Positions 1 through 64,000 of a stretch of DNA of 64,000 bases are shown here, piece after piece. The DNA is from a virus, in IMG/VR virus record IMGVR_UViG_3300032242_002920, positions 62,001-126,000 of that record. The stretch is one strand, 5' to 3'. Below the pieces are notes generated by a model. That model did not search any database. It was given only the letters and a program-made list of their open reading frames with translations, and was not told the origin of the DNA. Both the position numbers and the translations under genes were made by a program. How positions within the stretch are numbered: the first letter of the stretch is position 1; each line of letters opens with the position of its first letter.

Positions 1-449
1 CTAAATTTTGGTCATCTGCTGAACGTGATCAAGGATCAGAGACTTTAGAAATCGACCTTGGAGAAGAAAAGGCAATTAACTTTGTTATTTTTGATGCTCT
101 TAAAGTCCCAGTTACAATTTCAATTCAATATGATGCTTCTGGATTGATTGCATCTGATGGATCAATTCAAAAACAATACAAAGACGTAAAATTTGATTCA
201 TTTTTTCCTAACAATCAAACATTGGATTATGATCCAAATAGTTTAAATAAATGGGAAACCTTGCCATATGTATTTACAGATCTTAATGATAACATGATTT
301 TTACAAGATATCTTAAAATTACATTCACTCGAAACGTAACCACTTCTCTTGGTCAATCAAGATTTTTGTATGATACCACAGTTAATCCTCCAATGCAAAA
401 ACCTTGGTCCGTTGTTGTTAATAATCTTAGGTTAGGTAGGAATGTATGA
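1..449 (+). CDS. Tail/adhesin protein, C-terminal part (partial)
   Basis: The frame is open from base 3 with no start in the window, so only the last ~148 codons of the gene are present. The segment ETLEIDLGEEKAINFVIFD looks like the first strands of a discoidin or galactose-binding-like beta module, common in phage baseplate and adhesin proteins; this is family resemblance only. The stop overlaps the ATG of the next gene (ATGA), and the following genes are also beta-rich virion proteins, so a tail-surface or baseplate role is inferred. The exact function is unknown. Confidence 0.7.
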   Translation, partial: KFWSSAERDQGSETLEIDLGEEKAINFVIFDALKVPVTISIQYDASGLIASDGSIQKQYKDVKFDSFFPNNQTLDYDPNSLNKWETLPYVFTDLNDNMIFTRYLKITFTRNVTTSLGQSRFLYDTTVNPPMQKPWSVVVNNLRLGRNV

Positions 450-2818
450 GTACGCCATACACTGCAACTGCAATTTTATATTCTAAGGGTGGCGCATCGA
501 TTGCAAATTCGCCATTAGCGGATAACCCTAACGCATTTTCTAAAAACTTTAGCCACCCAGTTGTTAAACAAAATCACGTATCTACCGGATATGTATCTGG
601 TACCGATGGTGCAGTTCAAGAATTTTATTTGCCAAGCGATTACGTTCGCGGAGACAAAGTTCCAGATTTAACTGGTTTTCAAGTTTATTTATCAGTTAAT
701 GATTCTTCAAAACCCATTTCATACGACATTCAACGTTATGAGGATACATTAGCGGAAAGATTAACAGCTAATATTAAAATTACCGCCGTTACTCCTGCTG
801 GCAGTGGCGGTAGTGCTACCGTTACGTATACAACACAACTTCCTCATTATTTAAAAATTAATGATAAAATTAAAATTTTTGGATTTGTTCCAAATGGATA
901 CAACGGAACATATGTTATAACTGCCACCCCAAATTCAACTCAATTTACAGTAACTAGCACAGTAACCGACACTGTAACAACTTATGGAGCAATTGCAGGA
1001 TCTTCAATTTTAAGTAAAACCCTTCTTTATCAGAATAAAACTTATTTTGGCGTAGGTCAATTAAATTTGCGTTCTGTTTCAGTTAAAAATAAAATCAATA
1101 AACATCATAGCAGTCATGGTGAATACACTTACAAATGTACTCGAACAACAAAAGGTATTAAAAAAGGAACTTTGATCAGCATTGTTACTGGTACAAAACT
1201 TGATGGAGTTTTTAAAGTAAAATCGGTTACAACAAAACATGGTAAAACTTCTTTTGTTGTTTGGGGTTCAACGTGGAAATCAAAAACACCTTTGCCAAAA
1301 ATTAATGCTAAAACTTGCAAAGTTTTAGTTTGGTCTAGTACTGATCCTACAATCAAAACTATTGCAAACATTCCCGAAGTGCCCGAAGACGTTGATGATC
1401 GTTACGATTCACCTCAAGGATGGACGGGACTTGTTAAAGGAACGGCAAGCGTTGGTTCCGTTACTGGTGATCAATGGTTAGACGTTAAGTTTAAATCTGT
1501 GACAATTGATTCAGATTGGGTAAATCAAAAATTTAAATTGACGATTTATGGAGACGGTATAGATAAAATTTATTATACTGCTCCTAGTCCAATTAACAAC
1601 GTACAAGCTTTCAAAAAATCAACTAATCAACAAATTGATGCTAGTAGTTCTGCAATATTATTTAAAATGCTAGCATCAACTGCCGATTCGGGTACCGACT
1701 TTTTGTCTAACGCTTATAGATCAATTACAGTTAAAAATGAAATCAACAATATTTTAGATTCAGGGTTTAATTTTTGGTCCTCTAAACCAAATCCTTCAAA
1801 GTATGGAGTTGAAAGTCTTTATTTTGATGTTTCTAATAACAGCGGCGATGCAATTATAATTGATTCAATTTTTGTAGACTCGCTAACTCCCGGAGCAAAT
1901 TTTCATGTTTATTATTCAACTGATAAATCTGGTCCGGGAACCGATGAAAATTCTTGGGATCTTCTTTTATGGACTCCAGTTTCAAAAACTTTTACAACTA
2001 ATAAAAAACAAAGTTACGTTTTACCAATTCCTATCACGGCAAAATATGTAAAAATTGAATTTTCTAATTTACAAGCAAGTTATTACGATCCCGGATCTAA
2101 TCATATGCCAATCTTGTATAAAAAATACCCTGAGTGGGTTCTTAATTACTTTATGGCCGTGCACGATCTTATTTATAATAAAACCAATGATCCCATTATT
2201 AGTAGTCAAATTAGCGTTGAGTACGACACAATTGGATTAGCTTATTATTATTATAAGGGAGACATTTTACAGGTTGCCGATCAACCAGTTACCATTGAAA
2301 CAACTAATGCTCAAAATAACATTGTGACTGATTTGTTAAAAAACGCAAGTGTTAATTTAACAGATTACGACGCAATTAGTTTAAGAAACATTAATACGTC
2401 ATTTGATCAATTTCGTCTTCACCCCGGTTATAATGCCGGAAATGATACCGCAGTTGATAAAGCTGCGACGTTGCAATCAATTAATAATTTTTTTAATTAT
2501 TCAGTGGAGCAAATTTCAAAAACTCAAGCGCAAACAGCAATTGTTTCAACAACTGAGCGAAATCATCTGCTTTTAGAAAAACAAATGCCGGTAATGTACT
2601 TTTATACAACCTCGCGACACGGTTATCGAGAGGCAAAAGCAAAATTTGATAATAACAAAGCGTATTTTGTAAAAATTAAAGAAGTTAAGTTTGAACGTAA
2701 TAACCATAACGTAATTAGTGATAAAGATATTTACAAATTTGCTGCTGGTGATAATGCAAATTTTGAACACTGCGATTTTACTTACGATTCAACAACTGGT
2801 AAGTGGGTTATTCAATGA
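446..2818 (+). CDS. Large tail/baseplate adhesin-like protein (790 aa)
   Basis: A Thr/Ser/Asn-rich, beta-rich protein with no signal peptide or membrane segment. Around residues 109-185 is a module of the form T-ATVT...H-lk-nD-I-I-GF-NGTYVIT, and a second related stretch follows at about 205-300. The same module type occurs in the next gene. Residues ~455-560 resemble a galactose-binding jelly roll ending in AKYVKIEFSNLQ. It starts at ATG 446, overlapping the previous stop, and its TGA overlaps the ATG of the next gene, which indicates translational coupling. It is interpreted as a virion tail-tip or baseplate protein that may contact host surface glycans. No enzymatic motif was recognised. 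Confidence 0.75.
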   Translation: MSTPYTATAILYSKGGASIANSPLADNPNAFSKNFSHPVVKQNHVSTGYVSGTDGAVQEFYLPSDYVRGDKVPDLTGFQVYLSVNDSSKPISYDIQRYEDTLAERLTANIKITAVTPAGSGGSATVTYTTQLPHYLKINDKIKIFGFVPNGYNGTYVITATPNSTQFTVTSTVTDTVTTYGAIAGSSILSKTLLYQNKTYFGVGQLNLRSVSVKNKINKHHSSHGEYTYKCTRTTKGIKKGTLISIVTGTKLDGVFKVKSVTTKHGKTSFVVWGSTWKSKTPLPKINAKTCKVLVWSSTDPTIKTIANIPEVPEDVDDRYDSPQGWTGLVKGTASVGSVTGDQWLDVKFKSVTIDSDWVNQKFKLTIYGDGIDKIYYTAPSPINNVQAFKKSTNQQIDASSSAILFKMLASTADSGTDFLSNAYRSITVKNEINNILDSGFNFWSSKPNPSKYGVESLYFDVSNNSGDAIIIDSIFVDSLTPGANFHVYYSTDKSGPGTDENSWDLLLWTPVSKTFTTNKKQSYVLPIPITAKYVKIEFSNLQASYYDPGSNHMPILYKKYPEWVLNYFMAVHDLIYNKTNDPIISSQISVEYDTIGLAYYYYKGDILQVADQPVTIETTNAQNNIVTDLLKNASVNLTDYDAISLRNINTSFDQFRLHPGYNAGNDTAVDKAATLQSINNFFNYSVEQISKTQAQTAIVSTTERNHLLLEKQMPVMYFYTTSRHGYREAKAKFDNNKAYFVKIKEVKFERNNHNVISDKDIYKFAAGDNANFEHCDFTYDSTTGKWVIQ

Positions 2819-5800
2819 GTTATCAAACTTCTCTTTTAACATATAATCAAGCCAAATTACAAAATAAAGAATTAATATCAGATTATTTTACTGATAGCGA
2901 AGGTCGGTGGCTTAATTACGCTACGTTTGATACTAATCAAAGACTTGATTTAATTAATCAACGTCACACTGATTTAAGAACTTTTTATGGATCTAAATTT
3001 ATTACCGGATACATTGTTGACCTTTCAACAAAAACAATGTCTACTCTTACTGGTAAAACAGTCGGCGGAACTGATTCAAATTCTATTCCCGGTTTAGTTG
3101 GAACGACAAATAGTGGTGAAAGCTGGTCCGTAGATACCGTTCTAACTTATGCAGTCACTGCTAGAGCAATTTCAAGCAATGTTGCAACATTAACAATTGG
3201 AACTCATAATATTGAAGTTAATGACACAATTACTGTTACTGGCATGACCAGTGACACTCAGTTTAATGGAACATTTGTCATTACCTCAGTTGGTTCAACA
3301 ACTATTAGTTTTGTTTTAACTGGAACCGATACTTCTGTTACTGCAAATTTAGGAACTGTGACTCCATCTATCATTAGCCACACAAATGGATGGAAATCTG
3401 TAAAGGTATACGTAGCAAGCGGAAATACAAGGATTATTACTTCAAAGGGTTCTGCTATTGACATTAATAATTATTCATCAAATGCATATATCTCAGCGGC
3501 TCTTCCTAAATTTGATAACAATTTTAGTCTTGCTGATTGTTATATTGAAATTACAACAGATACAAGTACATCGGGATTTGATACAAATCAAACTGATAAA
3601 ATTTTTTTTAATACAGATGGTTATCTTATTAATGATGGAACTACTAATAAAGAATTAAAAATTCCAACTTCTGTTTTAACAAATACATTTAAATCTTCAA
3701 ATACAAATAAAGGCAAAATTACGGGTATCCGTTTTACAATTAAATCAACGACAAATGCATCTTTTCGTTGCTCGGGTATTCGTTGCATTGCATCTACTTG
3801 GAAATACGCCCCAATCGATATTAATACGATTGAAACTGCTGTTGTCAAACCGTTTTCTCCGACCGGTTCTTATCCAGAGTCAATTTTAACTTCAGTTGTT
3901 GGTCTTACCGATACGACTATCTCTGTTTCTGACAGCAGCGATTTTCCAACTACTGGAGTTATTTTAATTGATGCAGAATTTATTAAATACACAACTAACT
4001 CTAGTAACACTTTTGGCGGATTGACAAGAGGTTATTATAATAGCACTAAATCAAGTCATACGAATAACACAGAAGTTACCGGATATCCATATGCATTTTC
4101 AACTAACACAATTGGAAATAACTTACCAAGCACTTGGCCGTCAATTTATAGATCATTTAATGCTGCTGCAAATTTGGAATCAGAAGATCCAAAATTAATT
4201 GATGCAACTATTTATGCAACTATTGATTTGGGCGAATTAGCTGGTTTTGACTCTTCTTCAATTGATGCAAATTCTTTTGCATTTTATTTTAGAAATGGGG
4301 TAAAATATTCGGTTCAAACTGACTTGAATAAATTGACTCAAAGTCAATTAAATTCACAAAAAATTCCCGATTTGATTGCTAAATATGTAGGTAAAAATCA
4401 ATATGATATTTCTATTATTCCGGGAGTAAAGGCTTCTAAAACTTTGCCTTTTATTCCCTTCTCTGGTACTTATCAAGATAACAGTGGGACATATAGTAAT
4501 ACTGGCGGTACGTTACAATCTGGACTAAGCAAAGTTCCCGGTCAGTATGCCGCCACTTCAGCCCGTCTAGGAAGCTATGCTAATACTGCCGCTATTTTAA
4601 CATCTAATATTACAGATTTGGCAACAACTATTGCTGTGACTAATTCATCGTCTTTGCCAAGCTCTGGTAAAGTATTAATTGAATCTGAGATTATTACATA
4701 CACTGGAATTAGTTCCAATCAATTAACGGGCGTTGTGCGGGGAACAAATGGAACAACTGCATCAAGTCACTTGGCAAATTCCTATGTTCTTAGTTATACA
4801 ACTGACGGCGTTTATCAAATTAATTTGGGTGGAATTACTTCTGCCGGATTAACTCAAAAAAATCTTACAGAAATTATAAATTTAAAACAAATATCTTATC
4901 TTGGAACAAAAGTAAGATGGTATAAATCTGATTCAGCATTACCTGACGGAAGCGATGGCATAACATTTCAAATTATTATTTCTGATGAGCTTTCAAATAT
5001 ATTTAAATTTGAAACCAAGCAAAGTTTAAATTATTGGCGAAATAAAACTTTAGTATTTAAATCAACGGCATTGGATGATAAAGTTCAATGCAAATTATTT
5101 GAATTAAAAAATAATCAATTGTATCTTATTTTTGATACAGGTTTAGTAAAAAGCGACCTGTTTCATAGAACAAGGGGAGAGTTTGGTTGGTCGGCAGAGC
5201 TAGAAGACGGTTGCGCTAGAATTAGAAACATTAAATCAGGTGGCGGCATTTATGCCGAGTACAAGAGTAGCCCAATTAATAGTTTTACTCCGGTTAGAGG
5301 CGCACAAATATTTACAAATCAATCAGAAGATTATGAATTAGTTTCTGGAATTACTGCTAATAAGTGGACTACTACCACCGGTACGATTACCTATGAAAAA
5401 AATCCGGACAACACAAGCAAACCAATTTATGTGATTACTAATAATGGTCAAAATGTTTGGCAAGGGTTGCAAACCAATTTGTTTAAAATTGAAAATTTTG
5501 AAGATATTTATATGACATTTGACATTCAAATGCCTTCTGACAGTGGTGGCATCATCGCTTTCTTATATGATGAAAACAATAACAAAATTTTCCGTCTTAA
5601 TGTTCCATCGTTTAATCGCGATAAATGGGATTTTGTAAAATTAATTGCATACAACGATCAGTTTCTTCCCGGTTACTATAAATTAGTTATTGCTCAAAAC
5701 AATTACGACATTGGCACTAGTTGGAAAATTAAAAATATTTCAATTAAAAATAGAGTTCTTAATTGGCATATGAGATCATTTATGAATAACCCTTGGCAAG

Positions 5801-6018
5801 CAGATTCAGAAAATTGGATTCAAAATAAATTAACTAATAATATTCCAATTAATCATTTTACTAAATCAAGTAATAAAAATGATGGAGCATTATTTGCAAA
5901 ATATGGGTCAGGACTTCAAGTTCGCGCTCAAGCAATTAATCCGTATGCAGAAATCACAAATTTTGATGTTCAACCAAGTTATGCAACCTTGGGCAATTTT
6001 GTATGGAGAAACGTTTAA
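2815..6018 (+). CDS. Giant tail/adhesin protein with repeated beta modules (1067 aa)
   Basis: I chose ATG 2815 (ATGA overlap with the previous stop) over the in-frame GTG 2803. The protein holds one NGTFVITSVGS-type module at residues ~105-185, shared with the preceding gene. It also has two copies of a ~70-residue module at ~354-425 and ~591-661, each with the pattern TTI-V--SS--P-SG--LI--E-I-YT----N---G--RG-N-T--SH. The C-terminal third contains a jelly-roll-like segment around residues 840-980. Such repeats are typical of phage tail-tip and fibre proteins; a structural, host-binding role is inferred. No peptidase or lyase motif was recognised. Confidence 0.75.
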   Translation: MSYQTSLLTYNQAKLQNKELISDYFTDSEGRWLNYATFDTNQRLDLINQRHTDLRTFYGSKFITGYIVDLSTKTMSTLTGKTVGGTDSNSIPGLVGTTNSGESWSVDTVLTYAVTARAISSNVATLTIGTHNIEVNDTITVTGMTSDTQFNGTFVITSVGSTTISFVLTGTDTSVTANLGTVTPSIISHTNGWKSVKVYVASGNTRIITSKGSAIDINNYSSNAYISAALPKFDNNFSLADCYIEITTDTSTSGFDTNQTDKIFFNTDGYLINDGTTNKELKIPTSVLTNTFKSSNTNKGKITGIRFTIKSTTNASFRCSGIRCIASTWKYAPIDINTIETAVVKPFSPTGSYPESILTSVVGLTDTTISVSDSSDFPTTGVILIDAEFIKYTTNSSNTFGGLTRGYYNSTKSSHTNNTEVTGYPYAFSTNTIGNNLPSTWPSIYRSFNAAANLESEDPKLIDATIYATIDLGELAGFDSSSIDANSFAFYFRNGVKYSVQTDLNKLTQSQLNSQKIPDLIAKYVGKNQYDISIIPGVKASKTLPFIPFSGTYQDNSGTYSNTGGTLQSGLSKVPGQYAATSARLGSYANTAAILTSNITDLATTIAVTNSSSLPSSGKVLIESEIITYTGISSNQLTGVVRGTNGTTASSHLANSYVLSYTTDGVYQINLGGITSAGLTQKNLTEIINLKQISYLGTKVRWYKSDSALPDGSDGITFQIIISDELSNIFKFETKQSLNYWRNKTLVFKSTALDDKVQCKLFELKNNQLYLIFDTGLVKSDLFHRTRGEFGWSAELEDGCARIRNIKSGGGIYAEYKSSPINSFTPVRGAQIFTNQSEDYELVSGITANKWTTTTGTITYEKNPDNTSKPIYVITNNGQNVWQGLQTNLFKIENFEDIYMTFDIQMPSDSGGIIAFLYDENNNKIFRLNVPSFNRDKWDFVKLIAYNDQFLPGYYKLVIAQNNYDIGTSWKIKNISIKNRVLNWHMRSFMNNPWQADSENWIQNKLTNNIPINHFTKSSNKNDGALFAKYGSGLQVRAQAINPYAEITNFDVQPSYATLGNFVWRNV

Positions 6019-6020
6019 TT

Positions 6021-6482
6021 ATGACTGCGACTATTAATAAACCATCTGTATTACCACCAATTGTTGATTTTACAATTGCCAAAACTGATGACACTAGTTT
6101 TGCTAATTACACATTAAATATTTCTACTCCACAAGGAACTACAAATCAAAAAACTTTTAATCTTGATAATTCTCGTTCTTCTGCGTATTTTATTCCAGAT
6201 GGATCCATTGTTAAACTTACGCCTAAATTTACAATTCCAAACCATAACGGCATTGTTCAATACAAATGGACGTTTGGCGACGGAATTGAAAGTTTAATCA
6301 ATGTTGATCCCTCGGTAACCAATCCCGCTGATTCCGTTTATCATAAATATACATTTACTCCGTTATCATCAATAGCAAATGTTTCTTCTAAAAATCTTTG
6401 CGTTCCCGTACTTTTGACTGCCGTTGATTATTATCAACGAGTAATTCATTGTCAAAAAATTATCTACCCTCAGGGTACTTAA
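6021..6482 (+). CDS. PKD-like domain tail protein
   Basis: About 153 aa from ATG 6021, two bases after the previous stop; an in-frame ATG at 6003 would overlap the upstream gene and is less likely. Residues ~75-105 (YKWTFGDG...HKYTF) carry the W-FGDG...H-Y signature of PKD/Ig-like beta sandwiches, which occur on virion surfaces. It is the last gene of the left tail block and ends convergently with the minus-strand helicase, the stops overlapping by 4 bp. An accessory tail or adhesion role is inferred. Confidence 0.75.
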   Translation: MTATINKPSVLPPIVDFTIAKTDDTSFANYTLNISTPQGTTNQKTFNLDNSRSSAYFIPDGSIVKLTPKFTIPNHNGIVQYKWTFGDGIESLINVDPSVTNPADSVYHKYTFTPLSSIANVSSKNLCVPVLLTAVDYYQRVIHCQKIIYPQGT

Positions 6483-8362
6483 TCACCATTTAGGATATAC
6501 ATAAGATCTTCTTTAGTCATTCTTTGACTAATTGCTTGATCAGCGATTGCTCCCTTAAAAATGGCGTCATGAAAACCCATTTTGTCTAGCACAACTTGAA
6601 GTTTTCTATCTTCTACTGAATCTGCCATAAGAAGTGTATAAAAACGCACGGTTTTAAAATTAGATGTAACTCGGTGAATACGATTTTCTCGTTGAGTATA
6701 AGTAGACCATTTCCAAGGCATGTCGTAATGAATGCAAACTGATCCCACTTCCAGATTAATCGAATCTGAGCCTGCGTCAGAAGAAAGGAATACTCTGACA
6801 TTTGGATCTGATTTAAATTTATCCTCGGCTTCTTGACGTTGCTTAGAGGATCCGCCATAGTAAACATATGAAACATTCCATTCTTCTAAATACTTGCGAA
6901 GATCTGGCATTAACCCATCATTAAATGCAGAAAATACTGTTATTTTTTCATCAGGGTGAACTTCTGTAATTAAAGATTTAAGAACTTCTAATTTAGCATG
7001 ATTTTCATTAGTAATTTTATTTGTTCCAATTTTGTCAAGAAGCTTAAATGCGACTTCTGATCCAGATTTATCAACATCCTCTCCTGACTCTAATGCATTC
7101 TCAAATGCCTCATAAGCGGCTGCTGAATTTAACACAGAACTTGGAAGATTACATATCATCTGTAAGATAGTAATTAATGCCAGCGTGTTTATTTCGCCGT
7201 CGTCCATCTTTTGCGCTTCTTTAAGAAAAGCATCATACACATTTCGTTGTTTGTCATTCCAATCAATAAAATATGGTTCTGAAATAACGCTTGGAAACAT
7301 TTGAGCAATGTCTTCATCTAGTTTATCAACTTGATGTACAATGTGCGCCGCTTTGAGACCCATTTTATCCAAATTGTGCCACTCTGCCGGTTTGCCTCTA
7401 TCAAAAAAATCAAAACGTTTTACATATTCGTCTCTGAATTCTTTGACCGTGCCGTAAACAGTTGGATCAATAATGCGTACACAGTTAAAAAAATCTTCTG
7501 GGTTATTTTCAATTGGCGTAGCAGACAACATATATTGCCGTAACTCGGCTCGCTGTTTATCTTTTGACACTTGCGGGGGATGTGTTGAGTATAAACATTG
7601 AATTACACTCTTGTACATCTGGGATGATCTGTTTTTTAATTTGGTAGGCATCTCATCCCAGATGATCAAAACGCGCTTGCCTCCGATTATGTTTTTCAGT
7701 TCCTCTGTATCGACTCTAAATTTCTCATAATTTAAAATAAGCACTTGACGATCAGAAACGGTTTCTGAATAAAGTTTTTCTCTTTTAGGTCTATTTCCCC
7801 GAATAACGGTTGAATCAATTCCTACGAGCCTCTGTAGGCTTCTCTGAGTGTTAATAGTGTTGTGACTCTTTACCACAAACAGGGCTAGATCAAAATTGTG
7901 TTGGTCATAGTGGTATTTGAGTAGCGCTGAAGCAATGACGGTTTTGCCAGTTCCGGTAGACCATTCAACTACTCCTCCTTTAAGATTTTTAAGAAAATTA
8001 AAACCTTGGACCTGAAATGGCAAAAACCCATTTACCGTATTGTCAAATGGAGATTCAATTTTTACTTCCGGAACGACATTAAGTTCATTTTGTTTTTTAA
8101 TGTTTTCTGATGGGTCTTCGGTCCAGATAACTTCTTTTCCCATTTTTTCGCATAATTTAATAAACTTATCAATTTGTAAAATAGAAATAGCTCGATATCG
8201 ACCAATTTCGTTTTCAATTTCATAAAAGAAAGATTCATCAAATGCATTGACAAACCATTGATCAACAAAATCTGGGTGTTTGTCTAAGATAACGAAGTTT
8301 TTTCTAAAATCTTCGCCCTTTTCGTCCATTTCAAAAAGAAGTTCGGATGTAAGCAGTTTCAT
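6479..8362 (-). CDS. SNF2/superfamily 2 DNA helicase
   Basis: A 627-aa superfamily 2 helicase of the SNF2/DEAD-like group. Walker A is WSTGTGKT at residues ~133-140, motif II is IIWDEMP (a DEAH variant) at ~229-235, and motif III is LSATPIEN at ~277. The C-terminal RecA-like domain has VFLSSDAGSDSINL (motif V) and TQRENRIHRV (motif VI, arginine finger). It is the last gene of the minus-strand replication block and its ATG overlaps the stop of the HTH gene (ATGA). It probably remodels or unwinds DNA in replication, recombination or transcription; which substrate is not visible. Family call is secure. Confidence 0.92.
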   Translation of the reverse strand: MKLLTSELLFEMDEKGEDFRKNFVILDKHPDFVDQWFVNAFDESFFYEIENEIGRYRAISILQIDKFIKLCEKMGKEVIWTEDPSENIKKQNELNVVPEVKIESPFDNTVNGFLPFQVQGFNFLKNLKGGVVEWSTGTGKTVIASALLKYHYDQHNFDLALFVVKSHNTINTQRSLQRLVGIDSTVIRGNRPKREKLYSETVSDRQVLILNYEKFRVDTEELKNIIGGKRVLIIWDEMPTKLKNRSSQMYKSVIQCLYSTHPPQVSKDKQRAELRQYMLSATPIENNPEDFFNCVRIIDPTVYGTVKEFRDEYVKRFDFFDRGKPAEWHNLDKMGLKAAHIVHQVDKLDEDIAQMFPSVISEPYFIDWNDKQRNVYDAFLKEAQKMDDGEINTLALITILQMICNLPSSVLNSAAAYEAFENALESGEDVDKSGSEVAFKLLDKIGTNKITNENHAKLEVLKSLITEVHPDEKITVFSAFNDGLMPDLRKYLEEWNVSYVYYGGSSKQRQEAEDKFKSDPNVRVFLSSDAGSDSINLEVGSVCIHYDMPWKWSTYTQRENRIHRVTSNFKTVRFYTLLMADSVEDRKLQVVLDKMGFHDAIFKGAIADQAISQRMTKEDLMYILNGD

Positions 8363-8964
8363 TGATCTTGACTAGGTGCTGGCAATCCCGGAGTTTGCAC
8401 AAGTTCTCTTGTTCGAATTAAAATCTTTTCCCACATCTCAGGTGGAGCAACCTCTCTAATAGCTTGAACAAAAGCGTTAAATTGAGTTCTAACTTCGTCA
8501 AGGGCTGCGCCATCGGTTTCTGAATCCATTTTTTCTTTAAGTTGAATTAACGTTGCAACATCTTTGACTTCAACGGTCACATTGTTGTCAAGTAGGGCTT
8601 CAAAGCCTTTTTGAATAGCAACGTCAATATATGCTCGCCTAGAAATGGCTCCGCTAATACCTTCTTCGATGTCCGCCTGAGCCTCTTCCATCTCTCTTGC
8701 AATAATTTGACGAACTGCCGCTTCTTCGTAATTAAGATGGTTTTTAGCATGACGACCAATAGAAGAACGACTAATATCAAAAATACGAGCGATCTCGGAA
8801 TGACTTGTTCCGAGCGCAATCATGCGATCAATAGCTTTAGCAAAATCGCTAGAACAAACTTTGCACCTTACGTCTCTGTAAGAAAGGTTAGATGGCGTAA
8901 CGGGTGCAACTGCATTTGAGTTGTTATTTGAATTTGATTGATTGGGTTTATTAAATTGCGGCAT
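8359..8964 (-). CDS. Helix-turn-helix DNA-binding protein
   Basis: A 201-aa protein. An N-terminal CKVCSSDFA metal-like pair is followed by a clear HTH, SHSEIARIFDISRSSIGRHA, at residues ~53-72, then a long helical, acidic region. The C-terminus is Pro-rich. HTH plus helical oligomerisation region is the layout of small terminase subunits, but the large terminase lies 28 kb away on the other strand, so a replication-linked DNA-binding or regulatory role is equally possible. Its ATG overlaps the upstream TAA by one base (TAATG). DNA binding is well supported; the specific role is not. Confidence 0.75.
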   Translation of the reverse strand: MPQFNKPNQSNSNNNSNAVAPVTPSNLSYRDVRCKVCSSDFAKAIDRMIALGTSHSEIARIFDISRSSIGRHAKNHLNYEEAAVRQIIAREMEEAQADIEEGISGAISRRAYIDVAIQKGFEALLDNNVTVEVKDVATLIQLKEKMDSETDGAALDEVRTQFNAFVQAIREVAPPEMWEKILIRTRELVQTPGLPAPSQDQ

Positions 8965-9437
8965 TATCTGTAATAGCTCGCGCCATTCTTCTTACGCTGA
9001 TCGGGACTGTTAACTTTTCGACCTTCTGGATGAGTTCGATTATAAATGCCAGCAACAATAGATGGGTCGGGGGTACCCAAAGAGTTATAAATCTCTCTAC
9101 GCCTTCTTTGATAAAGGTGTTCTTCAAAAAGAATTGGCGCATCCCCTTTAATGCCTTTTACTTTGCCTTCGCCCTTAAACCACGTATGATTGTTTTTGCA
9201 CTTGTATTCAGGAAAATCAATAATTAACTCGTTTCCCTCTTCGTCCTGTACGGTTTGATGCGCAGTTTTAGAATTACCTGTCACAATTCCTTCGCATTCA
9301 CATTCTCTGCAAATTTCTCTTTTAGCATCTTCTCTTAAAAAGTCGTCGGCTAATTGTCCTAGTTGGGTATTAGTATACTTTCTACCCTCTTCATATTCAA
9401 GGCCCTCTTCGTAATTATTCCATCTATTATGCCACAT
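8964..9437 (-). CDS. Zinc-ribbon-like protein of unknown function
   Basis: 157 aa, mostly charged. Cysteines at CRECEC (residues ~42-47) and CKNNHTW (~79-85) could bind one zinc ion. The C-terminal 40 residues, beginning LGTPDPS, are basic. No family was recognised. It sits in the minus-strand replication block between the sigma-like HTH gene (10-bp overlap at its start) and the HTH gene downstream, so a nucleic-acid-related role is guessed from context only. Confidence 0.65.
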   Translation of the reverse strand: MWHNRWNNYEEGLEYEEGRKYTNTQLGQLADDFLREDAKREICRECECEGIVTGNSKTAHQTVQDEEGNELIIDFPEYKCKNNHTWFKGEGKVKGIKGDAPILFEEHLYQRRRREIYNSLGTPDPSIVAGIYNRTHPEGRKVNSPDQRKKNGASYYR

Positions 9438-9810
9438 TGTTTTCTACCTGCTCTTCTGCAAAATATTTGTCAGTTAATTGCATCATTGCTTGCTCAACAT
9501 ATTGACCAACTGAAACCGTGGTAATACCCATAATTTCAGCAACTTCTTTTTGTTTTTTGTCAAGAATAACATTGTAGTAAACGGCCTCTCTCTTTCTTGC
9601 TGAAAGAGTTTCAAGACCATCGTGCAAATCCCATAAAGAGATGCTGAGAGTGTGCTTTGTTCTACTGCCATCTTCATTCTTAGTCCAGTAAGAATGCTCT
9701 ATAACGTGCGTTCCTTCTCTGGTAAAAATTTGTTTAAATTCATAGTAATGCCTATACACTTCTCTTAGAATTCTATGCTTTGGAATTGGTTCACTTAGTT
9801 CTTTTTTCAA
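9427..9810 (-). CDS. Sigma-70 region 4-like HTH protein
   Basis: 127 aa beginning at TTG 9810, the only plausible start; the gene overlaps the ruvC stop by 20 bp. The C-terminal half, LSARKREAVYYNVILDKKQK followed by EVAEIMGITTVSVGQYVEQAM, matches the spacing of a sigma factor region 4 or related HTH: an 'SARKREA' helix, then a DNA-recognition helix. No region 2 is present, so it is not a full sigma factor. It may act as a phage transcription regulator or DNA-binding accessory factor. Confidence 0.7.
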   Translation of the reverse strand: MKKELSEPIPKHRILREVYRHYYEFKQIFTREGTHVIEHSYWTKNEDGSRTKHTLSISLWDLHDGLETLSARKREAVYYNVILDKKQKEVAEIMGITTVSVGQYVEQAMMQLTDKYFAEEQVENNVA

Positions 9811-10336
9811 TTTTATATCCTAGTGCTGTAAGGCCAACTGCAAACGCATCGCTATGATCAAATACTTTTTTCCACTCTGGTTTAAAACGTTCTGTAGATG
9901 GAAGAAGCTCGATGACGCCGTTTCTAACGGCGACTTTTGTTGCTGTTCCACTACCACCAATGTTTTTCTTTACTGTTGATGCTGCAATTTGCTTAATTTT
10001 GATTCCACTTTGTATTGCTACTACCTGCACCGCTGTAATGGCAGTCATGGCCTTTTGTCTGTGGATGACATTTCCTACATTTCCTCCAGTTGGAGGAACA
10101 ATTTCATTAGCTATTATATCAGGTTTAAAAAATTTAATCAAATCGTTTGAAGTATGCGCCCAATATTCAATAATTCTAAGTTTATGATCCTGATAAGTTT
10201 CGCCCTCTAATTTTTCTACGCCTTTAATGCCTGAAGATGGGTAAGATTCTATTCCTGATGTAATTTCCTTAGGTCCAGTTTCAAGCAAAGCATAGCCCAT
10301 TCGATCAGCGCCGGGATCAAATGCTAATACTCTCAT
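9791..10336 (-). CDS. ruvC: RuvC-like Holliday junction resolvase
   Basis: 181 aa, close to the ~170-190 aa expected for RuvC. The RNase H-fold catalytic acidic residues are visible: D7 in LAFDPGADRMGYALLE, E near residue 76 in IIANEIVPP, and the C-terminal DHSDAFAVGL pair at ~161-164. The enzyme would cut four-way junctions during phage recombination or debranch DNA before packaging. Start ATG 10336 overlaps the stop of the upstream exonuclease (ATGA), tying it to the RecA-nuclease cluster. Confidence 0.88.
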   Translation of the reverse strand: MRVLAFDPGADRMGYALLETGPKEITSGIESYPSSGIKGVEKLEGETYQDHKLRIIEYWAHTSNDLIKFFKPDIIANEIVPPTGGNVGNVIHRQKAMTAITAVQVVAIQSGIKIKQIAASTVKKNIGGSGTATKVAVRNGVIELLPSTERFKPEWKKVFDHSDAFAVGLTALGYKIEKRTK

Positions 10337-11091
10337 TCTGACCCTCTAATCGGTAGCTCCCAAGTTTCTGCCGAATTTGGAATATTTCCGTTATCCAAAC
10401 AATCGCTTACATATTGCCATTTATCATAAATGGTATCAATTAGTGGTTGATTTTTATTAAAAATAAACTCTTTAAATTCGTGCGGAGAGTCTTTATTGAT
10501 ACAGAGAACAATTGTTCTTTCAAGATCGAAGAAATCCATATAAATATTCATTTGACATTCATACTTAGCAGCAGACCAATCTGGAAGTGTAGTTCTTTTA
10601 AAATCAAAGCTACCCATTGTTTTAAAATCAACAAGAAATTCGCCTTGACCGGGAATAGTTACCGGGGCAACATCAGCAGATCCTCTACACCAGTGATATG
10701 CCTTAGGCTTACCGTTTTCTTCTGCCCAAATTTTTTGACCCGGACGTTCAATAGCATCAGGCGTAGCGTATCCAAGTTGATTGACGACGATCTCTTGAAG
10801 ATAACCGTGCCAAAAATGACCAACTTGAAAAGTTTTACGCAACCCTCCTCCAATGGAATCTTTTTCAACGGCACCAGTTGCTTTGTCAAATAACTCTCTA
10901 GGACTCAGTGTGCAATCTCCGGATGGGTGCCATGCGTTATCTCCGGTTTTTGGTTCATACTTATAAGTCCATTCAAAATCGCCTGCCGATTCAATAACGC
11001 GGTCAAGGTGTACTGCTAATTTTGTTTTAGTAACAAGTTTGCGAGCCATGCTATGTTTTGTAAGTTTAATCGCCATATGATTCCGTATCAT
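10333..11091 (-). CDS. PD-(D/E)XK exonuclease (Cas4/RecB-like)
   Basis: 252 aa from ATG 11091; ATG 11076 (MAIKLTKHS) is an equally good start. The nuclease core is GSADVAPVTIPGQGEFLVDF followed by K, that is G-x-A-D...D-F-K, the PD-(D/E)XK signature at residues ~140-160. The following YECQMNIYM matches the conserved Q-x-x-x-Y motif of RecB/Cas4-type nucleases. Overlap with the Hjc-like gene upstream and ruvC downstream suggests a recombination or DNA-end processing role together with RecA. Confidence 0.82.
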   Translation of the reverse strand: MIRNHMAIKLTKHSMARKLVTKTKLAVHLDRVIESAGDFEWTYKYEPKTGDNAWHPSGDCTLSPRELFDKATGAVEKDSIGGGLRKTFQVGHFWHGYLQEIVVNQLGYATPDAIERPGQKIWAEENGKPKAYHWCRGSADVAPVTIPGQGEFLVDFKTMGSFDFKRTTLPDWSAAKYECQMNIYMDFFDLERTIVLCINKDSPHEFKEFIFNKNQPLIDTIYDKWQYVSDCLDNGNIPNSAETWELPIRGSE

Positions 11092-11434
11092 CTGCGACTC
11101 TGCGCACTACCAAATCCACAAACCCTTTAGAGTCTGCTAGGCGCGAGTCTGGTTTATAAAAACGAAGAGCAAGAGCAGGTTCTAGTCCTGATGCCCAAGC
11201 TTCGTCTGCAATCTTTTCCATACGAGTTACTAGAGTGGCCTTAGCGGGCTTCTCAGCATCTCCAGTGGTTTTGCATTCAAATAGCATACCACCCACTCTG
11301 GCGCTACCAATCTTTACATCGCCTTGATCATGATCTGCCGCGCCGGAACTAGGAGAACGCTTGCCTTGATAACACTTAGCAATAAATTCTTCATGTTCTA
11401 CTGAACGGGCTTTATTAGTACCTTTACGAGCCAT
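11066..11434 (-). CDS. Hjc/VRR-type endonuclease (small PD-(D/E)XK)
   Basis: ~122 aa from ATG 11434; a TTG two codons upstream is also possible. The sequence SPSSGAADHDQGDVKIG then LFECKTTG gives G-[AS]-x...D-(n)-E-C-K, the catalytic pattern of archaeal Hjc-like junction resolvases and small VRR nucleases. It lies directly between recA (overlap 11 bp) and the RecB-like exonuclease, and the phage encodes a separate RuvC two genes on. It probably nicks branched or junction DNA. Confidence 0.75.
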   Translation of the reverse strand: MARKGTNKARSVEHEEFIAKCYQGKRSPSSGAADHDQGDVKIGSARVGGMLFECKTTGDAEKPAKATLVTRMEKIADEAWASGLEPALALRFYKPDSRLADSKGFVDLVVRRVADDTESYGD

Positions 11435-12503
11435 CTTCAATCACTTCTGCCGATGGTTTTACATTTGTGATAGGACCGTTTTCCTTGACCATGGCCTCAA
11501 GAACTTCTTGACGAAGTTGCTCTTGAACTTTTGGGTTTTCCATAACAAACTTACCAACCGCAGCCTTACCTTGTAACTGGTTCTTTTCGCCGGGAAAAGA
11601 TGGATGCTTGTACCAAGCGCCCGCTGGAGTAATACAACCAAGGCGAGTTGCAATATCAATAATATCCGCGCCCCTGTCAATGCCAACATCGTGAGTAGGA
11701 GTAGTCATCTTGTAATAATCAAACTCTGCGGTACGACGAGAACCTTCGCTAAATTTATTACGAAGAATGGTAGCCTTAAGTCTATGACCCACTTCAGCCT
11801 CTTCCTTGTCCAACTTTTCACGATAAAACTCAGATGCTTTTAATTGAACGCGAATACTGCAACTGTGTTTAAGGGCATGACCGCCGGGAGAGTCAACAAC
11901 ACCGGGCATACGGGCGTTCATCTTGTCACGAATTTGATTGATAAACATGATACCAGTATTATTCTTCCACGCTGGTTGAAGAACATTATGAACTCCCCAA
12001 GTGATTAGACCGGAACGACCGCCTTGAGCGGGTTTGCCGTCAATCTCTGCCTCTGATTCACGCAATAAAGCGCCTACAGAATCAAATAGTACAAAACCTA
12101 CCTCTGGAGCAGCAACAATTTCAGCAAGCATGTTAAATGCCTCCTGACCGTTGTCAGGGCGAGCAATAAGAAGTTCGTTCGTATTTACTCCATGCCTTTC
12201 TGCCCACTTGTTATCAAATCCGGGTTCGACTGCAACAATGGCGCAAACCTTGCCTAGTGCTTGAGCATTAGCAATAGCGTTAAGTCCAATGACGGATGAT
12301 TTGCCAATATCTGGTGGACCAAATACTTCAATAAGATGACCCATTGGCCACCCGCCAATACCGAGCGAATAATCAAGGCTAAGCGAACCTGTGGGAATCA
12401 CATCAAGAGGCCATTCAACATTTCCAGTTGAACCGGCTTTTTCTCCATACTTCTTTTGAAACTTTGCTGCTAAATCTTGTACTGTTTTAGTGTTTGTTGT
12501 CAA
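11424..12503 (-). CDS. recA: RecA-family recombinase
   Basis: 359 aa, the size of bacterial RecA. The start is TTG 12503 preceded by AAGGAAATAAA, a good ribosome-binding site; no ATG fits. Walker A reads EVFGPPDIGKSSVIG (~residues 58-72, canonical RecA is GPESSGKTT), Walker B is VGFVLFDSVGAL, and L2-like MFINQIRDKMNARMPG is present. The N-terminus includes the conserved PTGSLSLDYSLGIGGWPMG. It catalyses homologous pairing and strand exchange for phage recombination-dependent replication and repair. Placed directly after dnaE with 1 bp between. Confidence 0.93.
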   Translation of the reverse strand: MTTNTKTVQDLAAKFQKKYGEKAGSTGNVEWPLDVIPTGSLSLDYSLGIGGWPMGHLIEVFGPPDIGKSSVIGLNAIANAQALGKVCAIVAVEPGFDNKWAERHGVNTNELLIARPDNGQEAFNMLAEIVAAPEVGFVLFDSVGALLRESEAEIDGKPAQGGRSGLITWGVHNVLQPAWKNNTGIMFINQIRDKMNARMPGVVDSPGGHALKHSCSIRVQLKASEFYREKLDKEEAEVGHRLKATILRNKFSEGSRRTAEFDYYKMTTPTHDVGIDRGADIIDIATRLGCITPAGAWYKHPSFPGEKNQLQGKAAVGKFVMENPKVQEQLRQEVLEAMVKENGPITNVKPSAEVIEDGS

Positions 12504-12504
12504 T

Positions 12505-15500
12505 TTATTTCCTTAATATTTCGGCATCATTAAATTTAACACCTTTTGCCGTCTTTGTCAAGCTAAATATAGCAGGAGTCATTTCTTTCCACAAAAATTT
12601 ATATGTAGCCCAATCTTTGGGAAAAACTACAAATTCAACTGCATCACCTTGGTATTCAATATTAACAATACCCATGGCGCTACCGTCCCTCTTTGTTCTT
12701 TTTTCATCAATGTTTGCAATTACTCCCGGCAATGAAACGGTTACAGATTCTTCTGCGTACTCAAGTTCTGCATATGAATCACAAGCGTCAATCGCATCTT
12801 GGTTTATTGCAAAGATTTTATTTGTTTCATCGGTTAGAATAACTCCAAGAAGTTGACGTTCAAGTTTCTGTCTTTCAGACAAAGAAATATCTCTATTCTC
12901 GTAGTTATCCCATGCTCCTGCGTCATACAACGTAGGAAGCCTATTCGCTGGGATAGTTTGCCTTGGCGACCGCTGTTTAAATGCAACGCCATCTTTTTTA
13001 GCTTTTTCTTTTGCCCAATCCCATTCGTCCTGTTCTTCATCAATAGCTGATTCAAGTTTTTCAGGAGATGAAATATCATATTTATTGCGAATTTCTACAA
13101 GCCTAGAAGCGGCGGTTTTACCGATACCCTTTACATTGGAAAAACCAAACAAAATTTGATTATCAATTACCGCAATGTCATCTTGAGATTTCAGGATGTC
13201 TGGAGGCATAACGCTAATGCCCATACGACGACCCTCTGCAACATACTCTCCTGCGGAATCGGGGTTGGTTCTAATACATGAAATTAAAAACTCTGCCGGG
13301 GCTTGATATTTGGCATACAATGTTCTAAATGCAATTGTGGCATAAGCGATAGCGTGTGACTTATTGAATGAGTATTTAGCAAAATCCTCTAACTTATTCC
13401 AAATAACGTCAAGCGTTGTTTGATCAATTTCATTCTCAAGTGCAACCTGCACAAATCCACGATTTTCCCATTCGCCTTCACCGTTATATAGAGCAAGCAT
13501 TTGTTCTGGTTTTTTCTTACCAAGAATCTTACGAACGGCATCAGATTCAGAAAGTGAATATCCAAGTTTGTTAAAAAATGCAATTACCTGCTCCTGATAC
13601 AAAAACCAACCATAAGTCGGCTCAAGAATATCTTCAAGAATCGGATGATCGTATGCTACTTTCTCATCTCCATTACGACGACGGATAAATGAATCAGGCG
13701 CACCTGATCGAATGGGACCGGGACGGTTAAGAGAAACAATAATGCCTAGATCTTCAATAGATCGTGGTTTGAAATCTTTGCAAAGTTGACGAGCATAACC
13801 ACGCTCAATTTGAAATACGCCAAGCGTAAGACCCTGATCGAGCATCTCCCACATTTCAATAATATTTTCATCAAGATTAGACCAATCTAATTCTTTACCA
13901 AGTTGATCCTCCCACTCTTGCAGAGTATCAAGGTTACGAAGACCAAGAAGATCTTGTTTGACAAACATTCTTTTGTCAACATCCGTCATTGGAAAACAAG
14001 TCACCTGTTCCTCTTGCTGACGATTCCACATGCAAGGAAGTTCGTCGTTAAGACGTACATCGGCAACAACCACGCCAGATGGGTGAACACCGTATCCCGA
14101 AATGCGAGATGAAATAGTTTCAACAATGTTGAGCCAATCTTTACGACGTTCAGTGTTAGCCCATTCAGCAACCTCTTTGCCAACATGATCCATAACATAA
14201 ACAGTTTTACCCGGATCTACTTCTTCGGACCAACCAACAGAATCGGCACCAAGAATGTCAATATCAGGAACCTTGTCTACAATTTTCTTAAGATCTTCTT
14301 TGTCTTCCCAAGAAATTCCGCATACTTTGTAACTGCGATCAATTGCAGCCTTAGGCTTAAGACGAGTAATGGTACCGATGGTACGAACATTACCTTCACC
14401 CCAACGGTCCTTAAGGTACTGGCGAACGCGTTTGCGCTCTGCAACTGGAAAATCGTTATCAATGTCGGGATAACCATCTTCGCGGCCCGGATTATAAAAA
14501 CGTTCAAAAATAAGACCATACTTAAGAGGATCAATATCGGTGATGCCTAGAGCATAGGATACAATTGCTCCTGCGGCAGAACCACGACCGGGACCGCGCT
14601 TAATTCCGTTCTTGTTACAAAATTCGCAAAAATCCCAAGCCTGCAAAAAGTAATGTTCAAGTCCTGCGTCAATAAATACTTCCATTTCACGGGCCACTCG
14701 ATTCCAAACCTCTTCGCTGGCATTGTCACCGTAACGGTTATTAATTCCTTGTTCGACAAGATCGAAGAAAAGCTCTGTAGCGGAGGTTTCCTCTTTAGTC
14801 CACGGGCAGTCCTTGGGAATAAAAGCAGGGAGATGTCGCTTTACATCCGGAAGTTGAGCATTGCATTTATCAGCAAGCTCAGCAGAGTTACGTAGAGCTT
14901 CATCTACCGCCGATGTTGGTAGATACGAAAGTGATGCGCGAATCTGTGCTTCGTCTTGAATATAAAGAGATTTAGGATGCCACATCTTACGCTCTTCTAC
15001 TGGCATGTAAATGTCTTCACCAGTTTGCATAGCAACAAAAGCATCATGAAGATCATACTGCTCAGGACTAGCAAAGTGGGCATCGGTTGCGTAAATGAGT
15101 GGGATGCCACGCTCTTGGGCCAGACCGACAAGAATCGTATTGAGGGCCATATGCTCCTCGCCGGGATAAGTATGAATTTCGATGTAAAAGTTTTCACCAA
15201 AAATATCAAGGTATTTGTTAAGAGGTTCATAAGGGTCGCCCTTCATAACGCCCTGTGCTACAAGCCCCTGAATGCAGGCAGAAGTGGCAAAAAGACCCTC
15301 GCTGCGATGCTTGAGCATATCCCAATTAACACGACCAACGAATCTATAATTAGTTGATGCATCATCAACAAGTCGCCAAAGATTACGCAAACCTTCGTCG
15401 GTCATTGCACCCGCAATAAAGTGCGCTTGATCTCGCTCTTGTTTAGCAAACTCGGTTTTAGTTCCATGATAAAGCTCGCATCCAAATACGGGTTTAATAT

Positions 15501-15672
15501 CATACTCGGCCATCGTTTTAGCAAACTCAAGGTGGCCACTGACCGTACCGTGATCGGTAATACCACAGCATGAGCAACCGATTTCTTGACATCTAATTGC
15601 AATTTCTCGACACGTTGAAAGGCCGTCTAGGGCGCTATATTCAGAATGATTATGAATCGGTGCAAATGACAA
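12505..15672 (-). CDS. dnaE: DNA polymerase III alpha subunit (DnaE type)
   Basis: 1055 aa, slightly shorter than bacterial DnaE (~1160). The start is TTG 15672, immediately after the preceding TAA. The PHP domain is at the N-terminus (PIHNHSEYSALDGL, GITDHGTVSGH). The family C palm has GPGRGSAAGAIVSYALG at ~360 and the catalytic PDIDNDFP at ~403; LNRPGPIRSGAPDSF is the conserved downstream motif. A C-terminal OB-like region (SLPGVIANIDEKRTKRDG) is retained. It is the phage replicative polymerase; no epsilon or clamp gene is seen in the window, so host partners may be used. Confidence 0.96.
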   Translation of the reverse strand: MSFAPIHNHSEYSALDGLSTCREIAIRCQEIGCSCCGITDHGTVSGHLEFAKTMAEYDIKPVFGCELYHGTKTEFAKQERDQAHFIAGAMTDEGLRNLWRLVDDASTNYRFVGRVNWDMLKHRSEGLFATSACIQGLVAQGVMKGDPYEPLNKYLDIFGENFYIEIHTYPGEEHMALNTILVGLAQERGIPLIYATDAHFASPEQYDLHDAFVAMQTGEDIYMPVEERKMWHPKSLYIQDEAQIRASLSYLPTSAVDEALRNSAELADKCNAQLPDVKRHLPAFIPKDCPWTKEETSATELFFDLVEQGINNRYGDNASEEVWNRVAREMEVFIDAGLEHYFLQAWDFCEFCNKNGIKRGPGRGSAAGAIVSYALGITDIDPLKYGLIFERFYNPGREDGYPDIDNDFPVAERKRVRQYLKDRWGEGNVRTIGTITRLKPKAAIDRSYKVCGISWEDKEDLKKIVDKVPDIDILGADSVGWSEEVDPGKTVYVMDHVGKEVAEWANTERRKDWLNIVETISSRISGYGVHPSGVVVADVRLNDELPCMWNRQQEEQVTCFPMTDVDKRMFVKQDLLGLRNLDTLQEWEDQLGKELDWSNLDENIIEMWEMLDQGLTLGVFQIERGYARQLCKDFKPRSIEDLGIIVSLNRPGPIRSGAPDSFIRRRNGDEKVAYDHPILEDILEPTYGWFLYQEQVIAFFNKLGYSLSESDAVRKILGKKKPEQMLALYNGEGEWENRGFVQVALENEIDQTTLDVIWNKLEDFAKYSFNKSHAIAYATIAFRTLYAKYQAPAEFLISCIRTNPDSAGEYVAEGRRMGISVMPPDILKSQDDIAVIDNQILFGFSNVKGIGKTAASRLVEIRNKYDISSPEKLESAIDEEQDEWDWAKEKAKKDGVAFKQRSPRQTIPANRLPTLYDAGAWDNYENRDISLSERQKLERQLLGVILTDETNKIFAINQDAIDACDSYAELEYAEESVTVSLPGVIANIDEKRTKRDGSAMGIVNIEYQGDAVEFVVFPKDWATYKFLWKEMTPAIFSLTKTAKGVKFNDAEILRK

Positions 15673-15933
15673 TTAAATTTCTCTTTCTGCGGCTTTTTGT
15701 GTACCAATAATTCCAATAATAACTCCAAGAAGAAAACCACCTTCTTGACCATGACCTTCTTTATCTTGAATCCAATGCATTAGATCTATTTTAGCAGAAT
15801 CATCGAGTCCAAGCGATTCTAACATAATGTCTAATGCGCCCATCTGTTCTTTTTTATCTTCGCCAGTATGGACCGCCTTAAAATCATCAAGGCGGCCCAT
15901 AGCAAAAACGAGATCAGATTTTTTAAGTTGCAC
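15673..15933 (-). CDS. Small protein between SSB and DnaE, hydrophobic C-terminus
   Basis: 86 aa. I chose GTG 15933, 11 bp inside the end of the SSB gene and after AAGGCAA; longer readings merely run antisense-free through the SSB gene in another frame. The N-terminal two thirds are charged (VHTGEDKKEQMGALDIMLE). The last 25 residues hold GGFLLGVIIGIIG, a short hydrophobic run that could be a membrane or protein-contact segment. Function not recognised; position inside the replisome operon suggests an accessory to the polymerase. Confidence 0.65.
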   Translation of the reverse strand: MQLKKSDLVFAMGRLDDFKAVHTGEDKKEQMGALDIMLESLGLDDSAKIDLMHWIQDKEGHGQEGGFLLGVIIGIIGTQKAAEREI

Positions 15934-16909
15934 TTGCCTTGTTAGCAAACCGCTCCTTAAGCCTTTCAAAGGATGCTTGACTATCCTCTGATCCGGCTGG
16001 AGTGCTGCTAGGTGCAGCAGCGGGCTTACTAGCGGCAATTGCTGGCTTGGTCTTACGACCTCCGCCAAAACGCTGTTCAATATGATCGATAGGCGTTACA
16101 AGCTCCTCATAACGATCCTTGTCGGAAAGTTCATTAAGTCGCTTATCAACAAGAATCTGACCAACCATCTGAGCGGCCTCAATGTCACCCTTGGCAACAA
16201 TGTCATCCTTAACCTCATCAAGTTCATCAGCAATATAAGTGATACCGTCAAGATTTTCAAAAAGAGCAGAAAGATCTACTGGCATCTCCATGTAAGGAAC
16301 AAAATCATAGCGAGAATTTACATCCTTGCCACGACGAGTAACTTCAACGGGAAGCTCGCTTAGTGGACCCTGTGACTCATCAAGTGAGCCAAGTGGCGAC
16401 CAAACAAGAAACGCCGATTGAATAATAAGACCAATTGCGGGCTGAGCAACTTCCTCAGATCCAGTTTCAGTCTTACGAGTAAACGTGTCCGTCTTAACAG
16501 TAAAACCAACGGGACGCTTACGACCCTTAACAACCTCAAATTCAGGTTCAAGCTCAAGGGCTACGCCAATACAACGAGTACGAGGTTTATTGCCAAGACG
16601 ATCCTCAAGATCATCATAATTTTCATTTCCTGCAAGTGGATCCTTGCGAGATACAAATGACTCATACTTAGTGTATGTTTCACCATTTGACTTTTCTGCC
16701 GTTCCTACTGGAATAAATTCGTGTAGGTCGGCAACAACAACTGCATTGGGATCGTTGTCTTCAAAATTCGAAAGAACGAGAATGTACTTCTTCTCGCCAT
16801 CTTCGCGCCAACGGATTTCTGGAGCAAAGCCGCGAAGCTTTGTCCCACCCTTTCGGCTAGCAGCTTGTTCAACTGCACCGAGGCCCCTGCGGGGCTGATA
16901 ATTCGGCAT
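15923..16909 (-). CDS. Putative single-stranded DNA-binding protein
   Basis: 328 aa with start ATG 16909 behind AAAGGAAATA. The core (residues ~25-230) is beta-rich with aromatic and charged residues (RWREDGEKKYILVLSNFEDN, FTVKTDTFTRKTE, AFLVWSPLG). It is followed by an acidic helical region and a low-complexity Ala/Pro/Ser tail (KPAIAASKPAAAPSSTPAG) before a short charged end. This layout, the distance to dnaE and the strong promoter in front fit phage SSB proteins of the large-actinophage type, but no hallmark catalytic or zinc motif exists, so the call is by context. Confidence 0.55.
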   Translation of the reverse strand: MPNYQPRRGLGAVEQAASRKGGTKLRGFAPEIRWREDGEKKYILVLSNFEDNDPNAVVVADLHEFIPVGTAEKSNGETYTKYESFVSRKDPLAGNENYDDLEDRLGNKPRTRCIGVALELEPEFEVVKGRKRPVGFTVKTDTFTRKTETGSEEVAQPAIGLIIQSAFLVWSPLGSLDESQGPLSELPVEVTRRGKDVNSRYDFVPYMEMPVDLSALFENLDGITYIADELDEVKDDIVAKGDIEAAQMVGQILVDKRLNELSDKDRYEELVTPIDHIEQRFGGGRKTKPAIAASKPAAAPSSTPAGSEDSQASFERLKERFANKASAT

Positions 16910-16965
16910 ATTATTTCCTTTGTGTTATGGCCTACAATGAGGCTCTTTGCCAATTTACAACTATG

Positions 16966-16994
16966 AGTATATCACATTTTTTCGTCAAACTCAA
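16966..16994 (-). promoter_or_regulatory. Sigma-70-type promoter for the SSB-polymerase-RecA genes
   Basis: Read on the minus strand: -35 TTGAGT (16994-16989), exactly 17 bp, -10 TATACT (16971-16966). The -35 lies inside the end of the small upstream gene, the -10 just after its stop. Transcription would begin near 16959, ~50 nt before the SSB ATG, giving a leader that contains its AAAGGAAAT ribosome-binding site. Confidence 0.75.
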
Positions 16995-17136
16995 GAGATT
17001 TCATTAATTCAACTCTTTCGTCATCAGAAAGCTGCCGAACGGAAGTTTTACCAAAGCGCTTAATAACGCGGTTAATTGCACCGTGTTTTTCAGCGGATAA
17101 AATTTCTGTTTTTTCGACACCTGTGTATTTTCTCAT
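16972..17136 (-). CDS. Small conserved-looking protein (54 aa)
   Basis: An open frame from ATG 17136 to TGA at 16972-16974, 54 residues beginning MRKYTGVEKTEILSAEKHGA and rich in Lys, Arg and Glu. It fills the only gap in the replication block between primase (18 bp upstream) and the SSB promoter, its codon use resembles the neighbours and it reads as a helical basic protein. No family was recognised. The SSB promoter -35 is embedded in its 3' end. Confidence 0.6.
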   Translation of the reverse strand: MRKYTGVEKTEILSAEKHGAINRVIKRFGKTSVRQLSDDERVELMKSLEFDEKM

Positions 17137-17154
17137 ATAAATTATGTGTCCGAT

Positions 17155-18159
17155 CTATGCATAAATGGGGTTATTATAAAGCCCGATTGTTATTTCTGAG
17201 TTTTCAACCATTCTACGCTCACCAACATCGTCTTCCCAAGCTATTTCCATTTCCATAACTGGAATATATCGATCTAGGTATGAAACTAAATCGTCTCGCC
17301 ATTTACAACCAGCCTGATCATTGTCTTGAGCAAGCACCACTCCATGTTGCCATTTTCTAAGCAGTCGCATTTGTTCCTTACTGACAGTTGCTCCAAACGT
17401 GGCAACGGCTGGAATGTTTAAAGATGCTAAATACAAAACAGTTGGTACAGATTCAACAACAACAATTGGTTTTTCACATTGAATAGCCATGTCTAATCCG
17501 TATAAAGTCGTCTTTTTTGGAAAGTCATTTGTATTAGTGTACTTAGGAACCCACTTTGGCCTTTCACCAATCCAACGATTTTGCCATCCAACTAATTTTT
17601 CTTGATGAATATGAGGAAGAACAATTGACTCAGATATAAATTCTTGATCATTTAATTTTCGAATAGTTTTAGTATTTACGCCAAGTCTGTAAATCAATCT
17701 TACGGACTCGCTGATACCTCGTTCTTCAAACCATGGGTGATTAACTTCTTCCCATTGGAGTAAAACATTTCCATTGAACCAAGGTAAAACATCTTCTTCA
17801 GCCTTTTTAATTTTTGGAGATAACAGCCTATTTACTTCTTCTAAAAATCCCTCGTCGGTTTGAAAAATTTTTGACGAAAATTGTTTAAGCCAATCAATTG
17901 CTTGATCTTCTTCGCAATTTCGAATAGCCATTGTAAGAGATAGAAGGGTGCCACCTCCACATACAAAGCAATTAAATACTTTTTTGTCTCTATTGATTGA
18001 GAACTTTCCAGTTCGGTCTCCATTTTTATGAAGATTCCATGGATCGGGACAATGACCGTGATCTTCACCACGGTCATTATATCCAATGGGTTCAAAGCCA
18101 ATGGCAGCTTCAAACTCATCAACGTCTAGAGTCTCAACAATTTTATAATATTCTTTCAC
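17155..18159 (-). CDS. DNA primase (DnaG-like, zinc finger plus TOPRIM)
   Basis: 334 aa, starting at GTG 18159 in a GTGA overlap with the upstream gene. The N-terminus has a CHC2-type zinc finger (HCPDPWNLH...FNCFVCGGG, residues ~34-70). The TOPRIM core follows with PIVVVESVPT (metal-binding Glu) and LAQDNDQAGCKW (D-x-D-x-A-G) at ~215-275. It lacks the long helicase-binding C-terminus of cellular DnaG. It synthesises RNA primers for lagging-strand replication, alongside the phage DnaB-like helicase and DnaC-like loader encoded just upstream. Confidence 0.88.
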   Translation of the reverse strand: MKEYYKIVETLDVDEFEAAIGFEPIGYNDRGEDHGHCPDPWNLHKNGDRTGKFSINRDKKVFNCFVCGGGTLLSLTMAIRNCEEDQAIDWLKQFSSKIFQTDEGFLEEVNRLLSPKIKKAEEDVLPWFNGNVLLQWEEVNHPWFEERGISESVRLIYRLGVNTKTIRKLNDQEFISESIVLPHIHQEKLVGWQNRWIGERPKWVPKYTNTNDFPKKTTLYGLDMAIQCEKPIVVVESVPTVLYLASLNIPAVATFGATVSKEQMRLLRKWQHGVVLAQDNDQAGCKWRDDLVSYLDRYIPVMEMEIAWEDDVGERRMVENSEITIGLYNNPIYA

Positions 18160-18368
18160 TTTTGTTTTGGTTTAGGCAAAGTTTTCATAAGTTTATTTGC
18201 TTCGAGCACAACATCAGAATTTAAATGCTTTCCAGTTTTACCACAGTCGCAGTAAGTTGTCCAAACTTTGCTATTTTTGTTAAGTGTAGCATCTGTTGGA
18301 TGTCCGCATCTGCGACATGACAAAGCAATTTCCATTGCTCGTTCAATTGACCCTTTGTCATTACTCAT
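18156..18368 (-). CDS. Small zinc-ribbon protein
   Basis: 70 aa from ATG 18368 (MSNDKGSIERAM). It contains CRRCGHPTDATL...TTYCDCGKTGKH, that is CxxC-(n)-CxC, a zinc ribbon-like arrangement. It overlaps the helicase stop at its start and the primase GTG at its end, so it is translated within the helicase-primase unit. A bridging or nucleic-acid-binding role is possible; nothing specific is recognised. Confidence 0.7.
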   Translation of the reverse strand: MSNDKGSIERAMEIALSCRRCGHPTDATLNKNSKVWTTYCDCGKTGKHLNSDVVLEANKLMKTLPKPKQK

Positions 18369-19608
18369 CTTCATCAACCGGACCGATCATATCAAAATTG
18401 CAACCGTGTGAAAGTTGCACATTGACCCGCCAATTTTGATAAGAGTAATTACGAGAAGCCAAAGTTCCAATTTCAACCATATTGTTTTGACGCATTTCTT
18501 TGTTAGCCCAAAGGCCAAGCGAAAGAGTTGCAACTTCTTCAATTGCAGACGAACCCTTACCCTGTTGCATCTCAGGCATTGCGGCAGCGTTCATAACAGA
18601 ACGATTAAACTGATGAACAACAAAGATTGGAATTTCATCAGAGTAGTTACGAAGATCATTAACTACCTCAAAGTAATCGCCAGTATTGTTTTGCGCACCA
18701 AGATTTAAACCTTTGCGATTTTCAATGTACTGAAGCTGATCAATAAAGATGCAAGACGCACCTGCATTAATTGCTCGCTCAACCATACGTTGAACTCCAC
18801 GCTCACCCTGCTCTGGTTTTTCAATCCTAAACTGTCCGCGCTCATCCATAAATTTAGAAGCATCCTCTAGGGCCTTACGATCTTCTGGCATAAGACAATT
18901 CTTAAGGTATTTCCAATAAGGAACATTTGCAGCCATGCAACGAAGACGCATATCACTTTCGTTTGCAGGAAGTTCTAACGAGTATAGGTACGGAAAGTGA
19001 TCGTCTTCGGTAGTAATGTTATTAAGAGTCATTTTAATTGTCATCCAACTCTTGTATGTTTTAGGAGCAGCAATCAAAAATGTAACACCTTGCATACCAT
19101 TAAAATGATCATCAATTTCACGAAACCCAAGGCTTGGACCGCGACCCTTAAGCGCCCTCTTGTCGTACATTGCCATTGCGCGATGATAATCGCCCGATCC
19201 AAAAACCTCGCCTCGTTTAAGAGTAAGGTCTGCAAGATCACGACCCGCCTTAAGCATTTCCTTAGACACTGCAAGTGGTTCAATATTAGCGATTTCGGCA
19301 ATATTACGAATTACGTCGCGACCATAAGTACGGATGTACCTTTCGCGCATACGGTTAATAAGGTCGCCAATAACCGTTTCGGGTTCACCAACTTCAACAT
19401 TAAACTCATCATAGATAACGGCAGGGGTGGCTGCGCGACCGTAATCGCGAATGTAATTCATTTGCCAATCAAAGATTTCCTTAATATCTTTATCTTCAAT
19501 CAGGGCAGAATCAAATTGTTCTGCTTGAATGTATCCAATTGATTCTTGATTACCTAGATGGTGAAAAATCTCTTCATCTAAATCCAAAAATGTTGAAGTT
19601 GTATTCAT
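18361..19608 (-). CDS. DnaB-like replicative helicase
   Basis: 415 aa, near DnaB size (~450). The RecA-like C-terminal domain has a P-loop TFLIAAPKTYKSWMT at residues ~173-187, where the usual G-x-G-K-T is changed to P-K-T-Y-K-S but Lys-Ser is kept. Walker B is SCIFIDQLQYIENR at ~283-296, and IFVVHQFNRS follows (DnaB motif H3). QGKGSSAIEEVATLSLGLW corresponds to the DnaB H4/arginine-finger region. It would unwind DNA at the fork; order loader-helicase-zinc protein-primase supports this. Confidence 0.85.
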   Translation of the reverse strand: MNTTSTFLDLDEEIFHHLGNQESIGYIQAEQFDSALIEDKDIKEIFDWQMNYIRDYGRAATPAVIYDEFNVEVGEPETVIGDLINRMRERYIRTYGRDVIRNIAEIANIEPLAVSKEMLKAGRDLADLTLKRGEVFGSGDYHRAMAMYDKRALKGRGPSLGFREIDDHFNGMQGVTFLIAAPKTYKSWMTIKMTLNNITTEDDHFPYLYSLELPANESDMRLRCMAANVPYWKYLKNCLMPEDRKALEDASKFMDERGQFRIEKPEQGERGVQRMVERAINAGASCIFIDQLQYIENRKGLNLGAQNNTGDYFEVVNDLRNYSDEIPIFVVHQFNRSVMNAAAMPEMQQGKGSSAIEEVATLSLGLWANKEMRQNNMVEIGTLASRNYSYQNWRVNVQLSHGCNFDMIGPVDEDE

Positions 19609-20435
19609 GTAATAGGCCTCGTTTCTCCGTTTGCAATAATTTCCATTTCTTTAAATCCGATTGATTCACGCCTATCGGTTCCTGCTACTTCCTGCCTAAT
19701 TTGTTTTGCAGACAACAATGAATAAGTCCTAGGATATGCAGAATGCAATGTCTCTTGATCCATATTTGTTGTCATAATAGTAGGAAGATTATTATTTGTT
19801 CTATGACGAACAAGAGCCTCTAGTTGAGTTGCAAAAAATGATTTTTGCGCTTCTGATACTGGGGGGATCACTTCGTCAAGTATAACAAATCCTGATTCAC
19901 GAACACGACTGGCGATATAATCCGAATCTTGCCTATCAAATGCTGCAACCATTTCAATAAATGGAATAAAATAAACAGACTGACCCTGCTTGATCAGTTC
20001 CTTGCCAATGTGAGTGGCGGCAAAAGTTTTTCCGGTGCCAAGTTCCGAACTATGAAACTCAAGACCCATGCCTTGTCTAAAAAATTGTTCCCAACTACTT
20101 AAATAAAGATCAACGGTACTTTTAGTAGCTTCGCAACCACTCCATTCGTCCCAATTAAGACGCTGATATTGTTCGCCAATGTTAGCAACTAGATAACGCG
20201 CACGAAGAGCAATTTGTGCATCACATTCGCACTCATGTTCTTCGTTATTGTAACGGTAAATTCCATTGATTCTTTCCCTAACTCCGCCAGAGCCGGGAAT
20301 GACTTCCATCTTAGAATCACAGGTAGGGCATTGATCAAGCGGTTGCTTGCTTTTAGCAAGCTTAGTTGCAAGATCAAATTCTTGGTCCGTTAGATTCTTA
20401 AGTTTGTAAGTTTTACTCTTGAGTGTTATCTGCAC
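19605..20435 (-). CDS. DnaC-like helicase loader (AAA+)
   Basis: 276 aa from GTG 20435. The N-terminal half has a zinc-like cluster (CPTCDSKME...CECDAQ). The AAA+ core follows: Walker A ELGTGKTFAATH at ~132-143, Walker B GFVILDEVIPP at ~182-192, and sensor I-like LPTIMTTNMD. This matches DnaC/IstB-type loaders with N-terminal zinc finger. It would place the DnaB-like helicase, whose gene it overlaps by 4 bp, on DNA. Confidence 0.85.
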   Translation of the reverse strand: MQITLKSKTYKLKNLTDQEFDLATKLAKSKQPLDQCPTCDSKMEVIPGSGGVRERINGIYRYNNEEHECECDAQIALRARYLVANIGEQYQRLNWDEWSGCEATKSTVDLYLSSWEQFFRQGMGLEFHSSELGTGKTFAATHIGKELIKQGQSVYFIPFIEMVAAFDRQDSDYIASRVRESGFVILDEVIPPVSEAQKSFFATQLEALVRHRTNNNLPTIMTTNMDQETLHSAYPRTYSLLSAKQIRQEVAGTDRRESIGFKEMEIIANGETRPIT

Positions 20436-21039
20436 CTAGTACCTCTCCTAAGACGACCTTTAAACGATTTTCAGTAATTTCCAACATATTATCACCATCT
20501 ACAAATAAATTTGTAACAGGGTAAAGCTTAAAAGCGTTAAAAGCGGCTTGGAGATTTTTCTCTAAGTCCTTTACTCTCAGATCTTCAATTTCTCCTACTG
20601 GAGGAAGATAAAAAATATAATCATACCTAAGTGTGTCCGCATAGAGACAAGCAAGCATTCTTGTGACCGCTTCGGTTTTTAATACAAGGTCGTGCTTGCC
20701 TGCATCGTCATCGCTAGTCAAAAGTTGGTATGAACCCTCAAGGCTTTGAGCGGTATACGATGAGGTTTCAAATAACGTACCGCATGAAATAACAGTTTTA
20801 TGATCCTGATATGCGATTCGTTCTGCTGACTCTCTCTTAAGAGCAACGTGCATGTTACCAATATAAGTTCCCGAAAATGAAAGGGCTAAATCAACTTCAT
20901 CTCGAAGTTCATCAATATAATTATCGACCACTGCAACTGGAAGGTGACTTTCGTCATCAACAGCCTCTAGAGCCTTTTTTAAAGATTCTGCCAAGGCAGA
21001 TTTACCCGAACCCGGTACACCTACTAAACCAATTCTCAT
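20413..21039 (-). CDS. P-loop NTPase/kinase-like protein
   Basis: 208 aa. A clean Walker A, GLVGVPGSGKSALA, lies at residues ~4-17. The rest resembles small nucleoside- or nucleotide-kinase-like P-loop proteins (KTVISCGTLFETSS, RYDYIFYLPPV), but no lid motif is evident. It overlaps the MerR-like stop (ATGA) and the loader GTG. Role in nucleotide metabolism or as a replication ATPase is undecided. Confidence 0.7.
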   Translation of the reverse strand: MRIGLVGVPGSGKSALAESLKKALEAVDDESHLPVAVVDNYIDELRDEVDLALSFSGTYIGNMHVALKRESAERIAYQDHKTVISCGTLFETSSYTAQSLEGSYQLLTSDDDAGKHDLVLKTEAVTRMLACLYADTLRYDYIFYLPPVGEIEDLRVKDLEKNLQAAFNAFKLYPVTNLFVDGDNMLEITENRLKVVLGEVLGADNTQE

Positions 21040-21296
21040 TTCATATTCTCTCTTTCGATCATTTGAAGCATAGTAACAGATGCTTCAATATATTGCAAGC
21101 GTTGATTTGAAATTCGTTTCAAATCTTTTGCCCTACGAGCAATTTCTCTAATATCAGACGTAGAAAATTTTCTATCGCCACTTCCATCTCTAGGAAATGT
21201 AAAAAGACCTTTGCGCTCCCAACCTCTAAGGGTAACAGAAGATTTGCCCAAAAATCGAGCAAGATCGGTCACGGTAAAAGAAAACCCGCCCGACAT
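21036..21296 (-). CDS. MerR-like HTH regulator
   Basis: 86 aa. The N-terminus, VTDLARFLGKSSVTLRGWER followed by KGLFTFPRDGSGDRKFSTSD, is the winged HTH of MerR/excisionase-type proteins; a helical tail follows. No effector domain or metal-binding Cys is present. It starts one base from the upstream stop, within the replication block, so it could regulate this operon or assist DNA architecture. Confidence 0.78.
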   Translation of the reverse strand: MSGGFSFTVTDLARFLGKSSVTLRGWERKGLFTFPRDGSGDRKFSTSDIREIARRAKDLKRISNQRLQYIEASVTMLQMIERENMK

Positions 21297-21839
21297 TTAC
21301 AATTCGTCTTCTTTAGCTCTTCTGGGTGCTGCTAATTTAATAATGGGCTTACCCTCATAAATATAATCTTGAAGAATTCCAATCTGTTCGTCTGATAGAT
21401 CCTCTAGTGGTTTAAGCTCTCGTTTTGGCTCTGGCACATGCGTAACCACTTCGTATAACATTGGATAATCTTCTTTGAAACGTTCGTCGTCAAACATGAC
21501 TGAACCCGCAACAACTTGTTTTTGATAAACCATACCGTCATCAGGATTAATGAAAGTGAAGGGCATATACTCTGGATTTTCTTTCAATCTAACATCAAAC
21601 CCATTATCAACTTGAGTAGCCGAAAGAGGCGTCCAAGTAGGATACAATTTTTCAGCTTGAGAAATTGCATCAGCAAGCGAGTTGGCATCTACGTTAACAA
21701 TTTTTTCTGCTAGTGTAGAATGACGCTCCGTCGCAATTTTAAAAAATTCTGCGCGGTATTGAGTTTTTGCTTTATCCCATTCTTTAGACCTAGAGTAGGC
21801 CAAACCAAGTTCTTTTGTAATTTCTTCTAATTTGTTCAT
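21297..21839 (-). CDS. Hypothetical protein (180 aa)
   Basis: No family was recognised. It is predicted soluble, with a helical N-terminus (EITKELGLAYSRSKEWDKAK), a middle beta-rich part and a charged C-terminus (APRRAKEDEL). It overlaps the SWIM protein stop (ATGA) and abuts the MerR-like gene, so it is part of the same transcription unit. Confidence 0.65.
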   Translation of the reverse strand: MNKLEEITKELGLAYSRSKEWDKAKTQYRAEFFKIATERHSTLAEKIVNVDANSLADAISQAEKLYPTWTPLSATQVDNGFDVRLKENPEYMPFTFINPDDGMVYQKQVVAGSVMFDDERFKEDYPMLYEVVTHVPEPKRELKPLEDLSDEQIGILQDYIYEGKPIIKLAAPRRAKEDEL

Positions 21840-22141
21840 TTGACCTCAATTGCCCATTTGGTTGGTCCGCCACATCTTGGACAAACCATTTCTGTTTTTT
21901 GAAAATCTGTTTGCGTAATATCAGATTCATTTGCTTTCCATGCGCATCTGAATCGTTGTGCCGTTTCTTGATGACGACATGATCCGCGATAGGTGTATCC
22001 TGCGCATTCGCAAATATGATCCTCTTGTTCACCCCAAGGGCAAACCATTACTGTATAATAAGCATCCTGATTACTGGATTCAACTCTGATTGGATACCAG
22101 CCATCAGCCGAAACACAAATTTGATAAGGCTCAATATTCAT
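21836..22141 (-). CDS. SWIM-like zinc-finger protein
   Basis: 101 aa from ATG 22141 (MNIEPYQICV). The motif CECAGYTYRGSCRHQ (CxC...CxH) is a SWIM-type zinc finger, and a second pair, CPRCGG, lies near the C-terminus. It is the first gene of the minus-strand block. Start 22141 is favoured over an upstream TTG at 22177 because a promoter places the transcription start at or one base from the ATG. SWIM domains bind DNA or proteins; the precise role is unknown. Confidence 0.72.
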   Translation of the reverse strand: MNIEPYQICVSADGWYPIRVESSNQDAYYTVMVCPWGEQEDHICECAGYTYRGSCRHQETAQRFRCAWKANESDITQTDFQKTEMVCPRCGGPTKWAIEVK

Positions 22142-22148
22142 AAAAGTA

Positions 22149-22177
22149 ACAATACCACATATCAATTGTTTTTGCAA
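22149..22177 (-). promoter_or_regulatory. Promoter of the replication block, leaderless
   Basis: Read on the minus strand: -35 TTGCAA (22177-22172), 17 bp, -10 TATTGT (22154-22149) with an upstream TGG (extended -10). Seven bases separate the -10 from the A of ATG 22141, so the mRNA would start at or next to the start codon. It is divergent to the nrdJ promoter, whose -35 begins 14 bp to the right. Confidence 0.6.
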
Positions 22178-22190
22178 ATTGAATTTTGAC

Positions 22191-22219
22191 TTGTAATTTT
22201 ATTAATTCTTTGCTAATAT
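22191..22219 (+). promoter_or_regulatory. Upstream promoter for the nrdJ leader
   Basis: -35 TTGTAA (22191-22196), 17 bp, -10 TAATAT (22214-22219) preceded by TGC, an extended -10. Transcription should begin near 22226, about 240 nt ahead of the nrdJ ATG, producing a long leader. Confidence 0.65.
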
Positions 22220-22225
22220 TGTTTT

Positions 22226-22400
22226 TGCGTCACAGCGGGCGTTGGAATATCGAGCAAATAGCTCACTTTTTGCCAAACGTCGCTTCGTCCGTTAGAGGGA
22301 CAGGCGTCTTCATTTGTGCTAAAATACAGATGAACGGGAGGCGGTGCTGCTGTTGCAGAGGGCTGGCAACAGGGGTAATTATATTTAATAGTATTAACCT
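22226..22400 (+). ncRNA. Structured leader RNA upstream of nrdJ
   Basis: Four hairpins can be drawn by eye. (1) 22238-22245 pairs with 22273-22281, one A bulged, enclosing GAGC/GCTC at 22252-22264. (2) GTCC/GGAC at 22287-22301. (3) A 9-bp stem TTCATTTGT/ACAGATGAA at 22309-22334. (4) A 7-bp stem CTGTTGC/GCAACAG at 22350-22372. No coding frame with a start fills this region. It could be a riboswitch-like leader, an attenuator or a separate small RNA. A canonical cobalamin-riboswitch consensus was looked for and not found. Confidence 0.5.
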
Positions 22401-22404
22401 AGGC

Positions 22405-22435
22405 TTCCACTAGAGATAACTAAAAGACGTATAAT
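22405..22435 (+). promoter_or_regulatory. Possible second nrdJ promoter
   Basis: A perfect -10 TATAAT lies at 22430-22435, but its only -35 candidate, TTCCAC at 22405-22410, is weak and 19 bp away. If used, the transcript would start ~27 nt before nrdJ and omit the structured leader. Confidence 0.35.
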
Positions 22436-22468
22436 AAATACTACCTATAACAAAACAAAAGGAAAGTT

Positions 22469-24160
22469 ATGAATCCAGTAACAGAACTAAACAATAATAT
22501 TAATACCCCACTTTCCTCAGAGATGAGTGATTTTGCTAAGACCATTTATGAGCAAAAGTACGCTTGGAAAGACGAGGAGGGTAATGTAGTAGAAAATTGG
22601 GAGCAGACCGCACATAGAGTAGTGAGTAATGTTCTTGACGCTCTTGGCTATGACCAAAGCACAGAAGAGTTTAATAAACTTTTTGAAATGGTTCGGGATA
22701 GAAAGTTTCTTCCCGGCGGACGTTATCTTTACGCTTCTGGTAGAGATTTACATCAGACACAAAATTGTCTTTTGCTTCGTGCGGAAGATTCTCGTGAAGG
22801 CTGGGCGGATCTTCTTAAAAAATCTGCAATGGCTCTTCAGACGGGTGCTGGTATCGGAATTGATTATTCAGATATTCGTCCCTCTGGAACGGTAATTAAA
22901 AGGACTGGCGGAGTTGCTTCTGGTCCTATTCCTCTTATGAAAATGATCAATGAAATTGGTCGCGGAGTTATGCAGGGCGGCGCTCGTCGTTCAGCTATTT
23001 GGGCTGGCCTTAATTGGTCACATCCAGATTGCGAAGAATTTATCCGTATTAAGGATTGGCGTCAAGAAGTGAGAGACATCAAAGCTGTTGATTTTAATTT
23101 TCCAGCCGACATGGAATTTACTAATGTATCAATCCTGCTTGATGATGAATTTTTTATTGCGTATGAAGATCAAAATCACCCAAAACATAAATTGGCTCAT
23201 CACATTTATCATCTTGGCGTTCAATTTATGGTTAAGACCGCTGAACCCGGATTCAGCGTAGACATTGGTGAAAATGCTGGCGAGACACTTCGTAATGCAT
23301 GTACTGAAGTTACCTCACGAGATGATTCCGATATTTGCAATCTTGGTTCAATCAATCTTGCTCGTATTGAATCAATTGAGGAAATGGAAGAAGTTGTTAA
23401 ATACGGAACTTTATTCTTACTTGCTGGAACCGTATATTCAGATCTTCCATATGATCAGGTACATGAGGTTCGTGAAAAAAATCGTCGTCTTGGACTTGGA
23501 GTAATGGGCATCCACGAGTGGCTTTTGAAGCGTGGTAAAAAGTATGAGCCTGATACCGACCTTGGCGAGTGGCTTGATGTATACGCTACTTCGGGCGATC
23601 ATGCTAATGCGTGGGCTGATAAACATAATCTTAACTATCCCGTTAAGACTCGTGCAATTGCTCCTACGGGCACAATTGGCATTATTGCTGAAACTACTAC
23701 TGGCGTTGAGCCAATTTTTTGTGTGGCTTTTAAAAGGCGTTACAAGGAAGCTCAGGCTAATGGTGAAGACATCATCCGCTATCAGTATGTAATTGATCCT
23801 ACTGCAAAGCGCCTTATTGATGAAGGCGTAGATCCAGATTCTATTGAAGATGCATATGGTCTTTCTTATAACGTAGAAAAGCGCATTGCCATGCAAGCGT
23901 GGGTTCAACAGTATGTTGATCATGGCATTTCTTCAACAATTAATCTTCCATACCCAATTACCGATCCTACAGAAGTTGCAGATTTCGCAGATCTTTTGTA
24001 TGGTTATCTCCCGCAACTTCGAGGCATTACTTGCTACCCCGATGGGTCACGAGGCGGACAACCCCTTACGATTTCTACTTATGAGGAAGCGAAGGATAAG
24101 GTTGGCGTCGTATTCGAAGAAACCGAAGAACGTTGCGTCGGCGGAGCCTGTGGAATTTAA
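22469..24160 (+). CDS. nrdJ: Class II (B12-dependent) ribonucleotide reductase
   Basis: 563 aa, start ATG 22469 after AAAGGAAAG. First active-site Cys is in HQTQNCLLL (~residue 100). The catalytic N-x-C-x-E motif is NACTEV at ~275-280, followed by CNLGSINLA. The phosphate-binding loop is APTGTIG. The C-terminal redox pair is CVGGACGI. There is no N-terminal ATP cone and no separate small subunit gene nearby, which fits an adenosylcobalamin-dependent NrdJ, shorter than many bacterial ones. It reduces ribonucleotides to deoxyribonucleotides for phage DNA synthesis. Confidence 0.92.
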   Translation: MNPVTELNNNINTPLSSEMSDFAKTIYEQKYAWKDEEGNVVENWEQTAHRVVSNVLDALGYDQSTEEFNKLFEMVRDRKFLPGGRYLYASGRDLHQTQNCLLLRAEDSREGWADLLKKSAMALQTGAGIGIDYSDIRPSGTVIKRTGGVASGPIPLMKMINEIGRGVMQGGARRSAIWAGLNWSHPDCEEFIRIKDWRQEVRDIKAVDFNFPADMEFTNVSILLDDEFFIAYEDQNHPKHKLAHHIYHLGVQFMVKTAEPGFSVDIGENAGETLRNACTEVTSRDDSDICNLGSINLARIESIEEMEEVVKYGTLFLLAGTVYSDLPYDQVHEVREKNRRLGLGVMGIHEWLLKRGKKYEPDTDLGEWLDVYATSGDHANAWADKHNLNYPVKTRAIAPTGTIGIIAETTTGVEPIFCVAFKRRYKEAQANGEDIIRYQYVIDPTAKRLIDEGVDPDSIEDAYGLSYNVEKRIAMQAWVQQYVDHGISSTINLPYPITDPTEVADFADLLYGYLPQLRGITCYPDGSRGGQPLTISTYEEAKDKVGVVFEETEERCVGGACGI

Positions 24161-24191
24161 GCTTAGTCTGAGCATATAGTTCAGCAGTGTA

Positions 24192-24220
24192 GAGAGGCCC
24201 TTGACGGGCCTCTCTTGTTT
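24192..24220 (+). terminator. Rho-independent terminator after nrdJ
   Basis: Perfect 9-bp stem GAGAGGCCC/GGGCCTCTC (24192-24200 with 24206-24214), loop TTGAC, followed by TTGTTTT. The loop sequence TTGAC(G) is simultaneously the -35 of the next promoter. Confidence 0.85.
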
Positions 24221-24229
24221 TGATACAAT
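24201..24229 (+). promoter_or_regulatory. Promoter overlapping the nrdJ terminator
   Basis: -35 TTGACG (24201-24206) sits in the terminator loop, 17 bp, then -10 TACAAT (24224-24229) with TGA in front (extended). The start near 24236 falls just before the holin-like gene and its strong ribosome-binding site, and would also feed the tRNA-Tyr and following genes. Confidence 0.72.
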
Positions 24230-24250
24230 GTACAAAAAGGAGGTGAATAA

Positions 24251-24436
24251 ATGAACGTTACTGGTAATAAGTGGACATCAATTTTTTCTGGTCTTGCTGC
24301 TGCTGTAATCGTCGGCCTTGTGTCTTTTGGCGTACTTGGCGGTGATCAGATTAGTGCCGCTCAGGGTCTTGTAAATGCAGTTCTTACATTCCTTGCATCG
24401 ATTGGCATTCCTGCTGTAAAGAAGATCACAAAGTAG
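24251..24436 (+). CDS. Holin-like small membrane protein
   Basis: 61 aa behind an ideal Shine-Dalgarno (AAGGAGGTGA, 24237-24246). Residues ~13-56 form two short hydrophobic segments separated by LGGDQISAA, with a basic C-terminus (VKKITK). It is clearly related to the protein at 30826 (shared GLVSFG-LGG-Q-SA-Q). Size, two membrane spans and nearby endolysin suggest a holin; alternatives are antiholin or another small membrane protein. Confidence 0.65.
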   Translation: MNVTGNKWTSIFSGLAAAVIVGLVSFGVLGGDQISAAQGLVNAVLTFLASIGIPAVKKITK

Positions 24437-24444
24437 TTTAAAAT

Positions 24445-24468
24445 GCGGATCGCGCAGTTTAGATCCGC
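24445..24468 (+). other. Hairpin upstream of tRNA-Tyr
   Basis: Perfect 7-bp stem GCGGATC/GATCCGC with a 10-base loop between the holin-like gene and tRNA-Tyr. There is no T-run, so it is more likely an RNA processing signal than a terminator. Confidence 0.45.
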
Positions 24469-24473
24469 TATAT

Positions 24474-24555
24474 GGTGGGGTACCAAAGCGGCCAACTGGG
24501 GCGGGCTGTAAACCCGCTGTCTCTGACTTCGCAGGTTCGAATCCTGCCCCCACCA
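24474..24555 (+). tRNA. tRNA-Tyr(GUA)
   Basis: Acceptor stem GGTGGGG/CCCCACC, anticodon stem GCGGG/CCCGC with loop CTGTAAA giving anticodon GTA, a long variable arm as expected for bacterial tRNA-Tyr, and T arm GCAGG-TTCGAAT-CCTGC. CCA is not encoded. Confidence 0.95.
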
Positions 24556-24583
24556 CTTTTCAACGAATACTTCATCATAATAT

Positions 24584-25033
24584 ATGATGAATGAATATCA
24601 GCGCAAAGAAAATCCTCTTTTAAAGGAACGAAAGCAGTCTGGACCTGTCAAAATTGGCGACATTATTAATTCTTTTAATGATAAGATTGCCATAAAATTA
24701 ACCAATACAATTGGTTCAATGAAAATGTTTTGGTTTATGGCTATCGTTATGACTTTATGGATGGCTGGTATTGGAGAACTACTGTTTCATGATCCATACC
24801 CATTTTCGCTCATGTTGCTTATTTTCGCTGGCGTCTTTCAAGCACTAGCTATGGTGGCCATTATGGTCGGACAAAATATTCTCAGTAAAGCTTCTGATGC
24901 ATTATCAGAAATGACTTATAAAGACGCAGAGGCGATTTTAGATGAAGTGGAAGAAATCCATGAACATCTTCATCATCAAGATGAAATCCTTAAATCGTTA
25001 CTGGAGAATATTAATGTCCGAAAAAATGTCTAA
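24584..25033 (+). CDS. DUF1003-like membrane protein
   Basis: 149 aa. Two hydrophobic segments (~48-66 and ~76-95) flank LLFHDPYPFSLML; the pattern GSM-FW...W...DPYPF-L...Q-lA-...GQN is that of DUF1003 family membrane proteins. The N-terminus is charged and the C-terminus a helical acidic tail (LDEVEEIHEHLHHQDEILKS). The next gene, another membrane protein, overlaps its 3' end by 20 bp. Function is unknown; possible roles include lysis control, superinfection exclusion or envelope modification. Confidence 0.72.
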   Translation: MMNEYQRKENPLLKERKQSGPVKIGDIINSFNDKIAIKLTNTIGSMKMFWFMAIVMTLWMAGIGELLFHDPYPFSLMLLIFAGVFQALAMVAIMVGQNILSKASDALSEMTYKDAEAILDEVEEIHEHLHHQDEILKSLLENINVRKNV

Positions 25034-25406
25034 TTTTGCAGTTTGGTTTTCTAAAAAAATCTTCACATGGCAGAGCCTTTTGTTGCATGTTGCGATATAT
25101 GCAACAGCTTGGTTTGTTGAAGGCGGCGATCATCATCTTTTCCTTGATTGTATTTCTATGGAGGCCGTTTTTGTAACCCTTCTTGTTGGTATGGCAACAG
25201 CCAGAGCAGAACAACAAAGGGAAGAGTTAGCCGCCCTTGATCGTCATCGGGACCAAATGGATCTTGAAACGGATCAAAATACAAACAAACTTATTAATAT
25301 GCAAGCTGAAGAAATTAAAGAACTTCATCAAGTTGCTAAAGAAATTCATAATCTTTCAACAGAAGTTAGAAATCATGTTAAAGATAATACAAGGCATAAC
25401 AGTTAA
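25014..25406 (+). CDS. Low-affinity-iron-permease-like membrane protein
   Basis: 130 aa from ATG 25014, after GGAGAATATTA and inside the end of the previous gene. Two hydrophobic stretches (WQSLLLHVAIYATAWFVEG and SMEAVFVTLLVGMATARAEQ) precede a long coiled-coil-like tail. The second stretch plus its RAEQQREELAALDRH tail resemble the low-affinity iron permease family (PF04120-like), whose real function is often unclear. It ends in a TAATG overlap with the glycosidase gene. Confidence 0.62.
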   Translation: MSEKMSNFAVWFSKKIFTWQSLLLHVAIYATAWFVEGGDHHLFLDCISMEAVFVTLLVGMATARAEQQREELAALDRHRDQMDLETDQNTNKLINMQAEEIKELHQVAKEIHNLSTEVRNHVKDNTRHNS

Positions 25407-28123
25407 TGACCATTAATTCTAGAAAAATTCCATTAGGTTTTGCGGGATCTAATTTTCGTCCTTGGGAATATAAAGTTGCTGGGTTTCGTATGCTTGCCAA
25501 TGAATACGGTAGGGCTAGTTCTACAACTAGCACTACTTTAGTTGATACGTCCAAATCTTGGGCCGTAGACGCATATAAAGATAAATATGTTGTTGTAGGT
25601 AGTTCTGTTGGTCCTCAAACCGTTAAAATTGTTAGCAATACAAGTAATACTTTAACAGTTGCAAGTTGGCCAGTTGCGTTGCCAACAAGCGCAATTATGT
25701 CTGATGGTAGTAAACTTATATATGAAATACAAAATGGTGCAAAAATTATGGCAACGGCGACATCTTCAACCGGAACTAGCGTTACGGTTAGTCCTATTGC
25801 TCCTAATACCTCTTTAAATTTAATTTCTGGAAAATCTTATACCGTTGTTGGACAAGGTATACCAGTTTATTATACTGGTTCTTCAGTCACCCCGCCAGTC
25901 ATATTAAATTCAAAAGGTCAAAGTATGACTCATTCTGCATCAACGGTTTCTTTAATTAAATACACCCCTACAACATCCAACCCTTCTACCATTACTTTAC
26001 CAATCGCTCCTTTGACGCCTTTAAATGGTATTGTTCTTTATTTTTTTGAAAATGAACTTAGCATTGAATGTCAACTAATGTTAATGGCTAATTCGGGAGT
26101 AGAATCATTTAGAACGCCATTATTTTGGAAAGATATTGAACCAAATGCTCCAATTGGAGAAACTAGAAGTTATAAATTTTCTCCGGCAAATGACGGCGTT
26201 GATTATGATATTTTTTATTCAATGTCAGCGAGTTTGGGAATGAACGCAATGATTCGCCTTGGTAACCCTCCAGACCATGAAATAGATTATCCGTATAGTA
26301 AAAATTATTTTGGTCCAGTTTCATTAGATGTAACGGGATATGGCGGACAATTTATCACAGTAAAAACTGCAATAGACGGTTCATATGATCATAATTTAAA
26401 CAATTCTTATGCCGTTTTTAAAAACATGTTTGTAACTGGAACAAATGTGCCAGCAAATACGTATACAACACCTTTAACTGAAAATCAAGTAACGCTAGGA
26501 ACAACAACTTACAATATCGTCGTTAACAAAAATACTCCGGAAACTTCGGTTAGAACCGGCGTTGCATCGGATGGATCAACTGCATACATTATTAAATTAA
26601 ATAATAATGTTCCTTCTGGAGATGTAACAATTTCTGCAACTATCAAAGTGGATGGAAATTTAGTTACAAGTCCGTTTCCATATTACAATACTGATTCGTC
26701 AAACCCAATTAATTTTAGTTCAGAAAACGATCTTAGAGCTTTTTGTTTACAAATGGGAAGAAAAGGCGGAACCGTACCAAAAAACTTTAAAAATTTTGGC
26801 GATTTTATGAATGTATTAATTAATCGTTATGGCGCAAACGGAACAATTTGGCAATCAGAAAACAATTTATGGTCAAGACCAATTCAAAAAACTTTGTCTG
26901 ATGCCCACTCTGGTTCATTAACATCCGGCAGTTTTAAATTAATTTCTAACATTGCGGATTGCAAAGGATTTGTTGTTGGTGCGACAATAGAATCATCCGC
27001 AAGCGGATCAATTCCAGCTACCTCAACAAACGGCAATGCAGCTTTTCTTTCTCCTAAAACTAAAATTTTGTCAATTGCTAAAGACACTAGTTACACAACA
27101 CAAAATGCAATTTATTTAAGTAAATTTACTAATACTGCATCAGCCTCAAATCAATCAATTACTATTAAATATCCACCAATTCAAAATTGGCAAATTTACA
27201 ACGAGGTTCCCTCAGATGGTGCTGATGGAACTTTTTATTGGAGAATAAACTCTGGAACAATTCATTCAAGTAATATTTTAATTGGCGTCAACTGGCCTCA
27301 GTATAGAACAACTGCAAGTGTTGTCAATTCGTCAAATAATACAAGTTCAGTTTACACAACTAATATGGAAAATGGTTGGGGTCCAAGTTTTTCATCCTTG
27401 CTTAGCACTGCAAAAGCTGAAGCTCATTCAACCGACCCCAATGCAAGTATTGTTACCTCAGGCATCAACTCTGAACCGAGTTCTTCAAACACCGCATCGT
27501 TGTTTACTAAGAAAAACGCAAAAAATAGTTTTGATAAAATTGCATTTCATCTTTATGGACCTTATACAACTTCGGCTGGAGCAGTTAATTCCGGACCTTA
27601 CACAGTAACCGGTCAAGAAACACAAAGAATTATAACTTTACTTGAAAAAAATTACGGTAAAAATACGCCATCATATAATATAACACCTGATGTAATTATT
27701 AGCGAATACGGATGGAGTACCGCGCCTAAAACTGCTGGATCGGTACCCGCTGGCGGAAATGGATATTCATATAATGTTCACGATCAATTTATTGCTAACG
27801 CCACGCCAAATTCCCTTGGGTATATTACTACCATGTTTGATAAAAATTGGCATACAATAAATCATAAAATTTATACCGCTCGAAAAATGATGTCAGAAAA
27901 TACAAATTTGATAAATTTTGAATCAGTTATGTATTTTAAATGGGCAAGTGATGAAGGAAGAGAAATTAATGATTCTCCATTTTTAGATAACTGGAGGGGT
28001 CCAAATTTTTACATGTCTCCGTCAACTAATTCAAGTGTACCGGGATCAACTATTCAATTTTATATGAAACCTGCGGCTAAATCATTACAAGATGCGGCGT
28101 TGACACTTCAAGGTAGAATCTGA
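25406..28123 (+). CDS. Large glycosidase-like tail or lysis-associated protein (905 aa)
   Basis: A beta-rich N-terminal region (residues ~40-130, TLVDTSKSWAVDAY module) leads into a clan GH-A-like catalytic region. QNWQIYNEVPS at ~595 supplies the acid/base Asn-Glu pair and VIISEYGWSTA at ~762-772 the nucleophile Glu, the pattern of GH5/GH39-type retaining glycosidases. FDKIAFHLYGPY and AMIRLGNPPDHE fit the same barrel. No signal peptide. It probably degrades a host-surface glycan, either as virion depolymerase or as lysis enzyme; its place next to holin-like and membrane genes leaves both open. Confidence 0.7.
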   Translation: MTINSRKIPLGFAGSNFRPWEYKVAGFRMLANEYGRASSTTSTTLVDTSKSWAVDAYKDKYVVVGSSVGPQTVKIVSNTSNTLTVASWPVALPTSAIMSDGSKLIYEIQNGAKIMATATSSTGTSVTVSPIAPNTSLNLISGKSYTVVGQGIPVYYTGSSVTPPVILNSKGQSMTHSASTVSLIKYTPTTSNPSTITLPIAPLTPLNGIVLYFFENELSIECQLMLMANSGVESFRTPLFWKDIEPNAPIGETRSYKFSPANDGVDYDIFYSMSASLGMNAMIRLGNPPDHEIDYPYSKNYFGPVSLDVTGYGGQFITVKTAIDGSYDHNLNNSYAVFKNMFVTGTNVPANTYTTPLTENQVTLGTTTYNIVVNKNTPETSVRTGVASDGSTAYIIKLNNNVPSGDVTISATIKVDGNLVTSPFPYYNTDSSNPINFSSENDLRAFCLQMGRKGGTVPKNFKNFGDFMNVLINRYGANGTIWQSENNLWSRPIQKTLSDAHSGSLTSGSFKLISNIADCKGFVVGATIESSASGSIPATSTNGNAAFLSPKTKILSIAKDTSYTTQNAIYLSKFTNTASASNQSITIKYPPIQNWQIYNEVPSDGADGTFYWRINSGTIHSSNILIGVNWPQYRTTASVVNSSNNTSSVYTTNMENGWGPSFSSLLSTAKAEAHSTDPNASIVTSGINSEPSSSNTASLFTKKNAKNSFDKIAFHLYGPYTTSAGAVNSGPYTVTGQETQRIITLLEKNYGKNTPSYNITPDVIISEYGWSTAPKTAGSVPAGGNGYSYNVHDQFIANATPNSLGYITTMFDKNWHTINHKIYTARKMMSENTNLINFESVMYFKWASDEGREINDSPFLDNWRGPNFYMSPSTNSSVPGSTIQFYMKPAAKSLQDAALTLQGRI

Positions 28124-28129
28124 TATAAT
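28100..28129 (+). promoter_or_regulatory. Promoter of tRNA-Pro/Val, inside gene 3' end
   Basis: Perfect -35 TTGACA (28100-28105), 18 bp, perfect -10 TATAAT (28124-28129) with TGA before it. The hexamers lie in and just after the glycosidase gene end; transcription would begin about where tRNA-Pro starts. Confidence 0.85.
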
Positions 28130-28136
28130 AATATAA

Positions 28137-28210
28137 CGGGATGTAGCGCAGTCTGGTAGCGCATTCGCTTTGGGAGCGAAGGGTCGTAGGTTCAAATCCT
28201 ACCATCCCGA
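28137..28210 (+). tRNA. tRNA-Pro(UGG)
   Basis: Acceptor CGGGATG/CATCCCG, anticodon stem TTCGC/GCGAA with loop TTTGGGA (anticodon TGG), T arm GTAGG-TTCAAAT-CCTAC. No CCA encoded. Confidence 0.95.
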
Positions 28211-28215
28211 TCATA

Positions 28216-28287
28216 GGGCGATTGGCGCAGCGGGAGCGCAACTCGTTTACACCGAGTAGGTCATTGGTTCGAATCCAATATCGCCCA
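28216..28287 (+). tRNA. tRNA-Val(UAC)
   Basis: Acceptor GGGCGAT/ATCGCCC, D arm GCGC, anticodon stem ACTCG/CGAGT with loop TTTACAC (anticodon TAC), T arm ATTGG-TTCGAAT-CCAAT. Five bases after tRNA-Pro. Confidence 0.95.
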
Positions 28288-28292
28288 TTTGA

Positions 28293-28334
28293 TTTACACC
28301 GAGAGGGTCGCAAGTTCGAATCTTGCATCGCCCA
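28293..28334 (+). pseudogene. tRNA-Val(UAC) 3' half
   Basis: From the anticodon loop (TTTACACCGAG) through a well-paired T arm (GCAAG-TTCGAAT-CTTGC) to the acceptor 3' strand ATCGCCCA, but no 5' half. The T stem differs from the complete tRNA-Val by compensatory changes, so it derives from a different tRNA-Val gene. It may be a remnant of recombination or an attP-type core; see findings. Its end also carries a promoter -35. Confidence 0.75.
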
Positions 28335-28351
28335 TAATAATCTGCTACAAT
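28323..28351 (+). promoter_or_regulatory. Promoter overlapping the tRNA-Val half, leaderless
   Basis: -35 TTGCAT (28323-28328) in the tRNA remnant, 17 bp, -10 TACAAT (28346-28351) with TGC before it. The expected +1 coincides with the A of ATG 28358. Confidence 0.68.
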
Positions 28352-28357
28352 GCAGGT

Positions 28358-28525
28358 ATGCACTTTGACATTTTAAATTATGTTACACACCTTGGGTTTG
28401 AAGGTCTTGCTGCTATAGGCGGTTATTACGCTCGCGGCTTTTGCAAGCATACTTGGCACAGGGTCACTGTTGCAGTAGTTTGGTCAATTGTTTCGACTTT
28501 CCTACTAGTATCAGTTGTAGGATGA
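28358..28525 (+). CDS. Small membrane protein (55 aa)
   Basis: Starts MHFDILNYVTHLGFEG. A Gly/aromatic-rich N-terminal segment is followed by HTWHRVTVAVVWSIVSTFLL, a transmembrane span. No ribosome-binding site precedes the ATG, but a promoter places the transcript start on it, so it is read as a leaderless gene. Function unknown; position among tRNAs and lysis genes suggests a lysis or envelope accessory. Confidence 0.6.
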   Translation: MHFDILNYVTHLGFEGLAAIGGYYARGFCKHTWHRVTVAVVWSIVSTFLLVSVVG

Positions 28526-28530
28526 TATTT

Positions 28531-28612
28531 ACCCGAATGGCGGAATAGGTAGACGCGTTGGATTTAGGATCCAATGCCGCAAGGCGTGGGGGTTCGATTC
28601 CCTCTTCGGGTA
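28531..28612 (+). tRNA. tRNA-Leu(UAG)
   Basis: Acceptor ACCCGAA/TTCGGGT, anticodon stem TTGGA/TCCAA with loop TTTAGGA (TAG), long variable arm TGCCGCAAGGCGT, T arm GGGGG-TTCGATT-CCCTC. Confidence 0.93.
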
Positions 28613-28736
28613 TTAGGTTGCCCATCAATGTAATAACACATGTTGGTGAAACCGCCTAATCCATAGATGAAAAGGTGAAATTAATTTATGGATAATGATT
28701 CACTCATAGGCAAGCGGGTAAGCCTTGGCAACCCTT
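28613..28736 (+). other. tRNA-free spacer with inverted repeats
   Basis: 124 bp without tRNA or convincing gene. TTAGG (28613-28617) can pair with CCTAA near 28655, and CATCAA with TTGGTG inside it. ATCCATA (28659-28665) is an exact inverted repeat of TATGGAT (28687-28693), which spans an ATG. The short frame from 28688 runs into tRNA-Asn and is not accepted as a gene. Confidence 0.35.
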
Positions 28737-28808
28737 TGGCGCGTAGCTCAACGGCAGAGCTTTCGACTGTTAATCGAATGGTTGTAGGTTCGAATCCTAC
28801 CGCGCCAG
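28737..28808 (+). tRNA. tRNA-Asn(GUU)
   Basis: Acceptor TGGCGCG/CGCGCCA, anticodon stem TTCGA/TCGAA with loop CTGTTAA (GTT), T arm GTAGG-TTCGAAT-CCTAC, discriminator G. Confidence 0.95.
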
Positions 28809-28811
28809 TTT

Positions 28812-28900
28812 GGAAAGATGGCAGAGTGGTTGAATGCGTCGGTCTTGAAAACCGAAGTAGGGCGCGAGTTCTACCGAGGGTTCGAATCCCTCTCTTTCCT
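28812..28900 (+). tRNA. tRNA-Ser(UGA)
   Basis: Acceptor GGAAAGA/TCTTTCC, anticodon stem TCGGT/ACCGA with loop CTTGAAA (TGA), long variable arm AGTAGGGCGCGAGTTCTACC, T arm GAGGG-TTCGAAT-CCCTC. Three bases after tRNA-Asn. Confidence 0.94.
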
Positions 28901-28903
28901 TAT

Positions 28904-28975
28904 GCCGCCATCGTCTAATGGTCAGGACATGGGTTTTTCACACCTAAAACCGGGGTTCGACTCCCCGTGGCGGTA
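28904..28975 (+). tRNA. tRNA-Glu(UUC)
   Basis: Acceptor GCCGCCA/TGGCGGT, anticodon loop TTTTCAC (TTC), T arm CGGGG-TTCGACT-CCCCG. Confidence 0.92.
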
Positions 28976-28976
28976 C

Positions 28977-29005
28977 TTGCAGTAAACAAAAATCTATGCT
29001 ATAAT
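28977..29005 (+). promoter_or_regulatory. Promoter of the initiator-like tRNA
   Basis: -35 TTGCAG (28977-28982), 17 bp, perfect -10 TATAAT (29000-29005) with TGC in front. It starts transcription ~4 nt before the tRNA. Confidence 0.82.
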
Positions 29006-29015
29006 AGATACACAT

Positions 29016-29087
29016 CGCGGGGTGGAGCAGTGGTAGCTCGCTAGGTTCATATCCTAGAGGTCGAAGGTTCGATTCCTTCTCCCGCTA
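29016..29087 (+). tRNA. Initiator-like tRNA-Met(CAU)
   Basis: The 5' half CGCGGGGTGGAGCAG and GGTAGCTCG are those of bacterial initiator tRNA-fMet. Position 1-72 is an unpaired C:U, the hallmark mismatch needed for formylation, and the anticodon loop is TTCATAT (CAT). The anticodon stem CTAGG/CCTAG keeps two of the three G:C pairs of host initiators. T arm GAAGG-TTCGATT-CCTTC. Confidence 0.88.
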
Positions 29088-29089
29088 CT

Positions 29090-29161
29090 ATCTCAGGTCG
29101 TCAGGTTGCCCCGCCTGAGATGAACGCCCCGGATGAGCCTCTGATTCAAGCTCGCCGGGGC
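29090..29161 (+). ncRNA. Two-hairpin RNA between tRNAs
   Basis: Hairpin 1: ATCTCAGG (29090-29097) with CCTGAGAT (29114-29121). Hairpin 2: GCCCCGG (29126-29132) with CCGGGGC (29155-29161), enclosing GAGC/GCTC (29135-29153). TATGTATTTTCT follows, so the second may terminate the fMet transcript. No coding sequence. Confidence 0.5.
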
Positions 29162-29181
29162 TATGTATTTTCTAAAAATTG

Positions 29182-29190
29182 TGCTATACT
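29182..29190 (+). promoter_or_regulatory. Extended -10 before tRNA-Leu(UAA)
   Basis: TGC TATACT (29182-29190), +1 near 29197, tRNA from 29200. No good -35 at 17 bp, so moderate confidence. Confidence 0.45.
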
Positions 29191-29199
29191 TGCAATCAT

Positions 29200-29283
29200 G
29201 CTCGGATGGTGGAATTGGCATACACGGCTGACTTAAAATCAGCTTCCCGGTTGGGATTGCGGGTTCGAGTCCCGCTCCGAGTA
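29200..29283 (+). tRNA. tRNA-Leu(UAA)
   Basis: Acceptor GCTCGGA/TCCGAGT, anticodon stem GCTGA/TCAGC with loop CTTAAAA (TAA), long variable arm, T arm GCGGG-TTCGAGT-CCCGC. Confidence 0.94.
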
Positions 29284-29319
29284 CTTTAGAATATTCATAG
29301 ATCAATCGCATAATAAGTG

Positions 29320-30693
29320 ATGAGTGCTAATGGACAACTGGCGGCGAGCGAACTAGCTCCAATTACAGGCGGAGGTCATCTTCGTAAAGATGCCGCTCTT
29401 GCTTGGAATGGTTTTGCAAAATATTGCCTTGCCGTTCATGGCGCTCATGTTGCTGTTAATGATTCTTATCGCGTTCTTGGTCATCCGGGAGATTATGCTA
29501 GGGGAATTTGGAGCCAATGGGCCGCGTGGGAAAGATACAAAGCGGGTGGCAACTTATCCGCTGTTCCGGGATCTAGCAACCACGGCTGGGGATTGGCAGT
29601 AGACGTGCCACCAGCAACTCAGGATCTTATTCATAAATATGGAGATGGATTTGGGTTCAATAAAGCTAAATCCGACGCTCCAACAGAAAATTGGCATTTT
29701 CGTTGGGATGGGTATATTCGTCCCGACCTTAAACTTCGTTGGTGTTCTTCATCAACTGGCGCGCCCGTACTACACCCCGGATATAGAGGTCCAGCGGCTA
29801 TCACTCTTAAGAAGAGGCTTCGTGCTTGGGGTTATTTCCCTCTTGCAATGAGGATTGATAATAATTATGCTGGTAAAATCGTTCCAATGGTTCAGAGTTT
29901 TCAGTCCCATCATGGACTTGCTCCTGATGGTGTTGTTGGCCCAACTACTTGGCATGAACTTAATAAGGTCCCACCTCCCGGACCCAAGCCAATTGTAAAA
30001 CCCAAGCCCAAACCCCCTGTTCCTGCACCCAAACCTAAGCCGGTTCCGGTGACTCCCCCTAAACCTAAACCAGTACCAAAAAGCAAGTATTTTGCTGATG
30101 TTTATGAAGGTGATCAGTTTAATGCTTCTCAGTATAAGGCTGGCAATTATCCTTTGATTGTTCTTAAGGCATCAGAGGGAGCAACTTACAAAGATCAAGC
30201 TTTTAATGCCAGATTTCGTGATGCTGGGCATATTGGACTTACTAGGTTTATTTATCATTTTGCTCGCCCCGGAAATGGAAATACCCCAATTGCGGAAGCG
30301 CAAAATTTTGTTGCTGCTATTAATGGTGCTGGCAAACTCAATCCTGATGATCGCCTTGTTCTTGATTGGGAAGATCCTAAGTTTGAAAATAAAAATGGCG
30401 ACAAATGGATTGCAGATTTTTGTCACGAAGTTGGCAAACTTGGTCATACCGTTCGTGTACTTTATAGCGGTGGTTGGTATCTCCCCGGCACAGTAACTAA
30501 ATGGCCCGTTGATCATACTGGTAAGGCTCTCAAGTATTGGCATAGCGCTTATACCGCCGACCCATCATCTAATGTACCACCTATGGCTAAACCAAATCTT
30601 TGGGCTTGTCAATATACCGATGGTACCGTAGGCACACTTGAGCCTAAGCAGGCTCGGGGAATTGGACATTGTGACATGTCCTTCCTAGTTTGA
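29320..30693 (+). CDS. Modular endolysin: VanY-like peptidase, PG-binding, GH25 lysozyme
   Basis: 457 aa from ATG 29320 (GTG 29317 also possible). Residues ~10-135 are a D-Ala-D-Ala carboxypeptidase/VanY-type domain (SNHGWGLAVDV, ENWHFRWDG). Residues ~150-215 are a peptidoglycan-binding repeat (PDGVVGPTTWHELN), then a Pro/Lys-rich linker. Residues ~252-457 are a GH25 muramidase (ADVYEGDQF, KASEGATYKD, YHFARPG, RLVLDWEDPK, CQYTDG). It cuts both the peptide and glycan parts of peptidoglycan for release. No signal peptide, so it needs a holin, consistent with holin-like genes on both sides. Confidence 0.93.
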   Translation: MSANGQLAASELAPITGGGHLRKDAALAWNGFAKYCLAVHGAHVAVNDSYRVLGHPGDYARGIWSQWAAWERYKAGGNLSAVPGSSNHGWGLAVDVPPATQDLIHKYGDGFGFNKAKSDAPTENWHFRWDGYIRPDLKLRWCSSSTGAPVLHPGYRGPAAITLKKRLRAWGYFPLAMRIDNNYAGKIVPMVQSFQSHHGLAPDGVVGPTTWHELNKVPPPGPKPIVKPKPKPPVPAPKPKPVPVTPPKPKPVPKSKYFADVYEGDQFNASQYKAGNYPLIVLKASEGATYKDQAFNARFRDAGHIGLTRFIYHFARPGNGNTPIAEAQNFVAAINGAGKLNPDDRLVLDWEDPKFENKNGDKWIADFCHEVGKLGHTVRVLYSGGWYLPGTVTKWPVDHTGKALKYWHSAYTADPSSNVPPMAKPNLWACQYTDGTVGTLEPKQARGIGHCDMSFLV

Positions 30694-30699
30694 TATAAT
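30671..30699 (+). promoter_or_regulatory. Promoter of tRNA-Thr, inside endolysin 3' end
   Basis: -35 GTGACA (30671-30676), 17 bp, perfect -10 TATAAT (30694-30699) with TGA before it. +1 near 30706; tRNA from 30708. Confidence 0.8.
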
Positions 30700-30707
30700 A
30701 TAGTTGC

Positions 30708-30781
30708 GCCGAAGTAGCTCAGTTGGCCAGAGCGCCTCACTTGTAATGAGGATGCCGGGGGTTCGAATCCCTCCTTCGGCT
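30708..30781 (+). tRNA. tRNA-Thr(UGU)
   Basis: Acceptor GCCGAAG/CTTCGGC, anticodon stem CCTCA/TGAGG with loop CTTGTAA (TGT), T arm GGGGG-TTCGAAT-CCCTC. Confidence 0.95.
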
Positions 30782-30825
30782 CTTATAATCTTATCTCCTG
30801 ACATTAATTATTGAAAGGAGGTTTC

Positions 30826-31143
30826 ATGGACCCACAGAAAATTATTTCGGCTGTTCAAGGACTTATTGCGTCTATTACCGCTGGCCTCGTTTCATTTGGT
30901 ATTCTCGGTGGTGCGCAAGCATCTGCAATTCAAGCTTTTATTGTCTCTGCAATTGCTTTTGTTTCTGCTATTGGTATTCATTCCGTTCGTTCTGCAACTT
31001 TAAGTGCGGAAGATGCTGCCACTTATGATCCTACTGCTGTTCCGCCAGCAAATTTAATTGTTGACCCATCTGCCGATGCATCCGCAGTTACTCCCGATGC
31101 ATCAACAATTGATGGACCTACCTATAACTCTGAAGGAGTGTGA
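30826..31143 (+). CDS. Holin-like membrane protein with acidic tail
   Basis: 105 aa from ATG 30826 after AAAGGAGG. The first 55 residues are homologous to the small protein at 24251 (GLVSFGILGG-Q-SAIQ, hydrophobic runs on both sides). It then adds an Asp/Pro/Ala-rich tail (VDPSADASAVTPDAST) absent from the other. It lies right after the endolysin. The pair could be holin and antiholin. Confidence 0.65.
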   Translation: MDPQKIISAVQGLIASITAGLVSFGILGGAQASAIQAFIVSAIAFVSAIGIHSVRSATLSAEDAATYDPTAVPPANLIVDPSADASAVTPDASTIDGPTYNSEGV

Positions 31144-31158
31144 TCCTTATCTAGCGGG

Positions 31159-31186
31159 TCCCGGCTTGAAATACAGCCGGGATTTT
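31159..31186 (+). terminator. Rho-independent terminator after holin-like gene
   Basis: Stem TCCCGGCT/AGCCGGGA (31159-31166 with 31175-31182), 8-base loop, then TTTT. The loop edge begins the TTGAAA -35 of the next promoter. Confidence 0.82.
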
Positions 31187-31194
31187 GCTATGAT
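31166..31194 (+). promoter_or_regulatory. Promoter overlapping terminator, before tRNA-Lys
   Basis: -35 TTGAAA (31166-31171) in the terminator loop, 17 bp, -10 TATGAT (31189-31194) with TGC before it. +1 near 31201, tRNA-Lys from 31205. Confidence 0.7.
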
Positions 31195-31204
31195 GTTTCT
31201 ACTT

Positions 31205-31277
31205 GCCCTTGTAACTCAATTGGTAGAGTAGGAGACTTTTAATCTCAAGGTTGTAGGTTCGAGTCCTACCGGGGGCA
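31205..31277 (+). tRNA. tRNA-Lys(UUU)
   Basis: Acceptor GCCCTTG/CGGGGGC with two G:U pairs, anticodon loop CTTTTAA (TTT). Anticodon stem GGAGA/TCTCA has one G:A mismatch. T arm GTAGG-TTCGAGT-CCTAC. Confidence 0.88.
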
Positions 31278-31279
31278 TT

Positions 31280-31573
31280 ATGAATAAATATATTACGGGA
31301 ACAAAACAAAAAGTTATAAATGTTCATAAGGAAAACGCAGATTGCCGCAAGTATGGTTGTTGCGTTCATAGTCCTTCTGATCATAATATGAAAAATTGGC
31401 CTACTCATTGGCGCGACGATCACGGTATGATGGAGAGAATTTGCGAGCATGGTGTTGGTCATCCCGATCCAGATCACATTGGTTGGGTATCTCGTAATGT
31501 TGGTTCTAGGGCTGCTAAGATTGTATCTATACATGGCTGCGACGGTTGTTGCAGAAAGGAAAATAATGAATAA
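31280..31573 (+). CDS. Cys/His-rich small protein
   Basis: 97 aa, start ATG 31280 only 2 bases after tRNA-Lys, with no ribosome-binding site, so translation may depend on tRNA processing of the transcript. Contains CRKYGCCVHSPSDH, WPTHWRDDHGMMERICEHG and CDGCCRKE; clustered Cys and His suggest metal binding. No family recognised. The downstream gene overlaps its 3' end. Confidence 0.6.
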   Translation: MNKYITGTKQKVINVHKENADCRKYGCCVHSPSDHNMKNWPTHWRDDHGMMERICEHGVGHPDPDHIGWVSRNVGSRAAKIVSIHGCDGCCRKENNE

Positions 31574-31886
31574 GAATAAGAAGTTTTGGAAGAAACAAGC
31601 TAAAGCTTGGCGAGAGATTGCCGAAATAGAAACTGAATCTGCTAACGATTGGTCGGCAAAGTATTATTACCTTAATATGGAATACGAAGATCTTGACGCC
31701 AAGTACGTAGACCTTATTAGTAAATATGAAACTGCAAGGCGCGAGCTTAATACTCTTCGTCAATATAATATTGGAAGAAAAACTAATGCGTCAAATACTA
31801 CCGGAACTTCTGGTAGTGGCTATTCGTACAATACCACTTTTGATTTTACAAAACCTAAGAAGAAAAAGCGTTGGCGTCGAAGTTAG
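31566..31886 (+). CDS. Coiled-coil small protein
   Basis: 106 aa from ATG 31566 after GAAAGGAAAATA. The first 65 residues are helical and charged (KQAKAWREIAEIETESANDW, YEDLDAKYVDLISKYETARR), then a Thr/Ser-rich segment and a basic end (KPKKKKRWRRS) that could bind nucleic acid. Unknown function; sits between tRNA-Lys and tRNA-Gln. Confidence 0.6.
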   Translation: MNKNKKFWKKQAKAWREIAEIETESANDWSAKYYYLNMEYEDLDAKYVDLISKYETARRELNTLRQYNIGRKTNASNTTGTSGSGYSYNTTFDFTKPKKKKRWRRS

Positions 31887-31894
31887 TAATTTAT

Positions 31895-31965
31895 TGGGGG
31901 ATCGTCTAAAGGCAGGACAACGGTCTTTGGAACCGTGAATCTAGGTTCGAATCCTAGTCCCCCAG
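31895..31965 (+). tRNA. tRNA-Gln(UUG)
   Basis: Acceptor TGGGGGA/TCCCCCA, anticodon stem ACGGT/ACCGT with loop CTTTGGA (TTG), T arm CTAGG-TTCGAAT-CCTAG. Confidence 0.95.
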
Positions 31966-32054
31966 TTTATAAAATTCTTAACAATTATAACTGAATAGAT
32001 CGCAACATAATGATTAGAAGACAAGTTAATTTTCAACATAAGGAGGCACAAGTT

Positions 32055-32276
32055 ATGTCAACGACAGAAACTGACAAGGATACTCTTGCCGATCATCGTG
32101 TTTCCACTTTTGAAGAGCTTGGATTTTCAAAAGAAGATTCAGAAAAACTTGCATTAACAAAAAATATTGATATAATCAATGGTAAGCAATATAGCTTTCC
32201 TCTCTCTTGGCACAAAGTCAAGAAAATGCTAGATAATGGTTGTAGTCATGAGCTAGCTCTTAAAATACTATTATAA
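32055..32276 (+). CDS. Hypothetical protein (73 aa)
   Basis: From ATG 32055 (MSTTETDKDT) after AAGGAGG, spaced slightly long; an ATG-like longer frame at 32010 is not needed. Soluble, no motif recognised. It directly precedes the cysteine peptidase gene (8-base gap) and is probably co-transcribed and co-regulated with it. Confidence 0.6.
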   Translation: MSTTETDKDTLADHRVSTFEELGFSKEDSEKLALTKNIDIINGKQYSFPLSWHKVKKMLDNGCSHELALKILL

Positions 32277-32284
32277 GGACAAAT

Positions 32285-33052
32285 ATGACAGAAGAAACAC
32301 ATTTTACTCCAAAGCTTGGCAAGGCACAGGCTCGCCCCGATGCCGTAAAGTTAAAGTTCAGTAACTACATTAATACTACGCAACTTCCTACGCCACCTGT
32401 TTCTTTTGGTCATGAAGCCCTGATTAGTTCTTGGGGTATGCTTGGCAATGATCGCTACGGTGATTGTGTTTGGGCTGGTGCAGCACACGAAACGGCAATG
32501 TGGAATAAGGAAGCTAATCATGTTGTTAACTTTACTGATCAGGCCGTTCTTTCGGACTACTCTGCTGTAACAGGATTTAATCCTAATGATCCTAGCACCG
32601 ACCAAGGAACCGATATGCAAAAGGCCGCTTCTTATCGAAAGAAGTCTGGCATTAGGGATGCAACTGGCAAGCGTCATCAGGTCGCGGCTTACTTGTCCAT
32701 CACTCCCGGCAACGTTCAAGAGCACCTTCTTGCTATGTATCTTTTTGGTGCAGTTGGTATTGGTATCACATTCCCAGATAGTGCAATGAGGCAATTTCAT
32801 TACTCGCAGCCTTGGGACATTGTTCCCGGAGCACAAATTCAAGGTGGTCATTATATTCCCCTTGTCGCTCGTCGTAACAATATGCTTGTGTGTGTTACAT
32901 GGGGTCGCACTCAGCCAATGACTGATGCATTCTTTAGTAAGTACAATGATGAGTCGATTGTTTATATTTCTAATGAAATGCTTGTAAATGGTAAATCTCC
33001 TGAAGGATTTAATGCACAGCAACTTCAGGCCGATCTCGCACAGCTTCACTAA
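32285..33052 (+). CDS. Papain-like cysteine peptidase
   Basis: 255 aa. GNDRYGDCVWAGAAHETAMW (~58-77) carries the catalytic Cys; GGHYIPLVARRNNMLVCVTW (~187-206) the His followed by Trp, the order seen in papain-fold peptidases. No signal peptide or binding domain. It could be an additional lysin acting on cell-wall peptides or a virion-associated protease; the position beyond the endolysin and before the fibre genes fits either. Confidence 0.72.
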   Translation: MTEETHFTPKLGKAQARPDAVKLKFSNYINTTQLPTPPVSFGHEALISSWGMLGNDRYGDCVWAGAAHETAMWNKEANHVVNFTDQAVLSDYSAVTGFNPNDPSTDQGTDMQKAASYRKKSGIRDATGKRHQVAAYLSITPGNVQEHLLAMYLFGAVGIGITFPDSAMRQFHYSQPWDIVPGAQIQGGHYIPLVARRNNMLVCVTWGRTQPMTDAFFSKYNDESIVYISNEMLVNGKSPEGFNAQQLQADLAQLH

Positions 33053-33060
33053 GCAGTTCA

Positions 33061-33131
33061 GCATCTGTGGTGTAGTGGTAACATCAGAGCCTTCCAAGCT
33101 CTTGTCGCGGGTTCGAATCCCGCCAGATGCT
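33061..33131 (+). tRNA. tRNA-Gly(UCC)
   Basis: Acceptor GCATCTG/CAGATGC, anticodon stem AGAGC/GCTCT with loop CTTCCAA (TCC), T arm GCGGG-TTCGAAT-CCCGC. No separate promoter seen; probably processed from the peptidase transcript. Confidence 0.95.
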
Positions 33132-33196
33132 TTCAAATCTGTCTTAATCAAGCAGATAAATTATATAGCAGACAAGTACATAGGATTTAATTTTTA

Positions 33197-34237
33197 ATGT
33201 CACAGATCACCCCTTATTTGGGACTCACAGTATGGAACGATTTGGCGGATCCTTACGATTCGTCTCAACTCGTTGATAATTTTATTAAGATCGATAATCA
33301 CGACCATACTGGCGGCGGTAAGGGCATCCAAATTGATACCGCAGCGATTAAAGATTCTGCTGTAACGACAGCTAAAATTGCTGACGGAGCAATTACCAAT
33401 TCAGATGTTAATGCAAGCGCAGGAATTGTAGATACTAAGCTTTCCACTATTTCAACTGCTGGTAAGGTATCTAATAGCGCTCTTGCCAATGCTGGCGTAA
33501 CCGCCATTAACGGAACGTCTGTGACACTGGGATCACCGGCAACAATTACTGCTGCTCCTACCGGAACCGCAGGTGGCGACCTTACTGGAACCTACCCAAA
33601 TCCAACCCTTTCAACAACTGGAGTTAACGCTGGCACTTATAGTAATGTAACTGTTGATACTAAGGGTCGCGTTAGCGCTGGAACAAAAATTGATTATGGT
33701 ACCGGTCCGTTACCTACTTCTCCGTCTGCTGGCGACGAATACTACTATGTTGCAGACTCTACAGATGGAGTAGTTTGGCACCTTAGATACAAGGACTCAA
33801 CTAATAAATGGGAATTTGTTGGTGGAGCGCCATTGGCTGCCGTTCAAAATATTGGCACAAGCTCTACTTTAAATGCTGCAACATTAGGTACATCTTATGT
33901 TTACGCGCTTACGTCGGGAGTTTCGGGACCATCATTGACCGTTCCATTTGCTGGAACATATAGAATAGAATTTGGATTTGATGCTTCTAATTCAAATAAT
34001 GACAAAATAATTGGAATGGGTTTGTTTACAAGTTCTACTGCTAATACTAATTTAATTAATGGAGCCGAACTTTCAATTTCTTGTCATGCTAACGGCGAAA
34101 CTTACACTTCTGCTAAATTTGTTCATTATTACACGTTTGCTACCGCTCCTACTATTTACTCTCAATTTAAAAATTCTGCAAACACTGCAACTGTTTCAAA
34201 CAGATGGATTTCAATTACTCCATCTAAACTAGGATAA
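33197..34237 (+). CDS. Tail-fibre/receptor-binding protein, paralog 1
   Basis: 346 aa. The N-terminus ([20 protein letters not shown] then [17 protein letters not shown]) is a virion-attachment module shared with the next two genes. It is followed by repeats of the form [20 protein letters not shown] typical of fibre shafts. The C-terminal ~150 residues, after [17 protein letters not shown], form a beta-sandwich-like head ([16 protein letters not shown]), likely the receptor-binding or trimeric tip. No catalytic motif. Confidence 0.82.
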
Positions 34238-34239
34238 CA

Positions 34240-35178
34240 ATGGCTCAAGTAACACCAAATCTCGCACTTACAGTATGGAACAGTCTTACTGATCCTTACG
34301 ATTCTGGTCAACTTGCCGATAACTTTGTAAAAATTGATCTTCACGATCACTCTGGCGGTGGTCATGGTTTGCAAATTGATGGCAGCAAGAGCATCGTTCC
34401 AAATACTATTACTGATGTTCAACTTGCTACTAATAGCGTCGGTACTGCCGAAATTCAATCTGGAGCAGTTGCTGCTGATGAACTCGCAGATGGTCAAATT
34501 AGCAGATCAAAGTTTTCTACTGCCGTTGGTACAACTGGCGGTAACGGGTCCCCACTTTACGTTTCCCAAGGCAACCCGCTTCCAACTGGCGCTGCTACAG
34601 GAGACGAAGTTTACTATCAAGCAAGTAATGGAACTACTCCTACTCCAGTAACTGCAATGTGGCATTTTAGATACAATGGAACCAGTTGGGATTTCATCGG
34701 CGGCCCTCCACTTTTTGATTTTGATACTACGGATATCTCAGCTTCTCCTTCTCTTGATACATGGTATACTTATTATGGTGGCAGGGCTTTAAATTCTCTC
34801 GCACTTCCGTTTGCTGGCACTTATGTTGCGCATTACAAAATGGTAATTGATGTAACTGGTCAAAGTTCTGGAAATTATGGCAATTTTGGAATTGGAATTA
34901 ACTATGGTGCAATTGCCACTTCAAGTACAAATACTCAAACCCCCTTACTTGATTCTCCTAGTTATAAACGATTCGATCAAAATTCCGGTACCGGTACATT
35001 TGTAGAGACCGCTGGAAATGGTTATCAATTCTCCGTATCTGCGAGTACAACATCTACTAATAGATATCTAAAACAATCGATTAATATACAAGCATCACAT
35101 ACTGACACTACTCCGCCTACTGCAATTAGGTATCAGTCTTTGTCAATCTTACCCGTAACAGTAACAAACTGGTCATAG
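34240..35178 (+). CDS. Tail-fibre/receptor-binding protein, paralog 2
   Basis: 312 aa, two bases after paralog 1. The same attachment module (LTVWNSLTDPYDSGQLADNF) and WHFRYNGTSWDFIGGPPL hinge are present, but the shaft is shorter and the head (LALPFAGTYVAHYKMVIDV) is diverged. It is probably a second fibre or a variant subunit with a different binding tip. Confidence 0.82.
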   Translation: MAQVTPNLALTVWNSLTDPYDSGQLADNFVKIDLHDHSGGGHGLQIDGSKSIVPNTITDVQLATNSVGTAEIQSGAVAADELADGQISRSKFSTAVGTTGGNGSPLYVSQGNPLPTGAATGDEVYYQASNGTTPTPVTAMWHFRYNGTSWDFIGGPPLFDFDTTDISASPSLDTWYTYYGGRALNSLALPFAGTYVAHYKMVIDVTGQSSGNYGNFGIGINYGAIATSSTNTQTPLLDSPSYKRFDQNSGTGTFVETAGNGYQFSVSASTTSTNRYLKQSINIQASHTDTTPPTAIRYQSLSILPVTVTNWS

Positions 35179-35186
35179 GAATATAA

Positions 35187-36020
35187 ATGGCAACTCAAAA
35201 TAACAACATGAACCTTTATCAATGGAATCTAGCGACAGATTCATTTGATTATAATCAACTTTCTACAAATTTTAAAACTATTGCCGATCACACTCACGAA
35301 CCCGGCAAGGGCGTTCAAATTCCAACCGGAGGAATTGTAGATCAAGCTATTACTTCTGATAAACTTGGGCCGGGAGCGGTAACTAACGGTAAACTTGGTA
35401 CCGCTGCCGTGCTTACGGGTAATCTTGGAGTAGGTATTCAACCTACTGGTAACATGATTACGTCATCGACCCTCTCAGGTCTTACGGGCCTTTACAATGG
35501 TTATACTATTGACTTTACAGATAGTACTACACTCCCTTCGTATGTTTGGCGTTTGCGTTATGATGGTACTTCAAAATGGTACTATGTAGGCGGAACGCCT
35601 TACACCAATTTTCAATCACCATCTTCAACCGCTGTCAGAACGTCTTCGCCAACAACTTATGGAAGTTTAAATTCTACTGGGGCAACTACGGCCTCTCTTA
35701 CCGCACCAGTCGCGGGCAAATATATTGTGGATTTTTGGGGCGTCATTGGTCGTCAATCAGTTGCTAATGATGGAGCTGGGCCTGTTTATATGTCTGTAAA
35801 AAATGGAAGTACTGCCGCTACTGACGCAGATTCTTTTAGCGCACACATTACGGTAACAGGTTCAGATAAAGCTTACACGGGAATGCGTTCAACCGTTATG
35901 ACAGTTGCAGCCGGAGACGCATTGCTTTGTCAATTTAAAGCAGATAATACCGCCACGGCTAACAATGTTACGGTTAATCGTCACGGAATTTCAATCAGGC
36001 CAATTTACTTTGGCTCATAG
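35187..36020 (+). CDS. Tail-fibre/receptor-binding protein, paralog 3
   Basis: 277 aa. A third copy of the N-terminal module (NLYQWNLATDSFDYNQLSTN then HTHEPGKGVQI), the hinge WRLRYDGTSKWYYVGGTPYT and a different head (SLTAPVAGKYIVDFWGVIG). Decreasing length and diverging heads across the three genes suggest duplication followed by specialisation. Confidence 0.82.
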   Translation: MATQNNNMNLYQWNLATDSFDYNQLSTNFKTIADHTHEPGKGVQIPTGGIVDQAITSDKLGPGAVTNGKLGTAAVLTGNLGVGIQPTGNMITSSTLSGLTGLYNGYTIDFTDSTTLPSYVWRLRYDGTSKWYYVGGTPYTNFQSPSSTAVRTSSPTTYGSLNSTGATTASLTAPVAGKYIVDFWGVIGRQSVANDGAGPVYMSVKNGSTAATDADSFSAHITVTGSDKAYTGMRSTVMTVAAGDALLCQFKADNTATANNVTVNRHGISIRPIYFGS

Positions 36021-36038
36021 TTAAGTTAGGAGAAAAAT

Positions 36039-36425
36039 ATGTCACAAACAGATGACATTATTAAATCAACAGAACAGTTAGCAGGATTTGCAGCCGAATT
36101 AACCGATTATGAAGTTGGAGCGGTCGGTAAAATTATTGGCAAAATTCAGCGCAAATACGCTCATAGGCCTAATAGCCCAGAAGTACTTGATCAACTTCGA
36201 GACGAAGTAATTACCACGCTCGCGGAACAACTTAATATTTTGGCAACACTGGACCCAACCCCATGTTTTCACGGCGAACCCCCAATTGTTGAAATTTTAG
36301 GCAAGGTCGCTGGCGATAATATCCATAAAGATGGATTTGATCACGAACGTAAGTATTGGGAAGTACAGAAAGCTAACGAACTTGGCGAAGCATATCGCGG
36401 TCAAAAAGAAAAGCATAATGGATGA
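36039..36425 (+). CDS. Small protein upstream of terminase
   Basis: 128 aa from ATG 36039 after AGGAGAAA. Helical, moderately charged (DYEVGAVGKIIGKIQRKYAH); its last codon overlaps the terminase ATG. Location directly before the large terminase is where small terminase subunits usually lie, but no HTH is evident, so that identity is only a suggestion. Confidence 0.6.
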   Translation: MSQTDDIIKSTEQLAGFAAELTDYEVGAVGKIIGKIQRKYAHRPNSPEVLDQLRDEVITTLAEQLNILATLDPTPCFHGEPPIVEILGKVAGDNIHKDGFDHERKYWEVQKANELGEAYRGQKEKHNG

Positions 36426-38473
36426 CCGATCTAGACCTTTTAGGACAACTAGAGGCTAATTTTAATCGCAGAAAAGTCGGTATTACAGAGTTTGCCGAAA
36501 GTAAGGAATTTTGCGGTAGAATTTTATATCCAAGACAGAGGCTTCTTCTTAAACTCTTTTTCCTTGAGGATCTGACCGAGGAAGAGGAACGAATCCTTGA
36601 TCTTTGGATTGCCGGAGGCGGCAAGGGGGATAATATTGAAATATCGCCTAATATTCGAGAACGCATTCAATGGTGCAAGGATAACGGGTACCAGCATTTT
36701 CGTGAAATTGTTCTTGTTGGCGGTCGCCGTTGCTCTAAAGGTTTCATTACTGGTCTTTCTATCTCAAAGAAAATTTATGATACCTTGCAGTTGCAAGACC
36801 CTAATGCTCATTATGGCATTGACGCAGACAAAGAGATTTACTTTTCTGTAATTGCTGCCGCTCAAGATCAGGCTAAGGATCAGCAATATGCTGACGTTTC
36901 GGGCATGGTTAACTCTTGCATGTCTATGCAGCGATACATTAACAAGATGCAGGAGCTTGAATTCAGTCTTTATACTGAAGCTGACCTTCGTAAAATGGCT
37001 AGTTGGAAGCGTCAAGGTCGTAAGGTGATGCGAGACACCGCTACAATCCGTGGTAAGGCCCTTCCAGCTAACTCTCGTACTATTCGTGGTTCTGCCACTA
37101 TGGTTTTTGCATTTGACGAATTTGCTCACTTTATGCAAGGCGACTCTGATCAATCTGATTCAGAGGTATACGCGGCTGCTATTCCTGCTCTCGCACAGTT
37201 TGGTACTGCTGGCATGATTTTTGCTAACTCTTCGCCTTATTCTAAGGTCGGTAAGTTTTATGAGCGTTATGAGAACGCCATGGCAACTGAAAATGGCAAT
37301 GCTATGTCACCTATGACTCTTGGCATTAAACTTCCATCTTGGGCATTGTTTGATGGTTGGTGGGAAGATCCACTTTACATCGGTCCTAAGAAGTGCGTTA
37401 CCGTGTCTCCAGATTGGGATGTTAATTTACGGTTACCAAATTCGGATGAGTTTTTCTATACTAATGAAGACCGTCAAGCTATTATTCAGATGCGAGAAGA
37501 TGAACGTCAAGATCCTGAGAAGTTCAAGGTAGAAAGACGCGCTAACTTTGCTGAAGTTATTGATTCATATCTTGATGCTGCTAAGGTTGATCGCATGTTC
37601 AAAGGCGTTCCAATTGGAAAAGATGATGAGGGTCTTGTTTATGAACCTTTGAAAATTAATCGAACTGATTCTACTTATATGAATCAATATTTTGCTCATC
37701 TTGATCCCTCATCCACCACTGCCGGATTTGGATTTGCTCTTGGTCACACCGAAATGTTTAATATTGACGGTAAAGAAGAAGAGCATGTTATTTTTGATAT
37801 TATTCAAAGATGGAATCCGTCAGACTTTGAAGATTCCACAATTGATTGGGAACCAATTCTTGAAGAAATTATGGAATTATGCACAATTTTCAGACCGGTT
37901 CAATTAACTATGGATCAACATCAAAGCTCGTGGCCTATTTCATTTTTGCGTAAAACATTAAGAAACAAAGGCATTGAAACAAGGGTTTATGAAAAAACTG
38001 CAACATCCATGAACAATTGGAACCGAGCAGAAATTTTTAAAACTGCAATTAATCAAAATAAAATTCACGCTCCTTATGATACGGCTGATTGTCAATATGC
38101 TAGCCTAGAATTAAAATTCCTTCAAGAGATTAAATCTGCTAGAATTCCAAGGGTGGAAAAACAAGAAGTTGGTCCAGTTCAAACTAAAGATATTGCAGAC
38201 GCCATGATGGAAGTTGTCGAAGCTGCTATTGGAGATTCCATGGCCAAGGAAACTAGGGCCGATTTGGGAGAGGGAATAAGGATGGGATCGCCCGGTGGTT
38301 ATGCTATGGGAGGTCGTGAATCCGCTTCTTCTGGGGAGCTTTCACACTTTTATGGTAAGCGTCAAGGAGAGCAATATTTGTCGGGATCAATGAGTAGAAA
38401 ACAAAACCCCGTGTCTCCAACTAGAAGGCCCGTTGGTGGTAGACCAGTTTATCGCGGTCTTCCTAACAGATAA
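36422..38473 (+). CDS. Terminase large subunit
   Basis: 683 aa. The ATPase domain has VGGRRCSKGF (~97-106), a Walker A without the usual G-K-S/T, and Walker B MVFAFDEFAHF (~225-235), with the coupling motif NSSPYSKVGKF. The C-terminal RNase H-like nuclease supplies acidic residues in AHLDPSSTTAGF (~425), TMDQHQSSW (~496) and DIADAMMEV (~591). It is the packaging motor and genome-cutting enzyme. Its Gly-rich C-terminus (MGSPGGYAMGGRE) may contact the portal. Confidence 0.9.
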   Translation: MTDLDLLGQLEANFNRRKVGITEFAESKEFCGRILYPRQRLLLKLFFLEDLTEEEERILDLWIAGGGKGDNIEISPNIRERIQWCKDNGYQHFREIVLVGGRRCSKGFITGLSISKKIYDTLQLQDPNAHYGIDADKEIYFSVIAAAQDQAKDQQYADVSGMVNSCMSMQRYINKMQELEFSLYTEADLRKMASWKRQGRKVMRDTATIRGKALPANSRTIRGSATMVFAFDEFAHFMQGDSDQSDSEVYAAAIPALAQFGTAGMIFANSSPYSKVGKFYERYENAMATENGNAMSPMTLGIKLPSWALFDGWWEDPLYIGPKKCVTVSPDWDVNLRLPNSDEFFYTNEDRQAIIQMREDERQDPEKFKVERRANFAEVIDSYLDAAKVDRMFKGVPIGKDDEGLVYEPLKINRTDSTYMNQYFAHLDPSSTTAGFGFALGHTEMFNIDGKEEEHVIFDIIQRWNPSDFEDSTIDWEPILEEIMELCTIFRPVQLTMDQHQSSWPISFLRKTLRNKGIETRVYEKTATSMNNWNRAEIFKTAINQNKIHAPYDTADCQYASLELKFLQEIKSARIPRVEKQEVGPVQTKDIADAMMEVVEAAIGDSMAKETRADLGEGIRMGSPGGYAMGGRESASSGELSHFYGKRQGEQYLSGSMSRKQNPVSPTRRPVGGRPVYRGLPNR

Positions 38474-38490
38474 TAACTAGAAAAGTTATT
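38472..38490 (+). other. Hairpin after terminase
   Basis: AATAACT/AGTTATT 7-bp stem, loop AGAAA, right after the terminase stop. No T-run; may be a weak terminator or stabilising 3' hairpin. Confidence 0.4.
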
Positions 38491-38513
38491 ATAACAACAT
38501 TGTAATCATTGAG

Positions 38514-39461
38514 ATGAACTCAGACCCAACTTATATTTTCAAAAATGGTAAGGTTTACACTTACCAAAACGGAAAGATCGTAGCTTCAGTTGAAGAAGAA
38601 CTTTTCGTAGAAGAAGAGGCAGCACATCTAGCCTCAGCAGAAGATGCAACTCATGTTGTGACCCCCAACGGACTCAAGGGCAAGGTTCTTGGTCGCGTTA
38701 AGGGCCTATGGGAGGACGAAGTAACTATTCGTTTTGAGAATGGTCGCATTGCCTCGCTCCCTGTTAGCAAGCTTACTTTCTCTAACGAAGAGGAAGAAGA
38801 AGAAAAGCATGACAATATTAAGGATCTTGAAAAGAAGGTAGAGTCTTCAATTTCAGTATATGACGCCGCTACAATTGAAAGTCGGGTTCGCGAGCTTGAT
38901 CAAATCAAGGTTGAGGCCTCATTGTTTATTGATGCTGGCCTTTCTGATGAAGATCTTCAGCGCGTAGCTTCGGTTATTACGCAAGCTAATTATGAAATGG
39001 AAGAGATTGGCGATGTAATTCGCGCCCTTGAAGAAGGACACACCTCAGCTTACGAGGCTCCCGCTCCATTTGAAATTCATGTTGTAGAGCAAGGCGGCCC
39101 AACTAATGGTCACGATTCAAGTTGGCTTGATGGTGCTATTAACGAAATGGTTGTTGAGGCTAATTCAACTGATTACACAAAACTTATGGATGAAGGCCCA
39201 GAGGCCTTTGTCGCTGGACTCGATCACGAAACACTTTCGGATTCAGGAACAGTTCGTTCACTTGCTTCAAATTGGATCCGTTCAAAGACTGCGGCTGCCG
39301 ACGATGATGTACGTGAAAAGTACGAGAAGGTATGGCTTGCTCGCGTCGAAGAGCAGCGCCGTGCTTCGCTTACAGAAGTAAAAGAAGAGATGCACAAGGA
39401 GGCTGCTGCCGAAGAATCCGTCAATTATGACGAAATTGGCGACGACTCACTATTCATGTAA
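38514..39461 (+). CDS. Acidic head-associated protein (315 aa)
   Basis: Very acidic, with Glu runs (SNEEEEEEKHDN), KOW-like KGKVLGRVKGLWEDEVTI near the N-terminus and long helices. Lies between terminase and portal and has no recognised fold. Could be a scaffold-like, capsid-decoration or internal protein; inferred from location and composition. Confidence 0.65.
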   Translation: MNSDPTYIFKNGKVYTYQNGKIVASVEEELFVEEEAAHLASAEDATHVVTPNGLKGKVLGRVKGLWEDEVTIRFENGRIASLPVSKLTFSNEEEEEEKHDNIKDLEKKVESSISVYDAATIESRVRELDQIKVEASLFIDAGLSDEDLQRVASVITQANYEMEEIGDVIRALEEGHTSAYEAPAPFEIHVVEQGGPTNGHDSSWLDGAINEMVVEANSTDYTKLMDEGPEAFVAGLDHETLSDSGTVRSLASNWIRSKTAAADDDVREKYEKVWLARVEEQRRASLTEVKEEMHKEAAAEESVNYDEIGDDSLFM

Positions 39462-39462
39462 T

Positions 39463-39633
39463 ATGCATAAACCGCTTACGACAGAATCAGCAATGAAATG
39501 TTCGTGCGGATGCACTGCAATTACATATTGTGTTGAGAGTTCCCCAAAAGCAGTAGCTTGCCCCAGATGTGCAACAGTACATAAAGTAGAAAAACCCCAA
39601 AATATAAAAATATACGCGTTTAGGTTAATTTAA
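39463..39633 (+). CDS. Small zinc-ribbon protein
   Basis: 56 aa from ATG 39463 (MHKPLTTESAMKC). Cysteines in CSCGC...CPRCATVHK give a CxCxC-(n)-CxxC pattern. Its stop overlaps the next ATG (TAATG). Unknown role. Confidence 0.6.
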   Translation: MHKPLTTESAMKCSCGCTAITYCVESSPKAVACPRCATVHKVEKPQNIKIYAFRLI

Positions 39634-41474
39634 TGAGTGGAATTTTTGAACATCTTGAAATGTTTGACGAAGGCAAGAAAGTTTCTGCCCGTCAAGCCCT
39701 TGCAGTAGCAAACAAGCGTTTTAACGACCAGTTTGCCGATTTTCTTCGTTCTGCTTCAAGCGAGAAAGAATTTAATAGCCGTCTTGCTCTTGTAGAGGGC
39801 GATATCACTAACATGATTAATGATGTTGCTTACGAGTATGATGGAAACGCAGATAATCTTAAAACTGCCCTTCTTAATACGGTTAAGGATCTTCGCACTG
39901 CTACTGAACCCCCTCACCTTGAGGTTCAGGATGAAGAGCAGTATGCGGCACAACATTCCGAAGTTCCGCCATGGCTCAAGAAGCAGGATGATGACGAAGA
40001 TCAGGAAGATGGCGGTAATCGCAAAGATTCCGCTACCGACAAGTGTGAAAAGTGCGAATGCGATCCATGCGAATGCAATGAACACGAGAGTAAGACCGCA
40101 GACATTCACTCTCAACCAGTTGCAAATCCTGTCCCTTTAGCTGAAACTCCCGGCTACACTGCTGGTGGTCAAGATATTGAAACAACTCTTGAAAACGCTC
40201 CTAGCGCCGTTGGCACGGGTCATGAAGCTGGCGCTCATAAGGTTGAGCAAAAAGATGGAGAGTTTTTTGTAATTGAAGATGGCGATGAGAAGGCCGCTGG
40301 CCCTTTTGATTCTAGGGAAGAGGCAGAAACCCGCGCCGATAAACTTAATGGACTTGAGAATCTTGAAAAAGAAGGATCCATCACCCCTCCTATGGCAAAG
40401 GCTATTGCTCTTAAGGAGGCTGCCGCTCAAGGCAAGAAGCGTATTTTTTTTGCTGCTAAGCCTGAAACCGGCGATAAGACAGAGGAGAATGAGAGCCTTC
40501 CTACTGGCAATGAGGATGCTCATGACGGTCCTTCACCTAAAATTGATAAGACAAAGTGGAAGCCAAATGCCACTAATCCAGATGGCAACCTAAAGCCAAT
40601 TGAGACTGAGGGCGACAATTCTCCTAATCCTACTCGTCATATGGATATTAAGGATAAGCCTGATTACGAGCGGGATACACTTGAAAATCTTAAAGAGTAT
40701 GACAACAATGTTTGGGAACGCGAGCAACTTCCATCAGCCGATGACAATGCCGGTTTTGACGGTACTCGCAATATTGATCAACCCACTAAGGCAGCAGAGA
40801 CTTTCCCTAATAAAAATCAAGCTGAGCCTGTAACTAACGTTTCATTACCCGAAGCTCTTGCCGAGAAAAAGATTGCCGGTTATCTTGAGAAGGTTGCAGT
40901 TTTTGAGGACGAGCGCGATATTATCGCTCAGCATATTCCCGATGACTACATTCCTTTTCCCGGTTTTTGGCAAGAAATGGCCAATCTTAAAAGAAAAGGT
41001 ATTTCGGACGATGTTATTAGGGACCTTCTTTATGGATCATGGCGAGCCGATCAAGAGCCAGAATTTTTAGAATCAATTGGTATTACTCCTTTGCGCGATC
41101 CTTCAGAATGGAAGAGCGATGAGGAACTTGAGCGCGAAGATCGGGCAAGAAATATGCTTCAAGAGGAAAGCGAAGCCCCTCTTGCTCCTAGACTGTCTCC
41201 AGAAGACGCCCTTGCCGAAGCTCTTGCTCAGCAACCTTCTGAAGAACCCGCTGAAGCACTTGCTGAGGAGCCTACTGAAGATATTTCAGAAGAACCAATT
41301 GCTGAAGAAACCCCAGAAGAGATTGAAGAAATTATCGAAGAGGGCGACAAGCCTAATGATCGCGTAAAGGTTGTTCATGAAGAAGATGAAGATACTTTTG
41401 ACAAAGAACCATCTAATGATGATCTTGAAAGCATCATGCGCGAAATTGAGGAGAACCCAGATGATTGGCAATGA
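39633..41474 (+). CDS. Large acidic low-complexity head-region protein
   Basis: 613 aa. Ordered N-terminal ~85 residues (EKEFNSRLALVEGDITNMIN) precede a long disordered, acidic middle with a Cys cluster (CEKCECDPCECNEHE, ~133-147) and a Glu/Ala/Pro-rich C-terminus (EEPAEALAEEPTEDISEEP). The 39-kb to 41-kb stretch uses many G/C-ending codons, unlike the AT-rich tail genes. It may be a scaffolding or internal capsid protein; no catalytic motif. Confidence 0.65.
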   Translation: MSGIFEHLEMFDEGKKVSARQALAVANKRFNDQFADFLRSASSEKEFNSRLALVEGDITNMINDVAYEYDGNADNLKTALLNTVKDLRTATEPPHLEVQDEEQYAAQHSEVPPWLKKQDDDEDQEDGGNRKDSATDKCEKCECDPCECNEHESKTADIHSQPVANPVPLAETPGYTAGGQDIETTLENAPSAVGTGHEAGAHKVEQKDGEFFVIEDGDEKAAGPFDSREEAETRADKLNGLENLEKEGSITPPMAKAIALKEAAAQGKKRIFFAAKPETGDKTEENESLPTGNEDAHDGPSPKIDKTKWKPNATNPDGNLKPIETEGDNSPNPTRHMDIKDKPDYERDTLENLKEYDNNVWEREQLPSADDNAGFDGTRNIDQPTKAAETFPNKNQAEPVTNVSLPEALAEKKIAGYLEKVAVFEDERDIIAQHIPDDYIPFPGFWQEMANLKRKGISDDVIRDLLYGSWRADQEPEFLESIGITPLRDPSEWKSDEELEREDRARNMLQEESEAPLAPRLSPEDALAEALAQQPSEEPAEALAEEPTEDISEEPIAEETPEEIEEIIEEGDKPNDRVKVVHEEDEDTFDKEPSNDDLESIMREIEENPDDWQ

Positions 41475-41517
41475 TTGTCCTTGCGGCGGAGATTGCACCT
41501 GCACTAAGGGTAGGTAA
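41461..41517 (+). CDS. Possible 18-aa Cys-rich microprotein
   Basis: ATG 41461, encoding a peptide with CPCGGDCTC, sits 6 nt after GAGGAGA, an excellent ribosome-binding site, within the end of the acidic gene. The Cys spacing recalls short metallothionein-type metal clusters. The Shine-Dalgarno could be a coincidence of Glu codons, so this is a candidate only. Confidence 0.35.
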   Translation: MIGNDCPCGGDCTCTKGR

Positions 41518-41519
41518 TT

Positions 41520-41942
41520 ATGTCTTTCCGTTTTGGAGGAACTGATTACGAAATTGACAGGGCTATTGCCCAGCACGAAAATTTTCCATTTATTTCAAAA
41601 AGTAAATGCGAATGCTGGAATGGCTACGAGCGCGTACCCGGAACAAAACCTTGCGCGCCCGGCTCTTGCAAAAAATGTGATTCGCACTCTAAAAAAGAAT
41701 CTTCTCAAGGCGATAAACCTTCTCCTAATGCGGCTACTGCTGTATTTGATGCACTTTGTTCTGGTGATAAAGATCAAGCTACCGAATTGCTTGGTCATAC
41801 TGATTGCCCCGAAGGTTGTGAAGTTCACGCCGAGGGTAAATGTAATCATGGTTACATGAGTGCAGGTCGTACCCGTGTTCGTTATCTTGTAGGCGGCGAT
41901 CCTTTTGACAAAAAGGACGAGTCAACAGGTCCTGTTCAATAA
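41520..41942 (+). CDS. Cys-rich protein upstream of portal
   Basis: 140 aa. Two Cys clusters: KCECWNGYERVPGTKPC followed by GSCKKC (~29-52), and DCPEGCEVHAEGKCNHG (~95-111). Both could bind zinc or form disulfides. No family recognised; located between head-associated genes, so a virion or assembly role is possible. Confidence 0.62.
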   Translation: MSFRFGGTDYEIDRAIAQHENFPFISKSKCECWNGYERVPGTKPCAPGSCKKCDSHSKKESSQGDKPSPNAATAVFDALCSGDKDQATELLGHTDCPEGCEVHAEGKCNHGYMSAGRTRVRYLVGGDPFDKKDESTGPVQ

Positions 41943-41943
41943 C

Positions 41944-41972
41944 TTGCATTTTTCTGTTAAACCTGCTATCCT
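41944..41972 (+). promoter_or_regulatory. Promoter of the portal gene
   Basis: -35 TTGCAT (41944-41949), 17 bp, -10 TATCCT (41967-41972) with TGC before it. Transcription start near 41979, in the gap before the portal ATG. AAGGG/CCCTT (41985-42004) may fold in the leader. Confidence 0.6.
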
Positions 41973-42011
41973 AAAGACAGGAAGAAGGGTCACAACAAGC
42001 CCTTAATTGAT

Positions 42012-44315
42012 ATGAGTAATACAGACAAGTTAAATGCGCAGGTAGAGAATCTTAAGAAGCGAGGCGTAGCCCTTCCAAAGAATCCTGCTCGCGCTCAGTT
42101 AGCAGCGGCTTCTATGCACGAAATGGCAGTTACTCCCGGCGGTCCTCTTCGCGCTGCGGTAGGGGACACTGCTTATGGTCAGACTAAGGGCCGAGTAGGT
42201 AAGACGCAAAATTCTCAAACTATTTCCGAGATTGAGCGTAATAACGAACTTATTAGAGCAATGGGCGACAGTCGTCGTCTTAGTAGGCGTACCTCTTCTA
42301 CTGGTGGTGCCGGTGGAGATGTTTATTCTGCCATTCCTCGTTTTTACGATCCTCTTGAATTTTGGGACCTAAACGGTCTTCCATGGAACGTAGCAGACGA
42401 AGGACACAGGCACAAGCTTCATAAGTGGCTTCGTCTATTCTATTCAACCCATTACCTTGTCCCCATCCTTATTGACATTTTTACTCGCTTCCCGCTTGTT
42501 GGCATGGAGCTTGATTCTAAGGATAAAAAACTTGAACGTTTTTACGAAGACTTGTTCCTCGATCAGCTTGACTACCCAGAGTTTCTCGTGTCTCTTGGAC
42601 GCGAGTATTGGACTGTGGGCGAGGCCTTCCCTCTTGGTTCTTTTGACGAGGACCTTGGTATTTGGGAGCGTGAAGAACTTCTAAACCCAGAAGATGTAGT
42701 TATTGAGAACTTCCCTCTTCTTGGCTCGCGTCAAATGAAGATCGTTCCACCTGATTACCTCAAGAAGCTTGCGCAAACTAAGTCGCCTGCTAAGGAATTC
42801 GCACAGCTTGAGATGAATTACCCTGAGCTTATTCCTTACCTTCGTCGTAACGAGCATATTCCAATCTCTGACGTTCTTCTTAAGCAGGTCGCTAATACGC
42901 TTACTGATTGGGATGATCATGGTACCCCAATTCTTCTTCGTGGCCTTCGTACTCTTATTCACGAAGAGAAGCTTCTTGCATCACAGGATTCTATTGCTGA
43001 GCGCCTTTACTCACCACTGATCCTTGCCCGCCTAGGTATCATGGATCTTGGTGACGGTCAGGGTCCATGGGTTCCCGGTCCAGAGGAACTTGATGCTTTC
43101 CGTGACGACATGGACATTGCCTTGTCATCTGATTTCCGCCTTCTTGTCCATCACTTTGGTCTTGAAGTAGAAAATGTATTTGGTCGTGAACAAATGCCAC
43201 GACTTGGCGATGACTTTGATCGTATTGAGCGTCGTATCATGCAAATCTTTGGTGTTAACCCATCATTGCTTTCTGCTGGTTCATCATCACAGCCTTACGC
43301 ATCGTCCGCACTACAGGCTGAGTTCCTTAATCAAATTCTTAGAACCTTCCAAGGTTATCTTAAGAAGCATTACATGGAGCGCGCTTATGTTGTTGCCGAG
43401 GCTCAAGAGCATTGGGCATACGAGAAGCGTGGTAACCACCGTGTTCCAATTATGGAAGAGGTTGTTGAATATGACGAAGAGGGCAATAAGCATATTGTAA
43501 CTAAGCACAAACTTATGATCCCGGATCTCACATTCCAAACTCTTGACCTTCGCGATGAGGCAACTCAGCGTCAGTTCTTCCAGTCGCTTCGCGCTATGGG
43601 TCTTCCAATTCCAGATCAGAAGCTTATGATCGGTGTCAAGCATGACATTCGTGAACTTGTTGACGAATATAATGAAGAACTTATGTACAAGACGATTAAT
43701 CAGCAGCAAGCTAAGGTTGAGACTTGGAAGGCTCTTGACAGGGCTAATCTCCCAATTCCTCCAGACCTTGATGCAGAGGTTCGTTCAGTCATGGGCGGAG
43801 GCGCTGCTCAACAACCTGCTCCTGAAGCAGGTATGCCTCCCGGCGCAGGTGGTCCCGGCGGCGGTGCTGGCGGTCCCGGTGGAGCAGCAGGCGGTCCCGG
43901 CGGAGGTATTGTAATGCCCGGAATGCCCGAAGGCCTTGGACCAACTGGCGGTGGTCCAGCAGGAGTACCCGGAGGAGGTCCCCCTCCAATGGAAGGCAAT
44001 GCTTCTGGAACCGGAAACGGATTTGCGCCGCCAGCGAGTTTTGAACGCAGGCCCGGTATGCCTAGCCCAACTTCATCGGTCAATGCAAAAATTGCTGCAA
44101 CTGACTTGAATTCTAATGACGAGGATGCTACAATTGGTCCTAATAGAACTAGAGTAGAGAATGATACTGAAACGGTTCACACTTTACCAAAAGCTAAGAA
44201 CAAGAAAAGTTACAGTTTTGTAACAGAAGAACTTATCGAAGATCCTGTAAACGAACAAGTAGAGGAAAATGAGTCAAAGCACAAGTCCGCTGGAGACACA
44301 CAAGACCAAGATTGA
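42012..44315 (+). CDS. Portal protein
   Basis: 767 aa. Central region (FGVNPSLLSAGSSSQPYASS then QAEFLNQILRTFQGYLKKHY) is the characteristic portal stem/wing pattern. The C-terminal ~180 residues include a Gly/Pro/Met-rich low-complexity stretch (PPGAGGPGGGAGGPGGAAGG) and an acidic, charged end. It forms the dodecameric ring at the capsid vertex through which DNA is packaged. It follows the terminase cluster as in most tailed phages. Confidence 0.85.
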   Translation: MSNTDKLNAQVENLKKRGVALPKNPARAQLAAASMHEMAVTPGGPLRAAVGDTAYGQTKGRVGKTQNSQTISEIERNNELIRAMGDSRRLSRRTSSTGGAGGDVYSAIPRFYDPLEFWDLNGLPWNVADEGHRHKLHKWLRLFYSTHYLVPILIDIFTRFPLVGMELDSKDKKLERFYEDLFLDQLDYPEFLVSLGREYWTVGEAFPLGSFDEDLGIWEREELLNPEDVVIENFPLLGSRQMKIVPPDYLKKLAQTKSPAKEFAQLEMNYPELIPYLRRNEHIPISDVLLKQVANTLTDWDDHGTPILLRGLRTLIHEEKLLASQDSIAERLYSPLILARLGIMDLGDGQGPWVPGPEELDAFRDDMDIALSSDFRLLVHHFGLEVENVFGREQMPRLGDDFDRIERRIMQIFGVNPSLLSAGSSSQPYASSALQAEFLNQILRTFQGYLKKHYMERAYVVAEAQEHWAYEKRGNHRVPIMEEVVEYDEEGNKHIVTKHKLMIPDLTFQTLDLRDEATQRQFFQSLRAMGLPIPDQKLMIGVKHDIRELVDEYNEELMYKTINQQQAKVETWKALDRANLPIPPDLDAEVRSVMGGGAAQQPAPEAGMPPGAGGPGGGAGGPGGAAGGPGGGIVMPGMPEGLGPTGGGPAGVPGGGPPPMEGNASGTGNGFAPPASFERRPGMPSPTSSVNAKIAATDLNSNDEDATIGPNRTRVENDTETVHTLPKAKNKKSYSFVTEELIEDPVNEQVEENESKHKSAGDTQDQD

Positions 44316-45549
44316 GTCTTGGGTATCCAAAGGATACACTACTAATCAAGTTGTAGCTGAGCTTAAAAAGCTTGGTGTCAAAACTTCACAGCGCAGCGTC
44401 CAAAGGGCGGTTAAGCGATGGGGTCTTCCTAGCAATTTAAATATTGAGCAACCTTATACTCAGGTTAAGGGCGATAGGGCTTTTATCTTGACTGATATCT
44501 ACGAAGATATGCAAGATGTAACGCAAATTATTCGTGATCACGGTCTCGATCCTAATGAATGGGAAATTGAAAAGCCCGAATTCAGAATTAATCGCGGTAA
44601 GGATGGAATTGCTACAACGCAGGCTAAGCTTGTTCTTAGGCGTGTTGAGCCTTATGACGTAATCATTCCTGCTCGCGTTCCTTCTGATTATAAGAAACCT
44701 CAAGTCAAGAAGTCTAAGGGTCTTCTAAAAAGAAAGGACAAGGATAGTCCTAAGCTTGTCGTCTTTGTTGGCGATCAGCAGGCTCCCTTCCAAGATCAGG
44801 GTCTTCATGAGAAGTTTTGTCAGTGGCTTGCTGATTTTCAGCCAGATGAGGGCGTTCTTATTGGAGACCTTATTGATCTTCCAACTATTAGTCGTCACCC
44901 CGATACGCCTGAGCTTGATGAAAGCGTTCAAGGATGTATTGATATTGGTTATCAAATTCTTCGCGATTATGTTGAAAGTAGTGAGTCAACTTCATGGAAG
45001 AAGCTTGAGGGTAATCACGACTATCGACTTCGCAGGGCGGTTATTGATAACCTGCGTGAGTTTTATGGTATCCGTAAGGCTAAGGGTAAGAACGAATTGC
45101 CGGATATTCCACTGTTGGATGTTGAGAATTTGCTAAGGCTTGATGAGCTTGGCATTGAGTTTGTTCGTCCTAACGGAAGTTGGGAGACGGCTCAGGTTGA
45201 AGTGTCGCCACATCTTGCCGCAAGGCATGGTTGGATTGCTAAGAAGGGTTCAGGAGCTAGCGCACTTGCATCCCTTGAACATCTTGGTTATAGTATCATT
45301 GTTGGTCATACTCACAGGCAGGGTCTTGTGTATAAGACTAAGCATGATATTAATGGTAAGCCTTCTACCATTACTGGTGTGGAGACTGGTTGCATGTGTC
45401 GTATTGAAGATGGTCTAGGTTACGCTGTGGCTCCAGATTGGTTAAATGGATTTGCAACAGCGTGGGTCTGGCCTGATGGTAAGTTTAAAATTGATCTAGC
45501 CACCTATGTAGATGGTGTGCTATACTATGGAGACAAGCGTTATGAGTAA
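44269..45549 (+). CDS. HTH-metallophosphoesterase fusion
   Basis: 426 aa, overlapping the portal 3' end by 47 bp; ATG after GAGGAAA. Residues ~12-52 form an HTH (GYTTNQVVAELKKLGVKTSQ). Residues ~160-385 are a calcineurin-type phosphoesterase: VVFVGDQQAP, IGDLIDLP, LEGNHDYR, ARHGW and VGHTHRQ, with the first motif's His replaced by Gln. It could cleave nucleic-acid or nucleotide phosphates and be directed to DNA by the HTH. Confidence 0.8.
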   Translation: MSQSTSPLETHKTKIESWVSKGYTTNQVVAELKKLGVKTSQRSVQRAVKRWGLPSNLNIEQPYTQVKGDRAFILTDIYEDMQDVTQIIRDHGLDPNEWEIEKPEFRINRGKDGIATTQAKLVLRRVEPYDVIIPARVPSDYKKPQVKKSKGLLKRKDKDSPKLVVFVGDQQAPFQDQGLHEKFCQWLADFQPDEGVLIGDLIDLPTISRHPDTPELDESVQGCIDIGYQILRDYVESSESTSWKKLEGNHDYRLRRAVIDNLREFYGIRKAKGKNELPDIPLLDVENLLRLDELGIEFVRPNGSWETAQVEVSPHLAARHGWIAKKGSGASALASLEHLGYSIIVGHTHRQGLVYKTKHDINGKPSTITGVETGCMCRIEDGLGYAVAPDWLNGFATAWVWPDGKFKIDLATYVDGVLYYGDKRYE

Positions 45550-45718
45550 GTTTAAAAAGAAAAAGGATAATATGTACACCCGTCCGCAATCAGTTTGCGT
45601 TGTAGTGTACGACATGTCAGGCGCTCCAATTGCCGATAGTGTTGCTGAAGAAATTGCTGACAGCATCACTCACATTGCGCAGCGTGAAAAGTACGCAGTT
45701 AACGTTACACGAGCATGA
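45542..45718 (+). CDS. Hypothetical protein (58 aa)
   Basis: From ATG 45542 (MSKFKKKKDN); the longer frame overlaps the phosphoesterase. Basic N-terminus, then SVCVVVYDMSGAPIADSVAE. No family recognised. Coupled to neighbours by short overlaps on both sides. Confidence 0.55.
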   Translation: MSKFKKKKDNMYTRPQSVCVVVYDMSGAPIADSVAEEIADSITHIAQREKYAVNVTRA

Positions 45719-45972
45719 GTAGCGAGCCAACGCCCTTGGAGATCACAGTATCTTCATCAGTAGGCGGCAAGGTACAGATCATCAAGTTTGAGTATTCTGA
45801 GGATTATCATTTCTCGCAGTCAGAGAAATGGTCTATTCCCGAGGACTGGACTGCTGAACAAGTTGCGGAATACCGCACAAAGGTTCAGGAGAAGCTAGAT
45901 GCAGATCTGCAAAAGCAGGCTCAAATTCGCGTTGATCAATTAATCGAACAAAAGTATGGAAGCAGTGAGTGA
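45715..45972 (+). CDS. Hypothetical protein (85 aa)
   Basis: Starts in an ATGA overlap. Beta-like first half, then a helical charged second half (EQVAEYRTKVQEKLDADLQK). Soluble; function unknown. Confidence 0.55.
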   Translation: MSSEPTPLEITVSSSVGGKVQIIKFEYSEDYHFSQSEKWSIPEDWTAEQVAEYRTKVQEKLDADLQKQAQIRVDQLIEQKYGSSE

Positions 45973-46081
45973 TAACAAGATCATAGAGGAGCTTAGAGAG
46001 CAGATAAAGGCTCTTACGCAACTTGTAGCTCAAATGCACATTGATCTTTATAGCCATATTAACGGTGAAAAGGAAAAGTAA
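45965..46081 (+). CDS. Small coiled-coil protein (38 aa)
   Basis: GTG 45965 to TAA 46079-46081. The peptide has IIEELREQIKALTQLVAQMH, a clean amphipathic helix with heptad leucines, and ends in TAATG overlap with the dNMP kinase. Short but well packed between overlapping genes. Confidence 0.5.
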   Translation: MSDNKIIEELREQIKALTQLVAQMHIDLYSHINGEKEK

Positions 46082-46704
46082 TGTTAGTTTTAGGAATTCA
46101 CGGTCCCTCTCGTAGTGGTAAGGATACTATTTATCAGATTCTTTTGGAAGAGTTTCCTTTGATTAAATTTGAACGTCAAGGTTTTGCCGACGCTCTTAAA
46201 ATTTCTGCCGCTAAATCCCTCGGACTAAAAGGTTCTTCTTCAGAACTTATTGTTAAAATGGATACTCTTAAGGAAGAGGGGCAGATCCATACGCCTTGGG
46301 GGAAAATTTCCGGTCGTGAATTCTTGCAGTACTACGGAACCGAAGGTCATAGAGACATGTTTGGCAGCGACTTTTGGCTTGATCAGGTAGTTCCCAATAT
46401 TTATAATCCAAGAGAACGTTACATAGGAATCAATCGCGTTTGTGACGTTCTTGTAATTCCTGATGTTCGTTATCAAAATGAAGTTGGTAGGGTCAATGAT
46501 GCTGGCGGTCAACTTTGGAAGATTAAAAGAAATGTTGAAGGTCACACTACTGGTCATGCATCGGAAGGTGAATTAGTTGCAAATTGGGATCGCGTCATTG
46601 ATAACAATGCCACTAAAGATGACCTTCGCTCTGATGTAAAAAATGCTTTTAATAGTATTGCTAATCAAATTATTAACGATAGGGTAACAAAGGTATTTCA
46701 ATGA
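46081..46704 (+). CDS. Deoxynucleoside monophosphate kinase
   Basis: 207 aa. Walker A GIHGPSRSGKDTIYQ at ~5-19. SGREFLQYYGTEGHRDMFGS followed by DFWLDQV at ~79-106 is the conserved feature of T4 gp1-like phage dNMP kinases. It phosphorylates dNMPs for phage DNA synthesis, complementing NrdJ. Its stop overlaps the next ATG. Confidence 0.85.
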   Translation: MLVLGIHGPSRSGKDTIYQILLEEFPLIKFERQGFADALKISAAKSLGLKGSSSELIVKMDTLKEEGQIHTPWGKISGREFLQYYGTEGHRDMFGSDFWLDQVVPNIYNPRERYIGINRVCDVLVIPDVRYQNEVGRVNDAGGQLWKIKRNVEGHTTGHASEGELVANWDRVIDNNATKDDLRSDVKNAFNSIANQIINDRVTKVFQ

Positions 46705-47321
46705 GCAGTAAAATAGCCGTAGATATTGATGATTCGCTTTATTCGTTTAATGACCTAGCTCAGGAAATGATGACTCAAGTGACCCTTCAAAACGGAGAAG
46801 ATCTTTTTCAAAGGGGAGCTTATTCATCATGGAATGAATGGAGAACTCCCGCAGATTTATTCCAAAACGAATGGCAATCAATTATTGATTTGTGTCATCG
46901 TGATCACATTATTCGCAGTCAAATTCCATTCAAAAATGCGGTTACTACGCTGCGTAAAATTTTTGATTCAGGTAACGACATTATTTATATTTCTAATCGC
47001 TCTGAGAGCGCCTACGATGCGACATATGAGTGGTTACAGGCACACGGTTTTCCTCAAGCCAAGTCTTTAATTTGTACAACAGAAAATAAAGCTTCGTTTA
47101 TTGCAGATTGTCAGTACATTATTGACGACAGGCCTAAGACTTTGGTAGAATTTGTGTACGATTATAATTGGCGAGAAGAGGCAACTGTTGCTCGCAAGGG
47201 TTTTGGCCTATTCTGCGAATACAATCGAGCGCTTACAGACGTACCCGGAATTTACCTAGCGCCTAATTGGACGCTACTTGAAAAGTATATTAAAGAAAAG
47301 AGTAATTTGATCTATGGATGA
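46701..47321 (+). CDS. HAD-type nucleotidase
   Basis: 206 aa. HAD motif I KIAVDIDDSLYSF (~4-16; D-x-D), motif II IIYISNRSE, and motif IV YIIDDRPK (~136-143). Likely a 5'(3')-deoxyribonucleotidase or phosphatase acting on nucleotides, in keeping with the adjacent kinase. Substrate not determined. Confidence 0.75.
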   Translation: MSSKIAVDIDDSLYSFNDLAQEMMTQVTLQNGEDLFQRGAYSSWNEWRTPADLFQNEWQSIIDLCHRDHIIRSQIPFKNAVTTLRKIFDSGNDIIYISNRSESAYDATYEWLQAHGFPQAKSLICTTENKASFIADCQYIIDDRPKTLVEFVYDYNWREEATVARKGFGLFCEYNRALTDVPGIYLAPNWTLLEKYIKEKSNLIYG

Positions 47322-47550
47322 AATGATACAAGTATCAGTTTTAGTAACTGATTTAGAAATCATTAGGGCTGCTCTTTCGTCAGCCTATTATCAAAACGAG
47401 ACTATGGATATCTCGGAACAGTATCGTAAACTTAACAATCGTCCACAGCCTAGTCCTATGACAAAGGCGCTTCAAGGCGCGGTTGCTAAAGTTGAAAATT
47501 ATATTAAAATTGCAGAAATTGAAGAAGAGGAAGTAATTGAAGATGAGTGA
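47314..47550 (+). CDS. Hypothetical protein (78 aa)
   Basis: Helical acidic protein ending IAEIEEEEVIEDE; overlaps its neighbours at both ends. No family recognised. Confidence 0.5.
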   Translation: MDEMIQVSVLVTDLEIIRAALSSAYYQNETMDISEQYRKLNNRPQPSPMTKALQGAVAKVENYIKIAEIEEEEVIEDE

Positions 47551-47791
47551 GTTTTCGCAGGATTCGGCTTTCAAGCAGGCGGCAGACATCGCAGGACAAA
47601 TGAAGCTGATTGAAGAAAATGAAACATTTGAAGAGGTTCTTGCTAGAGCGGAAAGAATTTCAGCAGCTATGGAACTTGATCTCAATTCTATTTATGATTC
47701 TCTAAATGTTGTTATTGACATGATTGATGAACCAAGCGCTCGTAGAGCAGTTGAAGATATTAGAGATGAAATTTACCGATGCATGAAGTAA
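47543..47791 (+). CDS. Hypothetical protein (82 aa)
   Basis: From ATG 47543 in an ATGAGTGA overlap with the previous stop. Helical, negatively charged (EEVLARAERISAAMELDLNS); no motif recognised. Confidence 0.5.
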   Translation: MSEFSQDSAFKQAADIAGQMKLIEENETFEEVLARAERISAAMELDLNSIYDSLNVVIDMIDEPSARRAVEDIRDEIYRCMK

Positions 47792-48021
47792 ATTCTTTGC
47801 CAAATTTTGCCAAAGGTATTTTTCGAGGTTTATATCAAGCAATTAAAACTGATGTTGATGTTTTTCTTTTAGCGGTTGCTGGATTAATTTGGCCCATTAA
47901 AATTTTTAGAGGACTCTTTACATCCACGATTATTTATGTTATAATAAGACGAGCAGATGGTTTAATGACTGCATATGTAAATCTTAAAAATCGCGAACTA
48001 AATCAAATTGATCATGGATAA
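47779..48021 (+). CDS. Small membrane protein (80 aa)
   Basis: A hydrophobic span VDVFLLAVAGLIWPIKIF near residues 26-43 and a second, FTSTIIYVIIRR, suggest a membrane location. Unknown function. Confidence 0.55.
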   Translation: MHEVNSLPNFAKGIFRGLYQAIKTDVDVFLLAVAGLIWPIKIFRGLFTSTIIYVIIRRADGLMTAYVNLKNRELNQIDHG

Positions 48022-48541
48022 TAAAATTCCCCTCAACTCGTATGTCAAACTCAAAGAGGGTTTTGCTGAAACCGATGTCTACAGAAACGTAGACGCAGGT
48101 GCTACGGGTTGGGTTCGTCATTGTAAAGTTGATGACGACGGGTTTTCAATGATTTTTATTGAATGGGATGAGACTAATCCTAAGTACGCAGGTGAAGTTG
48201 ATAAATGGGCGTTTGAAAATCATTTTGAAATCATTAGTTCTGAGCATAATGACGACAAAGTAGCCGAACGATACATTGAAAGTATTAGAATCGCAACGGA
48301 TGAAGCTCTTGCATCAGATGGGTTTATTATGGTAACGGTTCGTCAAAGTACCGCTAAGAGTGGTAAAACTATTTATGAACCTGCCGTATTCGGTGGCGAA
48401 ATGAACAAAGAAGTTCTTTATATCCTAGAAGCTCAAATAGCTTATATGGCTAATACGCTACTACAAGATTTTATTCAAACAACATTAAATAGTATGAACG
48501 TCGAAGATGTAACGGAGAAAGATGATGAGTCAGGACGGTAA
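48014..48541 (+). CDS. Hypothetical protein (175 aa)
   Basis: ATG 48014 (MDNKIPLNSYVKL). First half resembles a small beta barrel (ATGWVRHCKVDDDGFSMIFI); second half helical. No catalytic signature. Confidence 0.55.
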   Translation: MDNKIPLNSYVKLKEGFAETDVYRNVDAGATGWVRHCKVDDDGFSMIFIEWDETNPKYAGEVDKWAFENHFEIISSEHNDDKVAERYIESIRIATDEALASDGFIMVTVRQSTAKSGKTIYEPAVFGGEMNKEVLYILEAQIAYMANTLLQDFIQTTLNSMNVEDVTEKDDESGR

Positions 48542-48785
48542 AGGTCAATTAATTCCCAAGGACATTAAGGGCAATGGGCGTAATAGTAAATGGAAGCATT
48601 GTCCGTGTGGCGGGGAATTTTATGCTGCGACTAACAGCAAGTTTGCTAAGTGTTCTAATGGTGAGGTTCGTTGCACATCTTGTTATCGCCAAGCGAAGAA
48701 GTTCGGCAGTGGAGGACTTGGCTGTGGCCCCGATTGTAGTGAAATCGCGGCCAAGATGTGGGGAAACGGTGAGTCCGAATCATAA
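48522..48785 (+). CDS. Zinc-ribbon-type small protein
   Basis: 87 aa, CPCGGEFYAATN...CSNG...CTSCYRQ, GCGPDC near the end; several Cys pairs could bind zinc. Start is ATG 48522 or 48525. Overlaps its neighbours. Confidence 0.55.
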   Translation: MMSQDGKGQLIPKDIKGNGRNSKWKHCPCGGEFYAATNSKFAKCSNGEVRCTSCYRQAKKFGSGGLGCGPDCSEIAAKMWGNGESES

Positions 48786-48981
48786 AATTTGTACAGCTTG
48801 TAAATCAAAACGCATTCAAGAAGTACGCTCTCCAAGAGAACTTATTAAACTTCCTATAGAAATTACACAGGACAAAGTTTTTAATAAAAGGGGTATTCCT
48901 ATTTTTGTTTGCGAATTTTGTGATGCATATGAATTAGAAGCAGCACTGGCAGCACATCAAAAACGCATAGATAATAAGTGA
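48739..48981 (+). CDS. Small zinc-ribbon protein (80 aa), start uncertain
   Basis: The frame is open from 48574 but only the C-terminal part looks coding. GTG 48739 gives RPRCGETVSPNHKICTACKS followed by FVCEFCDAYELE, a typical zinc ribbon CxCG...CxxC. It ends in overlap with the YunG-like gene. Confidence 0.5.
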   Translation: MKSRPRCGETVSPNHKICTACKSKRIQEVRSPRELIKLPIEITQDKVFNKRGIPIFVCEFCDAYELEAALAAHQKRIDNK

Positions 48982-50921
48982 TGACATGGATTTCAGACGC
49001 AATTACGCCGGGTGAGATTGACGCGCTCAAATTGGCAGCTTCGCAGGCTTGGTCTGAGGATACCCGCTACCCTAGATGGTCCAAAACTGATAATTCAGCA
49101 GGAGGCGGACAATGTTACGTCACTTCGGTATGGCTTGTTGAAAGGCTTGGCGGTTATATTGGTAAAAAAGCTGGTCACTTTGTTTGGCTTAGCCCGGACG
49201 AGTCATATGTCCTTGATTTGACTGGTAATCATTCTGGAACCGCCTCTTATCAACCTAATGATGGTTACAAGCCATTTAAAGCCGTTTCTAATAAAAGAAC
49301 GCAAACCTTCGGTAAGCGGGCGAATTTAATTTTTAATCATTTAGAGAGCGCTTTACGCGTCTCTAACGACTCGTTGACTGGCGATGCTTTTCCGGGACAG
49401 GAACCACAGCGTCAAAATGATATTGACTCGCAATATTTGCATGATGAACCAGAACGTGATGGATTTGATGACGGCACAAAGGAGTATAATTTCTTTTATG
49501 CTAATGGGTCTTTAGAAATTTCACCAACCGACCAATTTAATCACGACGATTTAGCTCGTCATCTTCATGTTGGCGATGATCACACGGGGCCAATGTCAAG
49601 TGGTACCGTATTAGTTGATAACAATGTTGCCACTTGGGAAGTTTATTCAAATGTTAATTTGAAACCAATGGCTCGAATCTTTAAAGATTATACTAGCCAA
49701 GTTGGTTGGGAATGGGGCGGACTTAAAGATATTAGCGGCAAGGTTGTCAGCAAAATTTTTGAACCCTCTAAACCCGCTAAGGTTCTTAATTATGTTTGGG
49801 CCAATGATCATCTTTACATCGGCAGGGTTTCTCATGCGGTCCTAGCTATTGACACTGGTAGCCAACCCCTTTGCGGTAAGATTGAAATTATTGGCAATAA
49901 AGCTAAAGTTGCTCCCGCATATACCGCAGCATTACCTCAACTATTTGAATGGGCAGGAGATCAGGGCTTCAAACTTTATGGTTCATCAAATAACTTGGTT
50001 GAACGTAATGAAACAATGGAACTTAAAGATCTTGGTACACCCAATTCCGGTCGTCCTCCAACTAATCCCTTAGAAGGTGAAGCTGAAGATGACACCATAA
50101 TCAATTCTGAAACAGAACTTGGTGTTCATAAGTGTCCTATTTGTGATGAGATTTTTCCTGATTGGCACCTTTACGAAGAGCATCGTAGAGACGAACATGG
50201 TGATAGTGGCGAAATTAATGAAGATGGTGGTTTCCCCGAGCTTGATATGGATCAGACTAATCCTCCGCACTTCACTGAACAACAACCATTAACAATGCCG
50301 GTTTATGGCATGACTGAAGCATCTCGTGTTGATGGTTTTGATAAGTATGCTAAAGCTTTTAAATACGATGACAATCATCAGTTTTATGTTGCCTATGTGT
50401 CTGGATCACCAGTTGGCTATGCAGCGGTTAAAGACAATCATGTAATCATGGTTTATTCGGCACTTAGAAATCGCGGTGTATTTTCTGCGTTAGAATCTCA
50501 GTTAAAAAGGCATTATTCTTATCTTGAAAGTGGCATCGCTCACGATTGGGAGAAAAAATATTTGCGTAAGCGCGGTTGGGTAAATGCCAGCAAAGATAAA
50601 TGGGTATACTCTGCTAATGGAGAGGCAAAAGATTTGTTGCAGGACCCAATTCCATTTATTTATGATATTCCAGCAGATACGATTACTGTTGGTCACCCCG
50701 GCCAGCGCACATCAGATATCCCCGGCAAGTTTACACCCGCAGGTATTGTGGAAGGTATGTATGAACCGGGCGGCACAGTAAACATTACTACCATGACTAC
50801 TATGCCTTATACAGTAAATCATATTTTGACATTGTGGTATTATCAATACCCAGAGTTCAGTGTTAAGCGAATCAATCTTATTGACGCTGAAGGAAAGAAA
50901 ACTAAATTAGCTAATGCGTAA
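48981..50921 (+). CDS. Multidomain protein: YunG-like, C2H2, GNAT-like
   Basis: 646 aa from ATG 48981 (GTG 48978 possible). Residues ~1-110: GGGQCYVTSVWLVERLGG, AGHFVW and VLDLTGNH supply Cys, His and Asp in the order of a YunG/papain-like fold. A C2H2-type finger CPICDEIFPDWHLYEEH is at ~384-400. Residues ~444-546 resemble a GNAT acetyltransferase (YVAYVSGSPVGYAAVKDN, RNRGVFSALESQLKRH). The middle is a beta-rich module also seen in the 1322-aa gene. Function unknown; may act in the capsid or inside the host. Confidence 0.6.
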   Translation: MTWISDAITPGEIDALKLAASQAWSEDTRYPRWSKTDNSAGGGQCYVTSVWLVERLGGYIGKKAGHFVWLSPDESYVLDLTGNHSGTASYQPNDGYKPFKAVSNKRTQTFGKRANLIFNHLESALRVSNDSLTGDAFPGQEPQRQNDIDSQYLHDEPERDGFDDGTKEYNFFYANGSLEISPTDQFNHDDLARHLHVGDDHTGPMSSGTVLVDNNVATWEVYSNVNLKPMARIFKDYTSQVGWEWGGLKDISGKVVSKIFEPSKPAKVLNYVWANDHLYIGRVSHAVLAIDTGSQPLCGKIEIIGNKAKVAPAYTAALPQLFEWAGDQGFKLYGSSNNLVERNETMELKDLGTPNSGRPPTNPLEGEAEDDTIINSETELGVHKCPICDEIFPDWHLYEEHRRDEHGDSGEINEDGGFPELDMDQTNPPHFTEQQPLTMPVYGMTEASRVDGFDKYAKAFKYDDNHQFYVAYVSGSPVGYAAVKDNHVIMVYSALRNRGVFSALESQLKRHYSYLESGIAHDWEKKYLRKRGWVNASKDKWVYSANGEAKDLLQDPIPFIYDIPADTITVGHPGQRTSDIPGKFTPAGIVEGMYEPGGTVNITTMTTMPYTVNHILTLWYYQYPEFSVKRINLIDAEGKKTKLANA

Positions 50922-53370
50922 AGTAGCCACACACATTAATCCTGCAACTGGAGAACCATGCAGTTGCGGGTTTGGAAAATTCTCAGAACCAATTGAGCAG
51001 TCTATTGAAAAAACAGCAGGCACCAAACTTGATTGGATTCGAGAACGTGAAGACAAATTTTTTCAAACGGAAGAGGGTCAGCAGGCTTTTAAGCAATTAG
51101 AGGTTCTTGTCAACAGGGATGAGAATATCGACCCTTTAGCTCCGTGGCTGTGGAGGGAAATCAAAAAGGGGCGGTTAAAGATCACCCCTCGCCTTCTTGA
51201 TCCCACTCAGCCAGATAACCTTTCACATATTGCCGATTGGTATGCATCTAATTCACCCACTCGCCGTGGCGTGGACATTATGCAACTTAATTGGGAACAA
51301 GCTACCGATAAGGTTAAAGAATGGGACGATGAGCTTCAGTCTCAAATGGATGAACAGCAAGCGGCGGGTGGCACCGTTGTAGCCGATGCTGGCGATGGCT
51401 GGACCATTCGTCAAATTACTAACGGAGAGGAAGCCAAAGCTGAAGGCAACGCCATGGGTCACTGTGTTGGTGGCTATGGTGAGGCAATTGAATCCGGTCA
51501 AACCTTAATTTATTCTCTTAGAGATGAAAAGAATAATCCTCATACTACGATTGAAATTCAACCAGCAGATAACAGTCATAATTTAGAAATTAAACACGCC
51601 ATGCAAGATCGCAACAGGGCCAGAAACGTAATGTTCAAAGATGCTGCAATTTTTGAAACGATGAAAAATGAACTTGCTGGAAATAAAGAAAAGATGGAGG
51701 CCTTTCTTGACAAAGTAGCAGAAATCCATCGCGTTGACCCAAGCCTTTTAAAAGATGCCTATATCGAGCATTTTTATGGCAAGGAGATGGAACCACTTCC
51801 GCCTCTATCCCCAGAGGGCGGCAGAGTAATTCAGATTCAAGGCAAAGGTAATCGCGTTCCAATTCCAGAATACCAAGAGCCAGTCGGCAATTGGCTCATG
51901 AGCATTGGCGATGGCGGACCAACATTAGAAAAAACTGTTGAACGTTATCATGTTAATGCCCCCAATACAGCAGAAGAATTCGCCATTTGTCTCAATCCTT
52001 GGGGCGGGTATTTAGACGCTGAATATGAAACCCAAACCGTTCAAGCGGAATCTTGGCAAGATTACTTTCGAGACTATGGTGACTTTGAGGAAGCTGAGGA
52101 ATTAACTAGGGATCCAATAACTCAAGAAAATTGGAATAATATTATTCAAGATTTAATTAAAGATCCTCGTCAGATGTGGTTTGTTAAAGAAAATGCTGCC
52201 GAATCTGGCGAAACGCAATTATTCAGCGAATTACTTGATGAGGTTGAAAGGTATGCTCAAGATACAGCCTATCCTCTTTTTACAAATTCTTATTATGATC
52301 CCAATAGCGGTGAATCAATTGCTGAGCAGTGGGACAATAGTCGCGAAGGTCGGGGAATTAACGAAATCCTAGATAGAAACTTCGCTAATGAGCAGGCAAC
52401 TTATAGGCCTAGATCAGTGTTCCCAGATTCTAATCAAAATAAACTTTTTGGTTTGGGTGAAAACGCCAAAACACAAGAACTTGTAGATCTCGCACTTTCT
52501 AAAGACGATGTATTTACTTCTGACCCTGCTAATGCAGAAATTATTGAGAGAAGGATGCGTAATGCTTTGCCTAATGAGAACATGGTGCCTTGGCAGGATC
52601 CTAGAAATTATGATTATCAGCAGGGTCGATTTAGTAAAAGATTTAGGAACTGGCTTAAAAGAAAAACAAATATTCTTGATCCAATTAGCGATCAGCTAGA
52701 TCCCAGTGTATGGGACAATCCTATGTTACCCAAACCTTCTTTAAAACCAGAAATTGCAAATTGGATTACTCAATTTATTACGCAAACTTTTGCTCGCAAT
52801 GGTTATACGCATATGGAAGATTGGATGTCTCTCGTACTTACAGGTAGCCTTACAACTTATCAATATTCGCTGCCATCCGATTGCGATATCTCTGTATTTG
52901 TTGACGCAGAGGTATTTCCCGAATGGTCAAGGGCTGAGATGATTGCAATTATGATGGATGAATGTGATGGAGTTCGTGTACCCGGTACCGCGCATCCGTT
53001 GCAATGCTACGTGGTTCCACAAGATTTCAGCAGAACTGATCTTTATAAACCCGGTCTTAGATCTGCTTACGACATCAATGCTGACTCATGGATTGTAGCT
53101 CCAGAAAAAGATAGAACCCACGATGTTACTCGTGAAATGAATGAGGCTTACACCATCGCCCTTGAGAATGCTGATAAAATGGAAAAGCTGATTCGTTATG
53201 AACCAATTAAAGCAATTCAATTTTATAACCAAATGCATCGTCGCAGGAAGAGGGATATGGAAGCTGGACGAGGAGACTTTTCTCCTTCAAACATTAGTTA
53301 CAAGATGGTAGAAGAGCGTGGCCTAGCCAAACAAGTCAAGAGTTTGATGGAACAATACGGTGTCAATTAA
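50914..53370 (+). CDS. PcfJ-like and nucleotidyltransferase-like fusion protein
   Basis: 818 aa. The N-terminus has HINPATGEPCSCGFGK, a short Cys motif repeated in the 1322-aa protein. Residues ~161-215 form a PcfJ-like domain (GWTIRQITNGEEAKAEGNAM then GHCVGGYGEAIESG and LIYSLRDEKN). Residues ~640-665 hold VLTGSLTTYQYSLPSDCDIS, that is G-S-(n)-D-x-D of polymerase-beta-type nucleotidyltransferases. The 3' end overlaps the next gene. A nucleic-acid or tRNA-modifying activity is possible; not established. Confidence 0.65.
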   Translation: MRKVATHINPATGEPCSCGFGKFSEPIEQSIEKTAGTKLDWIREREDKFFQTEEGQQAFKQLEVLVNRDENIDPLAPWLWREIKKGRLKITPRLLDPTQPDNLSHIADWYASNSPTRRGVDIMQLNWEQATDKVKEWDDELQSQMDEQQAAGGTVVADAGDGWTIRQITNGEEAKAEGNAMGHCVGGYGEAIESGQTLIYSLRDEKNNPHTTIEIQPADNSHNLEIKHAMQDRNRARNVMFKDAAIFETMKNELAGNKEKMEAFLDKVAEIHRVDPSLLKDAYIEHFYGKEMEPLPPLSPEGGRVIQIQGKGNRVPIPEYQEPVGNWLMSIGDGGPTLEKTVERYHVNAPNTAEEFAICLNPWGGYLDAEYETQTVQAESWQDYFRDYGDFEEAEELTRDPITQENWNNIIQDLIKDPRQMWFVKENAAESGETQLFSELLDEVERYAQDTAYPLFTNSYYDPNSGESIAEQWDNSREGRGINEILDRNFANEQATYRPRSVFPDSNQNKLFGLGENAKTQELVDLALSKDDVFTSDPANAEIIERRMRNALPNENMVPWQDPRNYDYQQGRFSKRFRNWLKRKTNILDPISDQLDPSVWDNPMLPKPSLKPEIANWITQFITQTFARNGYTHMEDWMSLVLTGSLTTYQYSLPSDCDISVFVDAEVFPEWSRAEMIAIMMDECDGVRVPGTAHPLQCYVVPQDFSRTDLYKPGLRSAYDINADSWIVAPEKDRTHDVTREMNEAYTIALENADKMEKLIRYEPIKAIQFYNQMHRRRKRDMEAGRGDFSPSNISYKMVEERGLAKQVKSLMEQYGVN

Positions 53371-53959
53371 ATCACCATTTTTTGTTATTTCAGATACCCA
53401 CTTTGGGCATAAAAACATTATCAAATATTGCGACCGACCGCAATATCATGAAAAGTTAATGATTGCTAATTGGCGTAAGCGAGTTAAAAGGCATGATACG
53501 ATCCTTCATCTTGGTGATTTAATGATGGGAGGGAACGAATATTACAATGAATTCTGGTGTAATGTTGCGCCCTTACTTACCGGAAAAAAATATATTATTC
53601 TTGGTAATCACGATAAGCGCAGCTACGACTATGAAGCACTAGGATTTACGGTTATTAAACCTTTTTCAATAGAGTATCGCAAACACACAGTTTCTTTTGA
53701 TCACTATCCAAAACTTCTTAATGACGAGGATAATAAAACTCTTCATGTTCACGGTCATATTCATAATCACGCTTATTCTCGCAACGAAGTCAATCGTTGG
53801 GGAAATATCAATGTATCAGTTGAAGTCACAAATTATCAACCTAGATTAATTTCAAGACTTTTAAATAAAGAAATAACCAAACGCAATATCTTATTAAAAG
53901 CTGCAAATTTTGACAAAGACCGTTGGCAGCAGACAAATACCCCGAAACGAGCCGCTTAA
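53360..53959 (+). CDS. Calcineurin-type metallophosphoesterase
   Basis: 199 aa from GTG 53360. All metal-binding motifs are present: VISDTHFGHKN, LHLGDLMMGG, ILGNHDKRS and HVHGHIHNHAY. Small single-domain phosphoesterase of the type common in phages, likely nuclease or nucleotide phosphatase. The second such enzyme in the window. Confidence 0.85.
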   Translation: MSIKSPFFVISDTHFGHKNIIKYCDRPQYHEKLMIANWRKRVKRHDTILHLGDLMMGGNEYYNEFWCNVAPLLTGKKYIILGNHDKRSYDYEALGFTVIKPFSIEYRKHTVSFDHYPKLLNDEDNKTLHVHGHIHNHAYSRNEVNRWGNINVSVEVTNYQPRLISRLLNKEITKRNILLKAANFDKDRWQQTNTPKRAA

Positions 53960-53965
53960 TTAGTG

Positions 53966-55438
53966 ATGAGTGATAACATTTCTTATATCAAGAAGATTCT
54001 AAGCTCCATAAAACCGCTTCCTGCGCGTAAACAACGCATAGGTACCTCTGAGGTCGCATGGTGGGAGGGAAAGCCCGGAGATGCCGTTATAATCGCTCTG
54101 GGAGGAAGTGTAGAGGATAGGGTTCTTGCTGAAAAGGTTGTCGCCGCTCAATTAGAAGGATTTGGGTATAAAAGAGCAGGATTTTATTTTGCAGACATTG
54201 ATCCTACTGATATTCTTGATAAAGAGAGAAGCGAATCTGATCAACAGTTTAGCGACGAAGATGATAATCTTAATGCCAAGCAACACGATAGAACAATTCA
54301 ACGACAAGATAACTGGAATGATCTTGTTGACAAAGCAAAAAGAATTGTGAATTCTGGTAATGTTACGCTTATTAGAAACAGCAACGAGTATGTTGTTGGT
54401 CGCGTTCAAGGAGATCATGGAAATTATGAGTCCGAGATTACCCGACAGGATCCAGAGTCACAAGTAATTACGGGTTGGCATTGCACCTGTCCGTGGAATC
54501 AGTACGCATGGCAAAGAACCCGCCAGTGGAAGGTATATGAAGGTCGCCCCTGTTCCCACGTTCTTGCTCTTTATTATGTTGCAAAGCAAGCTCCTAGCGA
54601 AAAAGAAGAAGAATTTGTATCAAGACCACCAGATCTTCAAGGGCCGCCAAAGGCTCCCGCTCCCGTTGGAGAACCAAGTCCTTTTGCTGCGCCAACGCAA
54701 GACGCATTTCCCGGTGGGGTCGTACCTTCGGTTCCAGAAGGTCCAAGAGGACTTCAGCAGCTTACGCCATTTAAACCAGAAGATGTTGGCGCAATGGATC
54801 CCAATGAAATTCTTGAACAAAGACTTGGCCCGTTGGCACCGCAAATGCCACAGTATCCTCAAACTGAGCTTACGCCAGAGGAACAACAATACCTTGGCTT
54901 ACAACCTCCACAAAAAATTCAAACGCCACCGTTAGAGTTATTAAAAGAACAACAGAGATTGAATCAACCACCTGCTAAGCCGGGTGAATCCCCTTACGGT
55001 CAAGCGTCTCCTCCCGGAACTGTATCCGTTCCCGGCATCCGTCAACCAAACGAAAGAAATCCATTTGGTAGCATTTGGTCAAATGTATATAATGGTCACA
55101 GACTTGCAGCTACTCCCGGCTGGTACAGGTACAAATCTGGCGATTCAATTACTTTAGCAGAGTCGGCCATTGGTATTGCTGAAGGGCCAATTAACGCAGA
55201 AGGAGTTGGAGCGTATCAAGAAATTCCAGCAGGATCGGTTGGTGAGGTGCAGGATCAAGATCCAACGCTTGGTTTTGTTGAAGCAATTTTTCCATTGTCG
55301 GGTGGAGCAAAAACTCCCACTCACGTAAGGTGCTTTTTAGAATCAACTGATATTGTGCCGCCAAGCACAAAAAATAGACCTAATGATGAAACAGAGCGCC
55401 GCGACCCAGACAAGAAGCAAAGGCCGTTTGGAACCTAA
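53966..55438 (+). CDS. SWIM zinc-finger protein with Pro-rich tail
   Basis: 490 aa from ATG 53966. WHCTCPWNQYAWQ (~170) and GRPCSHVLALYYVAK (~192) give CxC-(~20)-CxH, a SWIM finger. The C-terminal half is Pro/Gln-rich (PPQKIQTPPLELLKEQQR) and probably disordered, ending in a beta-like module. Convergent with a minus-strand small gene at its end. Function unknown; perhaps virion-associated. Confidence 0.65.
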   Translation: MSDNISYIKKILSSIKPLPARKQRIGTSEVAWWEGKPGDAVIIALGGSVEDRVLAEKVVAAQLEGFGYKRAGFYFADIDPTDILDKERSESDQQFSDEDDNLNAKQHDRTIQRQDNWNDLVDKAKRIVNSGNVTLIRNSNEYVVGRVQGDHGNYESEITRQDPESQVITGWHCTCPWNQYAWQRTRQWKVYEGRPCSHVLALYYVAKQAPSEKEEEFVSRPPDLQGPPKAPAPVGEPSPFAAPTQDAFPGGVVPSVPEGPRGLQQLTPFKPEDVGAMDPNEILEQRLGPLAPQMPQYPQTELTPEEQQYLGLQPPQKIQTPPLELLKEQQRLNQPPAKPGESPYGQASPPGTVSVPGIRQPNERNPFGSIWSNVYNGHRLAATPGWYRYKSGDSITLAESAIGIAEGPINAEGVGAYQEIPAGSVGEVQDQDPTLGFVEAIFPLSGGAKTPTHVRCFLESTDIVPPSTKNRPNDETERRDPDKKQRPFGT

Positions 55439-55581
55439 AATTCCGCGTCTTTGAGAGGCTTGTCAACAACGTAACCTTTGACAAGCATCCAAAACTCAAC
55501 TTCATCGCGAATTAAACCATAGACGACTCTAAGTGGCAGCATTGCCCAAAACAACGCTTCTGAAAACTTAGAGTTCTCCAT
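55435..55581 (-). CDS. Small protein (48 aa) at the convergence
   Basis: ATG 55581 to TAG 55435-55437: MENSKFSEALFWAMLPLRVV continues as a helical, partly hydrophobic peptide. It overlaps the large upstream gene by 14 bp (on the same strand) and the convergent plus-strand stop by 4 bp. Confidence 0.55.
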   Translation of the reverse strand: MENSKFSEALFWAMLPLRVVYGLIRDEVEFWMLVKGYVVDKPLKDAEF

Positions 55582-58500
55582 TTACATATTTAGCCTGTGC
55601 TTTGCTCATTTTATGAGCGGGTAAATCCCAAGCAACGGCTTTTTCTTCTACAGTAAGTTTACCTAGGTACATTTGACCAGATGAGTCTTGAAGAACCCTT
55701 TGCTCTCCGGGGCCAACGGTAATTGGAGTTTGCTCCTTGCCAGTTCCCTTGCAAACTGGGCAAGGTCGCTCATCTTCGGACTCTTGACCAAAGAAGCTGT
55801 TGGGTATTAAACCAGTTCCCTTGCAACGTTCACATGGCTGATCAATATCTTCTGTAGCAACATCTCGATATCTTGGATCTTGACTAACTGGAAGATATGC
55901 CGGTCTTGCATATCCGTTTTCACTTACAGCGGGTTCGCCCGTCTTAGTTTTAAGCTCACTCCATTGAGGCATAAATGACCACGGGTTTTCAAGTTCTTTT
56001 TTGTGCTTTTCCATGTACGCTTCTTGCTGAGTGCCACCGCCCAGATATCGCGGTTCTTCAAGCTGTCCGGTTTGAGGATTAGTGTGCATACCCTTCCATT
56101 GACGATAATAATCAAACATTGCAGGTTCTGGATGAACTTCTACTAATTCGCCCCCTGCATCATATTCTTCTGCTTCCCAATCATTGATATATTGATCAGC
56201 TTCTTGCGCAAATTGGTTCATTGACCAACTGCCCTGCATAATTGTAGAAAAGAAATCATCCGCATCATTTTCACCGGGTTGATAGTGACCAAAAAGGTCT
56301 TCAACAATAGTTTGCCAATCCGGATCGCCTTCTATAATTTGCACATCTTCTGAAAGTGTAGCGCCTTCATCTGCTGCCATATCGCCAGCTAACTGCCATT
56401 TACCATCGCCGTCTTCATGATATTGATAAACGTAGTCCTCGACGCTATCTACGCTAGGAAGTTGAACTTCATCCCATACTTCCCCTTCTTCTTCTTCTCC
56501 TTCAAGCGACTGTTCGCTTCCCGATCCGCCATCGTCATCGTCATGGTTGGTAGCGGCATTAAATTCGGTTACAAGACCTCTAAACATTTCGTAAGAGTCG
56601 TTTGACTTACCTTGAACATGGGCAAGCGTTCCATCTGGATTATAATGCCAAGTCAGTTTGGGAATGCCGTATTCATCACGCAAAGAAAATGCTTCAATAT
56701 TTCCTTCTTCAATATTGTAAGCATAATTTTGCTCATCAGATCCGATACAATGACCAAGCACTTCGGTTTCTTCTTCGGCTTCCTCTCGGTTGGTAATTTG
56801 TTTTACTGACCAACCTTTATATTTAGGATCTTGAATTTGATAAACAACGTCCTCGTCCTTAGTATCTGCAAATCTTCTTTTCAGTTGCTCTATTTCTTCT
56901 AACTCTCTAATATATTTTTGATGCTCTCTTGAACTGTTTGTTACTTCAGGAGGAGTCATTTTCATAATATCTTTGCCTTCGCGGGCAGGAGCATTTGTAG
57001 CATTAAACCAGTCTGACCAAGTGTTCCATGGAATGTTACTGTAAAAAGTATAAGGAATATTTATAGAATAATCAATTGGAATATCTGCGGGAAACTCATC
57101 TACAAGTTTTTGAATAAATCGCATGGCATGAAGACTATTACTAATATCAACTAAAGGATTGTCTCTATATTGCTCACGAAGGGCATCTGCTACATCTCGA
57201 TTTTCTTCAGACACAAAAACATGAGCATCGGGCCTTGCCGCAATAATGCTTTGGATGGTTGCTGGGTCTAAGTTACCATCTCCATAGTTGTTAACATAAA
57301 TAATTTTAACATCTGGATTATCAATCTCGCCGGTTACAAATTTGTAACCATTTTTACCATAAGATTCTTGAACGCCACCTAGATCGGTCATACCTTCAAC
57401 ATCAATTGGCAGAGCCGCTCTCTTTGAAAGAATTGTTTTTACTTCTTCAGGTGTTTCGTAATAAGAATCAAGCTGACCCATATCTGCAACAGATCCGTCA
57501 TCATTTACGAATGGTTTAATCCAACCAGTTTTTAATTGTTTTACAATCCATGGAACCATGCCTTCAATTCCGGGATATTCACCTTGACCAAATTCGCCTC
57601 GTTCATTAATTCCATGGCCTGAAATAAGTTTGTGCAAGTAATCAAGAATAGCTTGACCTTGTTCGCCGCGCAAGTGTTTTTGATCTTGATTCTTTACTTT
57701 ACGAACGGCCTGTGATGCAACGCGACCAAGAGCAGGACTGTTATTACTTTGACCATAATGACAGTTACACTCTTGTCCTGTGTAAGGATGAAAGTGAGTA
57801 GCAAAACCGAGGTAATGCTTGGCTACTTTTGTTTTAGCAATAACATTTTGATTTTTTGGAACTATGATATTGTCATTTATTAAATTAGCAATTAGCATTT
57901 CTGCGGGAATATTTTGAGAATAAAGCGTTGTTACCGGGCCATATGGTCCCCATCGATTGTTTGTTAAAGGGTGATGATGATCCGCAGATTGCATAATGTT
58001 TTTAATTGCTGCGCGAAGAGGTAGCTTAATATCTGAATTTAATTGATATCCTGCGTTTGAAATTAAATTGTTTGTAAAAGCTATATCATAATCTTGAATT
58101 GCTTTTAATTTGGGTCTACTTAATCCACTCCAATCACTAGCTCTAGTGGGAACAAAATTAGGATAAGGCGCTGTGTCAGCATATGCCTCTGATTGAGGAA
58201 ATGGTTTATATCGCCCCCTATTAGCGCCCATTCCAGAACTTCCAAACGGATATCCATATTCGGGAGACTGCACAATTTTTGTACCATGTTCATTAATGTA
58301 TGAGCGTTCCTCTTCGGGCGTAATTCCGTAAGGAGTGTATTTAGATGTTTTTAAACGATAATCAATTTTAGATAAATCTAAAATAAGGTCAGCGGGTACA
58401 TCTTCGCTAAAGAAAGCAAGGGTTCCATCTTCATAAATATCAAATGGAGTGCCTTCAACAAAATCTTGAATGGAGTGAGACTCAGGTAACTTGGTGTTAG

Positions 58501-59536
58501 TTAGGTACTCATACATATCTGGATGCTGAGGCTCGCCTTTATTATTAACAGGCCAAGTAATAAGTTTACCATCATTAAGCATAAGGCCGCGACCCTTGCC
58601 ACCCTTAACCCAAGAAAGGGTATGAGATACTTTTGGCTCAATGCCAGCAAGGTGCAACTTAAGTTCTTCAGCAGCAGAGAGTGGGGTCATATCCCATGCT
58701 TGTTTTGCAAAGTATGATGATGCGTCTGGCGCAGTTTGAACGGGACTTACTTGACCGGACGCTCCAGTTTGAGTATTAAATTGTTGAGGCAGTCCTTGAC
58801 CTACGGCCATGCGATCAGTAAGGTATTGATACTCTTGCTGATGTTTAGTTGGATCTAAGTAATGCCAAAACCATTGTTGAAATTCAGGATCTGTATCCAT
58901 ATGTTGAACGAGTAACCACGCTTTATTAACGGCCTTTGGATCCTGCATAATTTCATTAATGTTTTGTTTAATATACTGTTTAGATTGTTCGCTTCGACCA
59001 GAAGAAATGTCGTTGAACACGTCGTTTTCAGTACCCTTACCATCGGCAATCCATTGTTGTTTAACTTTTTGCCAGTCGCCATTATTTTGATTAATAAGAT
59101 CTTGATATTCAAGCCTAGGAGCTTGATCTGCATCATAAAAATTTTGTAAACCTAGTGCATGATCTGTATTGCTTAATCTATTGACTTTGATATCGTCCCT
59201 TCCATCATAAAGCCTGTTGTCTTTACGATGAAGGAAATCAATTACTGCTTCTTCTGAACGGTTGGTTCGGTTTTGAAAACCCTTTCCCCCATCGTGAATT
59301 CCCCCTGTTGGGCTAATATAAAATCTAAATACGATAGGAGTGGTGGGCCGCTCTTTGCGATACTCGCGGTCGATATCCTGAGTATCTTCTGGGCCGATCT
59401 TCCAAGTTTTAATATTAAAATCTAAAAGATTAAACGAATCCGGAGTATTCGTTTTAGCATAAATATAACCGGCTCCAATACTTCCCGGAGACCAGTTGTG
59501 AGTGTCTGTTGAAGTTCTAAAAAGAAAATCCCACAT
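55568..59536 (-). CDS. Giant multidomain protein (1322 aa), PcfJ- and DnaJ-zinc-like
   Basis: On the minus strand. THFHPYTGQECNCHYG (~580) repeats the motif of the 818-aa protein. A PcfJ-like domain follows at ~904-960 (GWSVKQITNREEAEEETEVL then GHCIGSDEQN, AFSLRDEYG). Near the C-terminus are two DnaJ-type zinc motifs (CERCKGTG, CPVCKGTG, ~1230-1265). A middle module around 320-400 resembles one in the 646-aa protein. No catalytic role identified; its length and domain mix suggest a virion or ejected protein. Confidence 0.7.
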   Translation of the reverse strand: MWDFLFRTSTDTHNWSPGSIGAGYIYAKTNTPDSFNLLDFNIKTWKIGPEDTQDIDREYRKERPTTPIVFRFYISPTGGIHDGGKGFQNRTNRSEEAVIDFLHRKDNRLYDGRDDIKVNRLSNTDHALGLQNFYDADQAPRLEYQDLINQNNGDWQKVKQQWIADGKGTENDVFNDISSGRSEQSKQYIKQNINEIMQDPKAVNKAWLLVQHMDTDPEFQQWFWHYLDPTKHQQEYQYLTDRMAVGQGLPQQFNTQTGASGQVSPVQTAPDASSYFAKQAWDMTPLSAAEELKLHLAGIEPKVSHTLSWVKGGKGRGLMLNDGKLITWPVNNKGEPQHPDMYEYLTNTKLPESHSIQDFVEGTPFDIYEDGTLAFFSEDVPADLILDLSKIDYRLKTSKYTPYGITPEEERSYINEHGTKIVQSPEYGYPFGSSGMGANRGRYKPFPQSEAYADTAPYPNFVPTRASDWSGLSRPKLKAIQDYDIAFTNNLISNAGYQLNSDIKLPLRAAIKNIMQSADHHHPLTNNRWGPYGPVTTLYSQNIPAEMLIANLINDNIIVPKNQNVIAKTKVAKHYLGFATHFHPYTGQECNCHYGQSNNSPALGRVASQAVRKVKNQDQKHLRGEQGQAILDYLHKLISGHGINERGEFGQGEYPGIEGMVPWIVKQLKTGWIKPFVNDDGSVADMGQLDSYYETPEEVKTILSKRAALPIDVEGMTDLGGVQESYGKNGYKFVTGEIDNPDVKIIYVNNYGDGNLDPATIQSIIAARPDAHVFVSEENRDVADALREQYRDNPLVDISNSLHAMRFIQKLVDEFPADIPIDYSINIPYTFYSNIPWNTWSDWFNATNAPAREGKDIMKMTPPEVTNSSREHQKYIRELEEIEQLKRRFADTKDEDVVYQIQDPKYKGWSVKQITNREEAEEETEVLGHCIGSDEQNYAYNIEEGNIEAFSLRDEYGIPKLTWHYNPDGTLAHVQGKSNDSYEMFRGLVTEFNAATNHDDDDGGSGSEQSLEGEEEEGEVWDEVQLPSVDSVEDYVYQYHEDGDGKWQLAGDMAADEGATLSEDVQIIEGDPDWQTIVEDLFGHYQPGENDADDFFSTIMQGSWSMNQFAQEADQYINDWEAEEYDAGGELVEVHPEPAMFDYYRQWKGMHTNPQTGQLEEPRYLGGGTQQEAYMEKHKKELENPWSFMPQWSELKTKTGEPAVSENGYARPAYLPVSQDPRYRDVATEDIDQPCERCKGTGLIPNSFFGQESEDERPCPVCKGTGKEQTPITVGPGEQRVLQDSSGQMYLGKLTVEEKAVAWDLPAHKMSKAQAKYVNGEL

Positions 59537-59964
59537 TACTTATTCTGGCTTTCAAGAGCATCAATTCTATTTTGGATGCCCTCAAGAGCCACAACAATCT
59601 TATCAAGAACATCCTCTTGACGCTCAAACATTTTAATAAGTCGTTCACCGAGCGCAGGAGCAGCAAAGTTTTCCAAATGTCGGTATTTGCTTTCCCAATC
59701 CCTAAGTTCATCGGTGAGAGACGTATTTTTTGTTTTAACATCGGCCAATTGATCTTCAACGGCCTTCAATCGATCTTCAATGGCTTCAATGGTTTGCTGA
59801 TTTGTTTCGATAACTGCGTCTTTTGCAGCTAATTGTGCTTTAACATTATTATGTCTAAAAAAATTAATGAACCCAAATACAGCAAATCCCGCACCAATTA
59901 TTTCAATAATAAAAACTGGCACGGAAACATTAAAAACTTGTTGAATCAAAGAAGCTATTAACAT
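59536..59964 (-). CDS. Membrane-anchored coiled-coil protein
   Basis: 142 aa. One transmembrane span near the N-terminus (VFIIEIIGAGFAVFGFINFF) and a long heptad-rich coiled coil (EAIEDRLKAVEDQLADVKTK) with a charged tail. Its stop overlaps the giant gene by one base. Layout fits spanin-like or membrane-scaffold proteins; unproven. Confidence 0.65.
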   Translation of the reverse strand: MLIASLIQQVFNVSVPVFIIEIIGAGFAVFGFINFFRHNNVKAQLAAKDAVIETNQQTIEAIEDRLKAVEDQLADVKTKNTSLTDELRDWESKYRHLENFAAPALGERLIKMFERQEDVLDKIVVALEGIQNRIDALESQNK

Positions 59965-59992
59965 AGGTATCTACTATTTATGGTTCGGAAGC

Positions 59993-60148
59993 TCAGTCAT
60001 TATCGCGCAGCCACGGAAAATCGTGCCAATCGTTTCTCATTAAGGCAATTCCACCAGCAAACATAACAAATCCAACTGCGCCATGATGAATTCTTTTTCC
60101 TAGAATCCAAACTCTTTTAAGATTTTTATCGTAGCAAAAGAGTTTCAT
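59993..60148 (-). CDS. Small membrane protein (51 aa)
   Basis: ATG 60148 to TGA 59993-59995; begins MKLFCYDKNLKRVWILGKRI and contains HHGAVGFVMFAGGIALM, a likely membrane span, and a charged end. Upstream gene of the minus-strand trio, 28 bp before the coiled-coil gene. Confidence 0.6.
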   Translation of the reverse strand: MKLFCYDKNLKRVWILGKRIHHGAVGFVMFAGGIALMRNDWHDFPWLRDND

Positions 60149-60166
60149 AGTATTTATTAAATAATT

Positions 60167-60195
60167 GTTATCTAAAATATTAAAGCTGATGTCAA
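60167..60195 (-). promoter_or_regulatory. Possible promoter for the giant gene operon
   Basis: Minus strand: perfect -35 TTGACA (60195-60190), 17 bp, weak -10 GATAAC (60172-60167). Divergent to a plus-strand extended -10 at 60228. Plausible start for 60148, 59964 and 59536. Confidence 0.4.
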
Positions 60196-60227
60196 ACCAG
60201 ATTGTTACTATTCAATTGTTAGTTCTG

Positions 60228-60236
60228 TGCTACAAT
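60228..60236 (+). promoter_or_regulatory. Extended -10 with CTATTC -35
   Basis: TGC TACAAT (60228-60236), with TTACTATTC ending 17 bp upstream (60205-60213). The transcript would include a short GC hairpin (near 60245-60263) and run toward the DUF932 gene. Confidence 0.45.
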
Positions 60237-60273
60237 AAGCAAATGCCTTTGAAAACAAGGGGCAAACTTTTAC

Positions 60274-60302
60274 TTGACAATTAGATATCAATTTGGTAGT
60301 CT
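60274..60302 (+). promoter_or_regulatory. Promoter of the DUF932 gene
   Basis: Perfect -35 TTGACA (60274-60279), 17 bp, -10 TAGTCT (60297-60302) after TGG. Starts ~35 nt before the ATG and includes the AAGGAG site. Confidence 0.6.
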
Positions 60303-60342
60303 TATAAAAGTTCGTGTTAAATCAACAGTAAGGAGAAGTAAA

Positions 60343-61332
60343 ATGTCGCATGGAATCACAGACAAGGACACAATGTTCAGCGTCCGCGAAATGCCGTGGC
60401 ATGGTCTTGGTACTGTGCTTGATGAGTACCCCGGATCAATCAAGGAAGCACTAGAGCTTTCAGGTCTTGATTGGTCTGTAGTTCAGCGCCCGGTGCATAT
60501 CCCTATGACAACTATGGTTGGCGGTCAAGAGATTGTTACTTATCCGCAGGCAAATGGTATTTGGGCAAATGTGCGCGAAGATACTAATGATGTGCTTGGT
60601 ATTGTTACTGATCGTTACAAGCCAATTCAAAACCATGAGGCATTTTCTTTCATGGACAATCTGATCGGATCGCAGTTTGATTTCGAGACAGCAGGCAGCT
60701 TGCAGGCTGGCAAGAAGGTGTGGGTACTTGCCCGTATCCCAGATCATGTTGAAGTTGGTGGCGACGAGATTGCACAATATGTGTTTGTTAGCAATACTCA
60801 CGATGGCAAGGCTTCTTGTATCGTAGCCGCCACTCCAATTCGTATTGTTTGCGCTAACACTCTTGGCTGGGCATTGGGTCAGGCCAAGCGCGGTGGACGC
60901 AGCTACACGGTGCGCCATACGGGAGATATCAGTACCAAGCTCCACGAGGCCCGTAACGTAATGAACATGACAATTAATTATTACGAACAATTCAAGCAGT
61001 TTGGAGATCAGATGGCTCTTGAAAAGATTAGCGCCAATGCTCTTGAAACCCGTGTGCTTGATAGGCTTTACCCTGTCGAAGAGGGTATGGGAGATCGCGC
61101 CGTAACTAATCGTGAAGTTGCTAAAGAGGCAATTCTTTCGATTTTTAACGGCATGGGCGTTCGCGGTGATACGACAGGTAACGCGCCGGGTACTAAGTGG
61201 TGCGCTGCCAACGCAATTGCCGAATACACTGATTACGGTCGTAAGATGACTAAGCGTGGCAATCAGGTTGCCCGGTCATTTGATGACAATGCAATCAAGC
61301 AGCGTGGTTTTGAGTTGGTTCTCGCTGCATAA
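60343..61332 (+). CDS. DUF932/phage-plasmid-like protein
   Basis: 329 aa from ATG 60343 after AAGGAGAAG. Starts MSHGITDKDTMFSVREMPWH, and the whole length (PWHGLGTVLDEYPGSIKEAL, AATPIRIVCANTLGWALGQA, RHTGDI) matches DUF932 (TIGR03299), often found on phages and plasmids, function unknown. Likely soluble. Confidence 0.85.
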   Translation: MSHGITDKDTMFSVREMPWHGLGTVLDEYPGSIKEALELSGLDWSVVQRPVHIPMTTMVGGQEIVTYPQANGIWANVREDTNDVLGIVTDRYKPIQNHEAFSFMDNLIGSQFDFETAGSLQAGKKVWVLARIPDHVEVGGDEIAQYVFVSNTHDGKASCIVAATPIRIVCANTLGWALGQAKRGGRSYTVRHTGDISTKLHEARNVMNMTINYYEQFKQFGDQMALEKISANALETRVLDRLYPVEEGMGDRAVTNREVAKEAILSIFNGMGVRGDTTGNAPGTKWCAANAIAEYTDYGRKMTKRGNQVARSFDDNAIKQRGFELVLAA

Positions 61333-61344
61333 TTAATAGAATAC

Positions 61345-61423
61345 GAGGACTCCAGCTAATGACCCTCCCCATTAGCTTCGGATATAAAAGACCATACTCC
61401 CCTTCGCGGCGTCCTCCGCTTTT
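61345..61423 (+). terminator. Compound hairpin/terminator after DUF932 gene
   Basis: GAGGAC (61345-61350) pairs with GTCCTC (61411-61416); inside is GCTAATG/CATTAGC (61355-61376). Alternatively GCGG/CCGC (61406-61419) folds with TTTT following, a terminator. Mutually exclusive pairings are visible. Confidence 0.55.
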
Positions 61424-61444
61424 ACTATTCCTTTAACAATCATA

Positions 61445-61453
61445 TGCTAGGAT
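61445..61453 (+). promoter_or_regulatory. Extended -10 of leaderless gene
   Basis: TGC TAGGAT (61445-61453), with TTACTATTC 17 bp upstream (61422-61430), as at 60228. The +1 falls on the A of ATG 61460. Confidence 0.5.
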
Positions 61454-61459
61454 GTGTTT

Positions 61460-61867
61460 ATGAAAACAAGAACTCTGTATTGCAAAGCAGGTGAGCATGA
61501 GTGGCAGCGTCCGGCCCAGAAGGGTCGCGCACCTCTTAATTGCCCCGAACATAGTGAAGTAAAAACTAATAACAAGATGAGCGGTTTGGATAAGGCTCGT
61601 GCTGCCAAAGCAAGCAAAAAAGTTGAGGCGGAAAAAGAATGGGCCGATAGGGTTGCTGCTGTTATAAACGACCATCGTATGACCGATGGATTGTCAAGCT
61701 ATTCTTACACCGATGCTCGCCATACCACGATCACCAAACTGCAATACATTCAAAATCAATTGTCAAATAATAGAGAAAACAGAGAACCTACTGATATTTC
61801 TATGCTAGAGGATATGCGCGAGAAGATTATGCGCGATCCCTTCAACAGGTCGGGCCATCTATTCTAA
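61460..61867 (+). CDS. Hypothetical protein (135 aa)
   Basis: ATG 61460, without a Shine-Dalgarno, preceded by a promoter positioned for leaderless translation. CKAGEHEWQRPAQKG and NCPEH resemble a zinc-ribbon pair; helical middle. Unknown function. Confidence 0.6.
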   Translation: MKTRTLYCKAGEHEWQRPAQKGRAPLNCPEHSEVKTNNKMSGLDKARAAKASKKVEAEKEWADRVAAVINDHRMTDGLSSYSYTDARHTTITKLQYIQNQLSNNRENREPTDISMLEDMREKIMRDPFNRSGHLF

Positions 61868-61868
61868 G

Positions 61869-61920
61869 TTTTACCTGCCCTTTACTAACGACCTGCTACG
61901 CTGTGCAGCAGCAGTTCACA
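61869..61920 (+). promoter_or_regulatory. Repeated promoter/5'UTR element, copy 1
   Basis: TTTTAC (61869-61874), CTTTAC (61880-61885), -10 TGC TACGCT (61894-61902), then GCAGCAGTT. Spacing TTTTAC to -10 start is 28 bp in all three copies. Precedes the gene at 61940. Confidence 0.65.
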
Positions 61921-61939
61921 ATCAACAAGGAGAAACAAA

Positions 61940-62173
61940 ATGAGAGCAGTATGCCCTAGCTGTGGAAGTGACGCGGTGTTCCTCAGTATGGATGTTGAGG
62001 TTTGCGCCGTATTTGATGATGGTACTATTGAGCTTATCGCCCCCGGTGAGGCTCAGGGATATGGTACGCTCGTCTGTGGCGATTGTGATATCGTTGAGGA
62101 CCGCAGTACCAACAATCGACAGGCTTGGATTCAGGCCGCAATTGATAACTACGATAAGGAGATAGCAGCATGA
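61940..62173 (+). CDS. Zinc-ribbon protein (77 aa)
   Basis: ATG 61940 after AAGGAG. CPSCGSDAVFL and VCGDCDIVED form a CxxC...CxxC ribbon. Its stop overlaps the next gene. Unknown function. Confidence 0.65.
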   Translation: MRAVCPSCGSDAVFLSMDVEVCAVFDDGTIELIAPGEAQGYGTLVCGDCDIVEDRSTNNRQAWIQAAIDNYDKEIAA

Positions 62174-62559
62174 TTACAGGTACGCTTGTAGGTCAGGTCG
62201 CAGTAGACTCAGGTCAGATTATGATTATTGATCCTTGTTATATTAATGCTGATTTTGCAAAAGAGTTTGACCCTAGCACCAAAAATCAGGAGAGTTCGTC
62301 ATACGAAATGAATTATGATGGGTGCTGTAACGCTACTCTGAGCGGCAAGGGTTACGGACAGCTTGAGAACCTTGCTATTGCTTGTGGCACCTTGTACGGT
62401 GACGGTGTGTACCCTGTATACGCAGAGTTTGATAGCCGCAATAGGGTCAAGACTCTCACGATTGACTTTGATCCACAGGAGGACGATAGCCTTTGCGATC
62501 ATTGCGGCGAGGATATGGATTGGGATTGTCGCTGTAATGATGAGGATGAAGAGATCTGA
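62170..62559 (+). CDS. Hypothetical protein with C-terminal Cys cluster
   Basis: 129 aa. Beta-rich (VAVDSGQIMIIDPCYI, GDGVYPVYAEFDS) with CDHCGEDMDWDCRC at the end, possible zinc site. Resembles small phage proteins of the DUF4241-like type; not certain. Confidence 0.58.
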   Translation: MITGTLVGQVAVDSGQIMIIDPCYINADFAKEFDPSTKNQESSSYEMNYDGCCNATLSGKGYGQLENLAIACGTLYGDGVYPVYAEFDSRNRVKTLTIDFDPQEDDSLCDHCGEDMDWDCRCNDEDEEI

Positions 62560-62571
62560 CACTTGTAATTT

Positions 62572-62596
62572 GCCGGAGGGTGTGATACCCTCCGGC
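62572..62596 (+). terminator. 10-bp hairpin after 62170 gene
   Basis: Perfect stem GCCGGAGGGT/ACCCTCCGGC, loop GTGAT, no T-run. Could be a terminator or RNA stability hairpin before the small gene at 62633. Confidence 0.5.
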
Positions 62597-62632
62597 TTAC
62601 GAGTGAAGTGTTCAAATAAATAAAGGAAATAA

Positions 62633-62812
62633 ATGACAAAAGAAGTTGATGCATACGCACTTGGATATGCTCACGCATTAGAGCGTGGTCCCAAGTCTAT
62701 GGAAAGTATTAAGCTAGTAGCGGCATTTGGTGAGAAGGATGCCAAGAAGTATCAAAAGGGCGTAGTTGCTGGCCTTAATCGAATTGTAGAAAATACGCAG
62801 GGTAACAAGTAA
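62633..62812 (+). CDS. Small basic/helical protein (59 aa)
   Basis: ATG 62633 after AAAGGAAAT. Contains DAYALGYAHALERGPKSMES, helical and charged. Followed directly by the next gene. Confidence 0.6.
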   Translation: MTKEVDAYALGYAHALERGPKSMESIKLVAAFGEKDAKKYQKGVVAGLNRIVENTQGNK

Positions 62813-63064
62813 TTGTTTGTTGATACAGAAGCGGAAGTAGTTGATATTGTTCAAGCAATTGATGTTGTGACAAGTATCGTTGGCCGAGTAGCTAAGGAAA
62901 GAAATCAATTTGCTTCGGCAATGATTGATACTGACCTTGATGCGGCGGAGGCAACGGTTCTTGAAACAGAAAAACAATTGACGGCGGCTAGAACGCTGCT
63001 TAATTTTGCGTATGATCTGCTTGGGCAGGAGCCTAGTCCCCCAGCTAACGAGTACGAAGTCTGA
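62813..63064 (+). CDS. Hypothetical protein (83 aa), TTG start
   Basis: Read from TTG 62813 immediately after the previous TAA; no ATG or GTG near the front fits. Long amphipathic helices (AAEATVLETEKQLTAARTLL). Unknown function. Confidence 0.5.
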   Translation: MFVDTEAEVVDIVQAIDVVTSIVGRVAKERNQFASAMIDTDLDAAEATVLETEKQLTAARTLLNFAYDLLGQEPSPPANEYEV

Positions 63065-63120
63065 TTTTACCTGCTCTTTACCCGGCATCTGTTAAGATGC
63101 TGGGTGCAGCAGTTACACAA
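63065..63120 (+). promoter_or_regulatory. Repeated promoter/5'UTR element, copy 2
   Basis: TTTTAC (63065-63070), CTTTAC (63076-63081), -10 TGT TAAGAT (63090-63098), GCAGCAGTT (63106-63114). Precedes 63146. Confidence 0.68.
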
Positions 63121-63145
63121 TACCAATTCCCAAAGGAGGGAAACA

Positions 63146-63376
63146 ATGCCTAAGTATAAAATTCAGGTTCCAGAGGTCCACTATCAGACCGTAGAGGTTG
63201 ATGCTCTTAACGAGGCCGATGCTGTACGAGAGGTTATGGATTACGGTGGAGAGCGCGTCGAAGGCGCACTAGAGTATTCTCATGTAATGGATGAGTATCT
63301 TGTGGAACTTTTGCGCGAGTGTGAATCAGGTGACGGAATCAATCACGATTGGATGATCTGGGAAACAAATGATTAG
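63146..63376 (+). CDS. Hypothetical protein (76 aa)
   Basis: ATG 63146 after AAAGGAGGG. YKIQVPEVHYQTVEVDALNE then ADAVREVMDYGG look like a small alpha/beta domain. Downstream of element copy 2; its 3' end overlaps the next gene. Confidence 0.62.
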   Translation: MPKYKIQVPEVHYQTVEVDALNEADAVREVMDYGGERVEGALEYSHVMDEYLVELLRECESGDGINHDWMIWETND

Positions 63377-63563
63377 TATTGATATTGATAGTGCAAAAGA
63401 GATTGTTCGTATGTTGAATAGTTATGCTGAGGAACTCAATAACGCAATTGATACTCAGGACAATAGCGACGAGATAGTTAGGTATATGGAGGGCGATATT
63501 GCTAATGCTGATATTCTTGTCGCTTACATTGAGCGCAAGCTGTCACCAACAGGCGTTCGCTGA
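63369..63563 (+). CDS. Hypothetical protein (64 aa)
   Basis: ATG 63369, overlapping the previous gene. Helical, acidic (AEELNNAIDTQDNSDEIVRY). Unknown. Confidence 0.55.
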   Translation: MISIDIDSAKEIVRMLNSYAEELNNAIDTQDNSDEIVRYMEGDIANADILVAYIERKLSPTGVR

Positions 63564-63614
63564 TTTTACTCGCCCTTTACCCGCAGTCTGGTATGATGCT
63601 TGCAGCAGTTCAAA
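63564..63614 (+). promoter_or_regulatory. Repeated promoter/5'UTR element, copy 3
   Basis: TTTTAC (63564-63569), CTTTAC (63575-63580), -10 TGG TATGAT (63589-63597), GCAGCAGTT (63602-63610). Precedes 63634. Confidence 0.68.
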
Positions 63615-63633
63615 CTACACAAAGGAGAAACAA

Positions 63634-64000
63634 ATGCATTCACTTAATCATTTTCTTATCAACCTTGATTCTGATGATTTGGCTTTTATTTATCAAAACG
63701 GCAATATCTTTGCTACAGAACATAGTCAGTTCGGTTCATATGTTGAGCGAAAGTTTGATGATAATAATTGGTACACGGCATTGACCGTGACTTACAAGGA
63801 TGGCACACCGACCGCTTTTAGTTCTGACAACTATCGCGGTGGGGTAGACGCTTGGGTTGAGGATCGTGATAGCTGGAACTTTGATGCCGCCGTTGATGCC
63901 GCATACAAGTCTTTGTATTGGGATGTCAATAACAGGATCAATATTCTTACCAACGAAGATCGTAACAATGATCGTGAGTTTCAGTCAATCGAGGATGCTG
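63634..64000 (+). CDS. Hypothetical protein, 5' part (partial)
   Basis: ATG 63634 after AAAGGAG; the frame stays open to the window end. Starts MHSLNHFLINLDSDDLAFIY and looks like a soluble mixed alpha/beta protein. Unknown function; continues beyond 64000. Confidence 0.62.
   Translation, partial: MHSLNHFLINLDSDDLAFIYQNGNIFATEHSQFGSYVERKFDDNNWYTALTVTYKDGTPTAFSSDNYRGGVDAWVEDRDSWNFDAAVDAAYKSLYWDVNNRINILTNEDRNNDREFQSIEDA

Follow-up and report, generated by a model that had tools for sequence, protein, structure and literature searches.

What reads a promoter made of two short TTTAC repeats and an extended -10, with no -35 hexamer? The question is raised by copies of such an element near the end of the DNA analysed here, a 64,000-nucleotide stretch (hereafter the window) corresponding to positions 62001-126000 of a 132,001-bp virus record. 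The portal and major head proteins of this phage (G000) match those of contractile actinophages (Mycobacterium cluster C/Bixzunavirus, Gordonia Skog, Rhodococcus Finch) with about 40-55% amino-acid identity. Therefore, the phage, whose GC content is about 41%, most likely infects an actinobacterium. A scan of IMG/VR yielded three related contigs, G001 (127 kb), G002 (136 kb) and G003 (97 kb). All element counts given below refer to these four related metagenomic contigs, in which promoters were predicted from sequence.

The element reads TTTAC-N6-TTTAC-N11-TAnnnT with an extended -10 (TGn), and is present at 61869, 63065 and 63564. A first-pass annotation of the window had described, for these three copies, a CTTTAC starting 11 bp and an extended -10 starting 28 bp after the start of TTTTAC. 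We verified these distances: the copies read TTTTAC-N5-CTTTAC-N11-TAnnnT, and the exact double motif was found at these three positions only within the window. The reported lack of a -35 was also borne out: the hexamer 17 bp upstream of the -10 (CCTGCC at 61874) is no -35, and TGn precedes each -10. In copy 1 (61869..61902, plus strand), the half-sites occupy 61870-61874 and 61881-61885 and the -10, TACGCT, occupies 61897-61902; the predicted +1 is at about 61909. Copy 2 (63065..63098, plus strand, -10 TAAGAT at 63093-63098) begins right behind the stop codon of the preceding ORF, and copy 3 (63564..63597, plus strand, -10 TATGAT at 63592-63597) also begins right behind a stop codon. A further plus-strand copy (copy 0, 61420..61453) reads TTTTAC-N5-CTTTAA-N11-TAGGAT with a TGC extended -10, and the ATG of a leaderless gene is located 6 nt past this -10. 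Because copies often start at the preceding stop codon, as at 63065 and 63564, the block reads as a succession of gene-promoter-gene cassettes.

The leaderless ORF under copy 0 (61460..61867, plus strand) encodes 135 aa from ATG 61460 and has no Pfam or PHROG match. Under copy 1 lie the plus-strand genes of a 77-aa CxxC protein (61940-62173) and of a 129-aa protein (62170-62559). Two small ORFs of 59 aa and 83 aa (62633..63064, plus strand) are found between copies 1 and 2, and the plus-strand genes of a 76-aa protein (63146-63376) and of a 64-aa protein (63369-63563) lie under copy 2. The claim that each copy drives tiny genes is not valid for the copy at 63564, under which lies a 202-aa gene (63635..64000, plus strand) running on past the window. 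An Rfam search of the block gave no match. At the edge of the block, a DUF932 protein is encoded at 60274-61332; a short stretch near its start resembles, at the DNA level, Microbacterium phages Megan and Nicole72.

The first-pass annotation had suggested searching the whole phage genome and relatives, and this search indeed revealed further copies. In the source phage, they are found past the window at contig positions 128414, 129362, 131465, 131568 and 131785, and a one-turn variant with -10 CACACT is found at contig position 126243. In this phage, the last 9 kb hold the copies, which all have the same orientation and precede small genes; the exceptions are a weak minus-strand match at 49121 and a convergent copy at the contig start. 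The same small-gene block with element sites is carried by G001, G002 and G003. The sites number about 22 in G001, 16 in G002, 13 in G003 and 9 plus the variant in the source phage, about 60 in all, of which those common to orthologous genes are not independent counts. The element was not found in the cultured relatives Finch, ET08, Skog, Phrappuccino and Settecandela, and is thus present in four of the nine phages tested; lacking the element, these relatives were rejected as the origin of a known regulon.

The convergent copy, CCTCAGSCTTTACCATAYCTTTACTAT, is highly conserved, has a degraded -10 and marks the block end at position 47 (minus strand) in G000 and, on the plus strand, at 108631 in G001, 76880 in G002 and 92908 in G003. 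It adjoins a G/C-rich hairpin, with in addition a second TTTAC pair in G001-G003. This copy may serve not as a promoter but as a terminus or terminator site.

A PWM scan of the four phages gave 57 matches, whereas nothing exceeded the threshold in a first-order Markov control, and a reversed-pattern control for the element gave 0 matches. TTTAC-N6-TTTAC pairs were found 44 times, as compared to 0-8 times for each other spacing from 0 to 30. In an unbiased search upstream of TGnTAnnnT for any 5-mer repeated identically after 11 bp, TTTAC at N11 came out on top in all four genomes. The second TTTAC unit is nearly invariant; the first permits TTTGC, TTTAA and TTAGC. Since a TTT run returns with roughly each helical turn, one may imagine that no regulator is involved and that phased T-runs form a UP-like or bent-DNA element raising basal promoter strength. 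This is very improbable, as the A and C following TTT are as conserved as the Ts (44 of 45 copies have the C in the second half-site) and would be unneeded for bending alone.

The -10, TGCTAnnnTG, is located at N11 past the pair at 41 sites. A second class of 15 sites has its -10 at N21, N22 or N23 (10, 3 and 2 sites, respectively), other offsets occurring at 0-4 sites. The G at -14 is kept in all ten N21 sites. The two -10 classes are one helical turn apart, which is what one expects if an activator contacts RNA polymerase. In ordinary copies, the -10 matches TATAAT at 3.9 of 6 bases and no -35 is present. Such weak -10s, in promoters without a -35, should give little basal activity. This argues against a repressor that would bind the repeats as operators and silence the block by covering the -35 region of extended -10 promoters which are constitutive otherwise. 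The site does overlap -40 to -24, and repression by CarH and BldC is possible from positions of this kind; however, neither the invariant -10 distance nor a second class exactly one turn off is required for repression, and we regard this explanation as improbable. The exact and helically phased spacing makes the promoter class point to an activator instead. A regulon with a dedicated activator had been put forward in the first-pass annotation. The class without -35 and its exact, phased spacing agree with this idea, whereas the phage sigma-like or MerR-like protein proposed as its reader is less supported, as detailed below.

At 8 sites, a start codon is found 6-7 nt past the -10, a peak over all other offsets. 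This peak marks leaderless mRNAs and supports the predicted +1. With most other copies, a Shine-Dalgarno sequence and an ATG follow about 25-53 nt downstream. The stretch GCAGCAGTT, formerly taken as a shared part of the element at about +1 to +10, lies at a variable 4-7 nt from the -10 in the three copies and is absent from most others. Because its register varies, it was rejected as part of the element; it is 5′ leader.

Another sequence, GGGNGGGNGGG, occurs as 12 stretches in the four genomes, all beginning just past the -10 of a block promoter, as compared to 0-2 in total in simulations. They are located at 131502 in G000, at 111507, 110173, 109674 and 109377 in G001, at 79229, 78372 and 77619 in G002, and at 96265, 95861, 94439 and 93962 in G003. 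The corresponding promoters have -10s near the consensus TATAAT and a TTTAC pair at N11 or N21-22. The stretches, which possibly represent a G-rich 5′ RNA, often lie about 60-110 bp before a second element promoter.

We propose, with a probability of roughly 55%, that the element is an activator-dependent promoter read by an OmpR/PhoB-family response regulator of the host, which would switch on the small-gene block. The two tandem half-sites (TTTACY, 11 bp apart, at -39 to -24) would form a box bound head-to-tail by the winged-helix DNA-binding domains of OmpR/PhoB-family regulators. This box would substitute for the -35, the regulator recruiting the housekeeping RNA polymerase to the weak extended -10. 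Its reader is probably a host response regulator, KdpE-like as judged by the half-site, and would presumably act early. Direct-repeat half-sites of 5-7 nt with an 11-bp period are indeed those of an OmpR/PhoB-family box, and so is a fixed, helically phased distance from box to -10 that replaces or adjoins the -35 (compare PhoP, below). In a profile search of six phage records, which a diverged domain could escape, no OmpR-type DNA-binding domain (PF00486) and hence no phage-encoded OmpR/PhoB regulator was found over cut-off. A weak PF00486 match in G001 (E=0.03), in a 101-aa Cys/His-rich protein, was treated as spurious. With no such domain found in the phages, we favour a regulator of host origin.

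When 84,980 species genomes (GTDB, 257 Gb) were scanned with the strict pattern, in search of an actinobacterial host regulon, six loci only were obtained. Two of them lie directly before Na/Pi cotransporter-PhoU genes, one precedes the Na+-pumping decarboxylase subunit OadB, and one precedes an operon encoding a DUF4118 (KdpD-type) kinase and an OmpR-family regulator (Trans_reg_C). Another is a Chloroflexi contig with two sites, one before a PKD-trypsin-like protein, and the last has no gene nearby. In 295 genomes of a single order scanned with a relaxed pattern, TG not being demanded, seven sites were obtained, five of them with TG; the genes behind them include a sodium:solute symporter (SSF) and, once more, a Na/Pi cotransporter and a DUF4118 kinase. 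Some of these seven sites may be due to chance, because a backwards-read control gave three matches in the same scan. The box is thus found, in Clostridia and Chloroflexi, upstream of plausible OmpR/PhoB-family targets. An OmpR-family reader is in keeping with look-alikes placed before a KdpDE-like system and before genes of ion and phosphate homeostasis. Six look-alikes (L060, L061, L062, L065, L099 and L100) share the full phage layout, including the TG extended -10 at N11. They differ from the phage sites in that they occur once per ion or phosphate operon, with no phage involved, and the clostridial regulator is a candidate only. The strict pattern was not found in actinobacterial genomes in the GTDB scan, so that an actinobacterial host regulon with the exact box did not emerge.

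This last result speaks for a reader encoded by the phage itself, and the first-pass annotation had named two. One is a MerR-like 86-aa protein (21036..21296, minus strand; MerR_1, E=5e-8), the other a sigma-70 region-4-like 127-aa protein (9427..9810, minus strand; Sigma70_r4_2, E=5.7e-9). Both are encoded by the replication operon, the promoter of which (22149..22177, minus strand) reads TTGCAA-N17-TATTGT, with a standard -35 at 17 bp. The layout is comparable in the other three phages (TTGMAA, 17 bp, TAnnnT), and no TTTAC pair accompanies this promoter in the four phages. A conserved 101-aa Cys/His-rich protein is the product of the first gene of the operon (22141, minus strand), which has no leader, or almost none, in each of the four phages.

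The MerR-like protein might bind the TTTAC repeats head-to-tail and activate, or repress, the block as a middle regulator, since the conventional promoter of the replication operon allows it to be made first. All four phages that bear the element have MerR_1, which did not turn up in any of the five relatives lacking the element, a co-distribution that concerns few phages, close relatives, and is confounded by descent. Within the MerR family, CarH binds tandem 11-bp direct repeats, TnnACA, overlapping the -35 as in the phage element (PMC9304148). Therefore, the box does not prove the OmpR family. The CarH motif is only partly matched: CarH operators have three or four repeats and serve a repressor with a B12 domain (PMC9304148). 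BldC also binds direct repeats, AATTXXXX(C), and was rejected as a match because their period is 9 bp, not 11. The model of the MerR-like protein (pLDDT 88.8) has a MerR-type winged helix and a 22-residue C-terminal helix. Together with the nearest structures, NmlR and CueR, it suggests a dimerisation-like helix, and such dimers normally bind inverted repeats. MerR-type (inverted-repeat) geometry was rejected because the distances do not fit, whereas both distances of the box are those seen with OmpR-family regulators. The MerR-like protein thus has the distribution on its side, but the box matches OmpR/PhoB-family boxes best, and we consider this protein an unlikely, though serious, candidate reader.

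The sigma-4-like protein, or a modified RNA polymerase, could recognise TTTAC directly as an alternative -35. The phage does encode such a protein; however, sigma-4 domains (Sigma70_r4_2) are found in all nine phages tested, five of which lack the element. Being family-wide, they are probably not specific to it. Moreover, two equal half-sites with an 11-bp period, lying 22 nt and 11 nt from the -10, do not agree with any sigma -35 geometry, and such a geometry was rejected on these distances. We judge direct recognition of this kind, by the sigma-like reader suggested earlier, highly unlikely. Neither PDB profile search nor tblastn in cultured phages returned anything for the sigma-like protein.

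Two other features of this part of the window deserve mention. The gene of a class II (B12-type) ribonucleotide reductase has a leader of about 280 nt (22190-22468, plus strand) with conserved blocks in the four phages, including GGGAGGCGGTG and CAACAGGGGTTAT, and a consensus fold with 7 covarying pairs. It had no Rfam match up to E=1 and is possibly an undescribed structured RNA or riboswitch. Thirteen tRNA genes lie at 24474-33132, most of them in a tight array.

Coming back to the proposed host response regulator, a broader picture may be sketched with some hesitation. In it, these phages would form a lytic-type actinophage group in which a small-gene, probably host-takeover, block is placed under a host KdpE/PhoP-type regulator, with up to about 20 promoters per genome, infection being gated by host ion or phosphate stress sensing. 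According to this proposal, the virus would leave it to a host sensor to switch on its small-gene block. The motif with its two helical positions and leaderless starts provides a bioinformatic handle on a dark-matter small-gene block in uncultivated actinophages.

Among phage systems, T4 middle promoters (MotA box at -30) and lambda CII sites (TTGC-N6-TTGC) resemble the element in that the -35 is missing and the box of an activator keeps a constant distance to the -10. They differ by a single box or a 10-bp period and by phage-encoded activators. The CII family (PF05269) is absent from G000-G003, and CII-type activation was rejected on this basis.

A closer likeness is offered by Salmonella PhoP promoters of architectures I and III, where a hexamer direct repeat with a 5-nt gap, a TTTA core and direct orientation, (T/G)GTTTA-N5-(T/G)GTTTA, replaces or bypasses the -35 (PMC3335776). 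These boxes lie 12 (11) or 21-23 nt from the -10 and are functional at 12, 23 and 33 nt (PMC3335776); in the phage element, the last A of TTTA is 12 nt from the -10. The half-sites differ, (T/G)GTTTA as compared to (Y)TTTAC, and PhoP governs a chromosomal virulence and Mg2+ regulon, not a phage. The KdpE binding site, TTTATA-N5-TTTACA (PMC3264566), and the Clostridia and Chloroflexi look-alikes have TTTAyA-N5-TTTACA direct repeats in common with the phage. Actinobacterial GlnR and MtrA boxes (GTnAC-n6-GTnAC or similar) and PhoP boxes also have an 11-bp period, with 5+6+5 or 7+4 direct repeats, an nTnAC half-site and, for GlnR, a better conserved second repeat. In contrast to the phage box, their first base is G, not T, and conservation is looser.

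Finally, host response regulators acting on phage genes are already known for a few cyanophage genes. Host PhoB acts on cyanophage promoters through pho boxes, so that phage promoters are under a host OmpR/PhoB-family regulator, as proposed here (PMC10976474). In cyanophages, a few metabolic and replication genes are concerned, whereas here the sites of the four phages extend over a whole small-gene block. If the proposal is true, such a block with its clean repeated box leads one to ask how far phages tie takeover to host stress sensing.
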